In this document: positions 1-62,355 of the stretch, piece by piece
How positions within the stretch are numbered: position 1 is the first letter of the stretch
Layout of the letters: the number at the start of each line of letters is the position of its first letter
DNA from: Leptotrichia sp. oral taxon 879 str. F0557
GTDB lineage: Bacteria > Fusobacteriota > Fusobacteriia > Fusobacteriales > Leptotrichiaceae
Direction: 5' to 3'
NCBI RefSeq assembly: GCF_000469385.1
Contig: NZ_KI271333.1
Coordinates: 1 to 62,355, forward strand
Length of the DNA: 62,355 nucleotides
Notes under the pieces: generated by a model
What the model was told of the DNA's origin: nothing
Seen by the model: the letters and a program-made list of their open reading frames with translations, nothing else
Databases searched by the model: none
Made by a program: the position numbers and the translations under genes

Positions 1-59
1 AATTTGTGCAATTTATAATTTTGAACTATAGGTTATCGAACAGATCTAATGAAAATAAT

Positions 60-840
60 AATATTTATAAAATAAAAGAACATACAGAATAAATCTATTG
101 ATGAAGAGCTATGCTTTTTATCAGTTCATCTGTAAGTGATTTTATAGTATCACATAACTTGTCAACTACAGCATTTAATGTCTTGAATATCCTGTTATCA
201 GACCTCCTTTTTTCTTATTTCAGATTTGTTCAATGGTATGTGCTATTATAATGTTTCTGGTGTTTTTAAATCTTTTGATTTATGCCAGGCCGCTCCATCA
301 CAGACTATACTGTAGATTTCAGATAGTTAATTCACAAAAACGTTAATATTATCTGTATTGCAGTTGGGTATAACTAAAGCATATCTGTCCTTATATAATG
401 GTAGGGAATGCTAGGTCTGAACTTGTTGCTGCACCAGACTGGTAACTTTGTTTAGACTGCTCAATCACTTTATCATCTATTTTCTTTGGATATCTGCTTC
501 TAGGATTAAAAACTCTGTGTATCCGTCAATGCTATGCCTAACTAGTTGAATATATGCCTATGCCTCCTTTATTTCATTTGTGCTTAACAATTTACCTTTT
601 TCTTTCTATTCTTCGAACTGTTTCAGATATTTAAATGTCATATTTTTATATTTTCACTCTTTGGCTTGTTCACAAGCTCCTTGTATTCTTTGATCTGAAA
701 ATATACTTATCCATTTGTTCACAACTTTATGATGGAAATCTAAAATTTAAGCTATTTCCTTATTCTTTTAATTGTCCATATCTCTTATATCTTCATTTTT
801 TTATAATTATTCTTATTTCATATGCTTTTGCCATTTTCAT
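60..840 (-). pseudogene. Degraded IS630-family transposase remnant
   Basis: Reading the minus strand in shifting frames gives unmistakable pieces of an IS630-type DDE transposase. They are an N-terminal MAKAYEIRI-like start near 835-805, RSRYPKKIDDKVIEQSK near 505-450, YKDRYALVIPNCNTDNINVF near 395-337, DGAAWHKSKDLKTPETL near 303-250, and a C-terminal RIFKTLNAVVDKLCDTIKS near 200-140. In-frame stops and frame changes separate the blocks, so no intact transposase can be made. The D of DGAAWH is the second catalytic aspartate of the family. Terminal inverted repeats were not identified, so the limits are approximate. Confidence 0.72.
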
Positions 841-904
841 CACTCTATTATTTTATACCTCATTATTTTTAGTTAGTTTAATGGAGTTTAATACAAAGGA
901 CTTA

Positions 905-1036
905 GTATTCACATAATTTTCTTAGAATTTCTCTCACATTTTTCCTGTTTTGACTATGTATAATTCTATATTTAGGCGTAAATACCATATGATACTTACA
1001 CCTCTATTTAATATGAGAAAAGCTGTTAGTTTTATT
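905..1036 (-). pseudogene. IS200/IS605 TnpA (Y1 transposase) N-terminal fragment
   Basis: The minus strand encodes a fragment reading about NKTNSFSHIK, a stop, then RCKYHMVFTPKYR and NVREILRKLCEY. This is the typical start of the IS200 single-tyrosine transposase, where HxxYxxKYHxVFxPKYR and an ILRKLCEYK motif occur at the same spacing. The frame stops right after this, about 44 residues into a protein that is normally about 140, and the catalytic tyrosine region is absent. It directly abuts the IS630 remnant, so this edge of the window holds at least two dead elements. Confidence 0.65.
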
Positions 1037-1152
1037 AGTCATATAAATACTTTCCTTTTATTAATAGCAGCTTGAACAACTGTATTATAAAGGATGGTGT
1101 ATTTTGTTACAACATATTATACAATCTATATTGTCAAAGAAAAAATCTAATT

Positions 1153-1180
1153 TTGCACTTATTTAAATACGTGATATAAT
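1153..1180 (+). promoter_or_regulatory. Promoter of the ArsR/SmtB-family regulator gene
   Basis: TTGCAC and TATAAT are separated by 16 bases, about 33 bases before the ATG at 1213. No clear 12-2-12 SmtB operator could be made out by eye. An AT-rich partial dyad around the -10 region is a possible binding site. Confidence 0.5.
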
Positions 1181-1212
1181 AACAATATATATTCCAAGAA
1201 TTGGGAGGGAAA

Positions 1213-1587
1213 ATGAATAAAATACTGGAAGAAGAAAATGAAAATTATGAAATAAAGGCTATTCATAAGGATATTGTGGAAAAGGTCGAAAAAATGATGC
1301 CAGAAGAGGAAGTTGTATATGATTTGGCTGATTTTTTTAAGATACTAGGAGATACAACTAGAATGCGAATATTAAGTGCCTTATTTCAAGAAGAAATGTG
1401 TGTATATGATATTGCAAATCTTTTGAAAATGACTCAATCTGCTATTTCGCATCAGCTAAGAGTTTTAAAGCAGGGAAGATTTGTTAAGTATAGAAAAGAA
1501 GGAAAAATTGTGTATTACTCGCTGGAAGACGATCATATAAAGCATATCGTGGAACAGGGGATGACACATATTTTAGAAAAGAAATAA
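1213..1587 (+). CDS. ArsR/SmtB-family metal-sensing repressor (alpha5 zinc-site type)
   Basis: This is a winged-helix repressor of about 124 residues. The start is taken as the ATG at 1213, because the GGGAGGG ribosome binding site lies inside any longer reading from TTG 1201. The recognition helix region reads YDIANLLKMTQSAISHQLRVL and is followed by a wing. Near the C-terminus, DDHIKHIVEQGMTHILE has D-x-H, then H eleven residues on and E three further. This spacing matches the alpha5 site of SmtB (D104/H106/H117/E120), so zinc or a similar metal is the likely ligand. The alpha3 cysteine box is reduced to one cysteine in EEEMCVYD. No metal exporter is adjacent; the next gene is tpx. Confidence 0.88.
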   Translation: MNKILEEENENYEIKAIHKDIVEKVEKMMPEEEVVYDLADFFKILGDTTRMRILSALFQEEMCVYDIANLLKMTQSAISHQLRVLKQGRFVKYRKEGKIVYYSLEDDHIKHIVEQGMTHILEKK

Positions 1588-1614
1588 ATTTATTTGTAAA
1601 TCAAATAATTTTTC

Positions 1615-1643
1615 TATACAAACAATTTTAAATGTGTTATAAT
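1615..1643 (+). promoter_or_regulatory. Putative tpx promoter
   Basis: TATACA and TATAAT are separated by exactly 17 bases. They lie about 195 bases before the tpx start, implying a long AT-rich leader. That leader contains two direct AATTGTAA repeats (about 1660 and 1675). A partial ATTATAATT dyad at about 1810 is weakly PerR-box-like. Confidence 0.4.
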
Positions 1644-1838
1644 TACAAAAAGTAGACAATTGTAAATATAAAAATTGTAATTAAATTATTTTAAAAAACA
1701 AATTCTTCAATTATAGTTATTTTATTTAAATCTTATTTTTATATGAAGTTGTAGTATTTTAGTTTTTTAAGTAATGAGAAGTTATTTACAAATATTTACA
1801 ATTAGCAAAATTATAATTAAAATGAAGGAGAAGGAATA

Positions 1839-2357
1839 ATGGTAGAAATAAAAAATAAAGTAACATTCAAGGGAAATCCTGTAACTCTTGTGGGAACCGA
1901 AGTAAAAGCTGGAGAAACAGCACCAGATTTTACAGTTTTATCACCAGAATTAAAGGAAGTAAAATTAAGTGATTATAAAGGAAAGGTTGTTGTAATAGCA
2001 GTATTTCCATCAGTTGATACTGGAGTATGTGCTTTACAGCTGGCTAGATTTAATCAGGAAGCAGCAAGTTTTGGAGATGATGTTCAACTACTTACAATCT
2101 CGGCTGACCTACCATTTGCATTAGGAAGATATTGTGCAGACAAAGGAATTAAAAACGCTTTAACGGCTTCAGACCATAAAGAGTTAGATTTTGGAACAAA
2201 ATATGGATTTGTAATAAAAGAATTAAGATTATTGTCAAGAGGAACTGTTATTGTAGATAAAGACGGAATTATTAAATATGTAGAATATGTAAAAGAAGTT
2301 GGAGAACATCCAGATTACGAAAAAGCGTTGGAAGTAATAAAAGAGCTAACTAAATAA
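1839..2357 (+). CDS. tpx: Thiol peroxidase (atypical 2-Cys peroxiredoxin)
   Basis: The 172-residue protein has the full Tpx signature. PSVDTGVCALQLARFN carries the peroxidatic cysteine (about C64) with the conserved D and T before it, and the resolving cysteine is in GRYCADKGI (about C99). It reduces hydrogen peroxide and alkyl hydroperoxides using thioredoxin, normally in the cytoplasm or periplasm. There is no signal peptide here, so a cytoplasmic location is inferred. Length matches the family (about 165-170). A good AAGGAGAAGG ribosome binding site precedes the ATG. The gene stands alone between an SmtB-type regulator and a bidirectional terminator. Confidence 0.95.
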   Translation: MVEIKNKVTFKGNPVTLVGTEVKAGETAPDFTVLSPELKEVKLSDYKGKVVVIAVFPSVDTGVCALQLARFNQEAASFGDDVQLLTISADLPFALGRYCADKGIKNALTASDHKELDFGTKYGFVIKELRLLSRGTVIVDKDGIIKYVEYVKEVGEHPDYEKALEVIKELTK

Positions 2358-2364
2358 AAAAATA

Positions 2365-2405
2365 AATGGAGCTAAACTTATAATAAAGAGTTTTCTCCAT
2401 TTTTT
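2365..2405. terminator. Bidirectional terminator between tpx and htrA
   Basis: AATGGAG pairs with CTCCATT across an AT loop and is followed by a T run. The opposite strand also ends in a T run, so it can serve the convergent tpx and htrA genes. Confidence 0.7.
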
Positions 2406-2469
2406 ATTGCTTTAATTTTATAAAAAAATATCCCAATCAATGACTGGAATACTTCTTTCACCTTTTTTA

Positions 2470-3681
2470 TTATCTTCCAAGTTGCTGCTGTCTTTGCTGT
2501 ATAATACGTTGCTGCTCAATCGCACTAGGAGTTTTTACGAGCGTTACTGCCACCTCTGTTGGCTGTCCATTTCTATATACAGTTAATTTTATATTTTGTC
2601 CAACTTTTTTAGCGGCAATTTCTCCAACAAATGCACCCGCAGAGTTTACTTCTTTTCCATCAACAGCTGTAATAACATCATTTTTAGCTATTCCTGCCGC
2701 CGCGGCTGGACTATTTGGCACAACATCGACTATGAATACTCCATTTGAAGATTTCAGATTAAGGGCTTTTATTTTGTCTTGATTTAAATTTCCCATAGAC
2801 ACGCCAATGTATGGTTTTTCAAATTTACCATTTGCGATAATTGAATCTTTGACTGTCATTGCCAAGTTTGCCGGAATAGCAAATCCGATTCCTACACTTC
2901 CTCCACTTTGTGAATAAATCGCAGTATTTACTCCGATAACTTTTCCTGTTATGTCAATTAACGGGCCTCCACTATTTCCCTGATTGATAGCAGCATCTGT
3001 TTGAATAAAGTTTTCTATTTCTTCAATTCCAAGCGAGCTACGTCCTGCAGCACTTACAATTCCAACTGTCATCGAGTCGTTCAATCCCAATGGATTTCCA
3101 AAGGCTATTGACCACTGTCCGATTTGGATTTGATCTGAATTTGCGAATTCTAACGGTTTAAAAGTCTCGTTTGAATCAATTTTCAGTACAGCGATATCAA
3201 CTTCTGGTGAAGTTCCTACAAGTTTTGTACGGTATTCACGTCCATTTGAGAATTTTACATAAATTTCATCTGCACCGTCAATAACATGATTATTTGTAAC
3301 AACATATCCATCCTTTGAAACAACGAATCCTGAACCTAGTGACCCTGATTCACGTTTTTCCTGTCCTCCAGAACGTCCAAAAAGCATTTCTTCCAGCGGA
3401 TTATACGTATTTACTATAACAGTTTTTTTAGTTCTGATATTTACAATTGAATCCTTAACGCTGTTATGTACACTTACAAAAGCATCCTGTGTCTGTACGG
3501 CATTTTTAGTGTACTTTTGCAAATCTTCCTGAGAAATTGTCTTTTGCTGCTCAGTATCCGCTGTATTATTTTTATTTTCTACGTTATTTCCAGTCTTGTT
3601 GGAACAGCTTAAAATTAGAAATAACATTGAAAATAAAGCAAATTTTTTATTTCCCTTTTTTATAAAATTTATTTTTTTCAT
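2470..3681 (-). CDS. HtrA/DegP-like serine protease, lipoprotein, one PDZ domain
   Basis: This 403-residue protein is an envelope quality-control protease. A lipoprotein signal ends at LILSC (C26), followed by an N/K/T/Q-rich tether to about residue 60. The trypsin-like domain has the catalytic triad H132 (TNNHVIDGA), D162 (EVDIAVLKI) and S237 (QGNSGGPL). A single PDZ domain follows at about 290-385, in contrast to the two of DegP. The tail is Gln/Arg rich (QQRIIQQRQQQ). Lipid anchoring to the membrane is inferred from the lipobox. The gene is transcribed away from ffh and shares a terminator with tpx. Confidence 0.93.
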   Translation of the reverse strand: MKKINFIKKGNKKFALFSMLFLILSCSNKTGNNVENKNNTADTEQQKTISQEDLQKYTKNAVQTQDAFVSVHNSVKDSIVNIRTKKTVIVNTYNPLEEMLFGRSGGQEKRESGSLGSGFVVSKDGYVVTNNHVIDGADEIYVKFSNGREYRTKLVGTSPEVDIAVLKIDSNETFKPLEFANSDQIQIGQWSIAFGNPLGLNDSMTVGIVSAAGRSSLGIEEIENFIQTDAAINQGNSGGPLIDITGKVIGVNTAIYSQSGGSVGIGFAIPANLAMTVKDSIIANGKFEKPYIGVSMGNLNQDKIKALNLKSSNGVFIVDVVPNSPAAAAGIAKNDVITAVDGKEVNSAGAFVGEIAAKKVGQNIKLTVYRNGQPTEVAVTLVKTPSAIEQQRIIQQRQQQLGR

Positions 3682-3979
3682 ATTTATTTACCTCATTTCT
3701 AGTTTTACAATAAACTTATTTTTAAAATTTTTTTAGAATTAATCTCAAACTCTTGACTCTTCCAGTTTTTATGAGTTTGCTTACTACAGGGCTGGGTATA
3801 TTTTAGTGAATAAAAATTTATTATTCTTATGATTTTTATTTGAATTTCATTTATTAAACCATATTTTTTGCAAATTCATAAATAACCTGCTATGCTTATT
3901 GTCTTTTTCCCTATAATATGTTATCCTATACTCAGTAAAAATTAAATAAAATATATAAAATCAAGGAGAAAAATTAATA

Positions 3980-5317
3980 ATGTTCAATAATTTAGGAGAC
4001 AGATTTAAGGATATATTCAAAAAAGTCAGCGGACAGGGAAAATTGACGGAAAACAATATGAAGGATGCTTTGAGAGAAGTAAGACTGGCATTGCTTGAAG
4101 CGGATGTAAATTACAGCGTGGCTAAGAACTTTGTGGCAAAGATTCGGGAAAAGGCATTGGGAGAACAGGTTATTAGCGGGGTTAATCCTACACAGCAATT
4201 TATCAAGATTGTAAATGATGAACTTGTGGAAGTGCTTGGAGGTTCAAATGTCTCGATTGCTAAAGCTGATAAAAATCCTACTATTGTAATGCTTTCTGGA
4301 CTTCAAGGAGCTGGGAAAACTACGTTTTCTGGAAAATTGGCAAAGCATTTGAAATCGAAAGGGGAAAAGCCATTTCTGATTGGAGCAGATGTTTATAGAC
4401 CTGCTGCGAAAAAGCAATTGAAGGTATTAGGAGAGCAAGTGAAAGTTCCTGTATTTACGATTGATGAAAGTACAGATGCGGTGGAGATTGTAAAACAGGG
4501 AATTGAGGCTTCAAAAAATGAGCATGCCACTTATGTGATTATTGATACAGCGGGAAGACTGCACATTGATGAACAGCTTATGAATGAACTGCGAGATATA
4601 AAGGACAGTTTTAATCCTAATGAAATTCTGTTAGTAGTTGATGGAATGACTGGACAGGATGCGGTTAACGTGGCAAAAGAGTTTAATGAACAGCTTGATA
4701 TTACTGGGGTTGTGCTTACAAAACTGGATGGAGATACTCGTGGAGGGGCTGCCCTTTCAGTAAAGGAAGTTGCAGGAAAGCCAATTAAATTTATAAGTGA
4801 AGGGGAAAAACTGGATGATATCGCACCATTTCACCCAGACAGGCTTGCCTCACGTATTCTTGGAATGGGAGATGTTGTTTCACTTGTAGAAAAGGCGCAG
4901 GAAGCCATTGATGAAAAAGAAGCCAAGAAAATGGAAGAGAAATTTAGAAAGAACCAGTTTGACTTTGAAGATTTTTTAAAGCAGTTTAAAATGATAAGAA
5001 AAATGGGATCAATTGCTGGAATTATGAAAATGATACCAGGAGTTGACACTAGCATGATTGACATGGGAATGGCTGAAAAGGAAATGAAAAAGGTCGAAGC
5101 AATCATTTTTTCAATGACAGTTCAGGAAAGACGTGATCCAAAACTTCTAAAAAATGGAAGCCGTAAAATGAGAATTGCCAAAGGAAGCGGAGTTCAGGTA
5201 AATGATGTAAATAAATTGATAAAGCAGTTTGAACAAATGAAACAAATGATGAAAATGTTCAACAGTGGCGGTATTCCAGGACTTGGTGGAGGATTTATGA
5301 AGGGAAGAAGAAGATAG
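3980..5317 (+). CDS. ffh: Signal recognition particle protein Ffh (SRP54 GTPase)
   Basis: This 445-residue protein has an N-terminal helical domain (about 1-95) and a G domain with GLQGAGKTT (about 107-115), DTAGRL and TKLDGDTRGGA. The methionine-rich M domain (about 300-445) binds 4.5S RNA and signal peptides. The C-terminus has the usual GIPGLGGGFMKGRRR tail. It targets nascent membrane and secreted proteins to FtsY and the translocon. An AAGGAG site precedes the ATG. The 4.5S RNA gene was not found nearby. Confidence 0.97.
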   Translation: MFNNLGDRFKDIFKKVSGQGKLTENNMKDALREVRLALLEADVNYSVAKNFVAKIREKALGEQVISGVNPTQQFIKIVNDELVEVLGGSNVSIAKADKNPTIVMLSGLQGAGKTTFSGKLAKHLKSKGEKPFLIGADVYRPAAKKQLKVLGEQVKVPVFTIDESTDAVEIVKQGIEASKNEHATYVIIDTAGRLHIDEQLMNELRDIKDSFNPNEILLVVDGMTGQDAVNVAKEFNEQLDITGVVLTKLDGDTRGGAALSVKEVAGKPIKFISEGEKLDDIAPFHPDRLASRILGMGDVVSLVEKAQEAIDEKEAKKMEEKFRKNQFDFEDFLKQFKMIRKMGSIAGIMKMIPGVDTSMIDMGMAEKEMKKVEAIIFSMTVQERRDPKLLKNGSRKMRIAKGSGVQVNDVNKLIKQFEQMKQMMKMFNSGGIPGLGGGFMKGRRR

Positions 5318-5378
5318 AAATATAATATCAACTAAAATTCTTTATAAAACTGAAAAAAATAAAAAAGGAGAGACACAA

Positions 5379-5870
5379 ATGAAAAAGTTAATTTTAGCAC
5401 TATTTATTATTTTTGGAACACTTTCGTTTTCAGCTTTTGACAAAGTTGTAATTGGAGTTATTAATGACAATTATGAAAGTCCAATAATATCAGGAACAAT
5501 AAATAGAGGAGGACTTGCAAATCTTCTTTTTGGAATGAAAAAGGATGGAGATTTTGCAAAACAGATGTATCAAAACCTTTCAGGAGCAGATAAAGTTGAG
5601 TTTATTATAGAAAAGCACGATGAATCTGCACTTGTAAGTATTTTGAAGTTATTTGAAAAAAACAAATACAAAGGACAGGTAGAAGTTACAGAAGTAGCGG
5701 CATCAGAAAATAAAAATATTCGTCAAATTACTACAAAGAATGGATGGAATTATAACATTTATACTTTTACAAGAGAAATTCCAGGAACTATAAAAATTTC
5801 AGATAATGATATAAATAAAGGGGAATTTATAGAAGATTTATTCCAAAAAGCAAAGAAAGAATTAAAATAG
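5379..5870 (+). CDS. Uncharacterised secreted protein
   Basis: This 163-residue protein starts with a clear signal peptide (MKKLILALFIIFGTLSFSA) with cleavage expected after SFSA. The mature part is soluble and mixed alpha/beta in character, with no cysteines. I see no recognised domain. It follows ffh by about 60 bases with its own AAAGGAGAG site and ends at a strong terminator, so it may be read through from ffh or be monocistronic. A periplasmic location is inferred from the signal peptide. Confidence 0.75.
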   Translation: MKKLILALFIIFGTLSFSAFDKVVIGVINDNYESPIISGTINRGGLANLLFGMKKDGDFAKQMYQNLSGADKVEFIIEKHDESALVSILKLFEKNKYKGQVEVTEVAASENKNIRQITTKNGWNYNIYTFTREIPGTIKISDNDINKGEFIEDLFQKAKKELK

Positions 5871-5885
5871 AGTATTTAATGATTT

Positions 5886-5922
5886 AAAAAAGAGCAAGAT
5901 TTCTATAGATGCTCTTTTTTAT
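5886..5922 (+). terminator. Rho-independent terminator
   Basis: AAAAAGAGCA pairs with TGCTCTTTTT across a 13-base loop and runs into Ts, just after the 163-residue secreted protein gene. Confidence 0.85.
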
Positions 5923-5955
5923 TATAAAATTTTATTTATAAATTTAAAAAAATAC

Positions 5956-5983
5956 TTGACCTTTTTACGTTATGTGATATACT
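5956..5983 (+). promoter_or_regulatory. Promoter of small secreted protein gene
   Basis: TTGACC and TATACT are 16 bases apart, ahead of the gene at 6027. The paralogue at 14604 has a promoter with the same architecture (TTGATT, 16 bases, TATACT). Confidence 0.65.
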
Positions 5984-6026
5984 GTAATTATAAAAGGTAT
6001 AAGAAATAAAAAAGGAGCTGATTGGT

Positions 6027-6278
6027 ATGAAAAAATTAATTTTAGTAGGATTTTTAGCATTTGGAGTATTAGGATTCTCAAGATTTGTTAAAGAGTGTCA
6101 TGTTACAAGCAAAACAAGTAAATCTGTAACTTGTAAAAGCAATGAATCAGAAAAAACATTTCAATTTACAAGTGGTAGATTATCTTCTGTTTCAAGTGGT
6201 TATACTTATAAAATTTATTTTCAAGGTAATGGATATAGAGGATTACGTTTAACTAGTGCAAAACTTCTTGCAGATTAA
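6027..6278 (+). CDS. Small secreted two-cysteine protein (paralogue of 14311-14604)
   Basis: This 83-residue protein has a signal peptide MKKLILVGFLAFGVLGFS and a mature part of about 65 residues. Two cysteines (in KECHVTS and SVTCKSN) are spaced as if to form a disulphide. Conserved blocks KTFQFTSGRLSSVS, TYKIYF and GYRGLRLT are shared with the minus-strand gene near 14.4 kb. The fold looks all-beta, like a small barrel. No known family was recognised. The ribosome-binding region AAAAAGGAGCTGATT is also shared with the paralogue, so the duplication covered the regulatory DNA. Confidence 0.75.
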   Translation: MKKLILVGFLAFGVLGFSRFVKECHVTSKTSKSVTCKSNESEKTFQFTSGRLSSVSSGYTYKIYFQGNGYRGLRLTSAKLLAD

Positions 6279-6296
6279 AAATAAACTATAAAAATT

Positions 6297-6387
6297 TTAA
6301 ATCAAACTCAAAAGCTATTATGACAGTATCCGTCAAGCCCTAATTAGTTTAGTCTTCATTTTTTAATTTTATAGGGTTTGAGAATAG
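6297..6387 (+). repeat. Dispersed repeat family 1, copy A (diverged)
   Basis: It shares the CAAACTCAAAAG start block, the TCAAGCCCTAA centre and the terminal GGGTTTGAG with the better copies at 8488, 35576, 55049 and 62268. It is the most diverged copy and lies between the secreted protein gene and mvk. Confidence 0.5.
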
Positions 6388-6390
6388 AAT

Positions 6391-6426
6391 AAAAACTCTA
6401 AGTATTTTATGAACTTGGAGTTTTTT
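6391..6426 (+). terminator. Rho-independent terminator
   Basis: AACTCTAAGT pairs with ACTTGGAGTT (one G-T pair) and is followed by six Ts. Confidence 0.75.
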
Positions 6427-6520
6427 ATTTGTAAAAAACAAATCTGAAAAAGGCGTCCTATTCTATCCAAATATTAATTTCTTTAAATTTTGAAAAAGTT
6501 TGAAAATATATAAAAAAGTG

Positions 6521-6549
6521 TTGGATTATTCTAACTTTTTTAGTATAAT
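6521..6549 (+). promoter_or_regulatory. Promoter of the mevalonate genes
   Basis: TTGGAT and TATAAT are 17 bases apart, about 35 bases before the mvk start. Confidence 0.6.
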
Positions 6550-6584
6550 AAATTTGTATAATTTTAGTAAAAAAGGAAAATATA

Positions 6585-7475
6585 ATGAAAAAAGGTATCG
6601 GAAAATCACATAGTAAAATCATATTAATTGGAGAACATTCTGTCGTTTATGGTTATCCTGCCATTGCTATCCCACTAAAAAAGATTGAAATTGAATGTGT
6701 AGTTGAAGAAGCAAAAACTAGCTTTTTTTATAACAAGACAGACACTCTTTCAGTTGCAGTTTTTACTGCATTAAGACATTTAAAAAAAGAAAATGCAAAA
6801 ATAAAATACAAAGTAGTTTCCCAAATTCCACCCAAACGTGGTATGGGATCTTCAGCTGCAGTCAGTATTGCTGCAATCAGAGCAGTATTTGACTATTTTG
6901 AGGAAAATCTGGATGATGAATTACTGGAAAAACTAGTTCATACGGCTGAAATTGTGGCTCATAAAACTCCAAGCGGGCTAGATGCCAAAACGTGCCTAAG
7001 CGATAAAGCCATAAAATTCATAAAAAATAAGGGATTTTCTTACATTGACTTAAATCTTGATGCATATCTTGTAATTGCAGATACGGGCATTTATGGAAAT
7101 ACTGGTGAGGCAATTCAGAATGTGAAAAATTTAGGAAATAAAGCTGATATTTCTTTAAAGAAACTAGGTGAATTGACAGATGAAATAACTAAAATCTTAA
7201 CTAAAAATATTGAATCCAAAGAAGAAAAAGTTGATAAAATAGGAAAAATTATGACAAAAGCGAATACAGAACTCGGAAACTTGAATATAACCATTGAAAA
7301 AACAGATTTATTTGTAAAAACAGCAATCGAAAATGGAGCAAGTGGAGCTAAAATTTCTGGTGGAGGATTAGGAGGCTGTGTAATTGCACTTGCTAAAAAT
7401 CTGGAAATTGTAGAAAAAATAAAAGATGAATTGTTAAAATGTGGAGCAGAGAATATTTGGGTGGAGAAAATTTAA
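6585..7475 (+). CDS. mvk: Mevalonate kinase
   Basis: This 296-residue GHMP kinase phosphorylates mevalonate with ATP to 5-phosphomevalonate in isoprenoid synthesis. Motif 1 is GKSHSKIILIGEHSVVYGYP at the N-terminus. Motif 2 is the phosphate-binding PPKRGMGSSAAVSIA (about 85-97), and motif 3 is GASGAKISGGGLGGCV (about 255-270). The catalytic Asp is expected in TPSGLDAKTC. Length fits bacterial and archaeal mevalonate kinases. It is followed 18 bases later by mvaD. Phosphomevalonate kinase and the upstream enzymes are not in the window. Confidence 0.93.
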   Translation: MKKGIGKSHSKIILIGEHSVVYGYPAIAIPLKKIEIECVVEEAKTSFFYNKTDTLSVAVFTALRHLKKENAKIKYKVVSQIPPKRGMGSSAAVSIAAIRAVFDYFEENLDDELLEKLVHTAEIVAHKTPSGLDAKTCLSDKAIKFIKNKGFSYIDLNLDAYLVIADTGIYGNTGEAIQNVKNLGNKADISLKKLGELTDEITKILTKNIESKEEKVDKIGKIMTKANTELGNLNITIEKTDLFVKTAIENGASGAKISGGGLGGCVIALAKNLEIVEKIKDELLKCGAENIWVEKI

Positions 7476-7493
7476 TAAAAAAAAGGAGTAAAA

Positions 7494-8477
7494 ATGGTAA
7501 AAGTCAAATCTTATGCTAATATTGCGATTGTAAAATATTGGGGAAAAAAAGATGCAGAAAAAATGATACCTTCCACAAGCAGCATCTCTCTTACCCTTAA
7601 CGATATGTTTACAGAAACAGAGATGGAATTTATAAATGATGAAGATATTAAAATTGCAGTTGAAAAAGAGATAAAAAGTGAAAATTGTAAAGATAAATTT
7701 GGGGATATGACAGATTTGTTTTATTTGAATGGAGAATTGCAGGATAGTGTACATACAGAAAAGATTAGTAAAGTTGTGGATTTATTCAGGAAAAATAGAA
7801 GTCAGAAGGTAAAAATTTCTACAACAAATAATATGCCGACAGCTGCTGGCCTTTCTTCCAGTTCGAGTGGTTTATCGGCTGTAATAAAGGCTTGTAATGA
7901 ACTTTTTGGAAAAAGCTATACGCAATCTGAACTTGCACAGATTTCAAAATTTGGTTCTGGTTCATCTTCGAGAAGCTTTTTTGGACCTGTTGCGGCTTGG
8001 GATAAGGATACTGGAGAAATTTATGAGGTAAAGACAGATTTGAAACTGGCAATGATTGTGCTTGTGCTGAATGAAAATAAAAAGGAAATTTCAAGCCGAA
8101 ATGGAATGGAACTTTGTGCAAAAACTTCGACATATTTTGACGAGTGGGTAAAACAGTCTGAAATTGACTTTATAAATATGAAAAAATATCTTGCTGAAAA
8201 TGATTTTGAAAAAGTAGGAACTTTGACAGAAGAGAATGCTCTTAGAATGCACAAGACAACTGAAACTGCAAATCCTCCGTTTACATATTTTAATCAAAAA
8301 ACTTATGAAGCAATGGATTTTGTAAAAAATTTGAGAAATAATGGGGAGAAATGTTATTTTACAATGGATGCGGGGCCTAATGTGAAGGTACTTTGTCTGG
8401 AAGAGGATTTGGAAAAATTAGCAGGAATTTTTGAAGAAAAGTATAAGATTATTGTGAGTAAGACTGTGAAATTATAA
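7494..8477 (+). CDS. mvaD: Diphosphomevalonate decarboxylase
   Basis: This 327-residue GHMP-fold enzyme makes isopentenyl diphosphate from mevalonate 5-diphosphate by ATP-dependent decarboxylation. The N-terminal SYANIAIVKYWGKKD and PSTSSISLTL blocks, the ATP loop PTAAGLSSSSSGLSA (about 113-127), GSGSSSRSFFGP, and the C-terminal FTMDAGPNVK carrying the catalytic Asp are all present. It is co-transcribed with mvk. The operon appears to end here, because a repeat copy and a fresh gene start follow. Confidence 0.94.
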   Translation: MVKVKSYANIAIVKYWGKKDAEKMIPSTSSISLTLNDMFTETEMEFINDEDIKIAVEKEIKSENCKDKFGDMTDLFYLNGELQDSVHTEKISKVVDLFRKNRSQKVKISTTNNMPTAAGLSSSSSGLSAVIKACNELFGKSYTQSELAQISKFGSGSSSRSFFGPVAAWDKDTGEIYEVKTDLKLAMIVLVLNENKKEISSRNGMELCAKTSTYFDEWVKQSEIDFINMKKYLAENDFEKVGTLTEENALRMHKTTETANPPFTYFNQKTYEAMDFVKNLRNNGEKCYFTMDAGPNVKVLCLEEDLEKLAGIFEEKYKIIVSKTVKL

Positions 8478-8487
8478 TTGTGAAAAT

Positions 8488-8594
8488 TATAGTAAAACTG
8501 CTTTAAAACAAAACTCAAAAGTTATGACTATTTTACTCAAACCCTAAATTTTATATAATTTTTAGTAGTTTAATTTTAAGTAGGTTTGAGTATA
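8488..8594 (+). repeat. Dispersed repeat family 1, copy B
   Basis: A 107-base element runs from TATAGTAAAACTGC to GGTTTGAGTATA. Its ends are imperfect inverted repeats (TATAGTAAAAC against TATACTCAAAC). Its second half folds by pairing TACTCAAACC with GGTTTGAGTA. Very similar copies lie at 35576 and 62268, and inverted at 55049. Confidence 0.75.
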
Positions 8595-8699
8595 ATTTGA
8601 AATTGAAAATAAAAAAATTATGATAATTCCTAAAATTGTTTGATTTTATCAGTTTAATATTGAAAGAGTTAAGATATATTTTGGAAAGGATTTTGAATA

Positions 8700-9257
8700 A
8701 TGGATAAATCAAGAAAATTTGATATAGTTATAGGCATATTATTTGGAATTATGACAATAATTTTAATTTATTTATTTTTTAGTAATAATATATTTTTTAT
8801 GTGGGCATTTCAGCGGCACCGTAATATACTAAGCTGGTATATTAGACCACTATTTATTATTCCAATAATCTGGAGTGCATACAAAAAGAGGTTTTCAGGA
8901 ATTTCAATTTCTATTTTTGGTCTGTCTACGAGTATGTTCTGGTTTCCAAAGCCAAATATAACTAATCCTGAAATTGTAAAATTTTTAAATTTTGAAGCAA
9001 ATTATTTGAAAAGTGGATGGACAATAGATAAAATTGTCCTACTTTTTACTGTTATAATTTTTTTTGTTTTTATAATAGTTTCAACTTGGACAAAAAACTG
9101 GAAATTACTTTTATTAATTTTAATAGCAACTGCAATTCTTAAAATATTTAACAGCTACCTTTTAACTGGCAATAGTGCATTGTCAATGTTAAAGCCTGCA
9201 GTTGTTGGATTAATTGTCTGTGTGATAGCTGTATTTGTCTTAAAAAAGAAAAACTAA
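8700..9257 (+). CDS. Uncharacterised multi-pass membrane protein
   Basis: This 185-residue protein has about five hydrophobic segments: roughly 9-30, 46-62, 112-130, 133-150 and 163-181. It has a positively charged N-terminus and a KKKN tail. No motif suggests a function. It starts after a GGAAAGG site and sits 19 bases ahead of mutL, so it may be co-transcribed with it, but a shared role is not implied. Confidence 0.7.
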   Translation: MDKSRKFDIVIGILFGIMTIILIYLFFSNNIFFMWAFQRHRNILSWYIRPLFIIPIIWSAYKKRFSGISISIFGLSTSMFWFPKPNITNPEIVKFLNFEANYLKSGWTIDKIVLLFTVIIFFVFIIVSTWTKNWKLLLLILIATAILKIFNSYLLTGNSALSMLKPAVVGLIVCVIAVFVLKKKN

Positions 9258-9276
9258 TGAAAAAGGAGGAGAAATT

Positions 9277-11352
9277 GTGGGATATATAAAAATACTTGAT
9301 GAAAAAGTATCAAATATTATTGCCGCTGGGGAAGTTGTGGAAAATCCTGCTTCAATGATTAAGGAGATGATTGAGAACTCGCTGGATGCGAAGGCTACAA
9401 TGATAAAAATTGAGGTTTTTAAAGCTGGAACAGATGTTAAAGTGAGTGATAACGGGATTGGGATGGATAAGGACGATACACTTTTGTCAGTGGAGCGGCA
9501 TGCTACTTCTAAGATTAAGGAAAAGGAAGATGTTTTTAACTTAAATACTTATGGATTTCGTGGAGAGGCTCTGTCATCTATTGCGGCGGTGTCTAAGCTT
9601 ATGATTACTACACGTTCTGAAAATAGTCCTGTAGGATATAAGATTGGCTGTTATGGCGGAGTTGTAAGAAAATTTGAGGAAGTTTCGAGAAATGTCGGGA
9701 CAGAGATGGAAGTCAGGGATTTATTTTATAATACGCCTGCCAGACGGAAATTTTTACGAAAAATGTCAACAGAATATGGTAAAATCAGGGATATTGTACT
9801 AAAGGAAGCACTTTCAAATAGTAATGTGGCATTTTCGCTGGAACTAGATGGAAAAAGTACGATAAAAACAAGTGGAAAAGGTATTGAGAATGCAATCCTC
9901 GAATTATTTGGAAAGTCAGTTTTGAGAAATTTGAAAAAATTTGAATATGGATATTTAGGTAACGTAGAAATTTTACGAAGTTCAAAGGACTTTATGTTTA
10001 CTTTTGTAAATAACCGATATGTAAAGTCAGCAACTATTGAGCGTGCTGTTATAGACGGCTATTACACTAAACTAATGAAGGGAAAATACCCATTTGCAAT
10101 TATTTTTTACAATACTGATCCAAAGGAAATAGATGTAAACGTTCATCCATCCAAAAAGATAATAAAATTCTCAAATGATAAAATCGTTTATAATGAAATA
10201 AAATCAGCAATTGATGACTTTTTTTACTACAATGACAGGGAAAACTGGCAGCCCAATATTGACCTGATAAAGAAAAATATTAACATTAACGAGAATGTCT
10301 CTGTGGAAAAGGATGATTTGTTTTCTGATGACGTTTTGAAGGGGGAAAATCAAAAAGTTATAAGTTTGGAAACTTTTGACGGAAAGGTTTTAGAAAATAC
10401 TAAAAATTTAAATGAGGAAGATAATTTTTCAGTAGATAATTTTAATGAAAATGATAAAAATTCTGAGTTTTTTGATAGTTCTAAAAATATGAGTAATGAT
10501 AGTTTTTCAAAAGGTGAAAACTTTACAAAAAACAAAAATGAAAATGATTTAAGTGTTGATGAAATATGGAATAAGATGAATGATAATTCAAAAATGACTG
10601 TGGAAAACAATGTGGAAAACTTTAAGAAAAAAGATGAATATTATACTGAAACATGGGATAAAAGAAGTGATTTTGAGAATTATAAAAATACTAGTGAATA
10701 TAGAAATTTTGATACTATAAATGAAAATACTGAAAATGAATCCCGTTATAAAGTCGGAACGTTTGAAAAACATATCGGAAAGCAGTTTCATTATGATATT
10801 CTAGGGCAGATTTTTGACACATATATTCTTGTTCGCAGAGATGATGAATTGGAAATTTATGATCAGCATATTATTCATGAAAGAATTTTGTATGAAGAGC
10901 TAAAGGATAAGTTTTATAATAAGAAAATTGAATCACAGCATTTATTATTGCCGCTAAAAATGGAAGTTACACAAATTGAAAAAAATATTATTTTTGAAAA
11001 TGTTGAAATTTTTAGAGATTTTGGATTTGACATTGATGAATTTTCAGAAGATGAAGTTGTCATTCGTGCCGTGCCTGCCTTTGATTTTCGAGATAGCATT
11101 GAAAATGTATTTTTACAGTTACTTATGGATTTGAAAAATGAAGTTGAAATAAAGGATTTGCGGGAAAATATCATTATTTCGATGTCGTGCAAAGGAGCCG
11201 TGAAGGCTGGACAAAAACTTGATATGTTTGAAATGCAGAATATGGTTCGAAGGATTCACGAAGTTGGCAAATATACGTGTCCGCATGGACGTCCAATTAT
11301 TGTAAAACTTTCTAGAAATGATTTGGATAAAATGTTTGGAAGAAGAAAATAA
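9277..11352 (+). CDS. mutL: DNA mismatch repair protein MutL (endonuclease type)
   Basis: This 691-residue protein starts at GTG behind a strong AAAGGAGGAG site. The GHKL ATPase domain has IENSLDA, DNGIGM and YGFRGEAL. The C-terminal domain carries DQHIIHERILYEE, close to the endonuclease motif DQHA-x2-E-x4-E, as well as SCKGAVKAGQ and the zinc-binding CPHGRP. It therefore nicks DNA itself, as expected in bacteria lacking MutH. A long Asn/Asp/Glu/Lys-rich linker (about 335-500) separates the two domains and looks disordered. MutS is not encoded in the window. The downstream gene is rlmH. Confidence 0.95.
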   Translation: MGYIKILDEKVSNIIAAGEVVENPASMIKEMIENSLDAKATMIKIEVFKAGTDVKVSDNGIGMDKDDTLLSVERHATSKIKEKEDVFNLNTYGFRGEALSSIAAVSKLMITTRSENSPVGYKIGCYGGVVRKFEEVSRNVGTEMEVRDLFYNTPARRKFLRKMSTEYGKIRDIVLKEALSNSNVAFSLELDGKSTIKTSGKGIENAILELFGKSVLRNLKKFEYGYLGNVEILRSSKDFMFTFVNNRYVKSATIERAVIDGYYTKLMKGKYPFAIIFYNTDPKEIDVNVHPSKKIIKFSNDKIVYNEIKSAIDDFFYYNDRENWQPNIDLIKKNININENVSVEKDDLFSDDVLKGENQKVISLETFDGKVLENTKNLNEEDNFSVDNFNENDKNSEFFDSSKNMSNDSFSKGENFTKNKNENDLSVDEIWNKMNDNSKMTVENNVENFKKKDEYYTETWDKRSDFENYKNTSEYRNFDTINENTENESRYKVGTFEKHIGKQFHYDILGQIFDTYILVRRDDELEIYDQHIIHERILYEELKDKFYNKKIESQHLLLPLKMEVTQIEKNIIFENVEIFRDFGFDIDEFSEDEVVIRAVPAFDFRDSIENVFLQLLMDLKNEVEIKDLRENIIISMSCKGAVKAGQKLDMFEMQNMVRRIHEVGKYTCPHGRPIIVKLSRNDLDKMFGRRK

Positions 11353-11412
11353 AGGTAAAAATTGAGAAATTTAGTAAAAAAATGAAAAAACTTTTGACAA
11401 TAAGGAAAAAAT

Positions 11413-11883
11413 ATGATAAGAATTAATGTAGTGTGTATTGGAAAAATAAAAGAAAAATATATAAAAGAGGGAATAAATGAATTTTTAAAAAGGTTATCAA
11501 AGTACATTAAACTCGAAATTATAGAACTTGCTGAAGAAGATGATAACAAAGGTATTGAAAATGCAATAAATTCTGAGACTGAAAGAATAATAAATGCAAT
11601 CTCAAAAAAAAGTTATTCATACAATATTTTACTTGATTTAAAAGGAAAAATGTTTGATTCAGAAGAAATGGCACAAAAAATTGAAGAAATTTCTATGATA
11701 AGCAGTGAAATTAATTTTATAATAGGCGGTTCAAATGGTGTAAATGATAATTTACGAAAAATTGTGGATTTCAGATTATGTTTTTCGCCAATGACTTTTC
11801 CACATCAACTTATGCGATTAATTTTAACAGAGCAACTATACAGATGGGTTTCAATTAATAATAATATAAAATATCATAAATAA
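11413..11883 (+). CDS. rlmH: 23S rRNA pseudouridine-1915 N3-methyltransferase RlmH
   Basis: This 156-residue SPOUT methyltransferase modifies pseudouridine 1915 in helix 69 of 23S rRNA. Family marks are the N-terminal INVVCIGKIKEKYIKEGI, the SAM-binding INFIIGGSNGV, and the C-terminal trefoil-knot segment MTFPHQLMRLILTEQLYR ending in YHK. Length matches the family (about 155-159). It lies 60 bases after mutL and 12 bases before the next gene, so it belongs to the mutL-lysS run. Confidence 0.95.
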   Translation: MIRINVVCIGKIKEKYIKEGINEFLKRLSKYIKLEIIELAEEDDNKGIENAINSETERIINAISKKSYSYNILLDLKGKMFDSEEMAQKIEEISMISSEINFIIGGSNGVNDNLRKIVDFRLCFSPMTFPHQLMRLILTEQLYRWVSINNNIKYHK

Positions 11884-11895
11884 CGGAGGGAGATT

Positions 11896-12330
11896 ATGTA
11901 TTCTGCTGGGGAAGAATTTGAAAAAATCAATAATGAGGGTGACGTTGAAGGATATACGTGCCTTTCAAATATTACGGTAGGAGATAAGGAATATTTAGTT
12001 TGTGACGATGAAACAGGGGAAAAAAAGGTTTTTTACTATGACAGTATCGAAGAGGAACTGTATGATTTGGATGAAGATGAGGAAGATCAAGTTCTTGAAA
12101 TATGGAATGATGAATATTATGGATCTGACAAGGATTACATGTATTGGAACGAAGATTTTGGAGAATATGATAAAAATGAAAATGTGGATGGAGAATTTGA
12201 TGAAAGAAATTTTGATTCACTAAATGATGATAATGATGAAAATGAATTTTTTGACAATGAAGACGAAGATGATGAGGATTTATCTGAATTTTTAGATGAT
12301 TTTTTTGATGATGAAGATGAAAATGAATAA
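11896..12330 (+). CDS. Highly acidic uncharacterised protein (DUF1292-like N-terminus)
   Basis: This 144-residue protein has an N-terminal part (about 15-70) with a regular beta pattern (VGDKEYLVCDDETGEKKVFYY) resembling DUF1292-type small proteins. The C-terminal half is a run of Asp, Glu and Asn that ends FFDDEDENE. The acidic tail is probably disordered and might bind a basic partner such as a ribosomal or nucleic-acid-binding protein, which is speculation. A CGGAGGGAG site starts it 12 bases after rlmH. Confidence 0.7.
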   Translation: MYSAGEEFEKINNEGDVEGYTCLSNITVGDKEYLVCDDETGEKKVFYYDSIEEELYDLDEDEEDQVLEIWNDEYYGSDKDYMYWNEDFGEYDKNENVDGEFDERNFDSLNDDNDENEFFDNEDEDDEDLSEFLDDFFDDEDENE

Positions 12331-12353
12331 AAACCAAATATTTAAGGAAAAAA

Positions 12354-12725
12354 ATGAAAATAAAAATAAAAAGTTTGGATAAATTTAAAGAAAATTATGA
12401 AAAGTTATTTGAACTGGAAAAAATAATAATTGTTGATGAAAAAAAAGAATATCATTACAAAGATGAATATGGAAAATGTAAGATTGTTGATAAAATTGAT
12501 TCCATTGAAATTTACCGACACGGTGAAATCAATTTCAAGCAGATATTCAAAAAAGATAAAAATACTTCGTTTACTTTCATTACAACAAAATTTCGTGGGA
12601 AATATGAAATTTTTACAAAAAAATTTGAAAAAGAAAATGGAAAAATAATGCTGGAATATGATATAATAGACGGTAATGAGGTGATAAATAGTATAAATTT
12701 AGAAATACAAATGTTAGATAATTAA
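12354..12725 (+). CDS. DUF1934-like small beta-barrel protein
   Basis: This 123-residue protein has the pattern DSIEIYRHGEINFKQIF, TKFRGKYEIFTKKFE, and a closing GKIMLEYDI with NSINLEIQM. This resembles the YwiB/DUF1934 calycin-like family, in which an antiparallel barrel ends with a substrate-free lipocalin-like fold. The biochemical role of that family is not settled. The gene sits tightly between the acidic protein gene and lysS, with an AAGG ribosome binding site. Confidence 0.65.
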   Translation: MKIKIKSLDKFKENYEKLFELEKIIIVDEKKEYHYKDEYGKCKIVDKIDSIEIYRHGEINFKQIFKKDKNTSFTFITTKFRGKYEIFTKKFEKENGKIMLEYDIIDGNEVINSINLEIQMLDN

Positions 12726-12745
12726 AAAGCAGAAAGGAAAAATAG

Positions 12746-14230
12746 ATGAGCAATCAAAACCACAATGATAATGGTATTATAAAAGAAAAATTAAAAAAAG
12801 TAGAAGAACTGAAAGAAATAGGAATTGAACCGTATGGACGAAAATATGAAAAATTAAATGATATTGCAGAAATAAATCAATATGATGAAACTTGTGATAA
12901 AGTATTTAAAACAGCCGGAAGAATCGTTGCCTTTAGAAGAATGGGAAAAAATGGATTTGGACAAATTCAGGATCCAACTGGAAAAATTCAATACTATGTA
13001 AAAAAAGATGAAGTTGGCGAAGAACAGTATGAAATTTATAAAAAAATGGGACTTGGGGATTTTATTGGACTTGAAGGGAAACTTTTTAGAACTAATACTG
13101 GAGAATTGACTTTAAGGGTAGATTCTTTTGAGGTATTATCTAAAAATGTACGTCCGCTTCCAGAAAAATTTCATGGGTTAACTAACATCGAAACTCGTTA
13201 CAGACAAAGATATGTGGATCTTGTAATGAACAGGGAAGTTATGGATACTATGAAAAAAAGATTCCAAATTATAAGATTTTTTAGAAGTTATCTTGAAAAA
13301 CAAGGATTTACAGAAGTGGAAACTCCAATGATGCACCCAGTTGCTGGAGGGGCTACAGCAAGACCATTTGTAACACACCATAATGCACTTGATATGGAGC
13401 TGTTTTTGAGAATAGCACCTGAATTATACTTAAAAAGACTGCTTGTAGGTGGATTTGAAAAAGTATTCGAAATAAACAGAAGTTTTAGAAATGAAGGAAT
13501 TTCAATAAAACACAATCCAGAATTTACAATGATGGAACTGTATCAGGCTTATGCTGATTTTAATGATATGATGGACTTGACAGAAGATTTGATTTCAAGC
13601 TTGACATTTGAGCTTCATGGTAAATATGAGATTGAATATGAAGATAAGACTATTAATATGGCAAAGCCTTGGAGACGTGTTACAATGAAGGACATTGTAA
13701 AAGAAACAACTGGATTTGATTTTGATACAGTTAGCAGCGATGAAGATGCTATAAATAAAGCAAAAGAAATGAATATTCCGCTAGAAAAAGACAAAACTTA
13801 TACAAAATATGGAATTTTAAACTTGATATTTGAAGAAAAAGTCGAGGGAACTTTATTAAATCCGACTTTTATTACTGAATATCCAAAAGAAATTTCTCCA
13901 CTTTCAAAAAACCAAAAAGGTGAAACTGAATGGGTAGACAGATTTGAGTTATTTATTTCAGGAAGAGAGTTTGCTAATGCTTATTCAGAATTGAATGATC
14001 CAAGAGATCAGAAGGAAAGATTTGAAGAACAGGTCAAATTAAAAGAAGCTGGAGATGATGAAGCACAAGGAATGGATTTAGACTATATCCGTGCCTTAGA
14101 ATACGGAATGCCGCCAGCAGGAGGACTTGGAATAGGAATCGACAGATTAGTTATGCTACAGACAAATTCTGCTTCAATTAGAGATGTTATTTTATTCCCA
14201 ACTTTAAGAAAAGAAGATATTGAATTATAA
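12746..14230 (+). CDS. lysS: Lysine--tRNA ligase (class II)
   Basis: This 494-residue enzyme has an N-terminal OB-fold anticodon-binding domain (about 60-160). Class II motifs follow: motif 1 around [18 protein letters not shown], motif 2 [20 protein letters not shown], and motif 3 [12 protein letters not shown] close to the C-terminus. It charges tRNA-Lys in the cytoplasm. Length is normal. It is the last gene of the run starting at 8700 and is followed by a strong terminator. Confidence 0.97.
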
Positions 14231-14249
14231 TTTAAATAAAGTAAACAAA

Positions 14250-14284
14250 AAAACTCTAGGTTTAAAAAACTTAGAGTCTTTTTA
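14250..14284. terminator. Terminator between lysS and a convergent small gene
   Basis: ACTCTAGG pairs with CTTAGAGT (one G-T pair), with As on one side and Ts on the other. It can act for lysS and for the convergent gene at 14311. Confidence 0.75.
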
Positions 14285-14310
14285 TTATAATCTATTAAAG
14301 AGATAATTAA

Positions 14311-14604
14311 TTAGTCATCTCCTTCAGAATCATCATAATCTGAAGAATCGTCTTCAGAAGAAACAAGAGTAGCCTTAGTTAGACGTAACCCTTTGTATCC
14401 ATTTCCTTCAAAATAAATTTTGTAAGTAGATCCTTTTGAAATTGAAGATAATTTACCACTTGTAAATTGAAAAGTTTTTCCAGATTCCAAACTTTCACAA
14501 GTTGCTCTTCCTTTGGCTTTACTAGTAACTTGACATTCATTTACAAATCTTGAGAATCCTAATGCTCCAAATGCTAAAAATCCTACTAGAATTAATTTTT
14601 TCAT
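14311..14604 (-). CDS. Small secreted two-cysteine protein with acidic tail
   Basis: This 97-residue paralogue of the gene at 6027 shares the signal peptide MKKLILVGFLAFGALGFS, both cysteines (NECQVTS, RATCES), KTFQFTSGKLSSIS, TYKIYF and GYKGLRLT. It differs by an added Asp/Ser/Glu tail (EDDSSDYDDSEGDD). The start is taken at 14604 because the AAAAAGGAGCTGATTAGC ribosome-binding region directly precedes that ATG; the longer reading begins inside it. Its function is unknown. The tail could bind calcium or other cations, which is speculative. Confidence 0.75.
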   Translation of the reverse strand: MKKLILVGFLAFGALGFSRFVNECQVTSKAKGRATCESLESGKTFQFTSGKLSSISKGSTYKIYFEGNGYKGLRLTKATLVSSEDDSSDYDDSEGDD

Positions 14605-14651
14605 GCTAATCAGCTCCTTTTTCATTTTATATGATACTGTTTTCTATCATA

Positions 14652-14679
14652 GTATACCATATTATTTAAAAAAATCAAG
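14652..14679 (-). promoter_or_regulatory. Promoter of small secreted protein gene
   Basis: On the minus strand TTGATT and TATACT are 16 bases apart, mirroring the promoter of the paralogue at 5956-5983. Confidence 0.6.
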
Positions 14680-14721
14680 TATATTTAAAAAATAACCAAT
14701 TTATTAAAAAAAATAGCTTTT

Positions 14722-14940
14722 AGGAGACCTTAGAATTTGCAAGTTAATGTATATTTATGACAAGTTTCATCTAGTAAAAGCCATAGATGAAATTTCTAAG
14801 AGTGATAAGAAAATATTAAAAAATCTTTACAGATGGCTTTAAGAAGATAACTTTACAGAACTTAAAAATTTTTATGAAAAGGAGAATGTTTAATGAAGAA
14901 AGTTCTGAAGGAATATCATAAAGTAGAATGATTAAAAAAA
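14722..14940 (+). pseudogene. ISLre2-like transposase remnant
   Basis: The plus strand reads DKFHLVKAIDEISKSDKKIL, then LKNLYRWL, a stop, EDNFTELKNFYEKENV, and in a shifted frame a SSEGIS and SRM echo. This order (VLDKFH, then the SSEG-x-SH-x-SRMSSRPMGWS block) is that of the ISLre2 family of transposases. Stops and frame changes show it is dead, and only about 70 codons remain. No terminal repeats were recognised. Confidence 0.45.
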
Positions 14941-15105
14941 TTTAATTTCTTTTATAACTATTCTCATATTTTTTGCTCTGTCTTTGTGGAATACAAAATT
15001 TTATTTTTGAATTTGAACTAAGATAAAAAAAAGTAAAAAATCGTTAAAAATTGTTATAATGTAATAAAATTATTTTAATATTTTTACTAAAAAAGGAGCG
15101 GATTT

Positions 15106-15963
15106 ATGAAAAAAAATAAATATAAATTATTAATTCTAGCTAGTATTACGGCATTTTCTATTATTTCATTTGGATTATCTAACAAAAATATGACTAAAAC
15201 ACCTTCAAAACCTGATACTGAAGAAACATCCAAAAAAACTGGTCTTACAATTTCAAAAGCAGAGCTAGATATTGTAGCTGAGAAAATTTTTAAAAATGAG
15301 GCTGGTGGAAAAAAAGATGAGCTTGTGTACTGGAATACTGGAGAGAATTTTCCATCACTTGGGATTGGGCATTTTATTTGGTATAAACAAGGGCAGAAAG
15401 GGAGATTTGAAGAAAGTTTTCCGCCACTTGTAGCTTATTACAAGGCTCATAATGTGAAACTACCAAGAATTATGGAAGAAAATAAGTATTCGCCGTGGCA
15501 GAGCAGAGATGAGCTTTTTAGATTAAAAAATGCTCGAAATAAGGATATTGCAGAATTAACAGATTTTCTTTATAATACGAAGGATATTCAAGTTTCTTTT
15601 ATTTTTGAGCGTCTTGAAAATTCTTTGGAAAAAATGCTTGAAATTGCTGATAATCCAGAAAATGTAAAAAAACAATTTTATCGTGTTGCAAAATCTCCAA
15701 ACGGTCTTTATCCTTTAATTGACTATGTTAATTTCAAGGGAGAAGGAACTACAAGAACAGAAACTTATAAGGGTGATGGCTGGGGACTTCTTCAAGTTCT
15801 GGAAAATATGAAAGGGACTGAAACTGGAAAAGCGGCTCTTATAGAATTTAGCAATTCTGCAAAATTTGTCCTTGAAAGACGTGTAAAAAATTCTGATCCT
15901 GAAAAAAATGAAAAAAAATGGCTAGCAGGATGGTTAAATCGTTGTGATACATATAAAAATTAA
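15106..15963 (+). CDS. Secreted lysozyme-like protein of uncertain function
   Basis: This 285-residue protein has an N-terminal signal or anchor (about 8-27) and a short Thr/Lys/Ser linker. The conserved-looking core is IFKNEAGGKKDELVYWNTGE, then FPSLGIGHFIWY (about 62-95). A Glu followed by a Gly-rich loop and S-L-G-I-G-H resembles the catalytic Glu and T-I-G-Y-G-H region of T4-type lysozymes and muramidases, so a peptidoglycan-cleaving role is possible. The C-terminal GDGWGLLQVLENM and AKFVLERRV blocks also look conserved. The gene is monocistronic, with a strong AAAGGAGCG site. The enzymatic role is an inference. Confidence 0.65.
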   Translation: MKKNKYKLLILASITAFSIISFGLSNKNMTKTPSKPDTEETSKKTGLTISKAELDIVAEKIFKNEAGGKKDELVYWNTGENFPSLGIGHFIWYKQGQKGRFEESFPPLVAYYKAHNVKLPRIMEENKYSPWQSRDELFRLKNARNKDIAELTDFLYNTKDIQVSFIFERLENSLEKMLEIADNPENVKKQFYRVAKSPNGLYPLIDYVNFKGEGTTRTETYKGDGWGLLQVLENMKGTETGKAALIEFSNSAKFVLERRVKNSDPEKNEKKWLAGWLNRCDTYKN

Positions 15964-16085
15964 TTTTATTCGGAAAATAACTTAGCAAAAGTACTTAAAA
16001 AAAGGATTAAGCCGAACTGAGAAGTTTAAAAGTTTTTATGCATAACCTATATAGATATCTTTTGAATTAAATTATAAATAGATAG

Positions 16086-16135
16086 ATAGTCTAAATTTTT
16101 ATATTCAAATTTAATATAAGTTTAGGCTATTTTTA
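16086..16135 (+). terminator. Rho-independent terminator
   Basis: ATAGTCTAAA pairs with TTTAGGCTAT (one G-T pair), extended by ATATT against AATAT, then Ts. It separates the lysozyme-like gene from the Opp operon. Confidence 0.7.
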
Positions 16136-16242
16136 TTTATTTTTTATTACCTTGAATTCCTTAAATATATTATATTTAAAGAACTGTTATTTATCCATAA
16201 AAAAAATTAATAGTAAAAAAATATTTTTATAAATAAATTTGC

Positions 16243-16272
16243 TTGCAAATATTACTATATATAAGATATAAT
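16243..16272 (+). promoter_or_regulatory. Promoter of the Opp/Dpp operon
   Basis: TTGCAA and TATAAT are 18 bases apart, about 35 bases before the first permease gene. Confidence 0.5.
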
Positions 16273-16307
16273 ATACATATATAAAATTTTAGCGAAAGGA
16301 AGCGAGT

Positions 16308-17285
16308 ATGAAAAATATTTTAAAGTTTTTAATTAAAAGAATCGCAATGGGGCTTGTAACGTTGTGGCTAGTTATTACTATTACATTTTTTCTGATACAT
16401 ATGTTACCTGGTGATCCGTTTCAAAGTGAAAAAGCGATTCCACCTAAAGTAAAGGAAAATCTAATGGCAAAATACCATTTGGATCGTCCACTTGGGGAAC
16501 AATATGTTGAATATCTAAAAAACATAGCAAAAGGAGATTTGGGAGCATCCATGAAAGTTCGTGGAAGAACTGTTAATGATGTTATTAACAAAAGTTTTCT
16601 GACATCTGCAGATTTAGGAGCAAGATCTATTATATTTGCACTAGCTCTTGGAATTCCGCTTGGAATTATTGCAGCTCTTAAAAGAGGAAAATTTCAAGAT
16701 AGACTTTCAATGATTGTTGCAATAATTGGAATATCCGTTCCAAGTTTTGTATTGGCAGGACTTATGCAGAAGTATTTTGTTGACGTGCATAACGGTATTT
16801 TAATTGATAAATTTAATCTGCCTCTTGTAAGAATTTTGTTATCTGGATGGGACAGACCTGAGAAAAAAATATTGCCAGTTATTGCACTTGGACTTTACAC
16901 AGTGGCATTAATTGCACGTTTATTAAGAGATAAAATGATAGAGGTAATGGGTCAGGATTATATAAGACTGGCTATTGCAAAAGGAGTAAAACCCAAAAAT
17001 ATAGTATTTAGACATGCTTTAAGAAATGCAATTTTACCAATTATTACAATAATGGGGCCAACAATTGCGGCAGTTCTTACAGGATCGTTTGTAATTGAAA
17101 AGATGTTTTCAATTCCTGGATTAGGAAAATATTTTGTTGACAGTATCAATGACAGGGATTATACAATGGTACTTGGAGTTACGGTATTTTATGCAATATT
17201 CCTAATCGTTATGATGATACTTGTAGATATTGTGTATGTTTTAGTTGATCCTAAAATTAAACTTGGAAAAGGAGATGAGGTATAG
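16308..17285 (+). CDS. Peptide ABC transporter permease, DppB/OppB family
   Basis: This 325-residue inner-membrane permease has the DppB layout: a first transmembrane segment (about 8-30) and a periplasmic stretch beginning LPGDPFQSEK. Five further helices and the cytoplasmic coupling loop EVMGQDYIRLAIAKGVKP (about 215-232) follow, the loop contacting the ATPases. It forms a heterodimer with the next gene product. The stop overlaps the GTG of that gene by one base, showing translational coupling. Whether it carries di- or oligopeptides cannot be told from sequence. Confidence 0.93.
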   Translation: MKNILKFLIKRIAMGLVTLWLVITITFFLIHMLPGDPFQSEKAIPPKVKENLMAKYHLDRPLGEQYVEYLKNIAKGDLGASMKVRGRTVNDVINKSFLTSADLGARSIIFALALGIPLGIIAALKRGKFQDRLSMIVAIIGISVPSFVLAGLMQKYFVDVHNGILIDKFNLPLVRILLSGWDRPEKKILPVIALGLYTVALIARLLRDKMIEVMGQDYIRLAIAKGVKPKNIVFRHALRNAILPIITIMGPTIAAVLTGSFVIEKMFSIPGLGKYFVDSINDRDYTMVLGVTVFYAIFLIVMMILVDIVYVLVDPKIKLGKGDEV

Positions 17286-18250
17286 TGGCAGAAAATATAA
17301 AAAAAATTATAACTGAAAATGATTATATCCCAATACCTGAAGACTTTCAAATTGTAGGTCCCGACACCAATCAAAGCGAAGTAATCTACAAACCAAGTTT
17401 AACATTCTGGCAGGATGGATGGAGAAGATTCAAGAAAAATAAATTAGCTTTGTCATTTTTGGGAATAACTCTTGTTTTCTTGTTTTTAGCAATATTTGGA
17501 CAAAGTTTGACAAAATATTCTTATAGAGCTCAAGATTTATCAGCTAAATTTCTAAGTCCAGCAAAAGGGCTTGCAAAAGGACATTATTTAGGAACTGATA
17601 ATTTAGGACGTGATTTATTTGCAAGACTTTCACAAGGGATAAGAATTTCAATGGAATTATCTTTGATAACAGCTGCAATCTGTGTTGTTTTCGGAACAAT
17701 TTATGGGGCTGTATCAGCATATTTTGGTGGGATTATTGACACGATAATGACTAGAATTGTAGAAATATTATTAATTATTCCATCAATGATTTATATAATC
17801 TTGTTAATGGTTGTAATGGGAAACAGTGTAAAAACAATAATTATCGCAATGTCTCTTACAAGATGGTTAAATTACTCACTGTTAGTACGTGGAGAAGTCC
17901 TAAAAATAAAGGAAAATGAGTTTGTATTAGCTTCAAAATCACTTGGTGGAAACTTTTTATGGATAACTCTAAAACACTTAATTCCAAATACATTAAGTGT
18001 AATAATAATAAGACTTACAACAGATATACCAAACATTATCTTTACTGAAGCATTTTTAAGTTTCATTGGGCTTGGAGTACCAATTCCACAGGCTTCACTT
18101 GGAAACTTGGTATTTGATGGTTTCGTAAATATGACTTCGTATCCATATTTATTCATTATTCCATCAGTTGTAATTTCATTAATTACATTGGCATTTAATA
18201 TAGTTGGAGATGCTTTAAATGATGCATTGAATCCAAAACTAAGAGATTAA
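17285..18250 (+). CDS. Peptide ABC transporter permease, DppC/OppC family
   Basis: This 321-residue permease starts at GTG overlapping the previous stop (TAGTG). It has an N-terminal cytoplasmic extension (about 1-55), then a helix and the DppC mark HYLGTDNLGRDLFARLSQGIR. Further helices follow, with the coupling loop ENEFVLASKSLGGN and the C-terminal GDALNDALNPKLRD. It pairs with the upstream permease. A 349-base gap with a repeat element separates it from the two ATPase genes that complete the transporter. Confidence 0.93.
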   Translation: MAENIKKIITENDYIPIPEDFQIVGPDTNQSEVIYKPSLTFWQDGWRRFKKNKLALSFLGITLVFLFLAIFGQSLTKYSYRAQDLSAKFLSPAKGLAKGHYLGTDNLGRDLFARLSQGIRISMELSLITAAICVVFGTIYGAVSAYFGGIIDTIMTRIVEILLIIPSMIYIILLMVVMGNSVKTIIIAMSLTRWLNYSLLVRGEVLKIKENEFVLASKSLGGNFLWITLKHLIPNTLSVIIIRLTTDIPNIIFTEAFLSFIGLGVPIPQASLGNLVFDGFVNMTSYPYLFIIPSVVISLITLAFNIVGDALNDALNPKLRD

Positions 18251-18289
18251 AAATTTAAAAATTTTATAAAAAACGTCGTGATTTTTTGG

Positions 18290-18476
18290 AAATAAAATTG
18301 ACTGTTTGAGCGAAGTTTAACGTAGCGAGTTTCAATTTTGTTTTCAAAAAATGCTTAGATAAGTCAGGGATAGTGCGTAGCACTTTCGCCATTCTCTTTA
18401 ATATGCTGTTATTTAAATATGTTAAAATAACTATTATTGCGAAATAAAGGGAAATGGCGATTGATACCCTTGCTTA
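18290..18476 (-). repeat. Dispersed structured repeat family 2, copy Y
   Basis: Read on the minus strand, it has an AAGGG/CCCTT hairpin whose loop contains CAATCGCCAT, then TTTATTTCG and TAGTTATTT. Next comes GCGAAAGTGCTACGCACT, with the AGTGC/GCACT stem, then ATTTTTTGAAAACAAAA. The same order occurs on the plus strand at 31631-31775. It fills the only large gap inside the Opp operon and points against the direction of transcription. Confidence 0.65.
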
Positions 18477-18599
18477 AATAAATTAAATTAATAAATTCAA
18501 TAAAGAAAAAATATTTATTAATCAAAAAGGTTTTTATCTAAGTTTTTTTTATATTTTAAAATATATAACAATCCATATTAATACAGAGAGGATTAGAGA

Positions 18600-19637
18600 A
18601 TGGGAAAAAAATTATTAGAAGTAAAAGACTTGAGTGTTTCTTTTAATACATATGCTGGGGAAGTTCAGGCTCTTAGAGGTATTAACTTTTCTGTGGATCG
18701 TGGAGAAACACTTGCAATCGTTGGAGAGTCTGGTTCAGGGAAATCAGTTACTGTGCAAACGATTATGAGATTGATACCAATGCCGCCAGGGGAAATAAAA
18801 AATGGAGAAATTCTTTTTGATGGGGAAGATTTGGTAAAGGCTTCTCCAGAAAGAATGAGAGAACTTCGTGGCGGAAAAATAGGAATGATATTTCAAGACC
18901 CTATGACATCGCTTAATCCAACAATTAAAGTTGGAAAGCAGATTATGGAAGGGATTTTAATTCATAAGAATGTAACAAAGGAAGAGGCAAAGCAGCAAGC
19001 TGTTGAAATGCTTAGAAAAGTTGGAATTCCTAAACCAGAAGAAAGATTTCATCAATATCCACATGAATTTTCTGGGGGAATGCGTCAAAGAGCAGTTATA
19101 GCCATTGCACTTTCGTGCGAGCCAGACTTGTTAATCTGTGATGAGCCAACAACGGCTTTGGATGTTACAATACAAGCACAAATTCTAGATTTAATAAATG
19201 AACTGAAAAAAGAACTGAACATTGCTGTAATACTTATAACGCATGATTTAGGAGTAGTTGCTGAAACTGCCGACAGAGTAGTTGTTATGTATGCTGGAGA
19301 AAAATTGGAAGAAGCTCCTGTAAGAGAATTATTTAAAAATCCAAAACATCCATATACTTGGGGACTTTTGAAATCATTACCAAGACTAGATATGAAAATT
19401 GGAGAGAAACTGGCTTCTATTCCAGGGACTCCGCCAGATTTATTAAAACCGCCTGCAGGAGATCCATTTGCAGCACGTTCTGAATACGCAATGAAAATTG
19501 ACTACGAAAGAAAACCTCCTATGATTGATTTAGGAAATGGACACCTTGTAAAATCTTGGCTTTATGTCGATGGTGCTCCAAAAGTAAAATCTCCTTTTGA
19601 GCAGGAAGCAAATAACAGAGAAGAGGAGGGGAAATAA
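18600..19637 (+). CDS. Peptide ABC transporter ATP-binding protein, OppD/DppD type
   Basis: This 345-residue ATPase has Walker A GESGSGKSVT (about 40-49), the Q-loop FQDPMTSLNP, the ABC signature HEFSGGMRQR, Walker B LLICDEPTTALD and switch His in ITHDLG. The C-terminal oligopeptide-transporter domain has HPYTWGLLKSLPRLD and GTPPDLLKPPAGDPFAARS; the cysteines of an iron-sulfur cluster seen in many DppD proteins are absent here. It powers peptide import together with the next ATPase. Its stop overlaps the next ATG by one base. Confidence 0.94.
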   Translation: MGKKLLEVKDLSVSFNTYAGEVQALRGINFSVDRGETLAIVGESGSGKSVTVQTIMRLIPMPPGEIKNGEILFDGEDLVKASPERMRELRGGKIGMIFQDPMTSLNPTIKVGKQIMEGILIHKNVTKEEAKQQAVEMLRKVGIPKPEERFHQYPHEFSGGMRQRAVIAIALSCEPDLLICDEPTTALDVTIQAQILDLINELKKELNIAVILITHDLGVVAETADRVVVMYAGEKLEEAPVRELFKNPKHPYTWGLLKSLPRLDMKIGEKLASIPGTPPDLLKPPAGDPFAARSEYAMKIDYERKPPMIDLGNGHLVKSWLYVDGAPKVKSPFEQEANNREEEGK

Positions 19638-20587
19638 TGTCGTCTAATGAAATCAAAAAAGAAAAATTAATAGAAATGAAAAATTTAAAAAAATATTTTC
19701 CAATGAAAAAAAGACAAGTATTAAAGGCTGTAGAAAATGTTACAATGGACATTTACAAAGGTGAAATCCTAAGTCTTGTAGGAGAATCAGGTTCTGGAAA
19801 GACTACACTTGGAAGAACTGTCAGCAGACTTTATACAAAGACAAATGGAGATATTTTATTTAATGGAAAACCTATAGAAGGTTACGGAAGAAAAGAATTC
19901 ACAAAAAAAGTTCAGATGATATTCCAAGATCCGCAGGCTTCCCTTAATCCAAGAATGACTGTTGGAGATATTATTGCCGAAGGGATTGATATTCACAAAC
20001 TAGCAGCTTCAAAACAGGAAAGAATGGAAAAAGTTTACAGCCTTTTGGAAATTGTTGGACTAAACAGGGAGCATGCGAGCCGTTTCCCTCATGAATTTTC
20101 TGGAGGACAAAGACAGAGAATCGGTATTGCAAGAGCATTAGCCGTTGATCCAGAAGTGTTAGTGTGTGATGAGCCAATTTCAGCTCTGGATGTGTCAATT
20201 CAGGCACAAGTTGTAAATTTATTAAAGGACTTGCAAAAAGAAAGAAATTTGACTTTACTATTTATCGCACATGATTTGTCAATGGTAAAATATATTTCAG
20301 ACAGAGTAGCAGTTATGTATCGTGGAAAAGTAGTAGAACTGGGAACTCCAGAAGTTGTTTACAGCAACCCTGTTCATAGCTACACAAAGTCTCTTATTTC
20401 CGCTGTACCAATAGCAGATCCTGATTTCAAGAAAACATCAAAAATTGATATGGATGAATCATATTTAAGAAGTCCAATGGGAGATGCTTCTGAAATAGGT
20501 ATTATCCCTGAAACTCCTGAATTAACTGAATATAAGCCAGGACACTTTGTGGAAACTTCTTTCTTAAAGGAAAAAGGACTTATTTAA
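19637..20587 (+). CDS. Peptide ABC transporter ATP-binding protein, OppF/DppF type
   Basis: This 316-residue partner ATPase has Walker A GESGSGKTTLGRT, the Q-loop FQDPQASLNPRMTVGD, the signature EFSGGQRQRIGIARA, Walker B VLVCDEPISALD and switch His in IAHDLSM. The C-terminal part contains VHSYTKSLISAVPIADP and ends in VETSFLKEKGLI. It starts one base inside the stop of the OppD-type gene, so the two subunits are translationally coupled. Confidence 0.94.
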   Translation: MSSNEIKKEKLIEMKNLKKYFPMKKRQVLKAVENVTMDIYKGEILSLVGESGSGKTTLGRTVSRLYTKTNGDILFNGKPIEGYGRKEFTKKVQMIFQDPQASLNPRMTVGDIIAEGIDIHKLAASKQERMEKVYSLLEIVGLNREHASRFPHEFSGGQRQRIGIARALAVDPEVLVCDEPISALDVSIQAQVVNLLKDLQKERNLTLLFIAHDLSMVKYISDRVAVMYRGKVVELGTPEVVYSNPVHSYTKSLISAVPIADPDFKKTSKIDMDESYLRSPMGDASEIGIIPETPELTEYKPGHFVETSFLKEKGLI

Positions 20588-20657
20588 AAAATATTTTAAT
20601 GTTTCAAAATAATTTATTTATAAAAAATCAAAATTTTAGAAAGGAAATATCAGAATT

Positions 20658-22256
20658 ATGAAAAAAAGTTTTTTAGTATTTTGTTTACTTATATCAATGT
20701 TTATCATCTCTTGTGGAAAATCTGGCAATGATGGTAAATCAGCAGCATTTAACATTGAAGCTGAACCAACATCTTTAGATCCCCAAGTTTTAACTGATAT
20801 CAGTGGATTTATGGTTACAAATATGACTTATGAGCCACTTGTAAGGCTAAATGAAAAAAATGAAGTTGTTCCTGCTGGAGCTGAAAGCTGGACTAAATCA
20901 GAAGACGGAAAAGTATGGACATTTAAAATCAGACAAGGAATGAAATGGAGCAACGGAGATCCTGTTACAGGAAAAGACTACTTTAACGGAATCAAAAGAG
21001 GAATCGATCCTAAAACTCGATCTGAATATTCAATACTTACTTTCTACATTGAAAATGCAGAGAACTTTAATAATGGAACTATAAAAGACTTTGGACAAGT
21101 TGGAGTAAAATTAAAAGACGACTATACACTTGAATTTACTTTATCAAAACCTGCACCATTCTTTATAAAAACATTAATTATGCCAGTTTACTTCCCAGTT
21201 AATGAAAAAGCATTGGCCACTAATGGCGAAGCGTACGCAACTGAAGCTGATAAATCAATTTATAATGGGCCATTTATAATGGAAGAATGGGAACATAATA
21301 GTAAAGTTGTTATGAAGAAAAATCCTAATTACTGGAATGCTCAAAATATAAAATTAGACACTCTTACAGCAACAATTGTAGCAGATCTTGATGCCGCTAC
21401 AAATTTCTTTGAAAATAAAGAGTTAGATTTAACAAGAATTTCTGTAGAAAAGATGGAAAGTTACAAAGGAAAACCAGAATTACATACAGTTCCTGATGGA
21501 AGAGTATACTATTTTGGATTTAATCGTTCAAATCCTGTGTTAAAAAATATAAAAATTAGACAGGCATTATCTCTTGCAATAGATAGAAAACAGCTTGTTG
21601 ACAGTGTTCTAAACGGAGTTGGACTTCCTGCTTCAGGAGTTGTTGCACTTGGAAACGCTGGAGAAAAAGGTGACTTTAGAAAAGAAGCTGGAGATTTATT
21701 TGCACAATTCTCAAACATTACTCCAAAACAGTTGTTTGATGAAGGATTAAAAGAATTAAATATTACTCCTGCACAAGTTAAGTTAAAATTAACTGTTGAC
21801 GAAAAGGGAACTGGTAAAAAAGAAGCAGAATTTTATCAAGCTCAATGGAAAGAAAAATTAGGAATTGATGTAGAAGTAGAAGTTCTGACTACTAAAGAAA
21901 GAATTGCACGTGCAAAAGCTGGAGAATTTGATATAGTAAGATATGGTTGGGGACCTGATTATGCAGATCCTATGACTTACCTTGAAATTTTCCACTCAAA
22001 ATCAAAAGATCTTAATTTTGCTAAATATTCAAATCCTGAGTATGACAAATTAATTGACTTGGCTAAAGTTAACCAAGATAATAAAACTAGAATGGATGCG
22101 ATGAAAAAAGCAGAAAAATTACTATCAGACGACTTTACATATTCAGCACTTTACTATCAAGTAGGGGTATATTTAATAAATCCTAACTTAAAAGGTGTTG
22201 TTTTACGTTCAGTTGGAGATTCTGTAGACTTTTATAGTGCTTATATCACAAAATAA
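20658..22256 (+). CDS. Peptide-binding lipoprotein, OppA/DppA family (SBP 1)
   Basis: This 532-residue extracytoplasmic binding protein has a lipoprotein signal ending in MFIISC (cysteine near 19). SBP family 5 marks are EPTSLDPQ, VWTFKIRQGMKWSNGDPVTG and IRQALSLAIDRKQL. It delivers peptides to the DppBC-type permease. It is the most distinct of the four tandem binding proteins, with a longer insertion at about 345-400 (GNAGEKGDFRKEAGD). Confidence 0.93.
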   Translation: MKKSFLVFCLLISMFIISCGKSGNDGKSAAFNIEAEPTSLDPQVLTDISGFMVTNMTYEPLVRLNEKNEVVPAGAESWTKSEDGKVWTFKIRQGMKWSNGDPVTGKDYFNGIKRGIDPKTRSEYSILTFYIENAENFNNGTIKDFGQVGVKLKDDYTLEFTLSKPAPFFIKTLIMPVYFPVNEKALATNGEAYATEADKSIYNGPFIMEEWEHNSKVVMKKNPNYWNAQNIKLDTLTATIVADLDAATNFFENKELDLTRISVEKMESYKGKPELHTVPDGRVYYFGFNRSNPVLKNIKIRQALSLAIDRKQLVDSVLNGVGLPASGVVALGNAGEKGDFRKEAGDLFAQFSNITPKQLFDEGLKELNITPAQVKLKLTVDEKGTGKKEAEFYQAQWKEKLGIDVEVEVLTTKERIARAKAGEFDIVRYGWGPDYADPMTYLEIFHSKSKDLNFAKYSNPEYDKLIDLAKVNQDNKTRMDAMKKAEKLLSDDFTYSALYYQVGVYLINPNLKGVVLRSVGDSVDFYSAYITK

Positions 22257-22303
22257 TTTTAATTTACTAATTTAATACGCCAAAAGAAAGGGTGAGTGCA
22301 AGT

Positions 22304-23893
22304 ATGAAGAAAATATTACTAATCTTTACAATATTACTGGCTTTCGTTATTTCCTGTGGAAAAGGTGAAGATTCTGAAACATTAAAGCTCAACTTAAAAG
22401 AAGAAGGGAAATCTTATGATCCACAGCTTGCAAATGATTCAACGGGAGAATTTGTGGATTCACTTATTGCTGAAACATTAACAAGACAGGCAGAAGATGG
22501 AAAATCTATTCCTGGTGTGGCAGAAAAATGGGAACACAACGAAAATTCAACAGTGTGGACATTCCACTTGAGAAAAAATGCAAAATGGAGCAATGGTGAT
22601 CCTATTACGGCAAAAGACTTTAGAGATGGTTGGGTTAGAGCATTAAAACCTGAAACAGCAGGAGAATATGCAGACAAATTATTTTACATAAAAAATGCTG
22701 AACAATTTAATGCAGGAAAAATTAAAGATGAAAATCAGCTTGGTATAAAGGTTATCGATGATTACACACTAGAAGTAACATTGAACAATCCTCTTACCTA
22801 CTTTGATTCGATTGTAAGAATTCAGACTTATGCTCCTCTAAACAAAAAATTCTATGATAAAGTAGGAGAAAAATATATGACATCTCCTGAAACATCAATT
22901 TCATCAGGTGTATATATAATAAAATCTTGGACAAGAGATTCAGAAATTGTATTCGAAAAAAATGAAAACTACTGGAATAAAGATAACATCAAATTAAAAT
23001 CTATAAAGATGTTATTTATAAATGATCCTAATGCCAGCGTAAATGCTTTTAAAAATGGAGAAATTGACTCAACAAACATCTCTATTGAGCAGGCTAAGGA
23101 ATTTAAGAATGACAAACGTAAACTGCTTACAAAAGATGGTTCTGTCTGGTATATGACATACAACATGAAAAATAAAGTTCTTGCGAACAAAAAAATTAGA
23201 CAAGCTTTATCACTTGCTGTAGATAGAGAAAAATTAATTACAGATGTACTTGATAATACAGGAGAAGCTGCTTACACTTATACAACAAAAGGTGTTGGAA
23301 TCAACGGTATTTCAAAAGATTTCTCTGAAGAAGCAGGAAAAATTTTCCCAGCTTACAATCCACAAAAAGCAAAACAATTGCTAGCAGAAGGATTAAAAGA
23401 GCTAGGGTTACAAAAATTGCCTGATTTGACAATGATTTTCAATGATTCTGGAAATAATAAGGTTATTTCTGAGTATATTCAGGAAAGTTTAAGAACAAAT
23501 TTAGGAGTAAACCTTAAAATTGAAGGAATGACATTCCAATCAAGACTAGATAAAATGCAACACAGAGATTATGAAATTGCTCTTGCAGGTTACAACGGAG
23601 ATTATAACGATGCAATCACTTACTTAGATAGATTCCTGACAAAAGATGGAAACAATTTTTCAGATTACTCTAACCCTCGTTACGACGAACTTGTGAAAAA
23701 AGTTAAAAGTTCTGGAAATCAGGAAGAAAGAGTTAAGAATATGATTGAAATGGAAAGAATAATTGCAGAAGATATGCCTGTGGGACTACTTTACTATAGA
23801 CAAAATACAAAATTATTGAATCCAAGAGTTCATAACATTGTATTTAGTCCAATAGGAAAAGATTTCGTTTTGGATAATACTTATATAAAATAA
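22304..23893 (+). CDS. Peptide-binding lipoprotein, OppA family (SBP 2)
   Basis: This protein of about 529 residues has a lipoprotein signal ending LLAFVISC. The start is set at the ATG 22304, which gives an MKK-type signal peptide like its paralogues; a GTG at 22292 would add MSAS. It has WTFHLRKNAKWSNGDPITAKD, IRQALSLAVDREKL and a C-terminal LLYYRQNTKLLNPRV. SBPs 2, 3 and 4 share the phrase WSNGDP-x-TA-x-DF followed by a GW-x-R motif, so they arose by tandem duplication. Confidence 0.92.
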   Translation: MKKILLIFTILLAFVISCGKGEDSETLKLNLKEEGKSYDPQLANDSTGEFVDSLIAETLTRQAEDGKSIPGVAEKWEHNENSTVWTFHLRKNAKWSNGDPITAKDFRDGWVRALKPETAGEYADKLFYIKNAEQFNAGKIKDENQLGIKVIDDYTLEVTLNNPLTYFDSIVRIQTYAPLNKKFYDKVGEKYMTSPETSISSGVYIIKSWTRDSEIVFEKNENYWNKDNIKLKSIKMLFINDPNASVNAFKNGEIDSTNISIEQAKEFKNDKRKLLTKDGSVWYMTYNMKNKVLANKKIRQALSLAVDREKLITDVLDNTGEAAYTYTTKGVGINGISKDFSEEAGKIFPAYNPQKAKQLLAEGLKELGLQKLPDLTMIFNDSGNNKVISEYIQESLRTNLGVNLKIEGMTFQSRLDKMQHRDYEIALAGYNGDYNDAITYLDRFLTKDGNNFSDYSNPRYDELVKKVKSSGNQEERVKNMIEMERIIAEDMPVGLLYYRQNTKLLNPRVHNIVFSPIGKDFVLDNTYIK

Positions 23894-23962
23894 TAAATAA
23901 AATTGTTTAATTTTGAAATTATTCAATAAATTTAATATAAAATTTTGAAGGAGAAAACTGTT

Positions 23963-25552
23963 ATGAAAAAAATATTAGCTATGTTAATGATGCTGATTTT
24001 CGTTATTTCTTGCGGGAAAAGTGGCGGAAATAGCAAAACGTTTACTTTAAATTTGACGGATGAGCCAAAATCTATTGATCCACAAATTTCAACGGAAATA
24101 ATGGGAGGAACTGTTGATGATCTTTTAACGGAAGGATTGACTAGAAAAGGGAAAAATGGAACATTTGAGCCAGGACTTGCTAAAAGCTGGGATAAATCAG
24201 CTGATGGATTAAAATGGACATTTCATTTAAGAGATAATCTAAAATGGAGCAATGGTGATCCAATTACTGCCCAAGACTTTAAAAATGGATGGCTTCGTGC
24301 ATTAAAACCTGAAACAGCTTCTGAATATGCATATATGCTTTATCCAATAAAAAATGCAGAAAAATATAATAAAAAAGAAGGAACTGCAGAAGAAGTTGGA
24401 ATAAAAGTTATCGACGATAAAACTTTGGAAGTAGAACTTGGAACTCCAGTTCCATATTTTGACAGCCTTGTAGCATTCAAAACTTACATGCCATTAAATC
24501 AAAAATTCTTTGATGAAACAAAAGATTCATATTTTACAGAATCTGAAAAAACAATATCTTCAGGTGCCTACACAATGGAAAGCTGGACACATGGCTCAGA
24601 AATAGTATTCAAAAAAAATCCTAATTACTGGGATGCACCTAATGTAAAAGTTGAAAATATTGTGTACAAAATAATAACTGATAATAATTCAGCATTAAAT
24701 GCATTTAATAACAAGGAAGTAGATGTAACTTCAATTACTGCTGAACAAGCAAAAAGATTTAAAGATGATCCAAAAATGGTTTCGAGTAATGATGGATCAG
24801 TATGGTATTTGCTATTTAACTTTAACAATAAGACGTTAGCAAATGTAAAAATCAGAAAAGCTCTTCTTATGTCAGTTGACAGAGAAGGTTTAGTAAAAAA
24901 TGTATTAAATGGATATGGAACAGCAGCAAAAACTCTTGTTCCAAAAGGAATAGGAATAAAAGGATTAAATGACAAGGACTTTACAGAACAAGTTCCTACT
25001 TCAACATTAACATACAATCCTGCGGAAGCTAAAAAATTATTAGCAGAAGGACTGAAGGAAACAGGAGCAGCAAAATTCCCTGATATGTCTATGTTAATTA
25101 ATGAAAGTGGAAATAATAAAGTTATTGCAGAATACATTCAAGAACAATTAAGAAAAAATTTAGGTATTGAATTAAATCTGGAAATAATGACTGCTCAAGA
25201 AAGATTCTCAAGAATGAAGCAAAAAAACTTTGACTTAGTTCTTGCAGGATGGTCTGGAGATTATCCTGATGCAGTCACTTACTTAGATTTGTTTGAATCA
25301 ACAGGTGGAACTAACTATGGTTCATATAAAAACCCTCAATATGATGCTTTAGTTAAGACTGTCAGAGGAACAGCCGATCAAAATGTCAGAATTCCTGCAC
25401 TTGTTAAACTTGAAGGAATAATTGCAGAAGATTTACCAGTTGGTGTGCTTTTCCATAGAGAAAAACAATATCTAGTTAATGAAAGAGTTCAAGGTCTTGG
25501 ATTTGTTGCAATTGGTGGAGAATATTATTTTGGAAATCTATCATTGAAATAA
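23963..25552 (+). CDS. Peptide-binding lipoprotein, OppA family (SBP 3)
   Basis: This protein of about 529 residues starts at the ATG 23963 behind GAAGGAG; a TTG at 23945 would place the ribosome binding site inside the gene. The lipobox is LIFVISC. It has WTFHLRDNLKWSNGDPITAQD, IRKALLMSVDREGL and GVLFHREKQYLVN. It is closest to SBP 4 (VGIKVIDDKTLEVELGTPVPYFD against VGIKVIDDKTLQVTLEAPTPYFD). A GC-rich hairpin lies between genes 3 and 4. Confidence 0.92.
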   Translation: MKKILAMLMMLIFVISCGKSGGNSKTFTLNLTDEPKSIDPQISTEIMGGTVDDLLTEGLTRKGKNGTFEPGLAKSWDKSADGLKWTFHLRDNLKWSNGDPITAQDFKNGWLRALKPETASEYAYMLYPIKNAEKYNKKEGTAEEVGIKVIDDKTLEVELGTPVPYFDSLVAFKTYMPLNQKFFDETKDSYFTESEKTISSGAYTMESWTHGSEIVFKKNPNYWDAPNVKVENIVYKIITDNNSALNAFNNKEVDVTSITAEQAKRFKDDPKMVSSNDGSVWYLLFNFNNKTLANVKIRKALLMSVDREGLVKNVLNGYGTAAKTLVPKGIGIKGLNDKDFTEQVPTSTLTYNPAEAKKLLAEGLKETGAAKFPDMSMLINESGNNKVIAEYIQEQLRKNLGIELNLEIMTAQERFSRMKQKNFDLVLAGWSGDYPDAVTYLDLFESTGGTNYGSYKNPQYDALVKTVRGTADQNVRIPALVKLEGIIAEDLPVGVLFHREKQYLVNERVQGLGFVAIGGEYYFGNLSLK

Positions 25553-25562
25553 GTTAAATTAT

Positions 25563-25582
25563 GGGGGTAGTATGTTACCCCC
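25563..25582 (+). terminator. GC-rich intercistronic hairpin between SBP 3 and SBP 4
   Basis: GGGGGTA pairs with TACCCCC across a six-base loop. There is no good T run (CTCTATTT follows), so it may be a weak terminator or a 3' stability hairpin that lowers expression of the last binding protein. Confidence 0.5.
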
Positions 25583-25639
25583 CTCTATTTAATAATCTAA
25601 ATTTTTGAAAAAACATTTAAAATAGGAGGAAATAAATTA

Positions 25640-27226
25640 ATGAAAAAGCTGTTTTTAATATTGACATTGCTAATGTTTGTGCTTTCGTGTGGAAGTAAAA
25701 ATGGAAGTAATGGAAATACATTTACATTAAATATAGTAACTGAACCATCGTCAATTGATCCGCAAATAACAACAGACGTTCCTGGTGGAACTGTTGATGA
25801 ATTAATTTTAGAAGGTCTTTTAAGAAAAGACAAGACTGGTAAATCTGTTGCTGGAATTGCTGAAAAATGGGAAAAATCAGAAGACGGACTTGTTTGGACG
25901 TTCCATTTAAGAGACGGTGTGAAATGGAGCAACGGAGATCCTGTTACTGCAAAGGACTTTAAAGCTGGATGGCTTCGTGGATTAAATCCTGACACAGCAG
26001 GAAGTAATGCAAGTATGTTATTTGTAATAAAAAATGGAGAAAAATACAATGCTAAAAAAGCTTCAGAAAATGAAGTTGGAATAAAAGTTATTGATGATAA
26101 AACATTACAAGTAACTTTGGAAGCACCTACTCCATATTTTGATGATTTAGTTACGTTCAAATCATTTATGCCGTTAAACCAAAAATTCTACAACGAAGTA
26201 AAGGATAAATACTTTACAGATGCTGAATACACAATTTCAAACGGTCCTTACACTATGGAAAGCTGGACTCACGACTCAGAATTAAAATTCAAAAAAAATC
26301 CTAACTACTGGGACGCATCTAATGTAAAAACTGACAATGTCGTATTAAAAATAATCGCTACAGATTCAGCTGTTAATGCTTTTAAAAACAAAGAAGTTGA
26401 TGTAACTGCTATAACTTTTGAACAAGCAAAAGAATTTGCTGGAAAACCAGAACTTGTAAAAGCTGATGATGGTGGAATTTACTACTTGCTATTCAACACA
26501 AAAGAAAATGTATTTAAAAATGCAAAAGTAAGACGTGCAATAACTATGGCAATAAATAGAGATGAACTTATAAACAAAGTTCTTGAAGGCTCTGAAAAAG
26601 CGACTAAAGCATTCACTCCAACTGGAATTGGACTAAACGGAATTGCAAAAGATTTCGCACAGGAAGTTACAACTGACCAGCCTAAATTCAACGTTGAAGA
26701 AGCTAAGAAATTACTAGCAGAAGGACTTAGAGAAGAAGGATTAACAGAACTTCCAAGATTTGAAATTTTATTTAATGACACAGGAAGCAGAAAAGCCATT
26801 GTTGAATACATTCAAGAAAACTTGAGAAATAACTTGGGAGCAAATGTCGAACTGGATGTTGTAACAGGTAAGGAACGTGTTGAAAGAACTAAAAAACGTG
26901 ACTATCAAGTTGCTCTTATGAACTGGACTGGAGATTTCCTAGATCCTATCACATATTTAGATTTATTTGACAGCACAAATGCAAACAACCGTGGAGATTT
27001 CAAAAACGCAAGATATGACGAATTAACTAAAATTGTAAAAAGCTCTGCTGATCCAAAAGTAAGAGTTCCAGCAATGCTAGAAATGGAAAAACTTATCTCT
27101 GAAGAGCAACCAGTTACAATCTTATTCCAAAAACAAAAACTTTACTTAGTAAATCCAAAAGTTAAAAATCTAGGATTTGTATCAATTGGTGGAGAGTTCT
27201 TTATAAGAGATGTTGTAATGAATTAA
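25640..27226 (+). CDS. Peptide-binding lipoprotein, OppA family (SBP 4)
   Basis: This 528-residue protein starts after AATAGGAGG, with a lipoprotein signal ending LMFVLSC. It has EPSSIDPQITTDV, WTFHLRDGVKWSNGDPVTAKD and VRRAITMAINRDEL. The C-terminal ILFQKQKLYLVNPKV block matches the family. It is the last gene of the Opp cluster, before a terminator with TAAGGGCAT/ATGCCCTTA arms. Confidence 0.92.
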   Translation: MKKLFLILTLLMFVLSCGSKNGSNGNTFTLNIVTEPSSIDPQITTDVPGGTVDELILEGLLRKDKTGKSVAGIAEKWEKSEDGLVWTFHLRDGVKWSNGDPVTAKDFKAGWLRGLNPDTAGSNASMLFVIKNGEKYNAKKASENEVGIKVIDDKTLQVTLEAPTPYFDDLVTFKSFMPLNQKFYNEVKDKYFTDAEYTISNGPYTMESWTHDSELKFKKNPNYWDASNVKTDNVVLKIIATDSAVNAFKNKEVDVTAITFEQAKEFAGKPELVKADDGGIYYLLFNTKENVFKNAKVRRAITMAINRDELINKVLEGSEKATKAFTPTGIGLNGIAKDFAQEVTTDQPKFNVEEAKKLLAEGLREEGLTELPRFEILFNDTGSRKAIVEYIQENLRNNLGANVELDVVTGKERVERTKKRDYQVALMNWTGDFLDPITYLDLFDSTNANNRGDFKNARYDELTKIVKSSADPKVRVPAMLEMEKLISEEQPVTILFQKQKLYLVNPKVKNLGFVSIGGEFFIRDVVMN

Positions 27227-27233
27227 CTTAACA

Positions 27234-27266
27234 TAAGGGCATCACACTACATGCCCTTACAATTTT
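27234..27266 (+). terminator. Terminator of the Opp operon
   Basis: TAAGGGCAT pairs perfectly with ATGCCCTTA across eight bases, followed by CAATTTTG. A close relative (AAGGGCAT/ATGCCCT) occurs at 48505 at the head of repeat copy Z. Confidence 0.65.
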
Positions 27267-27489
27267 GATTTAGTAATTATTTTAATTAAATTAATGACCT
27301 ATAGATGTATAATAAAATTCAACAAATTTAATACTAAACCTCGTTTAAAAATGAAAATTATATCTTAAATTACTTGAAAACATTAAGTTTATATCCTTTA
27401 TTAGAAAAGTTTGTAATAAATTCGTTATTTAAATGGAGGTTAGTATAAAGTAAATTAGTGAATATCTTAATAAAAAGGAATATAATTTT

Positions 27490-28056
27490 ATGAAAAATAA
27501 ATTTATCCTGCTGGACAGAGATGGTGTAATAAATGTAGAAAAATCATATTTATATAAAATCGAAGATTTTGAATACGAAAAAAATGTAATTAAAGGACTT
27601 CAGGAATTACGTGATTTAGGCTATAAATTTGCGATTATAACAAATCAAGCGGGAATTGCAAGAGGATATTATACAGAAGATGATTATTTAAAATTACAGG
27701 ATTTTATTGAAAAAGATTTGTTAAAAAATGGTATAAAAATTGAAAAATCGTACTTTTGTCCGCACCACCCAAATGTTGAGGGTAAATATGGAATTGAGTG
27801 CAGTTGTCGAAAACCAAATACGGGAAATTTTGAACTTGCAATAAACGAATTTGATATTGATGTTAAAAATTCTTTTATGATAGGCGATAAGATAACTGAT
27901 TTGATTCCTGCAGAAAAACTGGGTATTACATCTATTCTAATAAAAACAGGGTACGGCTTGAAAAGTTTAGAAGAACTTAAAGAAACAGGATTAAAGCCTA
28001 TGGTTGTAAATGATATTCTAGATTTTTCAGAAAAATTGAAAAATAATAAAAAATAA
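27490..28056 (+). CDS. gmhB: D-glycero-beta-D-manno-heptose-1,7-bisphosphate 7-phosphatase
   Basis: This 188-residue HAD-family phosphatase removes the 7-phosphate in ADP-heptose synthesis for LPS core. HAD motif 1 is LLDRDGVINVE (nucleophile and acid Asp) and motif 2 is ITNQAGIARGYYTEDDY. The zinc-binding loop is CPHHPN with ECSCRKP (about 96-118), and motif 4 is MIGDKITDLIPAEK. Length matches GmhB. No other heptose or LPS gene is adjacent. Its presence argues for a Gram-negative envelope. Confidence 0.92.
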   Translation: MKNKFILLDRDGVINVEKSYLYKIEDFEYEKNVIKGLQELRDLGYKFAIITNQAGIARGYYTEDDYLKLQDFIEKDLLKNGIKIEKSYFCPHHPNVEGKYGIECSCRKPNTGNFELAINEFDIDVKNSFMIGDKITDLIPAEKLGITSILIKTGYGLKSLEELKETGLKPMVVNDILDFSEKLKNNKK

Positions 28057-28065
28057 AAAATAATT

Positions 28066-28105
28066 AAAAAAGGGCATTAATAAAAATAGAATGTCCTTTT
28101 GTTTT
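28066..28105 (+). terminator. Terminator after gmhB
   Basis: AAAAGGGCATT pairs with AATGTCCTTTT (one G-T pair), followed by GTTTT. Confidence 0.7.
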
Positions 28106-28112
28106 ATTCTAT

Positions 28113-28202
28113 TTAATTAGAAGAAGCTGCCATTTGTGACAGCTTTAAATTTAATTTATGAGTTCCTTCACTTAGAAGTAACGGAACACCTAAATTTAAT
28201 TT
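28113..28202 (-). pseudogene. Possible C-terminal remnant of a lost gene
   Basis: The minus strand reads KLNLGVPLLLSEGTHKLNLK and then LSQMAASSN before a stop, with a stop just upstream. It looks like the last 29 codons of a protein whose body has been deleted, but it is short and no family was recognised. The rest of the 28106-28657 gap shows only AT-rich sequence and small inverted repeats (AGCTG/CAGCT, GTTCC/GGAAC) lying within this fragment. Confidence 0.25.
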
Positions 28203-28657
28203 TTAATAAAATAGCTTGATTGAATATAATATTAACATTTTTTTTAAAATTTGTCAAGAAGTTTTTTTTTATTTAGAAAATTAGAAAATTTTAATAAAGT
28301 AAAAAATTTGAAATATACCTTGAAATGTGATAAAATAAATAAGTTTATTGAAATATGCTGTAGACATTTTAAGATTAAATTAGTAAATCTAAATGAAATT
28401 GAAATAAAATCAGATAGTTCTTTAAATTTAATTTTAAAGTGATTTTACCATGTGTTTTGATAAATATGATTTTAGTAATCAAAAATAAATAGAAAAATAA
28501 GAGATGTGTTTTATTATATATTCATTCTTCTTAATGCTAGATTGTCAAAAGCTAGAAAAGTAGAATTTTATAAAATAATGCAATCTCTAAACTTGGTTTT
28601 AAATTAGCTTTATTAAAGCTATCTTTTATTTATTTAGAGAACTGGAAAGAGAAAGCA

Positions 28658-29395
28658 ATGAAAAAAAGATTGGATGTAATCCTTGTGGAGAAAGAATATT
28701 TTGAAACACGAGAAAAGGCAAAACGGGAGATAATGGCAGGAAATGTTATTGTAAATGACCAAGTTGTAACAAAGGCTGGAACAATATTTAAAGACAACGG
28801 TGAACTGAACATCCGTATAAAAGATAAATTGAAATATGTAAGCCGTGGTGGATTAAAATTGGAAAAAGCCATAAAAACTTGGGATTTGGATTTTAGTGAT
28901 AAATTGGTGCTTGATATTGGAGCGTCTACAGGTGGATTTTCAGATTGTGCATTGCAAAATGGAGCAAAGCGTGTATATAGTGTTGATGTTGGTAAAAACC
29001 AGCTTGATTGGAAACTAAGAAATGACTATAGGATAGTCTCGCTTGAAGAAATGCATATAAAAGACTTGAAAGAAGAAGATATTGAAAACCAAAAGGTTGA
29101 TTTTATTGTAATAGATGTATCTTTTATTTCCCTAACGAAAGTGATTCCCTATTTCGAGAAGTTTCTTGCTAAAGATGGAAAGGCTGTAATGCTAGTTAAG
29201 CCACAATTTGAAGTAGGAAGGGAGAAAATTGGAAGAAATGGTGTTGTGGAAAATGAGGAATATCACGATGAAGCCATAAAAAAAATAATTCACTTTTCAA
29301 AAGAATATGGATACGAGCTAATTGGCGTTGAAGATTCTCCAATAAAAGGGGCAAAGGGTAATAAGGAGTTTTTAATGTTGCTAAAATTTCCGTAA
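28658..29395 (+). CDS. tlyA: TlyA-family rRNA 2'-O-methyltransferase (S4 + FtsJ domains)
   Basis: This 245-residue protein has an N-terminal S4 RNA-binding domain (KKRLDVILVEKEYFETREKA, about 1-60). A Rossmann FtsJ-like methyltransferase domain follows, starting at YVSRGGLKLEKA and containing the SAM motif VLDIGASTGGFSDCALQ (about 84-100) and VDFIVIDVSFISL. Family members methylate ribose 2'-O positions in 16S and 23S rRNA and are often annotated as hemolysin A. An AACTGGAAAGAGAAAGC stretch precedes the ATG. A role in virulence should not be assumed. Confidence 0.92.
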   Translation: MKKRLDVILVEKEYFETREKAKREIMAGNVIVNDQVVTKAGTIFKDNGELNIRIKDKLKYVSRGGLKLEKAIKTWDLDFSDKLVLDIGASTGGFSDCALQNGAKRVYSVDVGKNQLDWKLRNDYRIVSLEEMHIKDLKEEDIENQKVDFIVIDVSFISLTKVIPYFEKFLAKDGKAVMLVKPQFEVGREKIGRNGVVENEEYHDEAIKKIIHFSKEYGYELIGVEDSPIKGAKGNKEFLMLLKFP

Positions 29396-29504
29396 AAAGT
29401 AGTTTTAGTAAAAAAACAGCAAAATACATGTTTAAAATTAAATGCAAAAATTTATTATAAAAATATATTTTTATAATTGTTAAAATACATTATTAGGAGG
29501 AAAA

Positions 29505-30821
29505 ATGAAAAAGAACAAAATAATGCAGGCAGTATTAGGACTTATATTGGTAAGCATGCCTTTATTTGCAGCTACCACTATAATAAAAACAACAAGAAAT
29601 GACAAGGATACAAGTGCCGGATATTCAAAAGACACAACAGAGCTGAATAGAATTGTGGATGTAATTAATATTATTGAAAACAACTATGTTGGAAAGGAAG
29701 AAACTCCAAGCAAAAAGGAACTTTATGAAGGAGCAGTGGCAGGAGTTGTAAGCAGACTTAAAGATCCTTATTCAGAATATTTGTCTAAAGCCGATTTAGC
29801 AGATTTTTCTGAAGATATGGAAGGAGAATATGTTGGGGTTGGAATGAGTATAAGTAAGAAAAAGGGAGAAGCTCTTGAAGTTGTTTCACCATTTATCGGA
29901 AGTCCAGCTGAAAAAGTCGGAATAAAAATAAAAGATAGAATTATAAAAGTTGACGGGAAAGATATCTTGCCGCTTACAGCCAATGAAACTGTAAAACTTC
30001 TGAAAGGTAAGGAAGGAACAAAAGTTGATGTAGAAGTAGTTAGGGAAGGTAAAAAAGAACCAATGAAATTTACATTGACAAGAGCTAAAATTAAACTGGA
30101 AATGGTTGAAAGCAAAATGCTTGAAAATAATATTGGTTACGTAAGCCTTTTAAGATTTGGAAATCACGTTGGAGCAGAAGTTGAAAAAGCAATTAAGGAT
30201 TTACAATCTAAAGGAATGAAAGGATTAATATTGGATTTACGTTCTAATCCAGGAGGTTCATTACAAGAAGCACAAGATATTTCTTCACTTTTTGTAAAAG
30301 AAGATTTAATCGTTTACTTAAAGTATAAAAATGGACAACAAAGAAATTATAACAGAACTTCAAAAAATCTAGGTAATTTCCCATTAATCGTATTAACAAA
30401 TAAAGCAAGCGCAAGTGCTTCTGAAATTGTTACAGGTGCAATTAAAGATTACAAACGTGGTACAATCATTGGAGAAAAAACATTTGGAAAAGGGATCGTT
30501 CAGCAAGTTATACCTTTGAGAACAGAAGATGCCATAAAACTTACTATTGCTCAATATTTTACACCAAAAGGGAACTACATTCATGAAAAAGGAATTGAGC
30601 CTGATATAGAAGTAAAAATGGAAGAGCTGCTTGCATTAAAAGGGTATGCAAACGACAGTGAACAAGCTAGAAAAAATAGAGAAAAAGAAATAGAAGATAT
30701 TATTATAAAAGATAAAGGTAAAGAAGAAGCGGCTAAAATTATTTCAGCTGGGGATGTTCAACTAAAAAGAGCAATCGAAGAAATGAATAAAAAAATAAGT
30801 GGAACAGGAAAAAGAAAATAA
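29505..30821 (+). CDS. S41 family C-terminal processing peptidase
   Basis: This 438-residue envelope protease has an N-terminal signal or anchor (about 5-23), a PDZ domain (about 100-190) and a peptidase core. The catalytic Ser is S304 in NKASASASEI and the Lys is K329 in GEKTFGKGIVQQ, 25 residues apart as in Prc/CtpA. LDLRSNPGGSLQEA is the usual substrate-binding loop. It cleaves proteins after recognising hydrophobic C-termini. The C-terminal 60 residues are Lys/Glu rich. It lies upstream of rsmI with a 44-base gap. Confidence 0.94.
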   Translation: MKKNKIMQAVLGLILVSMPLFAATTIIKTTRNDKDTSAGYSKDTTELNRIVDVINIIENNYVGKEETPSKKELYEGAVAGVVSRLKDPYSEYLSKADLADFSEDMEGEYVGVGMSISKKKGEALEVVSPFIGSPAEKVGIKIKDRIIKVDGKDILPLTANETVKLLKGKEGTKVDVEVVREGKKEPMKFTLTRAKIKLEMVESKMLENNIGYVSLLRFGNHVGAEVEKAIKDLQSKGMKGLILDLRSNPGGSLQEAQDISSLFVKEDLIVYLKYKNGQQRNYNRTSKNLGNFPLIVLTNKASASASEIVTGAIKDYKRGTIIGEKTFGKGIVQQVIPLRTEDAIKLTIAQYFTPKGNYIHEKGIEPDIEVKMEELLALKGYANDSEQARKNREKEIEDIIIKDKGKEEAAKIISAGDVQLKRAIEEMNKKISGTGKRK

Positions 30822-30865
30822 CCGTTATCAAAATTAATAAAAGAAATTAAAAATAGGAGAAATAT

Positions 30866-31552
30866 ATGTTTTATGTTGTTGGTACGCCAATTGGAAATTT
30901 AGAAGACATAACTTTTAGAGCAATAAAAGTTTTGAAGGAAGTTGATTATATTTTTGCAGAAGATACAAGAGTCACTAAAAAACTTCTTTCTCATTATGAA
31001 ATCGAAAAAACGGTGTACCAATACCATGAACATAATAAACTTCATCAAATTACAAATATTATTAATCTTTTAAAAGATGAAAAAAAAATTGCACTTGTAA
31101 CAGATGCTGGAACGCCGTGTATTTCAGATCCAGGCTTTGAGTTAGTAAATGAAATTTTAAAAGCAGGAATAAAAGTCGTTGGAATACCAGGAGCTTCATC
31201 AATTGTAACAGGTGCAAGTATTTCAGGGCTGGATATGCGAAGAATGGCATACGAAGGCTTTTTACCAAAGAAAAAAGGTAGACAGACACTTTTCAATAAA
31301 TTAAAGGAAGAAGAACGAACAATTGTAATTTTAGAATCCCCCAACAGAATTTTAAAAACTTTAAAAGATATAAAAGAATATCTGGGAGAACGTTACGTTG
31401 TAATTACAAGGGAACTTACCAAAATCTATGAAGAAATAATCCGTGGAAATGTTTCTGAAATTATAGAAAAGTTAGAAGAAAAGCCAATTAAGGGAGAAAT
31501 TGTTTTATTTATAAGGGCAATAAATGATGATGGTATTTATTTAAAAAATTAA
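30866..31552 (+). CDS. rsmI: 16S rRNA (cytidine1402-2'-O)-methyltransferase RsmI
   Basis: This 228-residue tetrapyrrole-methylase-fold enzyme 2'-O-methylates C1402 of 16S rRNA in the decoding centre. Family marks are FYVVGTPIGNLEDITFRA at the N-terminus, FAEDTRVTKKLLSHY, ALVTDAGTPCISDPG (SAM binding), GIPGASSIVTGASISG and AYEGFLPKKKGRQ. It is shorter than the E. coli enzyme (about 286) because the small C-terminal domain is missing, which is common outside proteobacteria. It is followed by a terminator-like repeat. Confidence 0.95.
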   Translation: MFYVVGTPIGNLEDITFRAIKVLKEVDYIFAEDTRVTKKLLSHYEIEKTVYQYHEHNKLHQITNIINLLKDEKKIALVTDAGTPCISDPGFELVNEILKAGIKVVGIPGASSIVTGASISGLDMRRMAYEGFLPKKKGRQTLFNKLKEEERTIVILESPNRILKTLKDIKEYLGERYVVITRELTKIYEEIIRGNVSEIIEKLEEKPIKGEIVLFIRAINDDGIYLKN

Positions 31553-31630
31553 TAAAAATATATTTTTTTATGTTTTGTTGTTAATAAATATTTTTTCTAT
31601 AATTTATATGTTTTTTCTTTTTTATAAAGC

Positions 31631-31775
31631 AAAGGGGAACAGTCGCCATCCCCTTTTATTTCGTAATATTAGTTATTTCAATTTCTTCAAATTATAATAT
31701 TTGAAGATTTTAGCGAAAGTGCTACGCACTAATCTCGCCTTGTCTAAATATTTTTTGAAAACAAAAATTAAGCAA
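31631..31775 (+). repeat. Dispersed structured repeat family 2, copy X (includes rsmI terminator)
   Basis: AAAGGGGA pairs with TCCCCTTTT (31631-31659) around ACAGTCGCCA and is followed by TTTCG, so the head can terminate rsmI. It is followed by GTTATTT, GCGAAAGTGCTACGCACT with an AGTGC/GCACT stem, and ATTTTTTGAAAACAAAA. Copy Y at 18290-18476 is inverted and copy Z near 48505 is diverged. Confidence 0.65.
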
Positions 31776-31913
31776 AATTTCGTTAATAGAAAAAGAATTG
31801 TTTGAGATTTTTGAATATAATTTGAATTGTAATTGTTTATAGAAATGAAATAATTGTTATTAAAAATCGAGTTTTTTTTTCTGTTATAAGAAAGTTTTGC
31901 GTAAAGCCAGAGT

Positions 31914-31941
31914 GCAGAGGTATAGCGTCTGATACCTCTGC
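31914..31941 (+). other. Perfect hairpin with GC-containing arms
   Basis: GCAGAGGTAT pairs perfectly with ATACCTCTGC across an eight-base loop (AGCGTCTG). No T run follows on either strand, so it is unlikely to be a terminator. It is the strongest structure in the rest of the 31776-32133 gap, which otherwise is featureless AT-rich DNA. Confidence 0.45.
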
Positions 31942-32133
31942 GTTAAAAAAACTAATATAAATAAAATAAGAAAATAATTATTAATAAAAATAAATTGAAA
32001 TAAAAATAAAAAATAATATGAAAAATAGATAGAAAAGGTTAATAATATTGAGTTTTTATCTTTAATTTTAAAATTAACCTTAATTTTAGGATTAAAAATA
32101 AAAATTTAGAGAGAAAATGGAGAAAATGAAAGA

Positions 32134-33009
32134 ATGAATATAAACTGGTATCCAGGGCATATGAAGAAAACAAAGGATTTAATTGTTGAAAATCTTAAGA
32201 TAATTGATGTTGTTATTGAGATTTTAGATGCAAGGATTCCGATTTCTAGTAAAAATCCAGATATTTCAAAGCTGGCAAATAATAAGAAAAAGATTATTGT
32301 TCTGAACAAAGTGGATTTGATTGATAGCAAGGAATTAAAAAGTTGGGAAGATTATTTTTTGAAAAATAATTTTTCTGATTATTTTGTAGCTTTGAGTGTA
32401 GAAAAAGGGACTAATTTTAATGAACTACGAAAAATTACAGATAAAATTTATGCTGAGAAATTGGAAAAAATGAAAAAAAAAGGACTTCGTAAAACTGAAG
32501 TAAGAGCTATGATTGTTGGGATTCCTAATGTTGGGAAGTCTAAATTTATTAATAAATTTGTGAATAAAAATAAAGCAAGAGTTGGAAATACTCCAGGATT
32601 TACACGTGGAAAGCAATGGATAAAAATTGATGAAAAATTGGAATTGCTGGATACACCAGGAGTTTTATGGCCAAAGTTTGAAGATGATGAGGTAGCTTAT
32701 AATTTAGCGATTACTGGCTCAATAAAGGATAATGTATTACAATTGGAGCATGTTGCAATTAAATTTTTAGATAAATTAAAGGATTTGGGAAAAATTGAAA
32801 ATCTTGTAAAAGTGTATAATTTGGAAGAATATATAACTAATGAGGAAATTTTGGGATTGGAAAACCATAAGATACTGGAAATTTTGGAAAAACGGCTTGG
32901 TGTTTCTAAAAATGATGAACATAATTATGAAATTATTTCGAGAAGACTTATGAAAGATTATAGAATGGGGAAAATAGGCAAGTTCTTCTTGGAAATCCCT
33001 AAAAATTAG
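32134..33009 (+). CDS. ylqF: Ribosome biogenesis GTPase YlqF/RbgA
   Basis: This 291-residue GTPase has circularly permuted motifs. G4 (LNKVDLID, about 55) comes first, then G5-like VALSVEKG, G1 GIPNVGKSKFIN (about 129-140) and G3 DTPGVLWPKFED. The N-terminal INWYPGHMKKTKDLI is diagnostic for YlqF/RbgA, a late assembly factor of the 50S subunit. The C-terminal helical domain (about 200-291) resembles ANTAR-type RNA binding. It appears to be a single-gene unit. Confidence 0.94.
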   Translation: MNINWYPGHMKKTKDLIVENLKIIDVVIEILDARIPISSKNPDISKLANNKKKIIVLNKVDLIDSKELKSWEDYFLKNNFSDYFVALSVEKGTNFNELRKITDKIYAEKLEKMKKKGLRKTEVRAMIVGIPNVGKSKFINKFVNKNKARVGNTPGFTRGKQWIKIDEKLELLDTPGVLWPKFEDDEVAYNLAITGSIKDNVLQLEHVAIKFLDKLKDLGKIENLVKVYNLEEYITNEEILGLENHKILEILEKRLGVSKNDEHNYEIISRRLMKDYRMGKIGKFFLEIPKN

Positions 33010-33177
33010 CAGATAAGAGTTTTTTTATTTAAATTGAAATAGAACTTATATAAAAAATAATAAGAGATAGAATAAAAAATGATTATTTGTGTGAAAATTT
33101 ATAGTAGCCTAAAAAAATTTTAAGAGAGTAAAAATAAAATTGAAATAAGGCTTTATTATAGAAGGAGAAATATAAAA

Positions 33178-34434
33178 ATGAGAATTGGAATATTTACAGA
33201 TACATACAGACCTCAAGTAAATGGAGTTGTAAGTTCGATTATGACACTTGAGAAGGAGCTTAGAAAGCTGGGACATAAAGTGTACATTATTACTACGACT
33301 GATCCAGATGCACCTCAAGTTGAGCCTAATGTTTTACGAATACCAAGTATGGAATTTAAGCCGTTGCCACAGTATAGACTGGGAATGATTTATTCTTCAA
33401 AAATAATAAAAAAGATAAAGCGGCTGGAATTAGATATTATTCATTCACAGACAGAATGGGGTGTAGGAACATTTGCGAGATTTGCTGCAATTAATCTTGA
33501 AATACCGCTTGTTCATACATATCACACGTTATATGAATATTATACACATTATATTTTTGGTTCGAGATTTGTTTCAGCTGGGAAAAAGATTGCAGCTGCG
33601 ATTAGTAAATTTTATTGTGAAAAATGTAATGGACTGATTGTACCAACAAGGAAAGTTGAAGATATTTTGTATTCTTATGGTGTTGACCAGACAATGAACA
33701 TTATTCCAACTGGACTGGAATTGGATAAATTTTATCGTGGAAATTATTCCGATGAAGATTTGGAATTTATGAGAGAAAATTTTGGAATAGAGAAAAGTGA
33801 TTTTCTTTGTGTGTATATCGGGCGGATTGCCGAAGAAAAAAGTATTGATTTGTTAATTGATATGTTTTCTAAAATTAAGGATGAAAACTTTAAATTTATG
33901 ATTGTTGGGCGTGGGAGAATTTTGGATGACTTGAAGAAACAAGCTGAGGATCTTGGTATTTCAGATAGAGTTATTTTTACAGGGGAAGTGCCACATGATA
34001 AAGTTGCTGCCTATTATCAAATGGGGGATGTATTTCTAAATGCGAGCATATCGGAAACGCAAGGACTTACATTTGTTGAGGCAATGGCTGCTAAAACACC
34101 TGTTGTGGCAAGATATGACTTAAATCTGGAAGACTTGCTTGTAAAGAACGAAGCAGGGCTTGTTTACAGAACAGAAGAAGAATTTATTAATTCTATAATG
34201 CTTTTAAAAGAAGATAAGGAATTTAGAGAAAAAATTATCGAAAATGCTTTTGTCGCTTCACAAGATTACACAGCACAGAAATTTGGAGAACGAGTAGAAG
34301 CAGTTTACAAAAAAACAATAGAGGAGTATGATAGTCGTGAAAGTTTTACTATATTCAGAGGGGAAAAGTTCCTTCAGCAAATCCGGCGTTGGACAAGCCT
34401 TAAATCATCAGGTAGAAGCCCTTGGAGCAAATAA
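33178..34434 (+). CDS. GT4 glycosyltransferase, diacylglycerol glucosyltransferase-like
   Basis: This GT-B enzyme has the N-terminal MRIGIFTDTYRPQVNGVVSS and ITTTDPDAP blocks typical of 1,2-diacylglycerol 3-glucosyltransferases, and the C-terminal nucleotide-sugar part YIGRIAEEKSIDLLID with SISETQGLTFVEAMAAKTPVV. It probably makes a monoglycosyl glycolipid at the cytoplasmic face of the membrane. The last 33 residues, from about SRESFTIFRG, are Arg/Ser/Trp rich and read through the start of the next gene in another frame, suggesting a lost stop codon. Exact substrate is inferred from family resemblance. Confidence 0.86.
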   Translation: MRIGIFTDTYRPQVNGVVSSIMTLEKELRKLGHKVYIITTTDPDAPQVEPNVLRIPSMEFKPLPQYRLGMIYSSKIIKKIKRLELDIIHSQTEWGVGTFARFAAINLEIPLVHTYHTLYEYYTHYIFGSRFVSAGKKIAAAISKFYCEKCNGLIVPTRKVEDILYSYGVDQTMNIIPTGLELDKFYRGNYSDEDLEFMRENFGIEKSDFLCVYIGRIAEEKSIDLLIDMFSKIKDENFKFMIVGRGRILDDLKKQAEDLGISDRVIFTGEVPHDKVAAYYQMGDVFLNASISETQGLTFVEAMAAKTPVVARYDLNLEDLLVKNEAGLVYRTEEEFINSIMLLKEDKEFREKIIENAFVASQDYTAQKFGERVEAVYKKTIEEYDSRESFTIFRGEKFLQQIRRWTSLKSSGRSPWSK

Positions 34435-35368
34435 TATTGAAGTTACGCAGAATCCTGAAGATAATTATGATTTGGCACATATAAATACTGTTGCACTAAA
34501 ATCTTATGAAGTATTAAAACAGGCAAAGAAAAAAGGGAAGCCTGTAATTTATCATACACATACAACTTATGAAGATTTTCGAGGAAGTATAAAAGGAAGT
34601 TATGTTTTATCGCCAATTATAAAATTCTGGACAAAGAAATTATATAATGAAGCAGATTATTTGATTTCTCCATCAGAATATACAAAAAATCTTATAAAAT
34701 CAAAATATTTAGAGAAAGAAAAAGAAATTAGAGTAATTTCAAACGGTGTAAATATAAATAAATTTAATAAAAATGAAGTTTTAAAAGAAAAATTTTTAAA
34801 TGAATATAAATCAGTATATGACATAAATAAGCCGTTAATTATAACAGCTGGATTACCTTTTGAGAGAAAAGGGATAAAAGATTTTGTAAAAGTAGCACAG
34901 GAATGTAGTGATTATCAATTTCTTTGGTTTGGTTCGTCAAGCGTAAAGTCAATGCTTCCTGACAAAATACAGAAAATTATTGAAAATCCACCAAAAAATC
35001 TAATTTTTCCAGGATATGTCGATAAAGATATTTTAATTGGAGCATTTAGTGCTGCAAAAGCCTTTTTATTTATGACTTACGAAGAAAACGAAGGAATTGT
35101 GGTGCTGGAAGCGCTTTCAGCAAAATTACCGCTTGTAGTGAGAGATATTCCTGTGTATCAAGATTGGCTGGAAGATGGAAAAACTTGTTTTAAGGCTAGG
35201 ACTAACGAAGAATTTTGCCAAAAAATAAGGAATATTGTGGAAAACAATGTGGAAAACTTGGATGGAATTACAGAAACAGCATACAGTATTGCTAAAGAAA
35301 GAGATTTATTAAATATAGGAAAAAAATATAAAGAATACTATGAGTATATATTGAATAAAAAAAAATAA
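34337..35368 (+). CDS. GT4 glycosyltransferase, likely second glycolipid-synthesis step
   Basis: This protein of about 343 residues starts at GTG 34337, ten bases after GAGGAG; an ATG at 34328 is too close to that site. VKVLLYSEGKSSFSKSGVGQ matches the opening of diglycosyl-diacylglycerol synthases. VYDINKPLIITAGLPFERKGI and YEENEGIVVLEALSAKLPLV form the donor-binding domain. It probably adds a second sugar to the product of the previous gene. The two genes overlap by 98 bases. A clear terminator follows. Confidence 0.85.
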   Translation: MKVLLYSEGKSSFSKSGVGQALNHQVEALGANNIEVTQNPEDNYDLAHINTVALKSYEVLKQAKKKGKPVIYHTHTTYEDFRGSIKGSYVLSPIIKFWTKKLYNEADYLISPSEYTKNLIKSKYLEKEKEIRVISNGVNINKFNKNEVLKEKFLNEYKSVYDINKPLIITAGLPFERKGIKDFVKVAQECSDYQFLWFGSSSVKSMLPDKIQKIIENPPKNLIFPGYVDKDILIGAFSAAKAFLFMTYEENEGIVVLEALSAKLPLVVRDIPVYQDWLEDGKTCFKARTNEEFCQKIRNIVENNVENLDGITETAYSIAKERDLLNIGKKYKEYYEYILNKKK

Positions 35369-35403
35369 ATAACTTTTCGTAAAAAATCAATAAATTCAAA
35401 AGA

Positions 35404-35441
35404 GAAAACCGTTAGAATAAATAAAAATGGTTTTCTTTTTT
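35404..35441 (+). terminator. Terminator of the glycosyltransferase pair
   Basis: GAAAACC pairs with GGTTTTC, followed by seven Ts at 35435-35441. Confidence 0.8.
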
Positions 35442-35575
35442 ATTTTGGGTATTTCAATTTACATCTATTAGCCTTTATCTCAATTTGTTTTTTATGTGAT
35501 TCTCTATTTAATACTAATTCTCTTTTAAAAATAGTAATAAATTTTTATAATAGGATTGTTCAATAGCTAATACTA

Positions 35576-35678
35576 TAGTAAAACTAGTTTAAAACAGAAC
35601 TCAAAAATTATGACTATTTTACTCAAACCCTAAATTATATAATTTCTATCAGTTCAATTTTAAACGGGTTCGAGTATG
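35576..35678 (+). repeat. Dispersed repeat family 1, copy C
   Basis: It runs from TATAGTAAAACTAG to GGGTTCGAGTATG. The centre TTATGACTATTTTACTCAAA is identical to copy B, while the 3' arm (ATCAGTTCAATTTTAAACGG) is closer to the inverted copy at 55049. The remaining gap to the cupin promoter holds only AT-rich sequence. Confidence 0.75.
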
Positions 35679-35785
35679 TTTTCATTAAATAGTGAATGTT
35701 TAATAAATTACACTATTTTCTAATGAGAAATTAGTATTATATAAGAAAAATTTTATAATCATTGTGACTTTTAAAAAAATTTTGC

Positions 35786-35814
35786 TTTACAAAATATTTG
35801 AATAGGAGTATAAT
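35786..35814 (+). promoter_or_regulatory. Promoter of the cupin gene
   Basis: TTTACA and TATAAT are 17 bases apart, 55 bases upstream of the start at 35869. Confidence 0.65.
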
Positions 35815-35868
35815 ATTTGTATAGCTAAAAGATATTAGTTAATTTAAAATATAGAGGAGATGATTGAA

Positions 35869-36150
35869 ATGGCTGGAATAGTAAAAAATCAAGGTGGATT
35901 AGCTTTTAGTGGGGATAATTATAAAGTGGTGAAGGAAATTTTAGATTCAGGAGAAAAAATTCCTTTGCATAATCATGAAGGAGAAGATGTCATAATTTCA
36001 GTTCTGAAAGGAAAATTGGAAATACATTTGAATGATGATGAAATACATACTTTAGTGCCTGGTGATATCATTGGTTTTGATGGGAAGAATCTTGTTAAGG
36101 GTACTGCATTGGAGTATACAGAATTTAATGAAACGCTTATAAAAAAATAA
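35869..36150 (+). CDS. Small single-domain cupin
   Basis: This 93-residue protein starts at ATG 35869, nine bases after GAGGAG; the ATG at 35860 abuts that site. The cupin motif 1 is IPLHNHEGEDVIISVLKGKLE (G-x5-H-x-H pattern with a following Glu). Motif 2 is the PGDIIGFDG turn, but without the usual second-motif histidine. It may bind a metal or small ligand, and the substrate is unknown. No partner gene is obvious; the downstream ABC operon has its own promoter. Confidence 0.78.
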   Translation: MAGIVKNQGGLAFSGDNYKVVKEILDSGEKIPLHNHEGEDVIISVLKGKLEIHLNDDEIHTLVPGDIIGFDGKNLVKGTALEYTEFNETLIKK

Positions 36151-36152
36151 TC

Positions 36153-36181
36153 TTTACAAAATTAAAAAAATATAGTATAAT
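36153..36181 (+). promoter_or_regulatory. Promoter of amino-acid ABC operon 1
   Basis: TTTACA and TATAAT are 17 bases apart, within TCTTTACAAA and ATAGTATAATATTTT. The promoter at 39441 before the second amino-acid ABC operon is nearly the same, including the bases that flank both boxes and a downstream ATACAAAT. Confidence 0.65.
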
Positions 36182-36187
36182 ATTTTC

Positions 36188-36395
36188 ATATACAAATTAA
36201 AAGATTAATAACTATGAATATTTTACTATATAATAAAAAAATGTATTTTAATATAATAATATGTATGAATTTGTAGAGTTTATTTTAGAATTAATTGAAA
36301 AAATTTTATATGTAAGCTCATTTTAAAGTAAATAAATTGAAAAAATGAGATTACATGCTAGAAAGTCGAATAATCTTATTCGGCTTTTTTCTTTA
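36188..36395 (+). promoter_or_regulatory. Structured 5' leader with intrinsic terminator (attenuator candidate)
   Basis: Between the promoter at 36153 and the start at 36424 there is a leader of about 235 bases. It contains a long hairpin, ATGTAAGCTCATTTT against AAAATGAGATTACAT (about 36309-36357). A textbook terminator follows, AGTCGAATAA against TTATTCGGCT plus a T run (36364-36392). A terminator only about 30 bases before the gene it precedes suggests controlled read-through. No T-box or known riboswitch signature was recognised. A 21-codon frame at 36262-36327 lacks a ribosome binding site. Confidence 0.55.
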
Positions 36396-36423
36396 AAAAA
36401 TATTTATTTTTGGAGGTCTTGGA

Positions 36424-37206
36424 ATGAAAAAAATTAAATTATTGCTAGGAGTTTTATTATTGCTGATTTTAGCCGTATCTTGTGGAAATAAAGCGAATGC
36501 TGGGAAAAAAAGGGTTATAAAAGTAGGGACAGATGGAGTTTATGCACCATTTTCGTTTAAGGATGAAAGTAACGGGAAATTGACAGGGTATGATGTTGAG
36601 GTTATTCAGGAAGTTGGAAAAAGAATAAATGCAGATATTGAATTTACAACTGTTCCTTGGGATAGTATATTTCTAGGGCTAGAGTCAAAAAGATATGACA
36701 TTATTGCCAATGAAATTGAAAAAACTAAGGAAAGAGAAGAAAAGTATATTTTTTCTGATAAATATTTAGTTTCAGCTGCTCAGATTATTGTAAAAGAGGG
36801 AGAGAATAATATAAAGACTTTAAAGGATCTGGAAGGTAAAAGAGTAATTTCAGCAGTTGGAAGCAATTATTCAAAAACTGTTGAGGAATATAATAAAACG
36901 GCTGCTAAAAAGATAGATCTTAATTATTTTGATGGCGGAATTACATTGACATTGGTAGAAATAGCACAAGGAAAAGCGGATGCAACATTGAGCGACAGAC
37001 TTGTGGTAAGTTACTATAAAAAACAGCAAGGAGATAAAGTTCAGCTGGTAGGGGAGCCTTTGAGTACAACTCCGACATTTTTCTTATTTAGAAAAGATAG
37101 CGAAGAATTAAGAAATGAAGTGAACAAAGTACTTGCTGAAATGAGGGCTGACGGAACGCTTGCTAAAATATCAGAAAAATGGTTTGGCGGAGATTATACG
37201 AAATAA
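36424..37206 (+). CDS. Polar amino-acid ABC transporter substrate-binding lipoprotein
   Basis: This 260-residue lipoprotein has a signal ending LAVSC and an SBP family 3 domain. VGTDGVYAPFSFKDE, GYDVEVIQEVGKRINADIEF, DSIFLGLESKRYDIIANEI and the C-terminal KISEKWFGGDYTK are typical of cystine, glutamine or other polar amino-acid binders. It delivers substrate to the permease and ATPase encoded next (gaps of 21 and 1 bases). The leader upstream may control it in response to amino-acid supply, which is inferred. Confidence 0.93.
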   Translation: MKKIKLLLGVLLLLILAVSCGNKANAGKKRVIKVGTDGVYAPFSFKDESNGKLTGYDVEVIQEVGKRINADIEFTTVPWDSIFLGLESKRYDIIANEIEKTKEREEKYIFSDKYLVSAAQIIVKEGENNIKTLKDLEGKRVISAVGSNYSKTVEEYNKTAAKKIDLNYFDGGITLTLVEIAQGKADATLSDRLVVSYYKKQQGDKVQLVGEPLSTTPTFFLFRKDSEELRNEVNKVLAEMRADGTLAKISEKWFGGDYTK

Positions 37207-37227
37207 TTTATAAACAGGAGAAAAGTA

Positions 37228-37941
37228 ATGAATAATAATGTACCTTTTTTAAACTGGGGATTTATGGTAAGAGCGATTCCAGAAATACTGAAAGCATTGC
37301 CAATGACTTTGAATATTGCGATTGTTACGATGATATTTTCGCTGATACTTAGTTTTTTTATTGCACTTGTGAGAATAAATAAAATTCCTGTGCTGACAAG
37401 GCTTGCTACAATTTATGTGTCCTTTATAAGAGGGACACCTCTTTTAGTTCAGATTTACCTTGCCTATTATGGATTGCCTAAAATATTAGATTATATACAT
37501 TTAAAGTATGGATTTAATATAGATGTGAATAATATTCCTGCTATTATCTTTGTTTACGTAGCATTTATTTTAAATGTATCGGGTTATCTGTCAGAAACAT
37601 TCAGGGCGGCAATTCAGTCGGTGGATAAAGGGCAAGTTGAAGCTGCATTGTCTATTGGAATGACAAAATGGCAGGCAATGAAAAGAATTGTACTTCCGCA
37701 GGCGATTATAATAACTTTTCCTAATTTTGGAAATACTTTTATAAGTTTGATAAAGGATTCCTCACTTGCTTTTTCAGTTTCAATTGTGGAAATGATTGGA
37801 AAGGCAAAAATAATTTCAGCTTCAGGACTGGATATTTTTGAAGCATATATCGTAGTTTCAGGAATTTACTGGGTTGTTTGTATAATTGTGGAAAAAGTAA
37901 TGGGAATTGTGGAAAAGAAATTGAGAGTAGGTGGACTGTAA
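37228..37941 (+). CDS. Polar amino-acid ABC transporter permease
   Basis: This 237-residue HisM/GlnP-type permease has an N-terminal membrane region ILKALPMTLNIAIVTMIFSL. The RGTPLLVQIYLAYYGLP block is the diagnostic amino-acid permease motif. The coupling loop EAALSIGMTKWQAMKRIVLPQA (about 143-164) interacts with the ATPase. About five transmembrane helices are visible. It likely works as a homodimer, because only one permease is encoded in this operon. Confidence 0.94.
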   Translation: MNNNVPFLNWGFMVRAIPEILKALPMTLNIAIVTMIFSLILSFFIALVRINKIPVLTRLATIYVSFIRGTPLLVQIYLAYYGLPKILDYIHLKYGFNIDVNNIPAIIFVYVAFILNVSGYLSETFRAAIQSVDKGQVEAALSIGMTKWQAMKRIVLPQAIIITFPNFGNTFISLIKDSSLAFSVSIVEMIGKAKIISASGLDIFEAYIVVSGIYWVVCIIVEKVMGIVEKKLRVGGL

Positions 37942-37942
37942 A

Positions 37943-38701
37943 ATGATAAAGGTTGAAAATCTAAAACTGTCTTTTGGAAAAAATGAAGTTTTGAAAGGAA
38001 TAAACTTTAAAATAGAAAAAGGACAGGTAATAAGCATTATAGGACCGAGTGGATCGGGAAAATCAACATTTTTACGAAGTCTTAATTTTCTTGAAACAGC
38101 TTCATCGGGAACAATAACTTTTGGAAACGAAACATTTGACTTGAGTAAAATAAATAAAAAAGATATAAACAGGCTTAGAAAAAATACGACAATGGTTTTT
38201 CAGAATTATAATTTATTCAAAAATAAAACTGCTTTGGAAAATGTAATTGAAGGTCTTTTGATTGTAAAAAAAATGAATAAGAACGAAGCAACAGAAATTG
38301 GATTGAAAATGCTTGAAAAAGTAGGGTTAAAAGATAAAGCCGAATTTTACCCAAATCAGCTTTCTGGAGGGCAGCAGCAAAGAGTGGGGATTGCAAGGGC
38401 GGTTGCGATGAGTCCAGAGGTAATTTTGCTTGATGAACCAACTTCGGCACTTGATCCTGAACTTATTGGAGAAGTTCTGAAAGTTATAAAAGATATGGTA
38501 AAAGAAAATATGACAATGATAATCGTTACCCATGAAATGCAATTTGCAAGGGAAGTTTCTGATTATATTGTATTTATGGATGGTGGAACAATCGTAACAG
38601 AAGGGAAGCCAGAAGAAATTTTTATTAATTCGAAAAATCAACGGTTACAAAATTTTCTGAAAAGGTATTCTGAAAGTGAAACTGAGATTTATTCAATATA
38701 G
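37943..38701 (+). CDS. Polar amino-acid ABC transporter ATP-binding protein
   Basis: This 252-residue ATPase starts at ATG 37943, one base after the permease stop; a GTG at 37931 lies inside the permease. Walker A is GPSGSGKST, the Q-loop is VFQNYNLFKNKTALENV, the signature is LSGGQQQRVGIARA, Walker B is VILLDEPTSALDPEL and the switch His is in VTHEMQFA. It powers the permease immediately upstream. A strong terminator closes the operon. Confidence 0.95.
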   Translation: MIKVENLKLSFGKNEVLKGINFKIEKGQVISIIGPSGSGKSTFLRSLNFLETASSGTITFGNETFDLSKINKKDINRLRKNTTMVFQNYNLFKNKTALENVIEGLLIVKKMNKNEATEIGLKMLEKVGLKDKAEFYPNQLSGGQQQRVGIARAVAMSPEVILLDEPTSALDPELIGEVLKVIKDMVKENMTMIIVTHEMQFAREVSDYIVFMDGGTIVTEGKPEEIFINSKNQRLQNFLKRYSESETEIYSI

Positions 38702-38749
38702 AAAGTAAAAAAATTTTTAAAAAACATCAAAAAATAGTAACAAAAAAAA

Positions 38750-38781
38750 TCTCTAAATAAAAATATTTGGAGTTTTTTTTT
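38750..38781 (+). terminator. Terminator of amino-acid ABC operon 1
   Basis: CTCTAAATA pairs with TATTTGGAG (one G-T pair) and runs into nine Ts. Confidence 0.88.
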
Positions 38782-38789
38782 CACATGTA

Positions 38790-39340
38790 TAATGGACATG
38801 AGCTTTCGCTCTACATTTGTAATAACTGATTTATTTAGCTAATATCAGCCTAAGTCTGAGCATAAAGGAGCTACCTTTATACTTCTTAAACTCTATCAAA
38901 TGATAGTTAAGATATACTGGAATTTCACCAATAACAACAACAAAGCATTCAGAATTTGGTATTCATAATTTAATCTGGTGGATTTTTGCCGTTGTAACTT
39001 TAACAATCAATTATAGTGACTTATTCAGTTCACATCAACCACCTAACAGATTTTGATTATTCCTTATAGTTTCTTGAGCTATCACCCTCAAGTCTTTTAA
39101 GGTTATTTTCCACAGGAACGTCTATTGAATCTGCCTAATCCAATTAAAGTGCTTTAATCTTCTATCATTACAAATATGCTTATAACTTAATCTTGTGAAT
39201 GTATACACTCGTTGATTAATGTCGCCACTTTATCAAAAGCCTACATATTCAGTATCCCAAATAATTCAACTCATTTTCCGCTATAACCTCAGCAACTATG
39301 CTCTTAGTTTCTTCACTGAGTTATGTCATAAATAAATTAT
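38790..39340 (-). mobile_element. Degraded mobile-element remnant, possibly IS200/IS605 TnpB end
   Basis: This gap of about 550 bases is less AT-rich in places than true spacers and shows broken coding on the minus strand. The best piece reads ADSIDVPVENNLKRLEGDSS, then RNYKE, a stop and SKSVRWLM. It resembles the C-terminal end of TnpB proteins, which is where a right end with hairpins would follow. Hairpins AAAGG/CCTTT (near 38865) and a GAGC-GAAA-GCTC tetraloop hairpin (near 38810) lie beyond it, as expected for such an end. No intact domain was found, and the family call is tentative. Confidence 0.4.
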
Positions 39341-39440
39341 ACCTTATAAAACTATTGTTTTCAAATATTATATTTTAAATTTTAAAAAAATTTTTTATAG
39401 TTTTTTAAATAAAAAATATATGTATATACAAAAATAATTC

Positions 39441-39469
39441 TTTACAAATAAAATTTTTTATAGTATAAT
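39441..39469 (+). promoter_or_regulatory. Promoter of amino-acid ABC operon 2
   Basis: TTTACA and TATAAT are 17 bases apart within a stretch nearly identical to the promoter at 36153. Here no terminator intervenes before the gene at 39541. Confidence 0.65.
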
Positions 39470-39540
39470 ATTTTTACATACAAATATAAGAGGTAAAAAA
39501 ATAGAATATATAATAACATTCTTAGAAAGGAAATACAAAA

Positions 39541-40200
39541 ATGGACTTTAATTTTATAATAGAAAATATTCCTAAATATTTAGAAGCAATGAAATTGACT
39601 GTGATTATAGGAATTTTTGGAATTATATTTTCAATATTGATTGGAATAGTTTGTGCATTGGTGCTTTATTATAGAGTTCCAGCTGTTAGGCAGATTGTGG
39701 GAATTTATATTGAGCTTTCGAGAAATACTCCACTTGTAATACAGTTATTCTTTCTGTATTTTGGGCTTCCCAAAATTGGAATTACATTTAATTCGCATAT
39801 TTGTGCTGTGATTGGATTATCTTTTCTTGGCGGAAGTTACATGTGTGAGGCATTTCGAAGCGGATTGGAGTCGGTTACAAAAGGGCAACGGGAATCTGGA
39901 TTAAGTATTGGGCTTACAGAATCACAGCTTATAACTAACGTGATATTGCCACAGGCATTTACAGTTTCATTTCCCGCGATAGCGGCAAATATAATATTTC
40001 TTTTGAAAGAAACTTCAGTAATAGGGATTTTGGCTTTAATGGAACTGATGTATCTGACACGGGATTTGATAGGGCTTTATTATAAAACGAATGAAAGTCT
40101 GTTTATGCTTGTTGCAGCATATTTGATTATTATTTTACCAGTTTCGTTTATTTTAACAGTAATTGAAAGGAGAATAAGATATGCAACTGTCGGGAATTGA
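39541..40200 (+). CDS. Amino-acid ABC transporter permease (subunit 1)
   Basis: This 219-residue permease of the HisQ/GlnP type has an N-terminal helix IPKYLEAMKLTVIIGIFGII. SRNTPLVIQLFFLYFGLPKIG is the family mark, and the coupling loop is QRESGLSIGLTESQLITNVI. Five helices are visible. It overlaps the next permease gene by 20 bases, which couples their translation, and together they would form a heterodimeric pore. Confidence 0.93.
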   Translation: MDFNFIIENIPKYLEAMKLTVIIGIFGIIFSILIGIVCALVLYYRVPAVRQIVGIYIELSRNTPLVIQLFFLYFGLPKIGITFNSHICAVIGLSFLGGSYMCEAFRSGLESVTKGQRESGLSIGLTESQLITNVILPQAFTVSFPAIAANIIFLLKETSVIGILALMELMYLTRDLIGLYYKTNESLFMLVAAYLIIILPVSFILTVIERRIRYATVGN

Positions 40201-40858
40201 TGTTATTTTTAAAGGAGTCAATTTGCAAAGGCTTATGGGTGGGCTTATTGTAACGGGACAAATTGCTCTTGTTTCCATAGTATTTTCAATATTGTTCGGA
40301 TTAATTCTAGGAATAGTTATGACTTCAAAAAATAAGATTATTTATGGAATATTGAAGTTTTATCTGGAAAGTATGAGAATCATTCCCTTGCTTGTGTGGC
40401 TGTTCATAATTTATTTTGGAGTTGCAAAAGGCTTTGATTTGCATATTGATTCAGAAACTACGACAATAATAGTGTTTGTGATATGGGGAACAGCTGAAAT
40501 GATGGATATTGTGAGGGGAGCTATTATTTCTCTTCCAAAAATTCAAGGGGAAAGTGCAAAGGCTTTGGGGCTTGATACAATTCAGGTTTATAGATATGTG
40601 CTGCTTCCGCAGGCAGTAAGAAGAATTGCACCTGCAGCGGTAAACCTTATAACAAGAATGATTAAGACAACTTCACTTGCGATTTTTATAGAAGTTGCAG
40701 AAGTTCTAAAAATAGGACGGCAAATTATAGAGTTTTCAAGCAGGAAAAATCCGATGGCACCATTTTGGGTGTATCTGTTCATATTTTTTCTATATTTCAT
40801 AATTTGTTATCCAATTACATTATTATCAAAAAAAATGGAGAAAAAATGGGCTGTTTAA
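40181..40858 (+). CDS. Amino-acid ABC transporter permease (subunit 2)
   Basis: This 225-residue permease starts at ATG 40181 behind AAAGGAGAATAAG, inside the end of the previous gene. ESMRIIPLLVWLFIIYFGVAK and the coupling loop GESAKALGLDTIQVYRYVLL mark the family. It is the partner of the permease just upstream. It is followed by a gene for the matching ATPase after 27 bases. Confidence 0.93.
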   Translation: MQLSGIDVIFKGVNLQRLMGGLIVTGQIALVSIVFSILFGLILGIVMTSKNKIIYGILKFYLESMRIIPLLVWLFIIYFGVAKGFDLHIDSETTTIIVFVIWGTAEMMDIVRGAIISLPKIQGESAKALGLDTIQVYRYVLLPQAVRRIAPAAVNLITRMIKTTSLAIFIEVAEVLKIGRQIIEFSSRKNPMAPFWVYLFIFFLYFIICYPITLLSKKMEKKWAV

Positions 40859-40885
40859 AAAATAAAGGAAACGGAGGTAAGCAAA

Positions 40886-41668
40886 ATGGCAGATTCAGAA
40901 GTTTTATTGGAACTTTCTGATATAAAAAAAGAATATAAAAAAGGCATACCCGCACTAAAAGGAGTTTCACTTTCAGTAAATAAAAGCGAGGTTGTAGTAA
41001 TACTAGGGCCTTCTGGATGTGGAAAAAGTACACTTTTAAGGTGTGTAAACGGACTTGAAGAAATTCAGTCTGGAGAAATAAAATTACAAGGAAATGTTAT
41101 TAATAAAGATAAGACAAAATGGCATTTAATACGCCAGAGAATAGGAATGGTTTTTCAAAGTTACGAATTATTTGACCATATGACAGTTATGCAAAATCTT
41201 CTGTTAGGACCACTTAAAGTACAGAAGAGGGATAAAAAGGAAGTTACAGAACAAGCAGAAAAATTGCTCGAAAGAGTAGGGCTTCTGGATAAAAAGAACT
41301 CATATCCAAGAGAACTGTCAGGAGGACAAAAACAAAGAATAGCAATTATAAGATCACTATGTATGAATCCAGAAATAATGCTGTTTGATGAGGTTACAGC
41401 GGCACTTGATCCTGAAATGGTAAGAGAAGTGCTGGATGTAATGCTGGAACTGGCAAAGGAAGGAATGACAATGATAATCGTTACTCATGAAATGGAATTT
41501 GCTAAAGCAGTTGCGGATAGGATAGTATTTATGGATTCTGGAGAAATCGTTGAAACAAATTATCCGCTGGAATTTTTTAGAAATCCAAAAACTGAAAGAG
41601 CTAAGAAGTTCTTAAATATATTTAATTTTGAAAAGAAAGATAAGGTGGAATCAGCTTTGTTGATATAA
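40886..41668 (+). CDS. Amino-acid ABC transporter ATP-binding protein
   Basis: This 260-residue ATPase has Walker [10 protein letters not shown], the Q-loop [16 protein letters not shown], the signature [14 protein letters not shown], Walker [16 protein letters not shown] and the switch His in [12 protein letters not shown]. It ends in a longer tail ([17 protein letters not shown]). It serves the two permeases encoded before it. The cognate binding protein is probably the last gene of this cluster, at 44010. Confidence 0.94.
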
Positions 41669-41726
41669 ATAAAAAATTTAGTAAAACAATTTAGTGAATG
41701 CTAATTGTTGAAGGGAGAATAAAAGT

Positions 41727-42992
41727 ATGAAAAAATTATTAGGATTTAGAAAATTGAATTTATTGGCACAGATATTGATTGGTGCGTTATTAGGAATTTT
41801 GGTTGGACAATTATTTCCGTCGTTTGCTAAAGAGTTAAAAATACTGGGAGTGCTGTTTACAAGTTTAGTTCAGATGGTTATTGTACCGCTTGTATTTCCG
41901 TTAGTTGTTCTGTCAATAGTTACAATGAAAAATACTAAAAAGTTTGGAAATCTTGCATTCAAGACATTTTTACACTTTTTCTCAATTACAACGTTAGTAA
42001 TCACGCTTAGCCTTATTTTAGGGAAAGTAACAGGAATTGGTGCAAATATAAAAGCTGGAAGCATTTCCACAGAAGCTATTAAAGATGTTGCTTCTAATAT
42101 TAATTTGAGCGATTTTTTAACATCAATTGTCCCTAAAAATGTATTTACAGCATTTGCAGATGGAAATCTTTTACCAGTTATATTTTTTGCAGTATTTTTG
42201 GGAATTGCCTTAATTGCTGTTGGAGATGACAATAAACCTGTTATAACATTCTTTGAATCTTGGATAAAGGCTATGTATAAGATTGTAGATTATGCCATTG
42301 CATTTGCACCTGTGGGAGTGTTTGGGCTGATTGCAAGCAATGTGGCGAAAACTGGACTTGGAGATTTGTATTTGTTAGGACAGTTTGTACTACTTCTTTA
42401 TGTTGGATACTTGGCAGCTCTATTAGTTGTATTTCCGATTATTGCATACATATTCAAAGTTCCTTATTTAAAATTATTATCAAATATTAAGGATTTGGTA
42501 CTAATAGCTTTTACAACAGGAGGTTCTGCAGTAGTTTTACCTACACTTCTTGAGCGTAGTGAAGAAAATGGAATATCTGAATCAGTTTCAGCTTTTGCTA
42601 CACCGCTTGGATATTCATTCAATCTTATTGGAGCCTGCATTTATATAAGTTTATCGGTAACATTTATAACAAACTTGTACTCAACTCCGCTTACATGGGG
42701 ACAATTAATACCGTTAATATTATTTTTGACAATAATTACAAAAGGAATTGCAGCAGTCCCATCTGGAGCATTAGTTGTACTGCTTGCGACTGCAACACAG
42801 CTTAATTTACCTGCAGAGGGTATTGCCCTGATTGTATCAGTTGACTTTTTGGCAAATGCTGGACGTACAGCGGTAAATGTAGTTGGAAACACGCTTGTTC
42901 CTGCAATTATTGAAAAAACTGCAGAATATGAAGTTGTGGAAACAGAGGAAGTATATGCTGGGCTTCGAGAAAATGCAGCTGTAGCTGAATAA
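41727..42992 (+). CDS. Dicarboxylate/amino-acid:cation symporter (DAACS family)
   Basis: This 421-residue secondary transporter of the GltP/SstT type has about eight helices and two re-entrant loops. Serine-rich FTTGGSAVVLPTL (about 258-270) is HP1, and GIAAVPSGALVVLL with VDFLANAGRTAVNVVGN near 385-400 covers HP2 and helix 8. These contain the substrate-binding Asp and Arg/Asn positions. It imports an anionic amino acid or dicarboxylate with Na+ or H+. It is embedded between ABC-transporter genes and an ATP-grasp gene. Confidence 0.92.
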   Translation: MKKLLGFRKLNLLAQILIGALLGILVGQLFPSFAKELKILGVLFTSLVQMVIVPLVFPLVVLSIVTMKNTKKFGNLAFKTFLHFFSITTLVITLSLILGKVTGIGANIKAGSISTEAIKDVASNINLSDFLTSIVPKNVFTAFADGNLLPVIFFAVFLGIALIAVGDDNKPVITFFESWIKAMYKIVDYAIAFAPVGVFGLIASNVAKTGLGDLYLLGQFVLLLYVGYLAALLVVFPIIAYIFKVPYLKLLSNIKDLVLIAFTTGGSAVVLPTLLERSEENGISESVSAFATPLGYSFNLIGACIYISLSVTFITNLYSTPLTWGQLIPLILFLTIITKGIAAVPSGALVVLLATATQLNLPAEGIALIVSVDFLANAGRTAVNVVGNTLVPAIIEKTAEYEVVETEEVYAGLRENAAVAE

Positions 42993-43024
42993 ACTTTAAA
43001 AATAAAAATAGAAAGGATGAAAAT

Positions 43025-43972
43025 ATGTCAAAAGTATATATAATTCATGAAAATATGGATTGGACAAGACATCTAACTGCAAGGCTGGATGAATTGTCAG
43101 TTCCTTATAAAGAACTGGATTTATCAGAAGGAATATTAAATATAGGAAAAGAACCTGAAAAAGGCGTGTATTATAATAGAATGAGCGCTTCTTCACACAC
43201 AAGAGGGCATAGATATGCACCAGAATTAACGGAGCAAGTCTTAACATGGCTGGAAAACAAAGGAACAGAAGCAGTTCGTGTAATTAATGGGACATCTGCT
43301 ATAAATCTTGAAGTGAGTAAATTGAAACAATACATCTTACTGCAAAAGACAGGGATAAATACTCCAAAAACATTGGGAGCTGTGGGAAAAGATCAAATTT
43401 TAAATGCTGCAAAGGAACTTGACACATATCCTTTTATCATAAAGCACAACAGAGCTGGAAAAGGTCTTGGGGTAAGACTTATAAGAAGTTATGAAGAACT
43501 TGGCAATTATGTAAATGGAAATGATTTTGAAGATTCTGTTGATGGAATAAGTTTGATTCAGGAATATGTGAAGCCTGTGGATGGACATATCATAAGAGCT
43601 GAATTTATAGGTGGAAAATATCTCTATGCCGTAAAAGTTGACTCAAGCGATGGATTTGAACTATGTCCAGCAGATTCGTGCCAGATAAATGATAAATTCT
43701 GTCCTGTAGGAGAAGAAGCGGCAGAAAAATCAAAATTTAGAATTATTGAAAGATTGCCAGAAAATCAAATTGAAAAATATGAAAAATTTTTGAAAGAAAA
43801 CCACATAGATGTGGCGGCAATAGAGTTTATCATAAATGAAAACAACGAAGTTTTTGTTTATGACATAAATACAAATACCAACTACAATGCCGACGCTGAA
43901 AAAATAGCTGGAAAATATGCTATGTTGGAACTAGCTAAATATTTAAAAAATGAATTGGAAAAATTAGGATAA
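43025..43972 (+). CDS. RimK-like ATP-grasp ligase
   Basis: This 315-residue protein has an ATP-grasp core. FIIKHNRAGKGLGVRLI (about 138-155) is the ATP-binding Lys and Gly-rich loop, SLIQEYVKP is the hinge, and EVFVYDINTNTNYNAD (about 278-293) carries the metal-binding acidic and Asn residues. An N-terminal preATP-grasp region has YYNRMSASSHTRGH. Relatives join a carboxylate to an amine, for example adding glutamate to proteins or peptides, or making dipeptides. Its position inside an amino-acid uptake operon suggests it uses an imported amino acid. The actual substrates cannot be read from sequence. Confidence 0.85.
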   Translation: MSKVYIIHENMDWTRHLTARLDELSVPYKELDLSEGILNIGKEPEKGVYYNRMSASSHTRGHRYAPELTEQVLTWLENKGTEAVRVINGTSAINLEVSKLKQYILLQKTGINTPKTLGAVGKDQILNAAKELDTYPFIIKHNRAGKGLGVRLIRSYEELGNYVNGNDFEDSVDGISLIQEYVKPVDGHIIRAEFIGGKYLYAVKVDSSDGFELCPADSCQINDKFCPVGEEAAEKSKFRIIERLPENQIEKYEKFLKENHIDVAAIEFIINENNEVFVYDINTNTNYNADAEKIAGKYAMLELAKYLKNELEKLG

Positions 43973-44009
43973 GAAATTACAAAAATATTAAATAAACTTG
44001 GAGGTAATT

Positions 44010-44858
44010 ATGAAAAAGAATTTTGAAAGGTTTGTAAAAATTATTGCAATCTTAGTTTTAGGAGTATTTGCAATAAGCTGTGGAAAAGGTGGAAAAGGAA
44101 GCGCTGAACCAGGATCAATTGAGGCAATAAAAAAAGCAGGAAAAATAAGAATAGGAGTATTCGGAGATAAGCCGCCATTTGGATTTGTTGATGAAAATGG
44201 GAAAAATCAAGGATATGATATTTATTTGGCAAAAAGACTTGCTAAAGATTTATTAGGCGACGAAAATAAAATAGAATTTATCACATTAGAAGCTGCAAAC
44301 AGAGTGGAATATTTATTATCAAATAAAGTTGATATTATTCTAGCAAACTTTACAGTAACAGACGAAAGAAAACAAAAAGTTGATTTTGCAAAACCTTATA
44401 TGAAAGTGTCGCTAGGAATTGTTTCACCAGAAGGTGCTCCAATAAAAGATGTGAAGGAGCTGAAAGGTAAAAAATTAATAGTTAACAAAGGAACAACAGC
44501 AGAAATTTACTTTACAAAAAATCATCCAGATATAGAATTATTGAAATATGACCAAAACACAGAAACATTTAACGCATTATTAGATAAAAGGGGAGCTGCA
44601 CTTGCACACGATAATACTCTAGTATTTGCATGGGCAACAGAAAATCCAGGATTTGTTGTGGATATTAAACAGTTAGGGGAACAGGACTACATTGCTCCAG
44701 CTGTAAGAAAAGGGAACAAAGGACTGTTAGACTGGCTAAATACTGAAATAGATGCTCTTACTAAGGAAGGATTCTTTGAAAAAGCATATAAAGCAACTCT
44801 TGAGCCTGTTTACGGAAATAAAGTTGATCCAAAAACAGTGATTATCGAAAATAAATAG
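44010..44858 (+). CDS. Amino-acid ABC transporter substrate-binding lipoprotein
   Basis: This 282-residue lipoprotein starts at ATG 44010 behind GGAGGT, since a TTG at 43998 precedes that site. The lipobox is GVFAISC. The SBP family 3 domain has IRIGVFGDKPPFGFVDENG, GYDIYLAKRLAKDL, NKVDIILANFTVTDERKQKV and LIVNKGTTAEIYF. The variant FTVTDERKQKVDFAKPY is common in glutamate/aspartate binders such as PEB1-like proteins. It closes the operon that began at 39541. Specificity is inferred. Confidence 0.92.
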   Translation: MKKNFERFVKIIAILVLGVFAISCGKGGKGSAEPGSIEAIKKAGKIRIGVFGDKPPFGFVDENGKNQGYDIYLAKRLAKDLLGDENKIEFITLEAANRVEYLLSNKVDIILANFTVTDERKQKVDFAKPYMKVSLGIVSPEGAPIKDVKELKGKKLIVNKGTTAEIYFTKNHPDIELLKYDQNTETFNALLDKRGAALAHDNTLVFAWATENPGFVVDIKQLGEQDYIAPAVRKGNKGLLDWLNTEIDALTKEGFFEKAYKATLEPVYGNKVDPKTVIIENK

Positions 44859-44894
44859 ACTAATTAAATAATAAATTTATAAAAATAAAAAAGT

Positions 44895-44928
44895 AAACTG
44901 CTTCAGAATATTGAGGCAGTTTTATTTA
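44895..44928. terminator. Terminator between ABC operon 2 and the ltrA-like gene
   Basis: AAACTGC-TTCA pairs with TGA-GGCAGTTT and has Ts on the plus strand. On the minus strand the same stem is followed by a TACTTTTTTATTT stretch, so it may serve both convergent units. Confidence 0.75.
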
Positions 44929-44960
44929 TGTTATAAAATTTCATTTACTGCAATTATGCT

Positions 44961-46061
44961 CTAAGATTGTGTTTTTCTATATTTCCTAGCAATTATCAGT
45001 AAAATTGCACAAGTTAGAAATAATATTGAAAATTCCATAATCATAAAATTTTGTCTAAAAGTAAAAATTGCTATAAATGAAATAGTTAAAATTCCTAAAA
45101 TTTTTGAAAAATCCTTTTTGTTTAGACGCTTTTCTTTGTCCAGATAAATACCATTTGCGAATAACATTAAGTAAAAGCCTGTATATCCAAAAATGTAAAA
45201 AAGTGCCAAAAAAGTTTTATTCGGTTCTTGCCCAACTAAATTCCAAGAGGAAATTATAATTCCTAAACTAATTAGCAGGAAAAAATGTGAATACATCAGC
45301 ACCAATCCACGTGTTACCGGATGATGGTTTATCATTTTGTTTATCAAGATTGTATATGTTCCAAATAGTGAAAATATTGCAATTAAAGCGATAAATGGAT
45401 AAATTGTAAAATGCTTTATATCAAAATATTTTGCAATCCCGACAATCATTTCTCCAAAGAACAAAATTGTCAATAATTCAAATCGTTCTTTTAAATGTCC
45501 AAACTTAGCAACATTGTTGTCAAATTCAATTTTGTAAATTACAGGAAGAAAAACTCCTGAAAAGTTTGCAATTATAAGAAGTATTGTTCCAATATAAAAA
45601 TTTACGAACAGACTGACCATAAGCAATGAACTAACGATTAAAAGAATATTTCTAGCATTAACAGCTTCTTTTTCGCCAAATTCTTTTTTCATTGCTTGAC
45701 AGTGATACAAAAATGCTACACTCAAAGCCATAATTAACATTGAAATTGTAAAAGGATAGTAGGCTTGACTCCAATCTGCTAAAAAAGAATTAGACAAATA
45801 AATCGCTGCCGTCATATTTACACACATAGTCATAATTTCACGAAAGTTAAACGTCCCAAATCTATTCAAATAGTTTGTCATATACAACCATTCTTGTAAG
45901 ACAACGAGCGATGCTAATACAAAATTAAAAAATGTCCAAGGCTCAATCACTCCGTGATGAGGATGATGAATAATTCCTGATATTTTCAAAATAGCATAAA
46001 CAAATATCAAATCATAAAAAAGTTCGATATTTTCAACTTTTCTTTCTTTAATTAAACTCAT
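44961..46061 (-). CDS. LtrA-like (low temperature requirement) membrane protein
   Basis: This 366-residue polytopic protein has about nine or ten hydrophobic segments. The N-terminal ERKVENIELFYDLIFVYA is the family mark of LtrA proteins, in which ELF-x-DL-x-FV is conserved. FNFREIMTMCVNMTAAIYL and the central RFELLTILFFGEMIVGIAKYF segment (with an E, as in other members) are also typical. The biochemical role of LtrA proteins is unknown. It starts behind AAGGAGATG. It is probably co-transcribed after the membrane protein gene at 46122-46832. Confidence 0.85.
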   Translation of the reverse strand: MSLIKERKVENIELFYDLIFVYAILKISGIIHHPHHGVIEPWTFFNFVLASLVVLQEWLYMTNYLNRFGTFNFREIMTMCVNMTAAIYLSNSFLADWSQAYYPFTISMLIMALSVAFLYHCQAMKKEFGEKEAVNARNILLIVSSLLMVSLFVNFYIGTILLIIANFSGVFLPVIYKIEFDNNVAKFGHLKERFELLTILFFGEMIVGIAKYFDIKHFTIYPFIALIAIFSLFGTYTILINKMINHHPVTRGLVLMYSHFFLLISLGIIISSWNLVGQEPNKTFLALFYIFGYTGFYLMLFANGIYLDKEKRLNKKDFSKILGILTISFIAIFTFRQNFMIMEFSILFLTCAILLIIARKYRKTQS

Positions 46062-46121
46062 TTTTTCATCTCCTTGCTTTAATTTTTTTGACTTTTGAAA
46101 TTTCCTGTTCAGTTAAAATAT

Positions 46122-46832
46122 TTAATTTTGAGGAATAAGTCCCAAAGATTTTTCAATTTTAATTGTTCTGTCAACATCTTTTTTGTAAGTAATACCTAAC
46201 TTATAGTAATGATTTTCTTTCATTTTCAAAAAACTCCATCCGTAATCTTTTTTCTCAATTACTAGATACTGTCCTTTCTCATTGGATAAAATTGCCTTTA
46301 TTTTAGGTTCTTCTATATTATCTCTCCTCTTATAATCCCACAAAATCTCAAAATAATTTGTAGAATCCCAAATCCATTTTTTCACATCTTCTGTATTTTC
46401 AAGTTTTTTCCCATTTACATAAAGTTCCTTACTATTTGAAATAATTTTCCTAATTTCTTTTAAATCCCTAACATAACTTGGTAACTGAAATATATTTATG
46501 TTAATTAGAGTTATTACAATTAAACAAGCTGATACACAGCCCATCTTTAAATAAAAAATTTTCTTTCTTAACTTCTCTTTTTGCAAAGTTTCCTCAAAAT
46601 CTCCAGTTTCTTCATTCTCTTTTTCATAAACATTTACAAAATCCTTTTTTGTTTCCAAATAAAACTTCAAAATTCCAAAAATAATTATTAACCAAATAGA
46701 TATAATATTTTTATTAATTTTTAAAAATCCTATTATAATGGGAATAATTACATACATTAAACTATTCAGCAAAGTAAACAGGTATCTTTTTATCTTTTCC
46801 CTTTTTATTTCATACTCATCATAAACATACAT
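46122..46832 (-). CDS. Uncharacterised membrane protein
   Basis: This 236-residue protein has two adjacent hydrophobic segments (about 16-38 and 44-60) and a third at about 93-113. A soluble C-terminal domain follows (about 115-236), containing KELYVNGKKLENTEDVKKWI and KGQYLVIEKKDYGWSFLKM. The short cytoplasmic loop between segments 2 and 3 is Glu/Lys rich. No known family was recognised. It starts behind TTAGGAG at 46832 and sits about 60 bases upstream of the LtrA-like gene on the same strand. Confidence 0.7.
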   Translation of the reverse strand: MYVYDEYEIKREKIKRYLFTLLNSLMYVIIPIIIGFLKINKNIISIWLIIIFGILKFYLETKKDFVNVYEKENEETGDFEETLQKEKLRKKIFYLKMGCVSACLIVITLININIFQLPSYVRDLKEIRKIISNSKELYVNGKKLENTEDVKKWIWDSTNYFEILWDYKRRDNIEEPKIKAILSNEKGQYLVIEKKDYGWSFLKMKENHYYKLGITYKKDVDRTIKIEKSLGLIPQN

Positions 46833-46903
46833 ATTTTTAATCTCCTAATATTAAAAATCGTCTTTTAACATTTTACAATATTAACAAAATTTTTTCAAAT
46901 TAA

Positions 46904-46932
46904 TTGATAAAAAACTTTTTTTATGGTATAAT
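46904..46932 (+). promoter_or_regulatory. Strong promoter of a small RNA
   Basis: TTGATA and TATAAT are separated by exactly 17 bases (46904-46909 and 46927-46932). The predicted start is near 46939. No open frame of useful length follows before a terminator at 47006. Confidence 0.65.
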
Positions 46933-46938
46933 TATTTT

Positions 46939-47007
46939 GTAAAAAGTAATCATGTGTATATTAAAAATTTGACGACAGAAGCCAGTTTGATTTAAGCTGG
47001 CTTTTTG
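46939..47007 (+). ncRNA. Putative antisense small RNA antitoxin (about 68 nt)
   Basis: It begins after a near-consensus promoter and ends with the terminator GCCAG/CTGGC (46981-46985, 46997-47001) and a T run. Its 5' part, AATCATG (46948-46954), GTATATTAA and TTTGACGA (to 46975), is the reverse complement of three blocks at 47038-47065. This is 24 paired bases with a one-base bulge and a small internal loop. The target is the leader of the short mRNA next to it, immediately before its ribosome binding site. An antitoxin role is inferred from this pairing and from the peptide encoded downstream. Confidence 0.6.
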
Positions 47008-47016
47008 TATTATAAT
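46987..47016 (+). promoter_or_regulatory. Possible promoter of the small toxin mRNA
   Basis: TTGATT (inside the small RNA terminator loop) and TATAAT (47011-47016) are 18 bases apart. A second TATAAT at 47021-47026 is an alternative -10 with a poorer -35. The transcript would start near 47023 with a GGTTTT/AAAACC hairpin at its 5' end. Confidence 0.4.
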
Positions 47017-47080
47017 TTGATATAATTATTTGGGTTTTCGTCAAAAACCTTAATATACCATGATTGGGGGTGAAACTGTC

Positions 47081-47149
47081 ATGGAGCGTGATATAATTTA
47101 TATCATAATTCAAATTGTAGTTGTCTACTATTTTTTAAGTAGAGGATAA
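47081..47149 (+). CDS. Putative type I toxin, 22-residue hydrophobic peptide
   Basis: A 22-residue frame reads MERDIIYIIIQIVVVYYFLS then RG. It has charged ends and a continuous hydrophobic core that would span a membrane. It is preceded by GGGGGTG, a Shine-Dalgarno-like sequence ten bases before the ATG. Directly after the stop, CACCCCAA (47150-47157) can pair with that site. A terminator at 47178-47207 ends a transcript of about 185 bases. Size and composition resemble Ibs-, Fst- or TisB-like type I toxins, though no sequence relation to a named family was recognised. A leader-peptide role for manA is unlikely because a terminator and a new promoter intervene. Confidence 0.55.
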   Translation: MERDIIYIIIQIVVVYYFLSRG

Positions 47150-47177
47150 CACCCCAAAAATGAAAAAATACTTTTCC

Positions 47178-47207
47178 CCTGCAGATATTATTTGCAGGTT
47201 TTTTTTT
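47178..47207 (+). terminator. Terminator of the toxin mRNA
   Basis: CCTGCA pairs with TGCAGG across a nine-base loop and is followed by nine Ts. Confidence 0.85.
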
Positions 47208-47229
47208 GCAAAATTTTTTCATTATGTTG

Positions 47230-47258
47230 TTGTAAAATTTGATTCAAAATGTTATCAT
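47230..47258 (+). promoter_or_regulatory. Putative manA promoter
   Basis: TTGTAA and TATCAT are 17 bases apart, beginning 23 bases after the T run of the toxin terminator and ending 57 bases before the manA start. Confidence 0.45.
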
Positions 47259-47315
47259 GAAATAAAGAAATTATTGAAAATTAATTATATAAATGAAATA
47301 AAGGAGAGAGTTCTT

Positions 47316-48293
47316 ATGTTATATCCAATGAAGTTTAAAAAATTTTTTGTGGAAAAAGTATGGGGTGGACGTGAATTTGAAACAAAATTAGGAATGAAAT
47401 TGCCTGAAGGCAAAAAAATTGGAGAATCTTGGGAAGTGTCAGCACATCCGCATGGAATGGGAATTGTCGAAAATGGTGCTTTAACTGGACAAAGGCTAGA
47501 TGATATTTATAAGAAATATAAAGGGGAGCTTGCTGGAAAAAAAGTTTATGAAAAATATCAAGATAAATTTCCACTTCTTATAAAATATTTGGACGTAAAT
47601 GACAGACTTTCTATCCAAGTGCATCCAAGTGATGAAGTTGCCCTAAAAAAACACAATGAATTTGGGAAAAGTGAATCTTGGTATATAATGGAGGCAAGTG
47701 ATGATGCAACTTTAATTATGGGAATGAAGCCTGGTATCACAAAAGAAAAATTCTTGGAAAAAGTAGAAAAAAATGATTTTGACGGACTATTTAAAGAAAA
47801 AACTGTTAAAAAAGGTGATTTTATTGATATTACACCAGGAACAGTCCATGCCTCATTAAAAGGAAGCGTACTTTTTGCAGAAGTTCAGCAGAACTCAGAT
47901 GTAACTTATAGAATCTATGATTTTGATAGAATTGATGAAAATGGTAAAAAAAGAGAACTGCACTTACAGGATTCTGCTGATGTAATTGATTTTGGAAAAG
48001 AAGTGGAAATTAAAAATACTGATTTTGATGATTCTGAAAATGGGAAAGATATTTTGAGAAAACATATTATAAAAAAAGAATATTACTCAATTGATAAATT
48101 AAAATTTTCTGATTCTTTTGAAGATGTGAACAATGAAAGCATGACAATTTATTCAATATTGGAAGGAGAAGGAAAAATTGTATGGGGAGAAAACGAAGGG
48201 CTTTCAATTAAAAAAGGAGAAACAGTTTTAATCCCTGTTGGAATTAATATAAAAACTATTGGAAGCTTTGAAATTTTAAGGACTGTAATTTAA
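47316..48293 (+). CDS. manA: Mannose-6-phosphate isomerase, class I
   Basis: This 325-residue zinc-dependent cupin-fold isomerase converts mannose 6-phosphate and fructose 6-phosphate. The start is placed at ATG 47316 behind AAAGGAGAGAG. An upstream in-frame ATG at 47160 would run through the terminator hairpin and add unrelated sequence. LYPMKFKKFFVEKVWGG and GESWEVSAHP mark the N-terminus. Zinc ligands are in SIQVHPSDE (Gln and His), a following Glu and the PGTVHA histidine. The protein is the short Bacillus-type form. No mannose PTS gene is adjacent. Confidence 0.94.
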   Translation: MLYPMKFKKFFVEKVWGGREFETKLGMKLPEGKKIGESWEVSAHPHGMGIVENGALTGQRLDDIYKKYKGELAGKKVYEKYQDKFPLLIKYLDVNDRLSIQVHPSDEVALKKHNEFGKSESWYIMEASDDATLIMGMKPGITKEKFLEKVEKNDFDGLFKEKTVKKGDFIDITPGTVHASLKGSVLFAEVQQNSDVTYRIYDFDRIDENGKKRELHLQDSADVIDFGKEVEIKNTDFDDSENGKDILRKHIIKKEYYSIDKLKFSDSFEDVNNESMTIYSILEGEGKIVWGENEGLSIKKGETVLIPVGINIKTIGSFEILRTVI

Positions 48294-48300
48294 GTAGATG

Positions 48301-48358
48301 AAGGCAAGAATTCTAGTTTACTTTTTAGGTAAAATTGGATGATTTGCCTTGTTTTTTT
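48301..48358 (+). terminator. Terminator after manA
   Basis: AAGGCAA pairs with TTGCCTT across a long AT-rich loop, then GTTTTTTT. Confidence 0.6.
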
Positions 48359-48504
48359 AGTTGGAATATGATATTCTAATGTTATACTAATATTGTTTTA
48401 TAGTTAAATAATATATAATGTTTTGAAAATATATATTAAATTTTTACTTTAGTATATTTTAGTTAATAATTGTTTTTCTATTTATATTTATAATTCATTT
48501 TAAC

Positions 48505-48650
48505 GTAAGGGCATCGACATCATGCCCTCTTTCATAATAACAGTTATTTGAATACTTAACTGGCTACCTCTTAGAGCTAATGGCGAAAAGTTCTATGGAC
48601 TACCCTTCTTGACGTAAAATTTTCTTATAAAAGAAAAATAGAACTCATTT
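48505..48650 (+). repeat. Dispersed structured repeat family 2, copy Z (diverged)
   Basis: AAGGGCAT pairs with ATGCCCT at its head, followed by CATAATAACAGTTATTTGAA, as in copy Y. Then AATGGCGAAAAGTTCTATGGACT replaces GCGAAAGTGCTACGCACT. The stem is preserved as AGTTC against GGACT, with changes on both sides. The remaining 48651-48931 sequence is AT-rich, with no other structure that I can defend. Confidence 0.45.
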
Positions 48651-48931
48651 TTAAATATAGGTTATTTTAATATGAATAAGTATATATAATTTTAAATAAT
48701 TTATAAAAGTTTAAACAACTATTTTTCTTCTGACGAAATTTTGCTTAATATTTTTTACTAAACTATTTGTTTATTAAATTAAAAATGCCTAAACGAGCTG
48801 GGATTAAAAAGGTATGGTAATTATTTCCGTTTGCCCTAAAAAAGTATAAAGAAATATAAGAAAAATATTTATTGATAAAAAAATTTATAGAGTTTTTGAA
48901 AAAATAATTGAAAGAATAGGAATTAAGAAAA

Positions 48932-49456
48932 GTGAAAAAAAAGATTTTGTTAATTGGAATAATGCTTGGAATTTCATCTTGTGGAATTGTTGGCGGAGTT
49001 GGAAGTGTAGTTGGAGGAACTATAAAAGCTGCAGGTGGAATTACTGGAGCGGTTATTGGGACAACTGGTAAATTGATTGGAGGTATTATTGGTGGAAAAG
49101 ATGGAGAAATAAAGGCCAAAAATACAAAATATAAATTTTCAGATGCAGAAGTTGAAATAACAGGCAATAAGACTATTGTTACAGGGATTTTAACACATAA
49201 TGGAGTAACAAAGAGAAATTTAACTATTGAGATTCCATGTTTTGATGAAAATGGAGCAAAAATTGGAGATGCAGTTGATAATATAAGTTCGCTTGGAAAA
49301 GATGAAAAATGGGAATTTCAGGCAGTTCTTAATACAAATGAGACAAAGACTTGCAAGTTGAAGGATACTTATGTTTATGAAGGAAGTATAAATACAACTA
49401 TTGAAAATAATGATGGTTCTGAAAATATAAATAATATTGATAAAGAACAAAAATAA
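48932..49456 (+). CDS. Lipoprotein with glycine-zipper segment and FxLYD-like domain
   Basis: This 174-residue protein starts at GTG 48932, with a lipobox LGISSC. Residues about 18-55 form a run of Gly spaced every three or four positions (VGGVGSVVGG, GGITGAVIG, GGIIGG), as in glycine-zipper membrane segments. The C-terminal part has the pattern TGNKTIVTGILTHNG, KRNLTIEIPCFDENG and LGKDEKWEFQAVL. This resembles FxLYD-type immunoglobulin-like domains in lipoproteins. It probably sits in the outer membrane or periplasm. No specific function is evident. A weak ribosome binding site makes the start uncertain. Confidence 0.7.
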   Translation: MKKKILLIGIMLGISSCGIVGGVGSVVGGTIKAAGGITGAVIGTTGKLIGGIIGGKDGEIKAKNTKYKFSDAEVEITGNKTIVTGILTHNGVTKRNLTIEIPCFDENGAKIGDAVDNISSLGKDEKWEFQAVLNTNETKTCKLKDTYVYEGSINTTIENNDGSENINNIDKEQK

Positions 49457-49472
49457 GAATTGGAGGAAACGA

Positions 49473-50150
49473 ATGATGACAGGAATTATTGGAGCTGTAA
49501 TTGAAGAGGCTGAGGCAATAAAAAAGGAAATTAAGGATATTAAAGAAAATATTATAAACGGAATATCGTTTTTTACTGGGAAATTTAATGATAAAGATGT
49601 TGTTTTTGTACAGTCTGGAATTGGGAAGGTAAATGCTGCGATTACTGCTACTTTATTAATTGAGAAATTTGGTGTAGATGAGGTAATTTTTTCAGGAGTT
49701 GCAGGATCGTTGGATGAAAGACTGAAAGTTGGAGATGTTGTTATTGGGCGAGATGTTGTTCAACATGATGTTGATGCTACAGCATTTGGTTATAAAATGG
49801 GACAGATTCCTCAAATGAAGGAGTGGGCATTTGAGTCAGATAAGGAACTTATTGAAAAAACTGGAAATATAACTGATTTTGAACATCAGATATTACTTGG
49901 AAGAATTTTGACTGGGGATCAGTTTGTGAGTCAAAAAAAAATAAAAATTCAGCTTGGAAAGGATTTTGAGGCACTTTGTGTGGATATGGAAAGTGGAGCT
50001 GTAGCTCAGGTTTGCACAAGATTAGGTGTAAAATTTTTGATAATCCGTTCAATTTCAGATTCGATTACAGATGATTCCGGAATGGAATACACAAGTTTTG
50101 TAAAACTTGCAGCGGAAAATTCTAAAAAAATATTAAAAGAGATTGTTTAA
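49473..50150 (+). CDS. mtnN: 5'-methylthioadenosine/S-adenosylhomocysteine nucleosidase
   Basis: This protein of about 225 residues starts at ATG 49473 (or 49476) behind TTGGAGGAAAC. TGIIGAVIEEAEAIKKEI is the family start. VVFVQSGIGKVNAAITATLL, FSGVAGSLDERLKVGDVVIG, CVDMESGAVAQVC (substrate-binding Met-Glu) and IRSISDSITDDSG (catalytic Asp) follow. It hydrolyses MTA and SAH, recycling methionine and adenine, and feeds the AI-2 precursor path if luxS is present elsewhere. It is the first gene of a run with the SPOR and DHH proteins. Confidence 0.95.
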   Translation: MMTGIIGAVIEEAEAIKKEIKDIKENIINGISFFTGKFNDKDVVFVQSGIGKVNAAITATLLIEKFGVDEVIFSGVAGSLDERLKVGDVVIGRDVVQHDVDATAFGYKMGQIPQMKEWAFESDKELIEKTGNITDFEHQILLGRILTGDQFVSQKKIKIQLGKDFEALCVDMESGAVAQVCTRLGVKFLIIRSISDSITDDSGMEYTSFVKLAAENSKKILKEIV

Positions 50151-50181
50151 TAAAATAAAAAGTTGAAAGAAGGGAGAAAAA

Positions 50182-51009
50182 ATGAGTTTTCGGTTAAATC
50201 CGTTTAAAGTAATGAGAGCAGTTGGAATTGTTGCAGTTGTTACTTATGGTATAGTGCTTGCAACAGGCTATAAAAAGTCAAAAGAAACTACGACTGAAAG
50301 CGTTACAAAAGAGATGAAAATTAGAAATAAGGATTTTTACAATTCTAAAGACTATAAAAACAATTTGACTTTACCAAATCAGGTTGTGGAAAATAATAAT
50401 GAAACAGTCACAAAAGAGCTTGAGCAGGCAAAAAGCTCACAGCCAATTAATTTACAGCAAGATCAAATAGCAATTAATCCAAAAAACGTTTCATCACAAT
50501 CACAAACAAATGTAAAAATAACTAATGATGCCAAAAAGAAACAGGAAGAAACAAAACTGGAAGTTAAAAAATTAGAGCAGAAAAAACAGGAAGAGGCAAA
50601 AATTGCTGAGCAGAAACGTCAGGAAGAAGCAAGAATAGAAGCTCGTCAAGCTGAAATAAGAAAACAGCAGCAGGAGGCAGCTAGAAAGGAACAGGCAAGA
50701 GTAGAAGCGGCAAAACAGCATGCTAAAGAAGAGGCAGCAAGAAAAGCAAGGGAAGAAGCCAAAAAAAATCAGATAAAAAGCGGATCTAAAAAGTACATTC
50801 AGGTAGCTTCGGTAACTTCGGAATCTTCAGCAAGAGAAATAGCTAAAAAGCTAGGTGGGAATTTCTATTATAAAAAAACTTCAGTAAATGGAAGAACAGT
50901 TTATGTAGTGATGTCAAATATGACAGACAACCCGAATACTTTAAAAACTATGGAAAATCAAGCTAAGAAAGCAGGAAGTGGCTATATGATCCGTTCTGTT
51001 GGGAAATAA
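50182..51009 (+). CDS. SPOR-domain membrane protein with coiled coil
   Basis: This 275-residue protein has one N-terminal transmembrane segment (about 12-30). A disordered Thr/Asn/Gln region follows, then a long Lys/Glu/Ala/Gln/Arg coiled coil (about 112-200). The C-terminal SPOR domain (about 205-275) reads KKYIQVASVTSESSAREIAK and NGRTVYVVMSNM. SPOR domains bind denuded peptidoglycan at the septum, so a role in division or envelope constriction is likely. It lies between mtnN and a DHH phosphoesterase gene. Confidence 0.88.
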   Translation: MSFRLNPFKVMRAVGIVAVVTYGIVLATGYKKSKETTTESVTKEMKIRNKDFYNSKDYKNNLTLPNQVVENNNETVTKELEQAKSSQPINLQQDQIAINPKNVSSQSQTNVKITNDAKKKQEETKLEVKKLEQKKQEEAKIAEQKRQEEARIEARQAEIRKQQQEAARKEQARVEAAKQHAKEEAARKAREEAKKNQIKSGSKKYIQVASVTSESSAREIAKKLGGNFYYKKTSVNGRTVYVVMSNMTDNPNTLKTMENQAKKAGSGYMIRSVGK

Positions 51010-51048
51010 TAGCTAAAAAATTTAAGAACAGGAATAAAATAAAAATAT

Positions 51049-52065
51049 ATGAAAAAAAATTATAAAGGAAACATTTCTCCAAAAGAAATCGTAAATGAAA
51101 TAAAACTATCTAAAAATATTATTTTAACAGCGCATATTAATCCCGATGGAGATGCATTAGGCTCGCTTTTGGCATTTTATTTTATGATAGATGATTTTTG
51201 CAAAAAAAATAATATGGAGAAAATGATAAAAATCGTTGTTGATGATAAGTTGCCTAAGTATATGCGACATTTTGAAGATACAGAATTGATTTGGAGCTAT
51301 GAAAAATTTAGTGATGAATTTAAGCATAATTTTCAAAATGATGAAAAATTTGACTTGTTTATAAGCTTAGATTGTGCAAATAAGGAAAGATATGGAAAGG
51401 CTATAGAAATAAAAAAACTTAGTAAAAAATCTATAAATATCGATCATCACATTAGCAATACTGAACATGCAGATTTTAATTATGTGGAAGACATTTGCAG
51501 TACAGGGGAGCTTTTGTATCAGTTTTTAGAGATTTTTGAGATTGAGCTGAGAGAGAAAATCGCTAAATATATGTATCTTGGAATAATTAATGATACTGGT
51601 AACTTTAGGCATGACAATGTTACAGAACATACTTTTTTTGTATGTTCCAAGTTGATTGGAGCAGGTGTTAATAATCACAAGATTGCTAATATTATTTTTG
51701 AAGTTAGTGAAAAAAAAGTTGGATTTATTGGTGAGCTTTATAAAAATAAAAAAATTAATGAGTATTATAAGTTCATAAGCTACTATTTGACACAGGAAAA
51801 AATGAAAAAGTTAAGTATTGAAAAAGATGATACAGATGGTGCGGCAGAAATGCTTTTAAAGATTGAAGGAATGGAACTTTCACTATTTGTAAGAGAAGAT
51901 GTTGATGGTTCATTAAAAGGAAGTTTTCGTGCAAATGATAAATATAACGTAAATAAAATAGCTTCAATTTTTGGCGGTGGAGGACATATAAAAGCCGCTG
52001 GTTTCAAGACAAATTTATCTTTTGAGGAAATTTTGGAAAAAACATATCAAGAACTTGAAAAATAA
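51049..52065 (+). CDS. DHH-family phosphoesterase, NrnA-like oligoribonuclease
   Basis: This 338-residue two-domain protein has DHH motifs: AHINPDGDALGS (about 26-37), SLDCANKERYG, NIDHHISNTEHADFNYVED and GIINDTGNFRHDN. The DHHA1 domain at the C-terminus ends with SFRANDKYNVNKIASIFGGG followed by GHIKAAGF. NrnA-type members degrade nano-RNAs and can dephosphorylate pAp; others cleave cyclic di-AMP. Two manganese ions are expected at the active site. The exact substrate is not determined by sequence alone. Confidence 0.9.
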   Translation: MKKNYKGNISPKEIVNEIKLSKNIILTAHINPDGDALGSLLAFYFMIDDFCKKNNMEKMIKIVVDDKLPKYMRHFEDTELIWSYEKFSDEFKHNFQNDEKFDLFISLDCANKERYGKAIEIKKLSKKSINIDHHISNTEHADFNYVEDICSTGELLYQFLEIFEIELREKIAKYMYLGIINDTGNFRHDNVTEHTFFVCSKLIGAGVNNHKIANIIFEVSEKKVGFIGELYKNKKINEYYKFISYYLTQEKMKKLSIEKDDTDGAAEMLLKIEGMELSLFVREDVDGSLKGSFRANDKYNVNKIASIFGGGGHIKAAGFKTNLSFEEILEKTYQELEK

Positions 52066-52103
52066 ATTTAAATAAAAATCTTTATTTAAGAAAGGAGAAT
52101 TTT

Positions 52104-52322
52104 ATGTATGATTTTAATATGTTTAATTATCTTAAAATAAAGGGATTTTCAAATGCTCAGCTTGCGGAAAATTTTCAGCAAATTGAAAAGGCAAATCAAA
52201 ATATTAATGAAATTCTTGACAGTAATCCAAATGCTGTTCTAAAAAAAATAAAATATACTTATCTGGATGAGGAAAAAACAGATTTGCAATTCGATATTAA
52301 AATAGAGGTAGTGAATAATTAA
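52104..52322 (+). CDS. Uncharacterised small soluble protein
   Basis: This 72-residue protein follows an AAAGGAG site. It has a helical first half (FSNAQLAENFQQIEKANQNI) and a beta-like second half (KIKYTYLDEEKTDLQFDIKI). No known family is evident. Its stop overlaps the ATG of the next gene by one base, so the two are translationally coupled, after the DHH gene. Confidence 0.6.
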   Translation: MYDFNMFNYLKIKGFSNAQLAENFQQIEKANQNINEILDSNPNAVLKKIKYTYLDEEKTDLQFDIKIEVVNN

Positions 52323-52624
52323 TGGAAAAGAAAATACGAAAAATAATAATAATTTTATGTTTTGGAATGTTAATAAGCTGTTCATCAGTTGGAAAAAGAG
52401 TTGTACCAGATTCGGCGGTTGTATCGAGGGATACTGTTGTTAGCAATAGCATTGAAGAGGTAAAGAAAAAATTTAATGAGGCAGTTGGAGCTCAGCATGT
52501 TGGATTGTATAAAAAAGGATTTAGAAATTGGAAGGTTATTTTATATGGTTCACAAGCATATTACCAAGTAATCGTTGCAGAAGATGGCAAAATTGTTTCA
52601 AGTGAAAGACTTGAATATAAATAA
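52322..52624 (+). CDS. Small uncharacterised lipoprotein
   Basis: This 100-residue protein has a lipoprotein signal ending MLISC at about residue 20. The short mature domain has NSIEEVKKKFNEAVGAQHVG and NWKVILYGSQAYYQVIVAED. It begins one base inside the previous stop. An envelope location is inferred from the lipobox. It ends before a terminator that separates it from the convergent TetR gene. Confidence 0.68.
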   Translation: MEKKIRKIIIILCFGMLISCSSVGKRVVPDSAVVSRDTVVSNSIEEVKKKFNEAVGAQHVGLYKKGFRNWKVILYGSQAYYQVIVAEDGKIVSSERLEYK

Positions 52625-52630
52625 AATAAA

Positions 52631-52665
52631 AAAGGGAGTTTTTGTATATTCTCCCTAAGTTTTTA
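52631..52665 (+). terminator. Terminator after the small lipoprotein gene
   Basis: AGGGAG pairs with CTCCCT, followed by AAGTTTTT. The opposite strand gives an A run, so it favours the plus-strand unit. Confidence 0.6.
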
Positions 52666-52679
52666 ATCTAAAATTATAT

Positions 52680-53615
52680 TTATTCATTATCTTCAATTTT
52701 ATTTTTGGAATTTTCTAAATCGTCAAAAACATTGATAAGACTATCAGAATCAACCTCATAATACATACTGTCATTATAATAATCATCAGTCTTGAAATTT
52801 GCAAAGCTTTTAATTTCATCAATTTCTTCATTCTGAATATTGTCTTCTTCGGAAATATCATCTGAAATACTTTGAGAAACGTCAATATTGTGAGCTTCGT
52901 TAATAGCGGCTCCATCTATTTCTCCACCTGCGATCTCATTTTCTATAGAATCGGGAATATTGATCGTTACGTCACTAGAAATCATTTTTTCACTTTCTGA
53001 AACAGTTTCTTCAGATTCTAGCTGTTCATCAGTATCATTATTAAGTTGGAAAAGATTATCAAAAAATATAAAGAAGTCGTTAATTGCAGAACTTTCTTTT
53101 TCAGTTTTTAACATAAGAATAGTTCCTTCGAGTAGAGCTATCAGAAGTCTTGCCGTTGTTTCTGGAACGATATCATCGTATTTTTCAGGAAAAGAATATT
53201 TTAAAGTAGTTATAAAAAAAGAAAATCTAAGTTCTATTTTTTTATAGGATTTTACAAGTTCTTCACGTATATTATTTTTTAAATCTGCTAGCTCTAAAGC
53301 TAAATTTCCAAGCGGGCTTCCACCATGAAACTTGTTATTTACAATATTTTCAAAATATTTTTCAAAAAAATAGTGAAATTTATGGATTGATAAGTCATCT
53401 ACATTGCTGTTAAAGAAGTTTATAAGATTTTCAGTATGATACTTTATAACAGCAATAAGCAATTCTTCCTTGCTAGAAAAAAACTTGTAAAAAATATCGT
53501 TAGGCATTTCACAAGCCTTAAAAATATCCGTTAATTCAGTGTTTTTATAGCCTTTATAATAAAAAAGTTTTGCACTTTGCTGTATTATAAAATTTTTATT
53601 ATATTCTTTAGTCAT
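52680..53615 (-). CDS. TetR-family regulator with a long acidic C-terminal extension
   Basis: This 311-residue protein has an N-terminal TetR helix-turn-helix (about 1-55: FIIQQSAKLFYYKGYKNTEL, KACEMPNDIFYKFFSSKEEL). A helical ligand domain extends to about 195. The last 115 residues are a Glu/Asp/Ser/Ile/Asn-rich tail beginning near DEQLESEETVSESEKM, unusual for a family normally near 200 residues. It is transcribed divergently from the PatB-like gene, with about 100 bases between them, so it may control that gene and itself. The ligand is unknown. Confidence 0.85.
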   Translation of the reverse strand: MTKEYNKNFIIQQSAKLFYYKGYKNTELTDIFKACEMPNDIFYKFFSSKEELLIAVIKYHTENLINFFNSNVDDLSIHKFHYFFEKYFENIVNNKFHGGSPLGNLALELADLKNNIREELVKSYKKIELRFSFFITTLKYSFPEKYDDIVPETTARLLIALLEGTILMLKTEKESSAINDFFIFFDNLFQLNNDTDEQLESEETVSESEKMISSDVTINIPDSIENEIAGGEIDGAAINEAHNIDVSQSISDDISEEDNIQNEEIDEIKSFANFKTDDYYNDSMYYEVDSDSLINVFDDLENSKNKIEDNE

Positions 53616-53647
53616 TTAAATTTACCTCTTTATAGTATTTTAGATAT

Positions 53648-53676
53648 ATTTTATAATTTAATTTGAGGATTGTCAA
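53648..53676 (-). promoter_or_regulatory. Promoter of the TetR-family gene
   Basis: On the minus strand TTGACA and TAAAAT are separated by 17 bases. The -35 box overlaps the upstream region of the divergent patB-like gene. No convincing palindromic operator was found in the 100-base interval. Confidence 0.6.
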
Positions 53677-53715
53677 CAAAAAATAATTAAAAAATAAATA
53701 AAAGGATGTGATTTT

Positions 53716-54906
53716 ATGAAGTACAATTTTGATGAAATTATTGATAGAAAGAATAATCATTCTGTGAAATACAATGAACTTTTAAGAAAATTTGGAGTGG
53801 ATGATGTAATTCCGCTTTGGATTGCGGATATGGATTTTAGGACAGCACAGCCTATAATTGACGCTCTTGAAAAAAAAGTTCAGCACGGAATTTTTGGTTA
53901 TGTTTACCGTCCAGATGAATATTTTGAGTCGTTTGTAAACTGGCAGAAAAGAAGATTTGGATGGGAGCCAAAAAAAGAACTGCTTAGTTTTAGTATAGGA
54001 ATTGTACCAAGCCTTGGAGCATTGGTTCAGATTTTTTCTGAAAAAGATGATAAAATATTAATTCAGACACCTGTTTATTCAGAATTTTATGATATTAATG
54101 AAGATAATGCAAGAGTTGTCATTGAAAACAGGTTTATTGAAAAAAACGGAGAATATTCACTTGATTTAGAAGATTTGGAAAATAAATTAAAGGAAAATCC
54201 CAAATTATTTATTTTGTGCAATCCTCACAATCCCCTAGGGCACGTATGGACTCATGATGAACTGGAAGCAATTGGAAATTTATGCATAAAATATAAAGTT
54301 CCTGTAATTTCTGATGAAATTCATGCTGATTTGACCTTGTGGGACAATAAACATATTCCGATGGCAAGCATTTCGGAAGAAATTAGACAAAATACAATAA
54401 CTTGCACTTCTACTGGAAAAGCTTTTAATCTTGCAGGACTTCAAAGTGCAACAATTATTTTCAATAATTTAGATGTAAAATCAAAATTTGACAAATTCTG
54501 GAAAGATCTGGAAGTTCATAGAAACAATCCTTTTAACTTGGTTGCCACAATTGCTGCATATTCTGACGGTGGCGAAGAATATTTGAAACAGTTAAAGGAG
54601 TATCTGGAAAACAATATTTTATTTTTAAGTAATTTTTTCAAGGAATATATTCCAGAAATTATACCAAATATTCCACAGGCAACATATCTAGTATGGCTAG
54701 ACTGTCGAAAATTGTGTGAAAAATTTGGATTTAATCAAGAACAGCTGGAAAAATTTATGCTTACAAAAGCAAAACTTGGACTAAATGAAGGACGTGTTTA
54801 TCAGAAGGGGCTGGAAGGATTTATGAGGCTGAATGCCGCTTGTCCTAGAGCAGTTTTGGAAAAGGCTCTTAATCAGTTGAAAGATGCTATTTTAAAGGAA
54901 AAATAA
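53716..54906 (+). CDS. PLP-dependent aminotransferase, PatB/MalY cystathionine beta-lyase type
   Basis: This 396-residue fold type I PLP enzyme has the marks of MalY/PatB proteins. They are VIPLWIADMDFRTAQPI at about 33-50, FGYVYRPDEYF, FSIGIVPSLGA, LCNPHNPLGHVWTHDEL, SDEIHADLT and TCTSTGKAFNLAGLQ (Schiff-base Lys about residue 236). It probably cleaves cystathionine or cysteine, releasing thiol or H2S and pyruvate. A TetR regulator is transcribed divergently. A GGATG start region precedes it. Confidence 0.92.
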   Translation: MKYNFDEIIDRKNNHSVKYNELLRKFGVDDVIPLWIADMDFRTAQPIIDALEKKVQHGIFGYVYRPDEYFESFVNWQKRRFGWEPKKELLSFSIGIVPSLGALVQIFSEKDDKILIQTPVYSEFYDINEDNARVVIENRFIEKNGEYSLDLEDLENKLKENPKLFILCNPHNPLGHVWTHDELEAIGNLCIKYKVPVISDEIHADLTLWDNKHIPMASISEEIRQNTITCTSTGKAFNLAGLQSATIIFNNLDVKSKFDKFWKDLEVHRNNPFNLVATIAAYSDGGEEYLKQLKEYLENNILFLSNFFKEYIPEIIPNIPQATYLVWLDCRKLCEKFGFNQEQLEKFMLTKAKLGLNEGRVYQKGLEGFMRLNAACPRAVLEKALNQLKDAILKEK

Positions 54907-55048
54907 GAAATTTACCTTTCAATATTGTTTATACAAAAACTTACAAAAAAATAATATAATTAAAAGAAATTATTAAATTATTTCTATTTATCAGCTTGTA
55001 TAATGAAAATGTATGGTTATAACAGTATAAATATTAAATTGCTTAAAA

Positions 55049-55152
55049 TATAACTTGAACCCCCTTCAAAATAGAACTGATAAATCAAATAATCTTGGAG
55101 TCTGGGTAGAATCATAATTTTTGAGTTCGGTTTTAAAGTAATTTTTACTATA
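55049..55152 (-). repeat. Dispersed repeat family 1, copy E (inverted)
   Basis: Read on the minus strand it runs from TATAGTAAAAATTAC through ACTCAAAAATTATGA to ATCAGTTCTATTTTGAAGG and a GGTTCAAGTTATA end. It matches copies B, C and D over both outer blocks, with a diverged centre. It ends 20 bases before the msrA start and so overlaps the region where msrA's promoter should be. Confidence 0.6.
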
Positions 55153-55173
55153 GATTAGAGGAGGTGCAATTTT

Positions 55174-55677
55174 ATGGAAAATATTAAGGAAATTTATTTT
55201 GCTGGAGGATGTTTCTGGGGAGTAGAAAAATTTTTCAAGATGGCTCCGGGTGTTGTTGAAACAACAGTAGGATATGCCAATGGACAGACTCTTGATACAA
55301 GCTATGAAATTTTGAAAATGACAGATCATGCAGAAACGGTGCATATAAAATATGATAATAATATAATTTCCTTAAATAAACTTCTGGACTATTATTTTTC
55401 GATAATCGATCCTACAAGCATTAACAGACAGGGGCTTGATGAAGGTCGTCAATACCGAACTGGAATTTATTATGTTGATAAGAAGGATCTAGAAACAATA
55501 AAATCAAAAGTAGACAGCGAACAGAATAAATATTCAAGAGAAATACAGGTGGAAGTAAGACCATTGAAACATTATATTTTAGCTGAGGATTACCATCAGA
55601 GTTATTTAGATAATAATCCTGGAGGCTATTGCCACATTGATCTGGAAAGTGCGATAAAAATTTTTGGAAAGAAATAA
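55174..55677 (+). CDS. msrA: Peptide-methionine (S)-S-oxide reductase MsrA
   Basis: This 167-residue enzyme has the catalytic motif FAGGCFWGVEKFF (C13). It also has VVETTVGYANGQ, TGIYYVDKKD and the C-terminal EDYHQSYLDNNPGGYCH with a possible recycling cysteine. It reduces methionine S-sulfoxide in proteins using thioredoxin. No fused or neighbouring MsrB was seen. A GAGGAGGTG site precedes the ATG. The gene is closed by a GNRA-loop terminator. Confidence 0.95.
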   Translation: MENIKEIYFAGGCFWGVEKFFKMAPGVVETTVGYANGQTLDTSYEILKMTDHAETVHIKYDNNIISLNKLLDYYFSIIDPTSINRQGLDEGRQYRTGIYYVDKKDLETIKSKVDSEQNKYSREIQVEVRPLKHYILAEDYHQSYLDNNPGGYCHIDLESAIKIFGKK

Positions 55678-55692
55678 AAAAATTAACATATC

Positions 55693-55717
55693 AAGTCGAG
55701 GAAACTCGGCTTTTTTT
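55693..55717 (+). terminator. Terminator after msrA
   Basis: AAGTCGAG pairs with CTCGGCTT (one G-T pair) around a GAAA tetraloop, followed by Ts. Confidence 0.88.
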
Positions 55718-55744
55718 GTTAAAAAAATTTTTTAGAAATTGCTA

Positions 55745-55800
55745 TTGACTTTAAAAAAATGTGGGGTATACTATTGTTAGCAAAAAGAAAACAGTATATA
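55745..55800 (+). promoter_or_regulatory. Promoter of the ascorbate (ula) operon, with possible operator
   Basis: TTGACT and TATACT are 16 bases apart (55745-55750, 55767-55772). An inverted repeat GTATACT against AGTATATAC (about 55766-55800) covers the -10 box and the start site and could be a repressor site. The transcript leader is about 55 bases. Confidence 0.55.
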
Positions 55801-55833
55801 CAATTTAATAACATTTTTTTAGGAGGGACAATT

Positions 55834-56895
55834 ATGTCAAAATTAGATGAAATCACAAGAGAATCTTGGATTTTGGGGACATTTCCTGAATGGGGAACTT
55901 GGTTAAATGAGGAAATAGCTGAAACAGTAGTAAAACCAAAAACTGTAGCAATGTGGTGGCTTGGAAACATGGGACTTTGGATAAAAACAGAAGGAAATGC
56001 GAATATTGCAATGGACATCTGGGTAGCAACAGGTAAAAGAAGTCAAAAAAATAAATTAATGAAACCTAAACATCAACATCAAAGAGCAGTTGGATGTGTA
56101 GCTTTACAGCCGAATTTAAGACTTACGCCTTGTGTTATAGATCCTTTTGCAATAGAAGGTCTTGATGCATTGCTTGCAACACATTCACATAGTGATCATA
56201 TAGATGTAAATGTTGCAGCGGCAGTTGTAAAAAATTGTCCAGAAGCAAAATTCGTAGGACCAAAAACATGTATTGAAATTTGGAGAAAATGGGGAGTGCC
56301 TGAAGATAGGCTGGTACAAGTAAAACCAGGAGATGAAATTACAATAAAAGATGCAAAAATAAAAGCATTGGAATCATTTGACAGAACTATGCTTTTAACA
56401 GTTGCTGAAGATGTAACATTAAAAGGAAATTTACCGCCCGATATGGATGAAATGGCAGTAAACTATCTAGTTGAAACAACAGGTGGAAATATTTACAATG
56501 CAGGAGATTCGCACCATTCAAACTATTTTGTAAAACATGGAGATGAAAATAAAGTAGATGTGGCATTTGTAGGATATGGAGATAATCCAAGAGGAATGAC
56601 AGATAAATTAACTTCTTCAGATGTGCTAAGAGTAGCTGAAGAATTGAGAACACAAGTTGTTATACCGCTTCATCACGATATTTGGTCTAACTTTATGGCA
56701 GATCCGAAAGAAATAACATTATTGTGGAATTATAGAAAAGATAGAATGAAGTATGAATTTAAACCATATATATGGCAGCCTGGAGGGAAATTTGTATTCC
56801 CTGATAACAAAGATGATATGGAATATATGTACAGAAGAGGATTTGAAGACGCATTTACAATAGAACCTGATTTGCCATTTAAATCATTCTTATAG
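55834..56895 (+). CDS. ulaG: L-ascorbate-6-phosphate lactonase UlaG
   Basis: This 353-residue metallo-beta-lactamase-fold hydrolase opens the ascorbate-6-phosphate lactone. The start is ATG 55834 behind AGGAGGG; longer readings run back across the promoter. [20 protein letters not shown] is the diagnostic N-terminus, [12 protein letters not shown] is the metal-binding H-x-H-x-DH motif, and [11 protein letters not shown] and [11 protein letters not shown] supply further ligands. Length equals the E. coli protein. It heads the operon here, whereas in E. coli ulaG is divergent. Confidence 0.96.
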
Positions 56896-56965
56896 GAAAA
56901 TTAAATATATGGAAAAATATTTGATAAAATGAAATTATTAAAAAAATATATAAAGGAGAAAAATC

Positions 56966-58490
56966 ATGAATTTATTAATGGCAATTGGAACATGGTTTGG
57001 ACAAAATATTTTAACTAAGCCAGAATTTTTTGTAGGTTTACTGGTTTTTGTTGGATATTTGTTCTTAGGTAAAAAAATATATGAGGCAGTTGGAGGGTTT
57101 ATTAAGGCAACTGTAGGATACATGATATTGAATGTCGGTGCAGGAGGGATAGTAACAACATTTAGACCAATACTGGCGGCATTAAAGACTAAATTTCAAT
57201 TAAATGCGGCAGTTATAGATCCTTACTTTGGATTGCAGGCTGTGGATGAAGCAATAAAAAATATTATTGAACAGGATTCATCTAAATCTAATTTGGCAGC
57301 AGCAGTTATGATGGCACTCCTTATAGGATTTGTTATAAATATACTATTAGTGTTATTTAGGAAATTTACTAAAGTAAGAACATTATTCATAACAGGGCAT
57401 ATTATGCAGCAACAGGCTTCTACAGCAGCTTGGATGATATTCTTCCTGTTTCCTCAGTTCCAAAATATAAAGGGAGTAATATTAATAGGAATTTTTGCAG
57501 GAATATATTGGGCAGTTGGATCAAACTTATCAGTGGAACCAACTCAAAGATTAACAGAAAATGCTGGATTTGCGATAGGACATCAGCAAATGTTTGCTAT
57601 ATGGGTAGCAGATAAATTGGCACCAAAAATAGGAAATCCTAAAAAGAAACTGGATGATTTGAAATTGCCTAAATGGTTATCAATGCTTCACGATGATATT
57701 ATTGCAACAGGACTTATAATGATAGTGTTCTTTGGAATAATAATGTGGGTGCTAGGGCCTGAATTCTTTACTGCGAAATTTGGTAAATGTGTTATTGAAA
57801 ATAATGTACAGACTTGTCCAGTTATAAATCCTAATGGTGTTGCAGCAGGGGCATTTGATCCTAAAAAACTTTCATTTGGTACTTAGTATTGTTTCAACAA
57901 CATTATTGTTTGCAGTATATTTAACAATTTTGAAAACAGGAGTTAGAATGTTCGTATCAGAATTGACAGTATCATTCCAAGGTATTTCAAATAAAATATT
58001 GCCTGGATCATTACCTGCAGTAGACTGTGCAGCTTCTTATGGATTTGGATCACCAAGTGCTGTATTATTCGGATTTTTAGTAGGAACAATAGCTCAATTT
58101 ATTTCAATAGCAGGATTATTAATATTCAAATCGCCTGTATTCATTATAACAGGATTCGTTCCGGTATTCTTTGATAATGCAACTATTGCTGTGTATGCTG
58201 ATAAACGTGGGGGAGCAAGAGCTGCATTCATATTGTCTGCTGTATCAGGAGTATTGCAGGTACTATGCGGAGCTGTTGCGGTAGCTTTATTCCAATTGAA
58301 AGGTGGATGGCATGGAAATATCGACCAAAGTACGGTATGGCTAGCGCAAGGATTTGTAATGAAATATTTAGGAATAATAGGATATGTATTGGTAATTGCT
58401 GCAATGCTTATAATTCCTCAAATTCAATATGCAAAATCTAAAAATAAAGAGCAATATTATGAAGGAACAGTAGATTTAGAAGAAGTTTAA
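56966..58490 (+). pseudogene. ulaA: PTS ascorbate transporter EIIC (UlaA), broken by a +1 frameshift
   Basis: The membrane permease of the ascorbate PTS is split. The first part (from ATG 56966) runs about 304 residues to FDPKKLSF and then hits a stop at 57884-57886. The rest reads on in the next frame from VLSIVSTTLLFAVYLTILK to the end at 58490. The two parts join cleanly if one G of the GG at 57878-57879 is removed, giving about 507 residues. GHQQMFAIWVADKLAP and FKSPVFIITGFVPVFFDNAT are typical UlaA segments. It could be a true mutation, a sequencing error, or recoding. Neighbouring ula genes look intact. Confidence 0.85.
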
Positions 58491-58534
58491 AATTTTAAAA
58501 AATAAAAAAGTAGAAAAGAAAGAAGTGAATAATA

Positions 58535-58816
58535 ATGATAAAAGTATTAGCAGTCTGCGGAAGTGGAATGGGAACAAGTATGATTATGAAGTTAAAAGTT
58601 GGAAAAGTTTTACAAAAATTGGGAGTACAAGCAGATGTAAATTCATGCAGTCTGGGAGAAGCTAAATCAGGACTTTCAAATTATGATTTAGTTCTTGCTT
58701 CAACTCATATCGCCTCTGAATTAAAAGGTGGACCAAATACAAAAATAGTTGGACTTTTAAATTTACTTGATGAAAAAGAGCTAGAAAGTAAATTGACAGA
58801 AGCTGGAATAGCTTAA
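58535..58816 (+). CDS. ulaB: PTS ascorbate-specific EIIB component
   Basis: This 93-residue cytoplasmic EIIB protein has the phosphocysteine loop AVCGSGMGTSMIMKLK (Cys8). It accepts phosphate from UlaC and passes it to ascorbate during transport through UlaA. SNYDLVLASTHIASEL and IVGLLNLLDEKE fit the family. Length is normal. It sits between ulaA and ulaC. Confidence 0.94.
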   Translation: MIKVLAVCGSGMGTSMIMKLKVGKVLQKLGVQADVNSCSLGEAKSGLSNYDLVLASTHIASELKGGPNTKIVGLLNLLDEKELESKLTEAGIA

Positions 58817-58842
58817 AAAATAAAAGTTGAGAGGAGATTTTT

Positions 58843-59292
58843 ATGAATTTGCTGGATTCTTTGAAAGAAAATAATTCTGTTGTGTTACAGCAGGAGGCAA
58901 ATAATTGGGAAGAAGCAATAAAAGTATGTATGAAACCTCTTTTGGAAAGCAATTCAATAGAGGGAAAATACATAGAAAATATAATAAAAAGAACAAAGGA
59001 GTTAGGTCCTTTCTACATTTTGGCTCCAGGATTGGCAATGCCACATGAACGTCCTGAAATGGGAGTTAATAAAAATTCTTTCAGTCTTGTTACGTTAAAA
59101 AAGCCAGTATCATTTCCAGACGGACAGGAAGTGGACATATTAATTGGACTGGCGGCTGAAAATGATGAAGTTCATGCAGGAGAAGCAATACCTCAAATTG
59201 TAATGCTTTTTGATGATGAAGATGTTTTTGAAAAAATAAGAGAGGCTAAAACATCACAAGATATTTATAACTTGATAGAAGAAAAAGCATAA
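58843..59292 (+). CDS. ulaC: PTS ascorbate-specific EIIA component
   Basis: This 149-residue EIIA protein of the mannitol/fructose-like class has the active His in GLAMPHERPEMGV (about residue 67). NSFSLVTLKKPVSFPDGQEV and DILIGLAAENDEVHAGEAIP are characteristic. It is phosphorylated by HPr and hands phosphate to UlaB. The gene has a GAGAGGAG site 27 bases after ulaB and is followed by an intercistronic hairpin. Confidence 0.94.
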   Translation: MNLLDSLKENNSVVLQQEANNWEEAIKVCMKPLLESNSIEGKYIENIIKRTKELGPFYILAPGLAMPHERPEMGVNKNSFSLVTLKKPVSFPDGQEVDILIGLAAENDEVHAGEAIPQIVMLFDDEDVFEKIREAKTSQDIYNLIEEKA

Positions 59293-59315
59293 AATATAAA
59301 AACCACTTTAAATTG

Positions 59316-59354
59316 CTCAAGCTCTTTCTTAAATAATTTTTTAAAGAGTTTGAG
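59316..59354 (+). terminator. Intercistronic hairpin between PTS and catabolic ula genes
   Basis: CTCAAGCTCTTT pairs with AAAGAGTTTGAG (12 base pairs, one G-T) around a 15-base loop. The downstream sequence TATATTTT is only a weak T run, so it is more likely a partial terminator or a 3' end that protects the transporter part of the message. Confidence 0.5.
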
Positions 59355-59396
59355 TATATTTTAAAAAATGCATAAATATGAAATGGAGGAAAAGTG

Positions 59397-60056
59397 ATGG
59401 CAAAACCATTATTACAAGTTGCACTCGATCATTCTAACTTAAAAGGTGCTATAAAAGCTGCAGTATTAGTCGGGAAAGAAGTTGATGTTATAGAAGCTGG
59501 AACAGTTTGTCTGTTACAAGTTGGAAGTGAATTGGTTGAAGTTTTAAGAAATTTATTTCCTGATAAAATAATAGTGGCAGATACAAAATGTGCGGATGCA
59601 GGAGGAACGGTTGCTAAAAATAATGCAGTTCGTGGAGCAGACTGGATGACTTGTATCTGTTCTGCAACAATCCCTACAATGAAAGCGGCTTTAAAAGCTA
59701 TAAAGGAAGAGCGTGGGGAACGTGGAGAAATCCAAGTGGAACTGTATGGCGACTGGACTTACGAACAAGCTCAGCTTTGGTTAGATGCGGGAATTAATCA
59801 GGCTATTTACCATCAAAGCAGAGATGCCTTGCTGGCTGGAGAAACTTGGGGAGAAAAGGACTTGAATAAAGTCAAAAAATTAATTGAAATGGGATTTAAA
59901 GTTTCTGTAACAGGTGGACTTAATACTGATACACTAAAATTATTTGAAGGTGTAGATGTGTTTACATTTATTGCAGGGCGTGGAATTATTGAAGCAGAAG
60001 ATCCTGCGGCAGCTGCCAGAGTATTTAAAGCAGAAATCGATAAATATTGGAAATAG
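59397..60056 (+). CDS. ulaD: 3-keto-L-gulonate-6-phosphate decarboxylase
   Basis: This 219-residue member of the orotidine-monophosphate decarboxylase superfamily starts at ATG 59397 behind TGGAGGAAAAG. LLQVALDHSNLKGAI gives the first active-site Asp. ADTKCADAGG carries the D-x-K-x2-D metal and catalytic set, and YHQSRDALLAGETWG with VTGGLNTDTLKLF bind phosphate. It converts 3-keto-L-gulonate 6-phosphate to L-xylulose 5-phosphate and CO2 with Mg2+. UlaE and UlaF follow. Confidence 0.95.
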   Translation: MAKPLLQVALDHSNLKGAIKAAVLVGKEVDVIEAGTVCLLQVGSELVEVLRNLFPDKIIVADTKCADAGGTVAKNNAVRGADWMTCICSATIPTMKAALKAIKEERGERGEIQVELYGDWTYEQAQLWLDAGINQAIYHQSRDALLAGETWGEKDLNKVKKLIEMGFKVSVTGGLNTDTLKLFEGVDVFTFIAGRGIIEAEDPAAAARVFKAEIDKYWK

Positions 60057-60065
60057 AGGAATAAT

Positions 60066-60941
60066 ATGAAGAATCTTAATAAATTAAATTTAGGAATATA
60101 TGAAAAGGCTCTTCCTAAAGATATTGACTGGGTTGAGAGAATAAAACTTGTTAAAGAATGTGGATATGATTTTGTGGAAATTTCTATAGATGAAACTGAT
60201 GAAAGGCTTGCAAGACTGGATTGGTCCGATGACGAAATAAACAAAATTCATAAGGCATTAATAGATAATGGAGTTAGAATACCGTCAATGTGCTTTAGCG
60301 GACATAGAAGATTTCCTATGGGAAGCATGGATGAAAAAACTAGGGAAAAGGCTATGGAGCTTATGCAAAAGGCGATAATCTTTGCAGATAAAATGGGAAT
60401 CAGAACGATTCAAATGGCTGGATATGATGTTTATTATGAAAAAGGAAATGAGCAGACTAAAAAATATTTTACTGAAAATTTGAAAAAGGCAGTAGAATGG
60501 GCATCTTCGTACAACGTAACACTATCAATAGAAATTATGGATCACCCATTTATCAATTCCATTACAAAATATATGGAATATGCGGATATAATTAAATCTC
60601 CATGGCTAAAGGTTTATCCAGATGTAGGAAATTTGACAGCATGGCCTGAAAATGACACGCTGAAGGAATTGGAATTAGGAATAAAAAATGGAGAAATAAC
60701 AGGAATTCATTTAAAGGATACTTTAGCAGTAACTGATACTTTTGAAGGGAAATTTAAGGAAGTTCCTTTTGGAGAAGGGTGTGTAGATTTTCCAAAAGTA
60801 TTTAAAAAATTAAAAGAATTAAATTATAAAGGACCTTTTTTAATAGAAATGTGGACTGAAAAATCAGATAATCCAATTGAAGAAGTAAAAAAGGCAAAGC
60901 AATGGATGCTGGATAAAATGAAGGAAGGTGGATTTATCTAA
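60066..60941 (+). CDS. ulaE: L-xylulose-5-phosphate 3-epimerase
   Basis: This 291-residue TIM-barrel epimerase has [51 protein letters not shown] and [23 protein letters not shown] carries a metal-binding Glu, DVGNLTAWP and GIHLKDTLA follow, and [11 protein letters not shown] ends the metal site. It converts L-xylulose 5-phosphate to L-ribulose 5-phosphate. It overlaps ulaF by one base. Confidence 0.95.
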
Positions 60942-61642
60942 TGCTGGAAAAATTAAAGGAGCAAGTATTTAAGGCAAATTTAGAATTGCCAAAAAAAGGG
61001 CTGGTATTATTTACTTGGGGAAATGTGAGTGGAATTGACAGAGAAAAAAATCTGATTGTCATAAAACCTAGTGGTGTGGATTATGAAACAATGAAAGTAG
61101 AAGATATGGTAGTAGTTGATTTAGATGGAAATGTTGTAGAAGGTGATTTAAATCCTTCGTCAGATACTCCTACACATATTGAGCTTTATAAAAAGTTTCC
61201 TTCAATAGGAGGAATAGTTCATACTCATTCAACAAATGCTACAATCTGGGCTCAAAGCGGAAGGGATATTCCAGCATACGGGACAACAAATGCTGATTAT
61301 TTCTATGGCTCAATACCTTGTACAAGAAAAATGACAAAAGAGGAAATCACAGGAGAATATGAAAAAGAAACAGGAACGGTAATTATAGAAACTTTTGAAA
61401 AAAGAAATCTAAATCCACAATATATTCCAGGAGTTCTTGTAAATAGTCACGGACCTTTTACATGGGGAAAAAATCCTGATGAAGCTGTTTATAATTCTGT
61501 TGTACTAGAGGAAGTGGCAAAAATGGCAATGTTTACTGAAATGGTAAACAAAGATATAAAGCCAATGCAACAGGAGTTACTAGATAAGCATTTCTTGAGA
61601 AAACATGGAGCTAATGCTTATTATGGACAAAAGAAAAAATAA
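60941..61642 (+). CDS. ulaF: L-ribulose-5-phosphate 4-epimerase
   Basis: This 233-residue class II aldolase-fold epimerase has [30 protein letters not shown], the zinc-binding [16 protein letters not shown] (His-x-His), [11 protein letters not shown] and [20 protein letters not shown] with the third His. It forms D-xylulose 5-phosphate, the exit to the pentose phosphate pathway. AraD-type relatives share the fold, but the operon context identifies it as UlaF. It is the last gene of the ula operon. Confidence 0.94.
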
Positions 61643-61683
61643 TTTATAGACCGCATTTGTTGTGTAGTAAAAAGTTTCAGCAG

Positions 61684-61712
61684 TTCACAAAATCATAAAA
61701 TTATGATATTAT
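61684..61712 (+). promoter_or_regulatory. Promoter of the XRE regulator gene with overlapping palindrome
   Basis: TTCACA and TATTAT are 17 bases apart. Within the spacer lies the palindrome ATCATAA-AA-TTATGAT (61692-61707). This is a natural operator position for repression, probably by the regulator encoded 34 bases downstream. Confidence 0.55.
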
Positions 61713-61745
61713 ATTTCTATATGAATAAATTGATAAGGTGAAAAA

Positions 61746-62153
61746 ATGGCTGAAAATGACAGTATAAAAACTAACTCTAATCTCGTGGAAGCATTAGGGT
61801 ATTATATAAAAAATAAAAGACTACAAAAAAATATAGGACTAAGAGAAATGGCAGAAATGCTAAAAATCAGTCCAGCTTATTTATCTAATCTGGAATCAGG
61901 CAAGCATAATATGACAAATCCTCTTCTACTTAAAAAAATTGCTAAAATATTAAAGATAGATCATCTGAAACTGTTTAAAATAATAGGATATACAGATAAG
62001 GATATGTCAGATTTGAAGAAGGAGCTTACTAATGAGATAATAGAGGAATTTTCAGATATAAATATCGGAGAAATAGTTAGGAATCTAATGGATATGAATT
62101 CAGAAAAAATAGAGCTGGTCAAGCAGTATATAGAACTGCTAAATAAAAAATAG
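61746..62153 (+). CDS. XRE-family helix-turn-helix regulator
   Basis: This 135-residue protein has a Cro/CI-type domain at about 12-70: ALGYYIKNKRLQKNIGLREM, AEMLKISPAYLSNLESGKHN, then LLLKKIAKIL. The helical tail (about 75-135) may dimerise. It lies behind the ula operon but has its own promoter with an overlapping palindrome, so autoregulation is likely, and ula control is possible but unproven. No UlaR-type DeoR regulator was seen in the window. Confidence 0.85.
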   Translation: MAENDSIKTNSNLVEALGYYIKNKRLQKNIGLREMAEMLKISPAYLSNLESGKHNMTNPLLLKKIAKILKIDHLKLFKIIGYTDKDMSDLKKELTNEIIEEFSDINIGEIVRNLMDMNSEKIELVKQYIELLNKK

Positions 62154-62174
62154 TTACCGCTTTTTGTAAAAATG

Positions 62175-62213
62175 AAGGGAGTTTCACATTTTAGGTGGTT
62201 GCTCCCTTTTTAT
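62175..62213 (+). terminator. Terminator after the XRE gene
   Basis: AAGGGAG pairs with CTCCCTT, with an inner CAC/GTG pairing, followed by five Ts. Confidence 0.75.
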
Positions 62214-62267
62214 ATGGAATTGATAAAAATAACTAATTTTTATCCTAATTTTTAAGCGAATTGACTA

Positions 62268-62355
62268 TATAGTAAAACTGCTTTAAAACTAAACCGACTA
62301 TTTTACTCAAACCCTAAATCAATATAATTTTTAGTAGTTTAATTTTAAATAGGTT
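62268..62355 (+). repeat. Dispersed repeat family 1, copy D (cut by the window end)
   Basis: It starts TATAGTAAAACTGCTTTAAA exactly like copy B. It lacks about ten bases in the first third (ACTAAACCGACT instead of ACAAAACTCAAAAGTTATGACT). It then matches TATTTTACTCAAACCCTAAA and the arm up to ATAGGTT, where the window ends. Confidence 0.72.

Follow-up and report, generated by a model that had tools for sequence, protein, structure and literature searches.

A one-base frameshift splits the ascorbate permease gene ulaA in an otherwise intact operon of Leptotrichia sp. oral taxon 879: probably a recent loss of ascorbate uptake

The ascorbate operon of Leptotrichia sp. oral taxon 879 str. F0557 carries a permease gene, ulaA, that is divided between two reading frames, which raises the question of whether the gene has been broken by mutation, has been misrepresented by the assembly, or is still expressed as a working protein across the break. 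The initial annotation of the window (the whole 62,355-nucleotide stretch analysed) left three explanations side by side: a sequencing error, a very recent mutation and +1 recoding. The evidence assembled here keeps the first two in consideration and leaves recoding unsupported.

The operon occupies positions 55834-61642 in the order ulaG, ulaA, ulaB, ulaC, ulaD, ulaE and ulaF/araD, all on the plus strand, and every gene around the split ulaA is present. Four of these six genes pass curated NCBIfam cut-offs: ulaG, encoding L-ascorbate-6-phosphate lactonase (55834-56895; NF008688, 594 bits against a cut-off of 306), ulaD, encoding 3-dehydro-L-gulonate-6-phosphate decarboxylase (59397-60056; NF009832, 332 against 250), ulaE, encoding L-ribulose/xylulose-5-phosphate 3-epimerase (60066-60941; TIGR00542, 411 against 272), and ulaF/araD, encoding L-ribulose-5-phosphate 4-epimerase (60941-61642; TIGR00760, 417 against 389). 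The best NCBIfam models for ulaB (EIIB, 58535-58816; NF007586, 86 bits, cut-off 138) and ulaC (EIIA, 58843-59292; NF007694, 151 bits, cut-off 187) score below their cut-offs, and the corresponding Pfam domains, PTS_IIB and PTS_EIIA_2, exceed their gathering scores. The earlier impression that the other ula genes are intact is therefore borne out, all six being open and matching their families in the NCBIfam or Pfam profiles. The split ulaA is the single ulaA-type permease match in the genome of this strain, and no second permease that could rescue uptake was found there.

The ulaA frame begins at ATG 56966, stays open for 306 codons up to a TAG at 57884-57886, and then continues one frame over to 58490; a single uninterrupted reading frame is thus absent from the window. 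The N-terminal part (56966-57886, plus strand) comprises V-motif 1, core 1 and the TM6 side of an ascorbate PTS EIIC and aligns with positions 1-241 of the 394-position Pfam EIIC-GAT profile (PF03611), while the C-terminal part (57888-58490, plus strand, +1 frame) extends from TM7 to the end of the protein and aligns with positions 245-385. The whole profile is covered, but by two pieces in different frames, each above the gathering score and each matching the structures 4rp8 and 5zov. A MAFFT alignment of seven rows, namely the window, L. hongkongensis (L003), four further loci (L004-L007, from genomes G010, G002, G007 and G008) and one from a metagenome-assembled genome (L015), shows one surplus base, unique to the window and located within the TAG triplet itself (57884-57886, plus strand), in keeping with the gap listing against L. 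hongkongensis. Likewise, blastn of 56966-58490 requires a single gap opening against each of L003 and L018 (both from the same L. hongkongensis genome), L004, L005 and L015; L006 and L007 are more distant from the ulaA of the window and show additional gaps. The one-base shift proposed in the initial annotation is hence confirmed, but not its position: an extra G had been placed at 57878-57879, about seven bases upstream of the base found by alignment. The junction L-S-F-V-L-S-I-V predicted from that placement does not hold either, the relatives nearest the window reading L-S-F-G-T-Y-I-V across the site, whereas the expected length of about 507 residues for the restored protein agrees with the intact UlaA of L. 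hongkongensis, which has 507 aa.

The disruption is absent from close relatives. Comparing the same position in other genomes, we found that the full L. hongkongensis UlaA aligns in one piece and free of stops at all 18 relative loci, drawn from 17 genomes. Among 96 genomes searched across the order, 59 contain a match to the N-terminal part of ulaA, and 24 orthologues besides that of the window were recognized at 64% identity or more, 23 of them open with frames of 478-518 codons. The only short frame (319 codons) belongs to a genome of another genus of the family (G079; L187, positions 690-2121), in which the frame changes about 30 codons downstream of the break point in the window; the matched C-terminal part has a further in-frame stop, and the sequence includes an N run. 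This genome is reported to be 88% complete. These differences set it apart from the break described here, and the G079 interruption is either independent or an artefact. Matches of the N-terminal part to plasmids by tblastn were all below 60% identity and were set aside. Of 13 Leptotrichia genomes, six give a ulaG match, and these same six hold close matches (at least 76% identity) to ulaA, ulaB and ulaD; the other seven are devoid of the locus and yield at most weak matches of 27-39% identity.

The position of the stop bears directly on function. The N-terminal fragment matches residues 2-262 of the E. coli UlaA chain in 4rp8 and the C-terminal part residues 263-440; codon 307 of the window's ulaA aligns with Tyr268 of the E. 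coli protein, before TM7. Gly286, the pivot of TM7, Arg288 and the later substrate residues of E. coli UlaA all align past the stop. According to PMC6048161, the named substrate contacts further along the chain include Asp314, Ile358, Phe362 and Met410, growth of E. coli on ascorbate is abolished by an in-frame deletion of ulaA and also by Arg288Ala, and it is reduced by Gly286Ala. On these grounds the 306-residue fragment should not transport. As regards the next gene, ulaB starts 44 bases after the end of ulaA, and the Shine-Dalgarno scan returned no exact match before it; effects of the break on ulaB are possible.

The pattern of substitution constrains the age of the break. Between the window and L. 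hongkongensis, dN/dS of ulaA is 0.038 before the stop and 0.014 after it. When changes on the window branch were polarised with L004 and L005, leaving out nine unpolarisable changes before the stop and eight after it, the part before the stop showed six synonymous and three non-synonymous changes, and the part after it eight synonymous and none non-synonymous. The post-stop part contains 143 synonymous and 457 non-synonymous sites, and about 26 non-synonymous changes would be expected there on a fully neutral branch, so an unconstrained phase can account for at most about 12% of the window branch by a simple Poisson bound. Because no non-synonymous change accompanies the eight synonymous ones, the break is either very young or not real. 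The argument of the initial annotation against a genuine loss, namely that the rest of the operon would then serve no purpose, is weak, because a young loss leaves exactly such an intact operon and because seven of the 13 genus genomes have no locus at all.

An artefact is equally consistent with the absence of decay beyond the stop; the surplus base would then be a sequencing or assembly error, and ulaA would be whole in the cell. The intact remainder of the operon is also compatible with this explanation, as is the state of the source genome, a draft assembly of 2.42 Mb in 79 contigs with N gaps in some of its sampled stretches. Indel errors mostly occur in homopolymers or short repeats, but the surplus base lies outside any such element. 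The quality of the surrounding sequence was surveyed against L. hongkongensis over 55,030 aligned bases of the window, 49,748 of them coding. Gaps were dropped when they clustered in poorly aligned stretches (e.g., 52680-53000, 36790-36884 and 19600-19624), formed compensating pairs (55482/55489) or fell within a few codons of gene ends, as were two gaps near 47226-47290, which fall within an RNA motif or immediately downstream of it and probably precede the true start of the gene. Two uncompensated interior frameshifts remained, the one in ulaA and a difference in a T run of mutL, and that in ulaA is the only one judged to break a gene of the window. Against G010 (45,800 bases), after equivalent filtering that also took out the repetitive stretch 50477-50719, ulaA was again the sole such frameshift. 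Wider sampling used L. hongkongensis ORFs (G003) of at least 120 codons, of which 141 of 959 matched sampled DNA of the window's own genome and covered 79,121 unique bases, 47,944 of them inside the window. This flagged two splits; one is ulaA and the other proved to be an N gap whose edge is repeated, which leaves ulaA as the only simple frameshift in these roughly 79 kb of coding sequence. The aligned coding DNA gives no sign of an error-ridden assembly, and this survey together with the non-repeat site leans towards a mutation over a single error. We consider an error unlikely on this balance, while assigning it an appreciable share of the probability.

Several further features of the window came to light. 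The mutL gene, named from its sequence, is whole in the window (9277-11352, 691 aa) and is split by a shorter T run in the complete genome of L. hongkongensis JMUB5056 (G003, L037), a difference that reflects a mutator-type lesion or else a mistake in the JMUB5056 sequence. A manA-II RNA motif (47059-47205, plus strand, 171 bits) lies just upstream of an ORF resembling mannose-6-phosphate isomerase, again named from sequence; the ORF start listed at 47160 overlaps the motif, so that the gene probably begins further downstream. A full-length ROOL RNA match (38780-39344, minus strand, 257 bits against a gathering score of 99) is found between ABC-transporter-like genes, and four consecutive ORFs at 20658-27226, behind an opp-type transporter, resemble paralogous peptide-binding lipoproteins, judging from their translations. 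Short interspersed repeats, roughly 100-200 bases long, occur at about 8470-8620, 18260-18560, 31575-32010, 35570-35690, 48430-48790 and 55030-55160, with many copies in L. hongkongensis (G003) and G010, some of them 95-99% identical; one copy (35569-35680) has a more stable fold than its shuffles (z -2.18) and is outside any Rfam match.

Two other explanations would preserve a functional protein. Under +1 recoding, whether programmed or incidental, a shift at ACT-TAG would yield a complete UlaA in which Ser replaces Tyr307 and nothing else is altered. In favour of this, the frames would be joined if a single base were skipped at the stop, and the C-terminal part is constrained. However, the shift occurs at none of the 18 relative loci in 17 genomes, 23 of the 24 further orthologues recognized in the order run through without a break, and the one that is broken (G079) breaks about 30 codons later. 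The RNA fold at the site is ordinary (z -0.07, computed without pseudoknots), inspection of the sequence revealed no Shine-Dalgarno-like element just upstream, and the CTT-TGA-C motif of the prfB +1 frameshift is absent from the site. The slippery TTT-GGT put forward in the initial annotation rests on the misplaced base; since the relatives read F-G-T-Y-I-V and the surplus base falls within the TAG, TTT-GGT is ordinary sequence that they share, and the location of the base inside the premature stop itself removes the proposed slippery site. Lack of conservation, the position of the base and the missing signals thus lead us to reject recoding as the main idea, and we hold it to be very improbable; the same slight weight attaches to a strain-specific version, in which a +1 shift past the TAG would give a working UlaA and a recoded transporter gene particular to this lineage. 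Alternatively, the two halves might be separate products that together form a functional transporter, with the C-terminal part translated by reinitiation at an in-frame ATG (57948-57950, plus strand) behind AGGAG, 62 bases past the stop and the only one of 12 listed starts in that frame with a Shine-Dalgarno match of at least four bases. A start there is possible, yet the 20-odd residues between the stop and this ATG would belong to neither piece, and the counterparts of E. coli Gly286 and Arg288 are among them; in PMC6048161, substitution to alanine reduced growth of E. coli on ascorbate in the first case and abolished it in the second. A C-terminal fragment from this start would be without the first part of TM7, and the AGGAG is accounted for by conserved protein sequence, being found also in relatives with the whole gene. 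A two-piece transporter is accordingly rejected as scarcely credible. Phase variation through slipped repeats is rejected too, because the surplus base sits in neither a homopolymer nor a short tandem repeat, the only runs listed within 40 bases being GGGG at 57848 and AAAAAA at 57863.

We therefore place a recent loss first and a sequencing error second: the locus is probably a recent one-base frameshift in ulaA with loss of ascorbate uptake, an ordinary gene-breaking mutation that calls for no new mechanism. We infer that function has been lost and that the cell truly carries the surplus base. In this account a single base, recently inserted in the lineage leading to the strain, would have created the premature TAG at codon 307, the transcript would then direct a 306-residue fragment ending before TM7, the TM7 pivot and the entire second half of the transporter would be lost, and PTS uptake of ascorbate would disappear while the remaining ula genes stay intact. 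A short-repeat template for the insertion was sought within 1 kb; the two 7-base matches obtained, 364 and 718 bases away, are unpersuasive. A literature search, judged by titles, found no report on ulaA of Leptotrichia. The value of the observation is mostly limited to annotation; if the break is real, it captures the loss of ascorbate uptake before the rest of the operon has decayed, in a genus where six of 13 genomes have the locus.

Comparison with characterized systems places the gene as follows. With UlaA of E. coli (4RP8/4RP9) and P. multocida (5ZOV), the two parts in the window share consecutive matches to the same chains and an operon content of ulaG-A-B-C-D-E-F, and the window copy differs in being interrupted at the codon aligned with E. 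coli Tyr268, before TM7. The resemblance to prfB-type +1 programmed frameshifting extends only to the outcome of a +1 shift at the stop, which would bring the two frames together, whereas the site in the window is not conserved, has no upstream Shine-Dalgarno-like element and presents a different codon context. Recent frameshift pseudogenes of sugar transporters similarly combine a one-base shift, a premature stop, intact neighbours and no decay yet; from these, only the gene and the strain differ.
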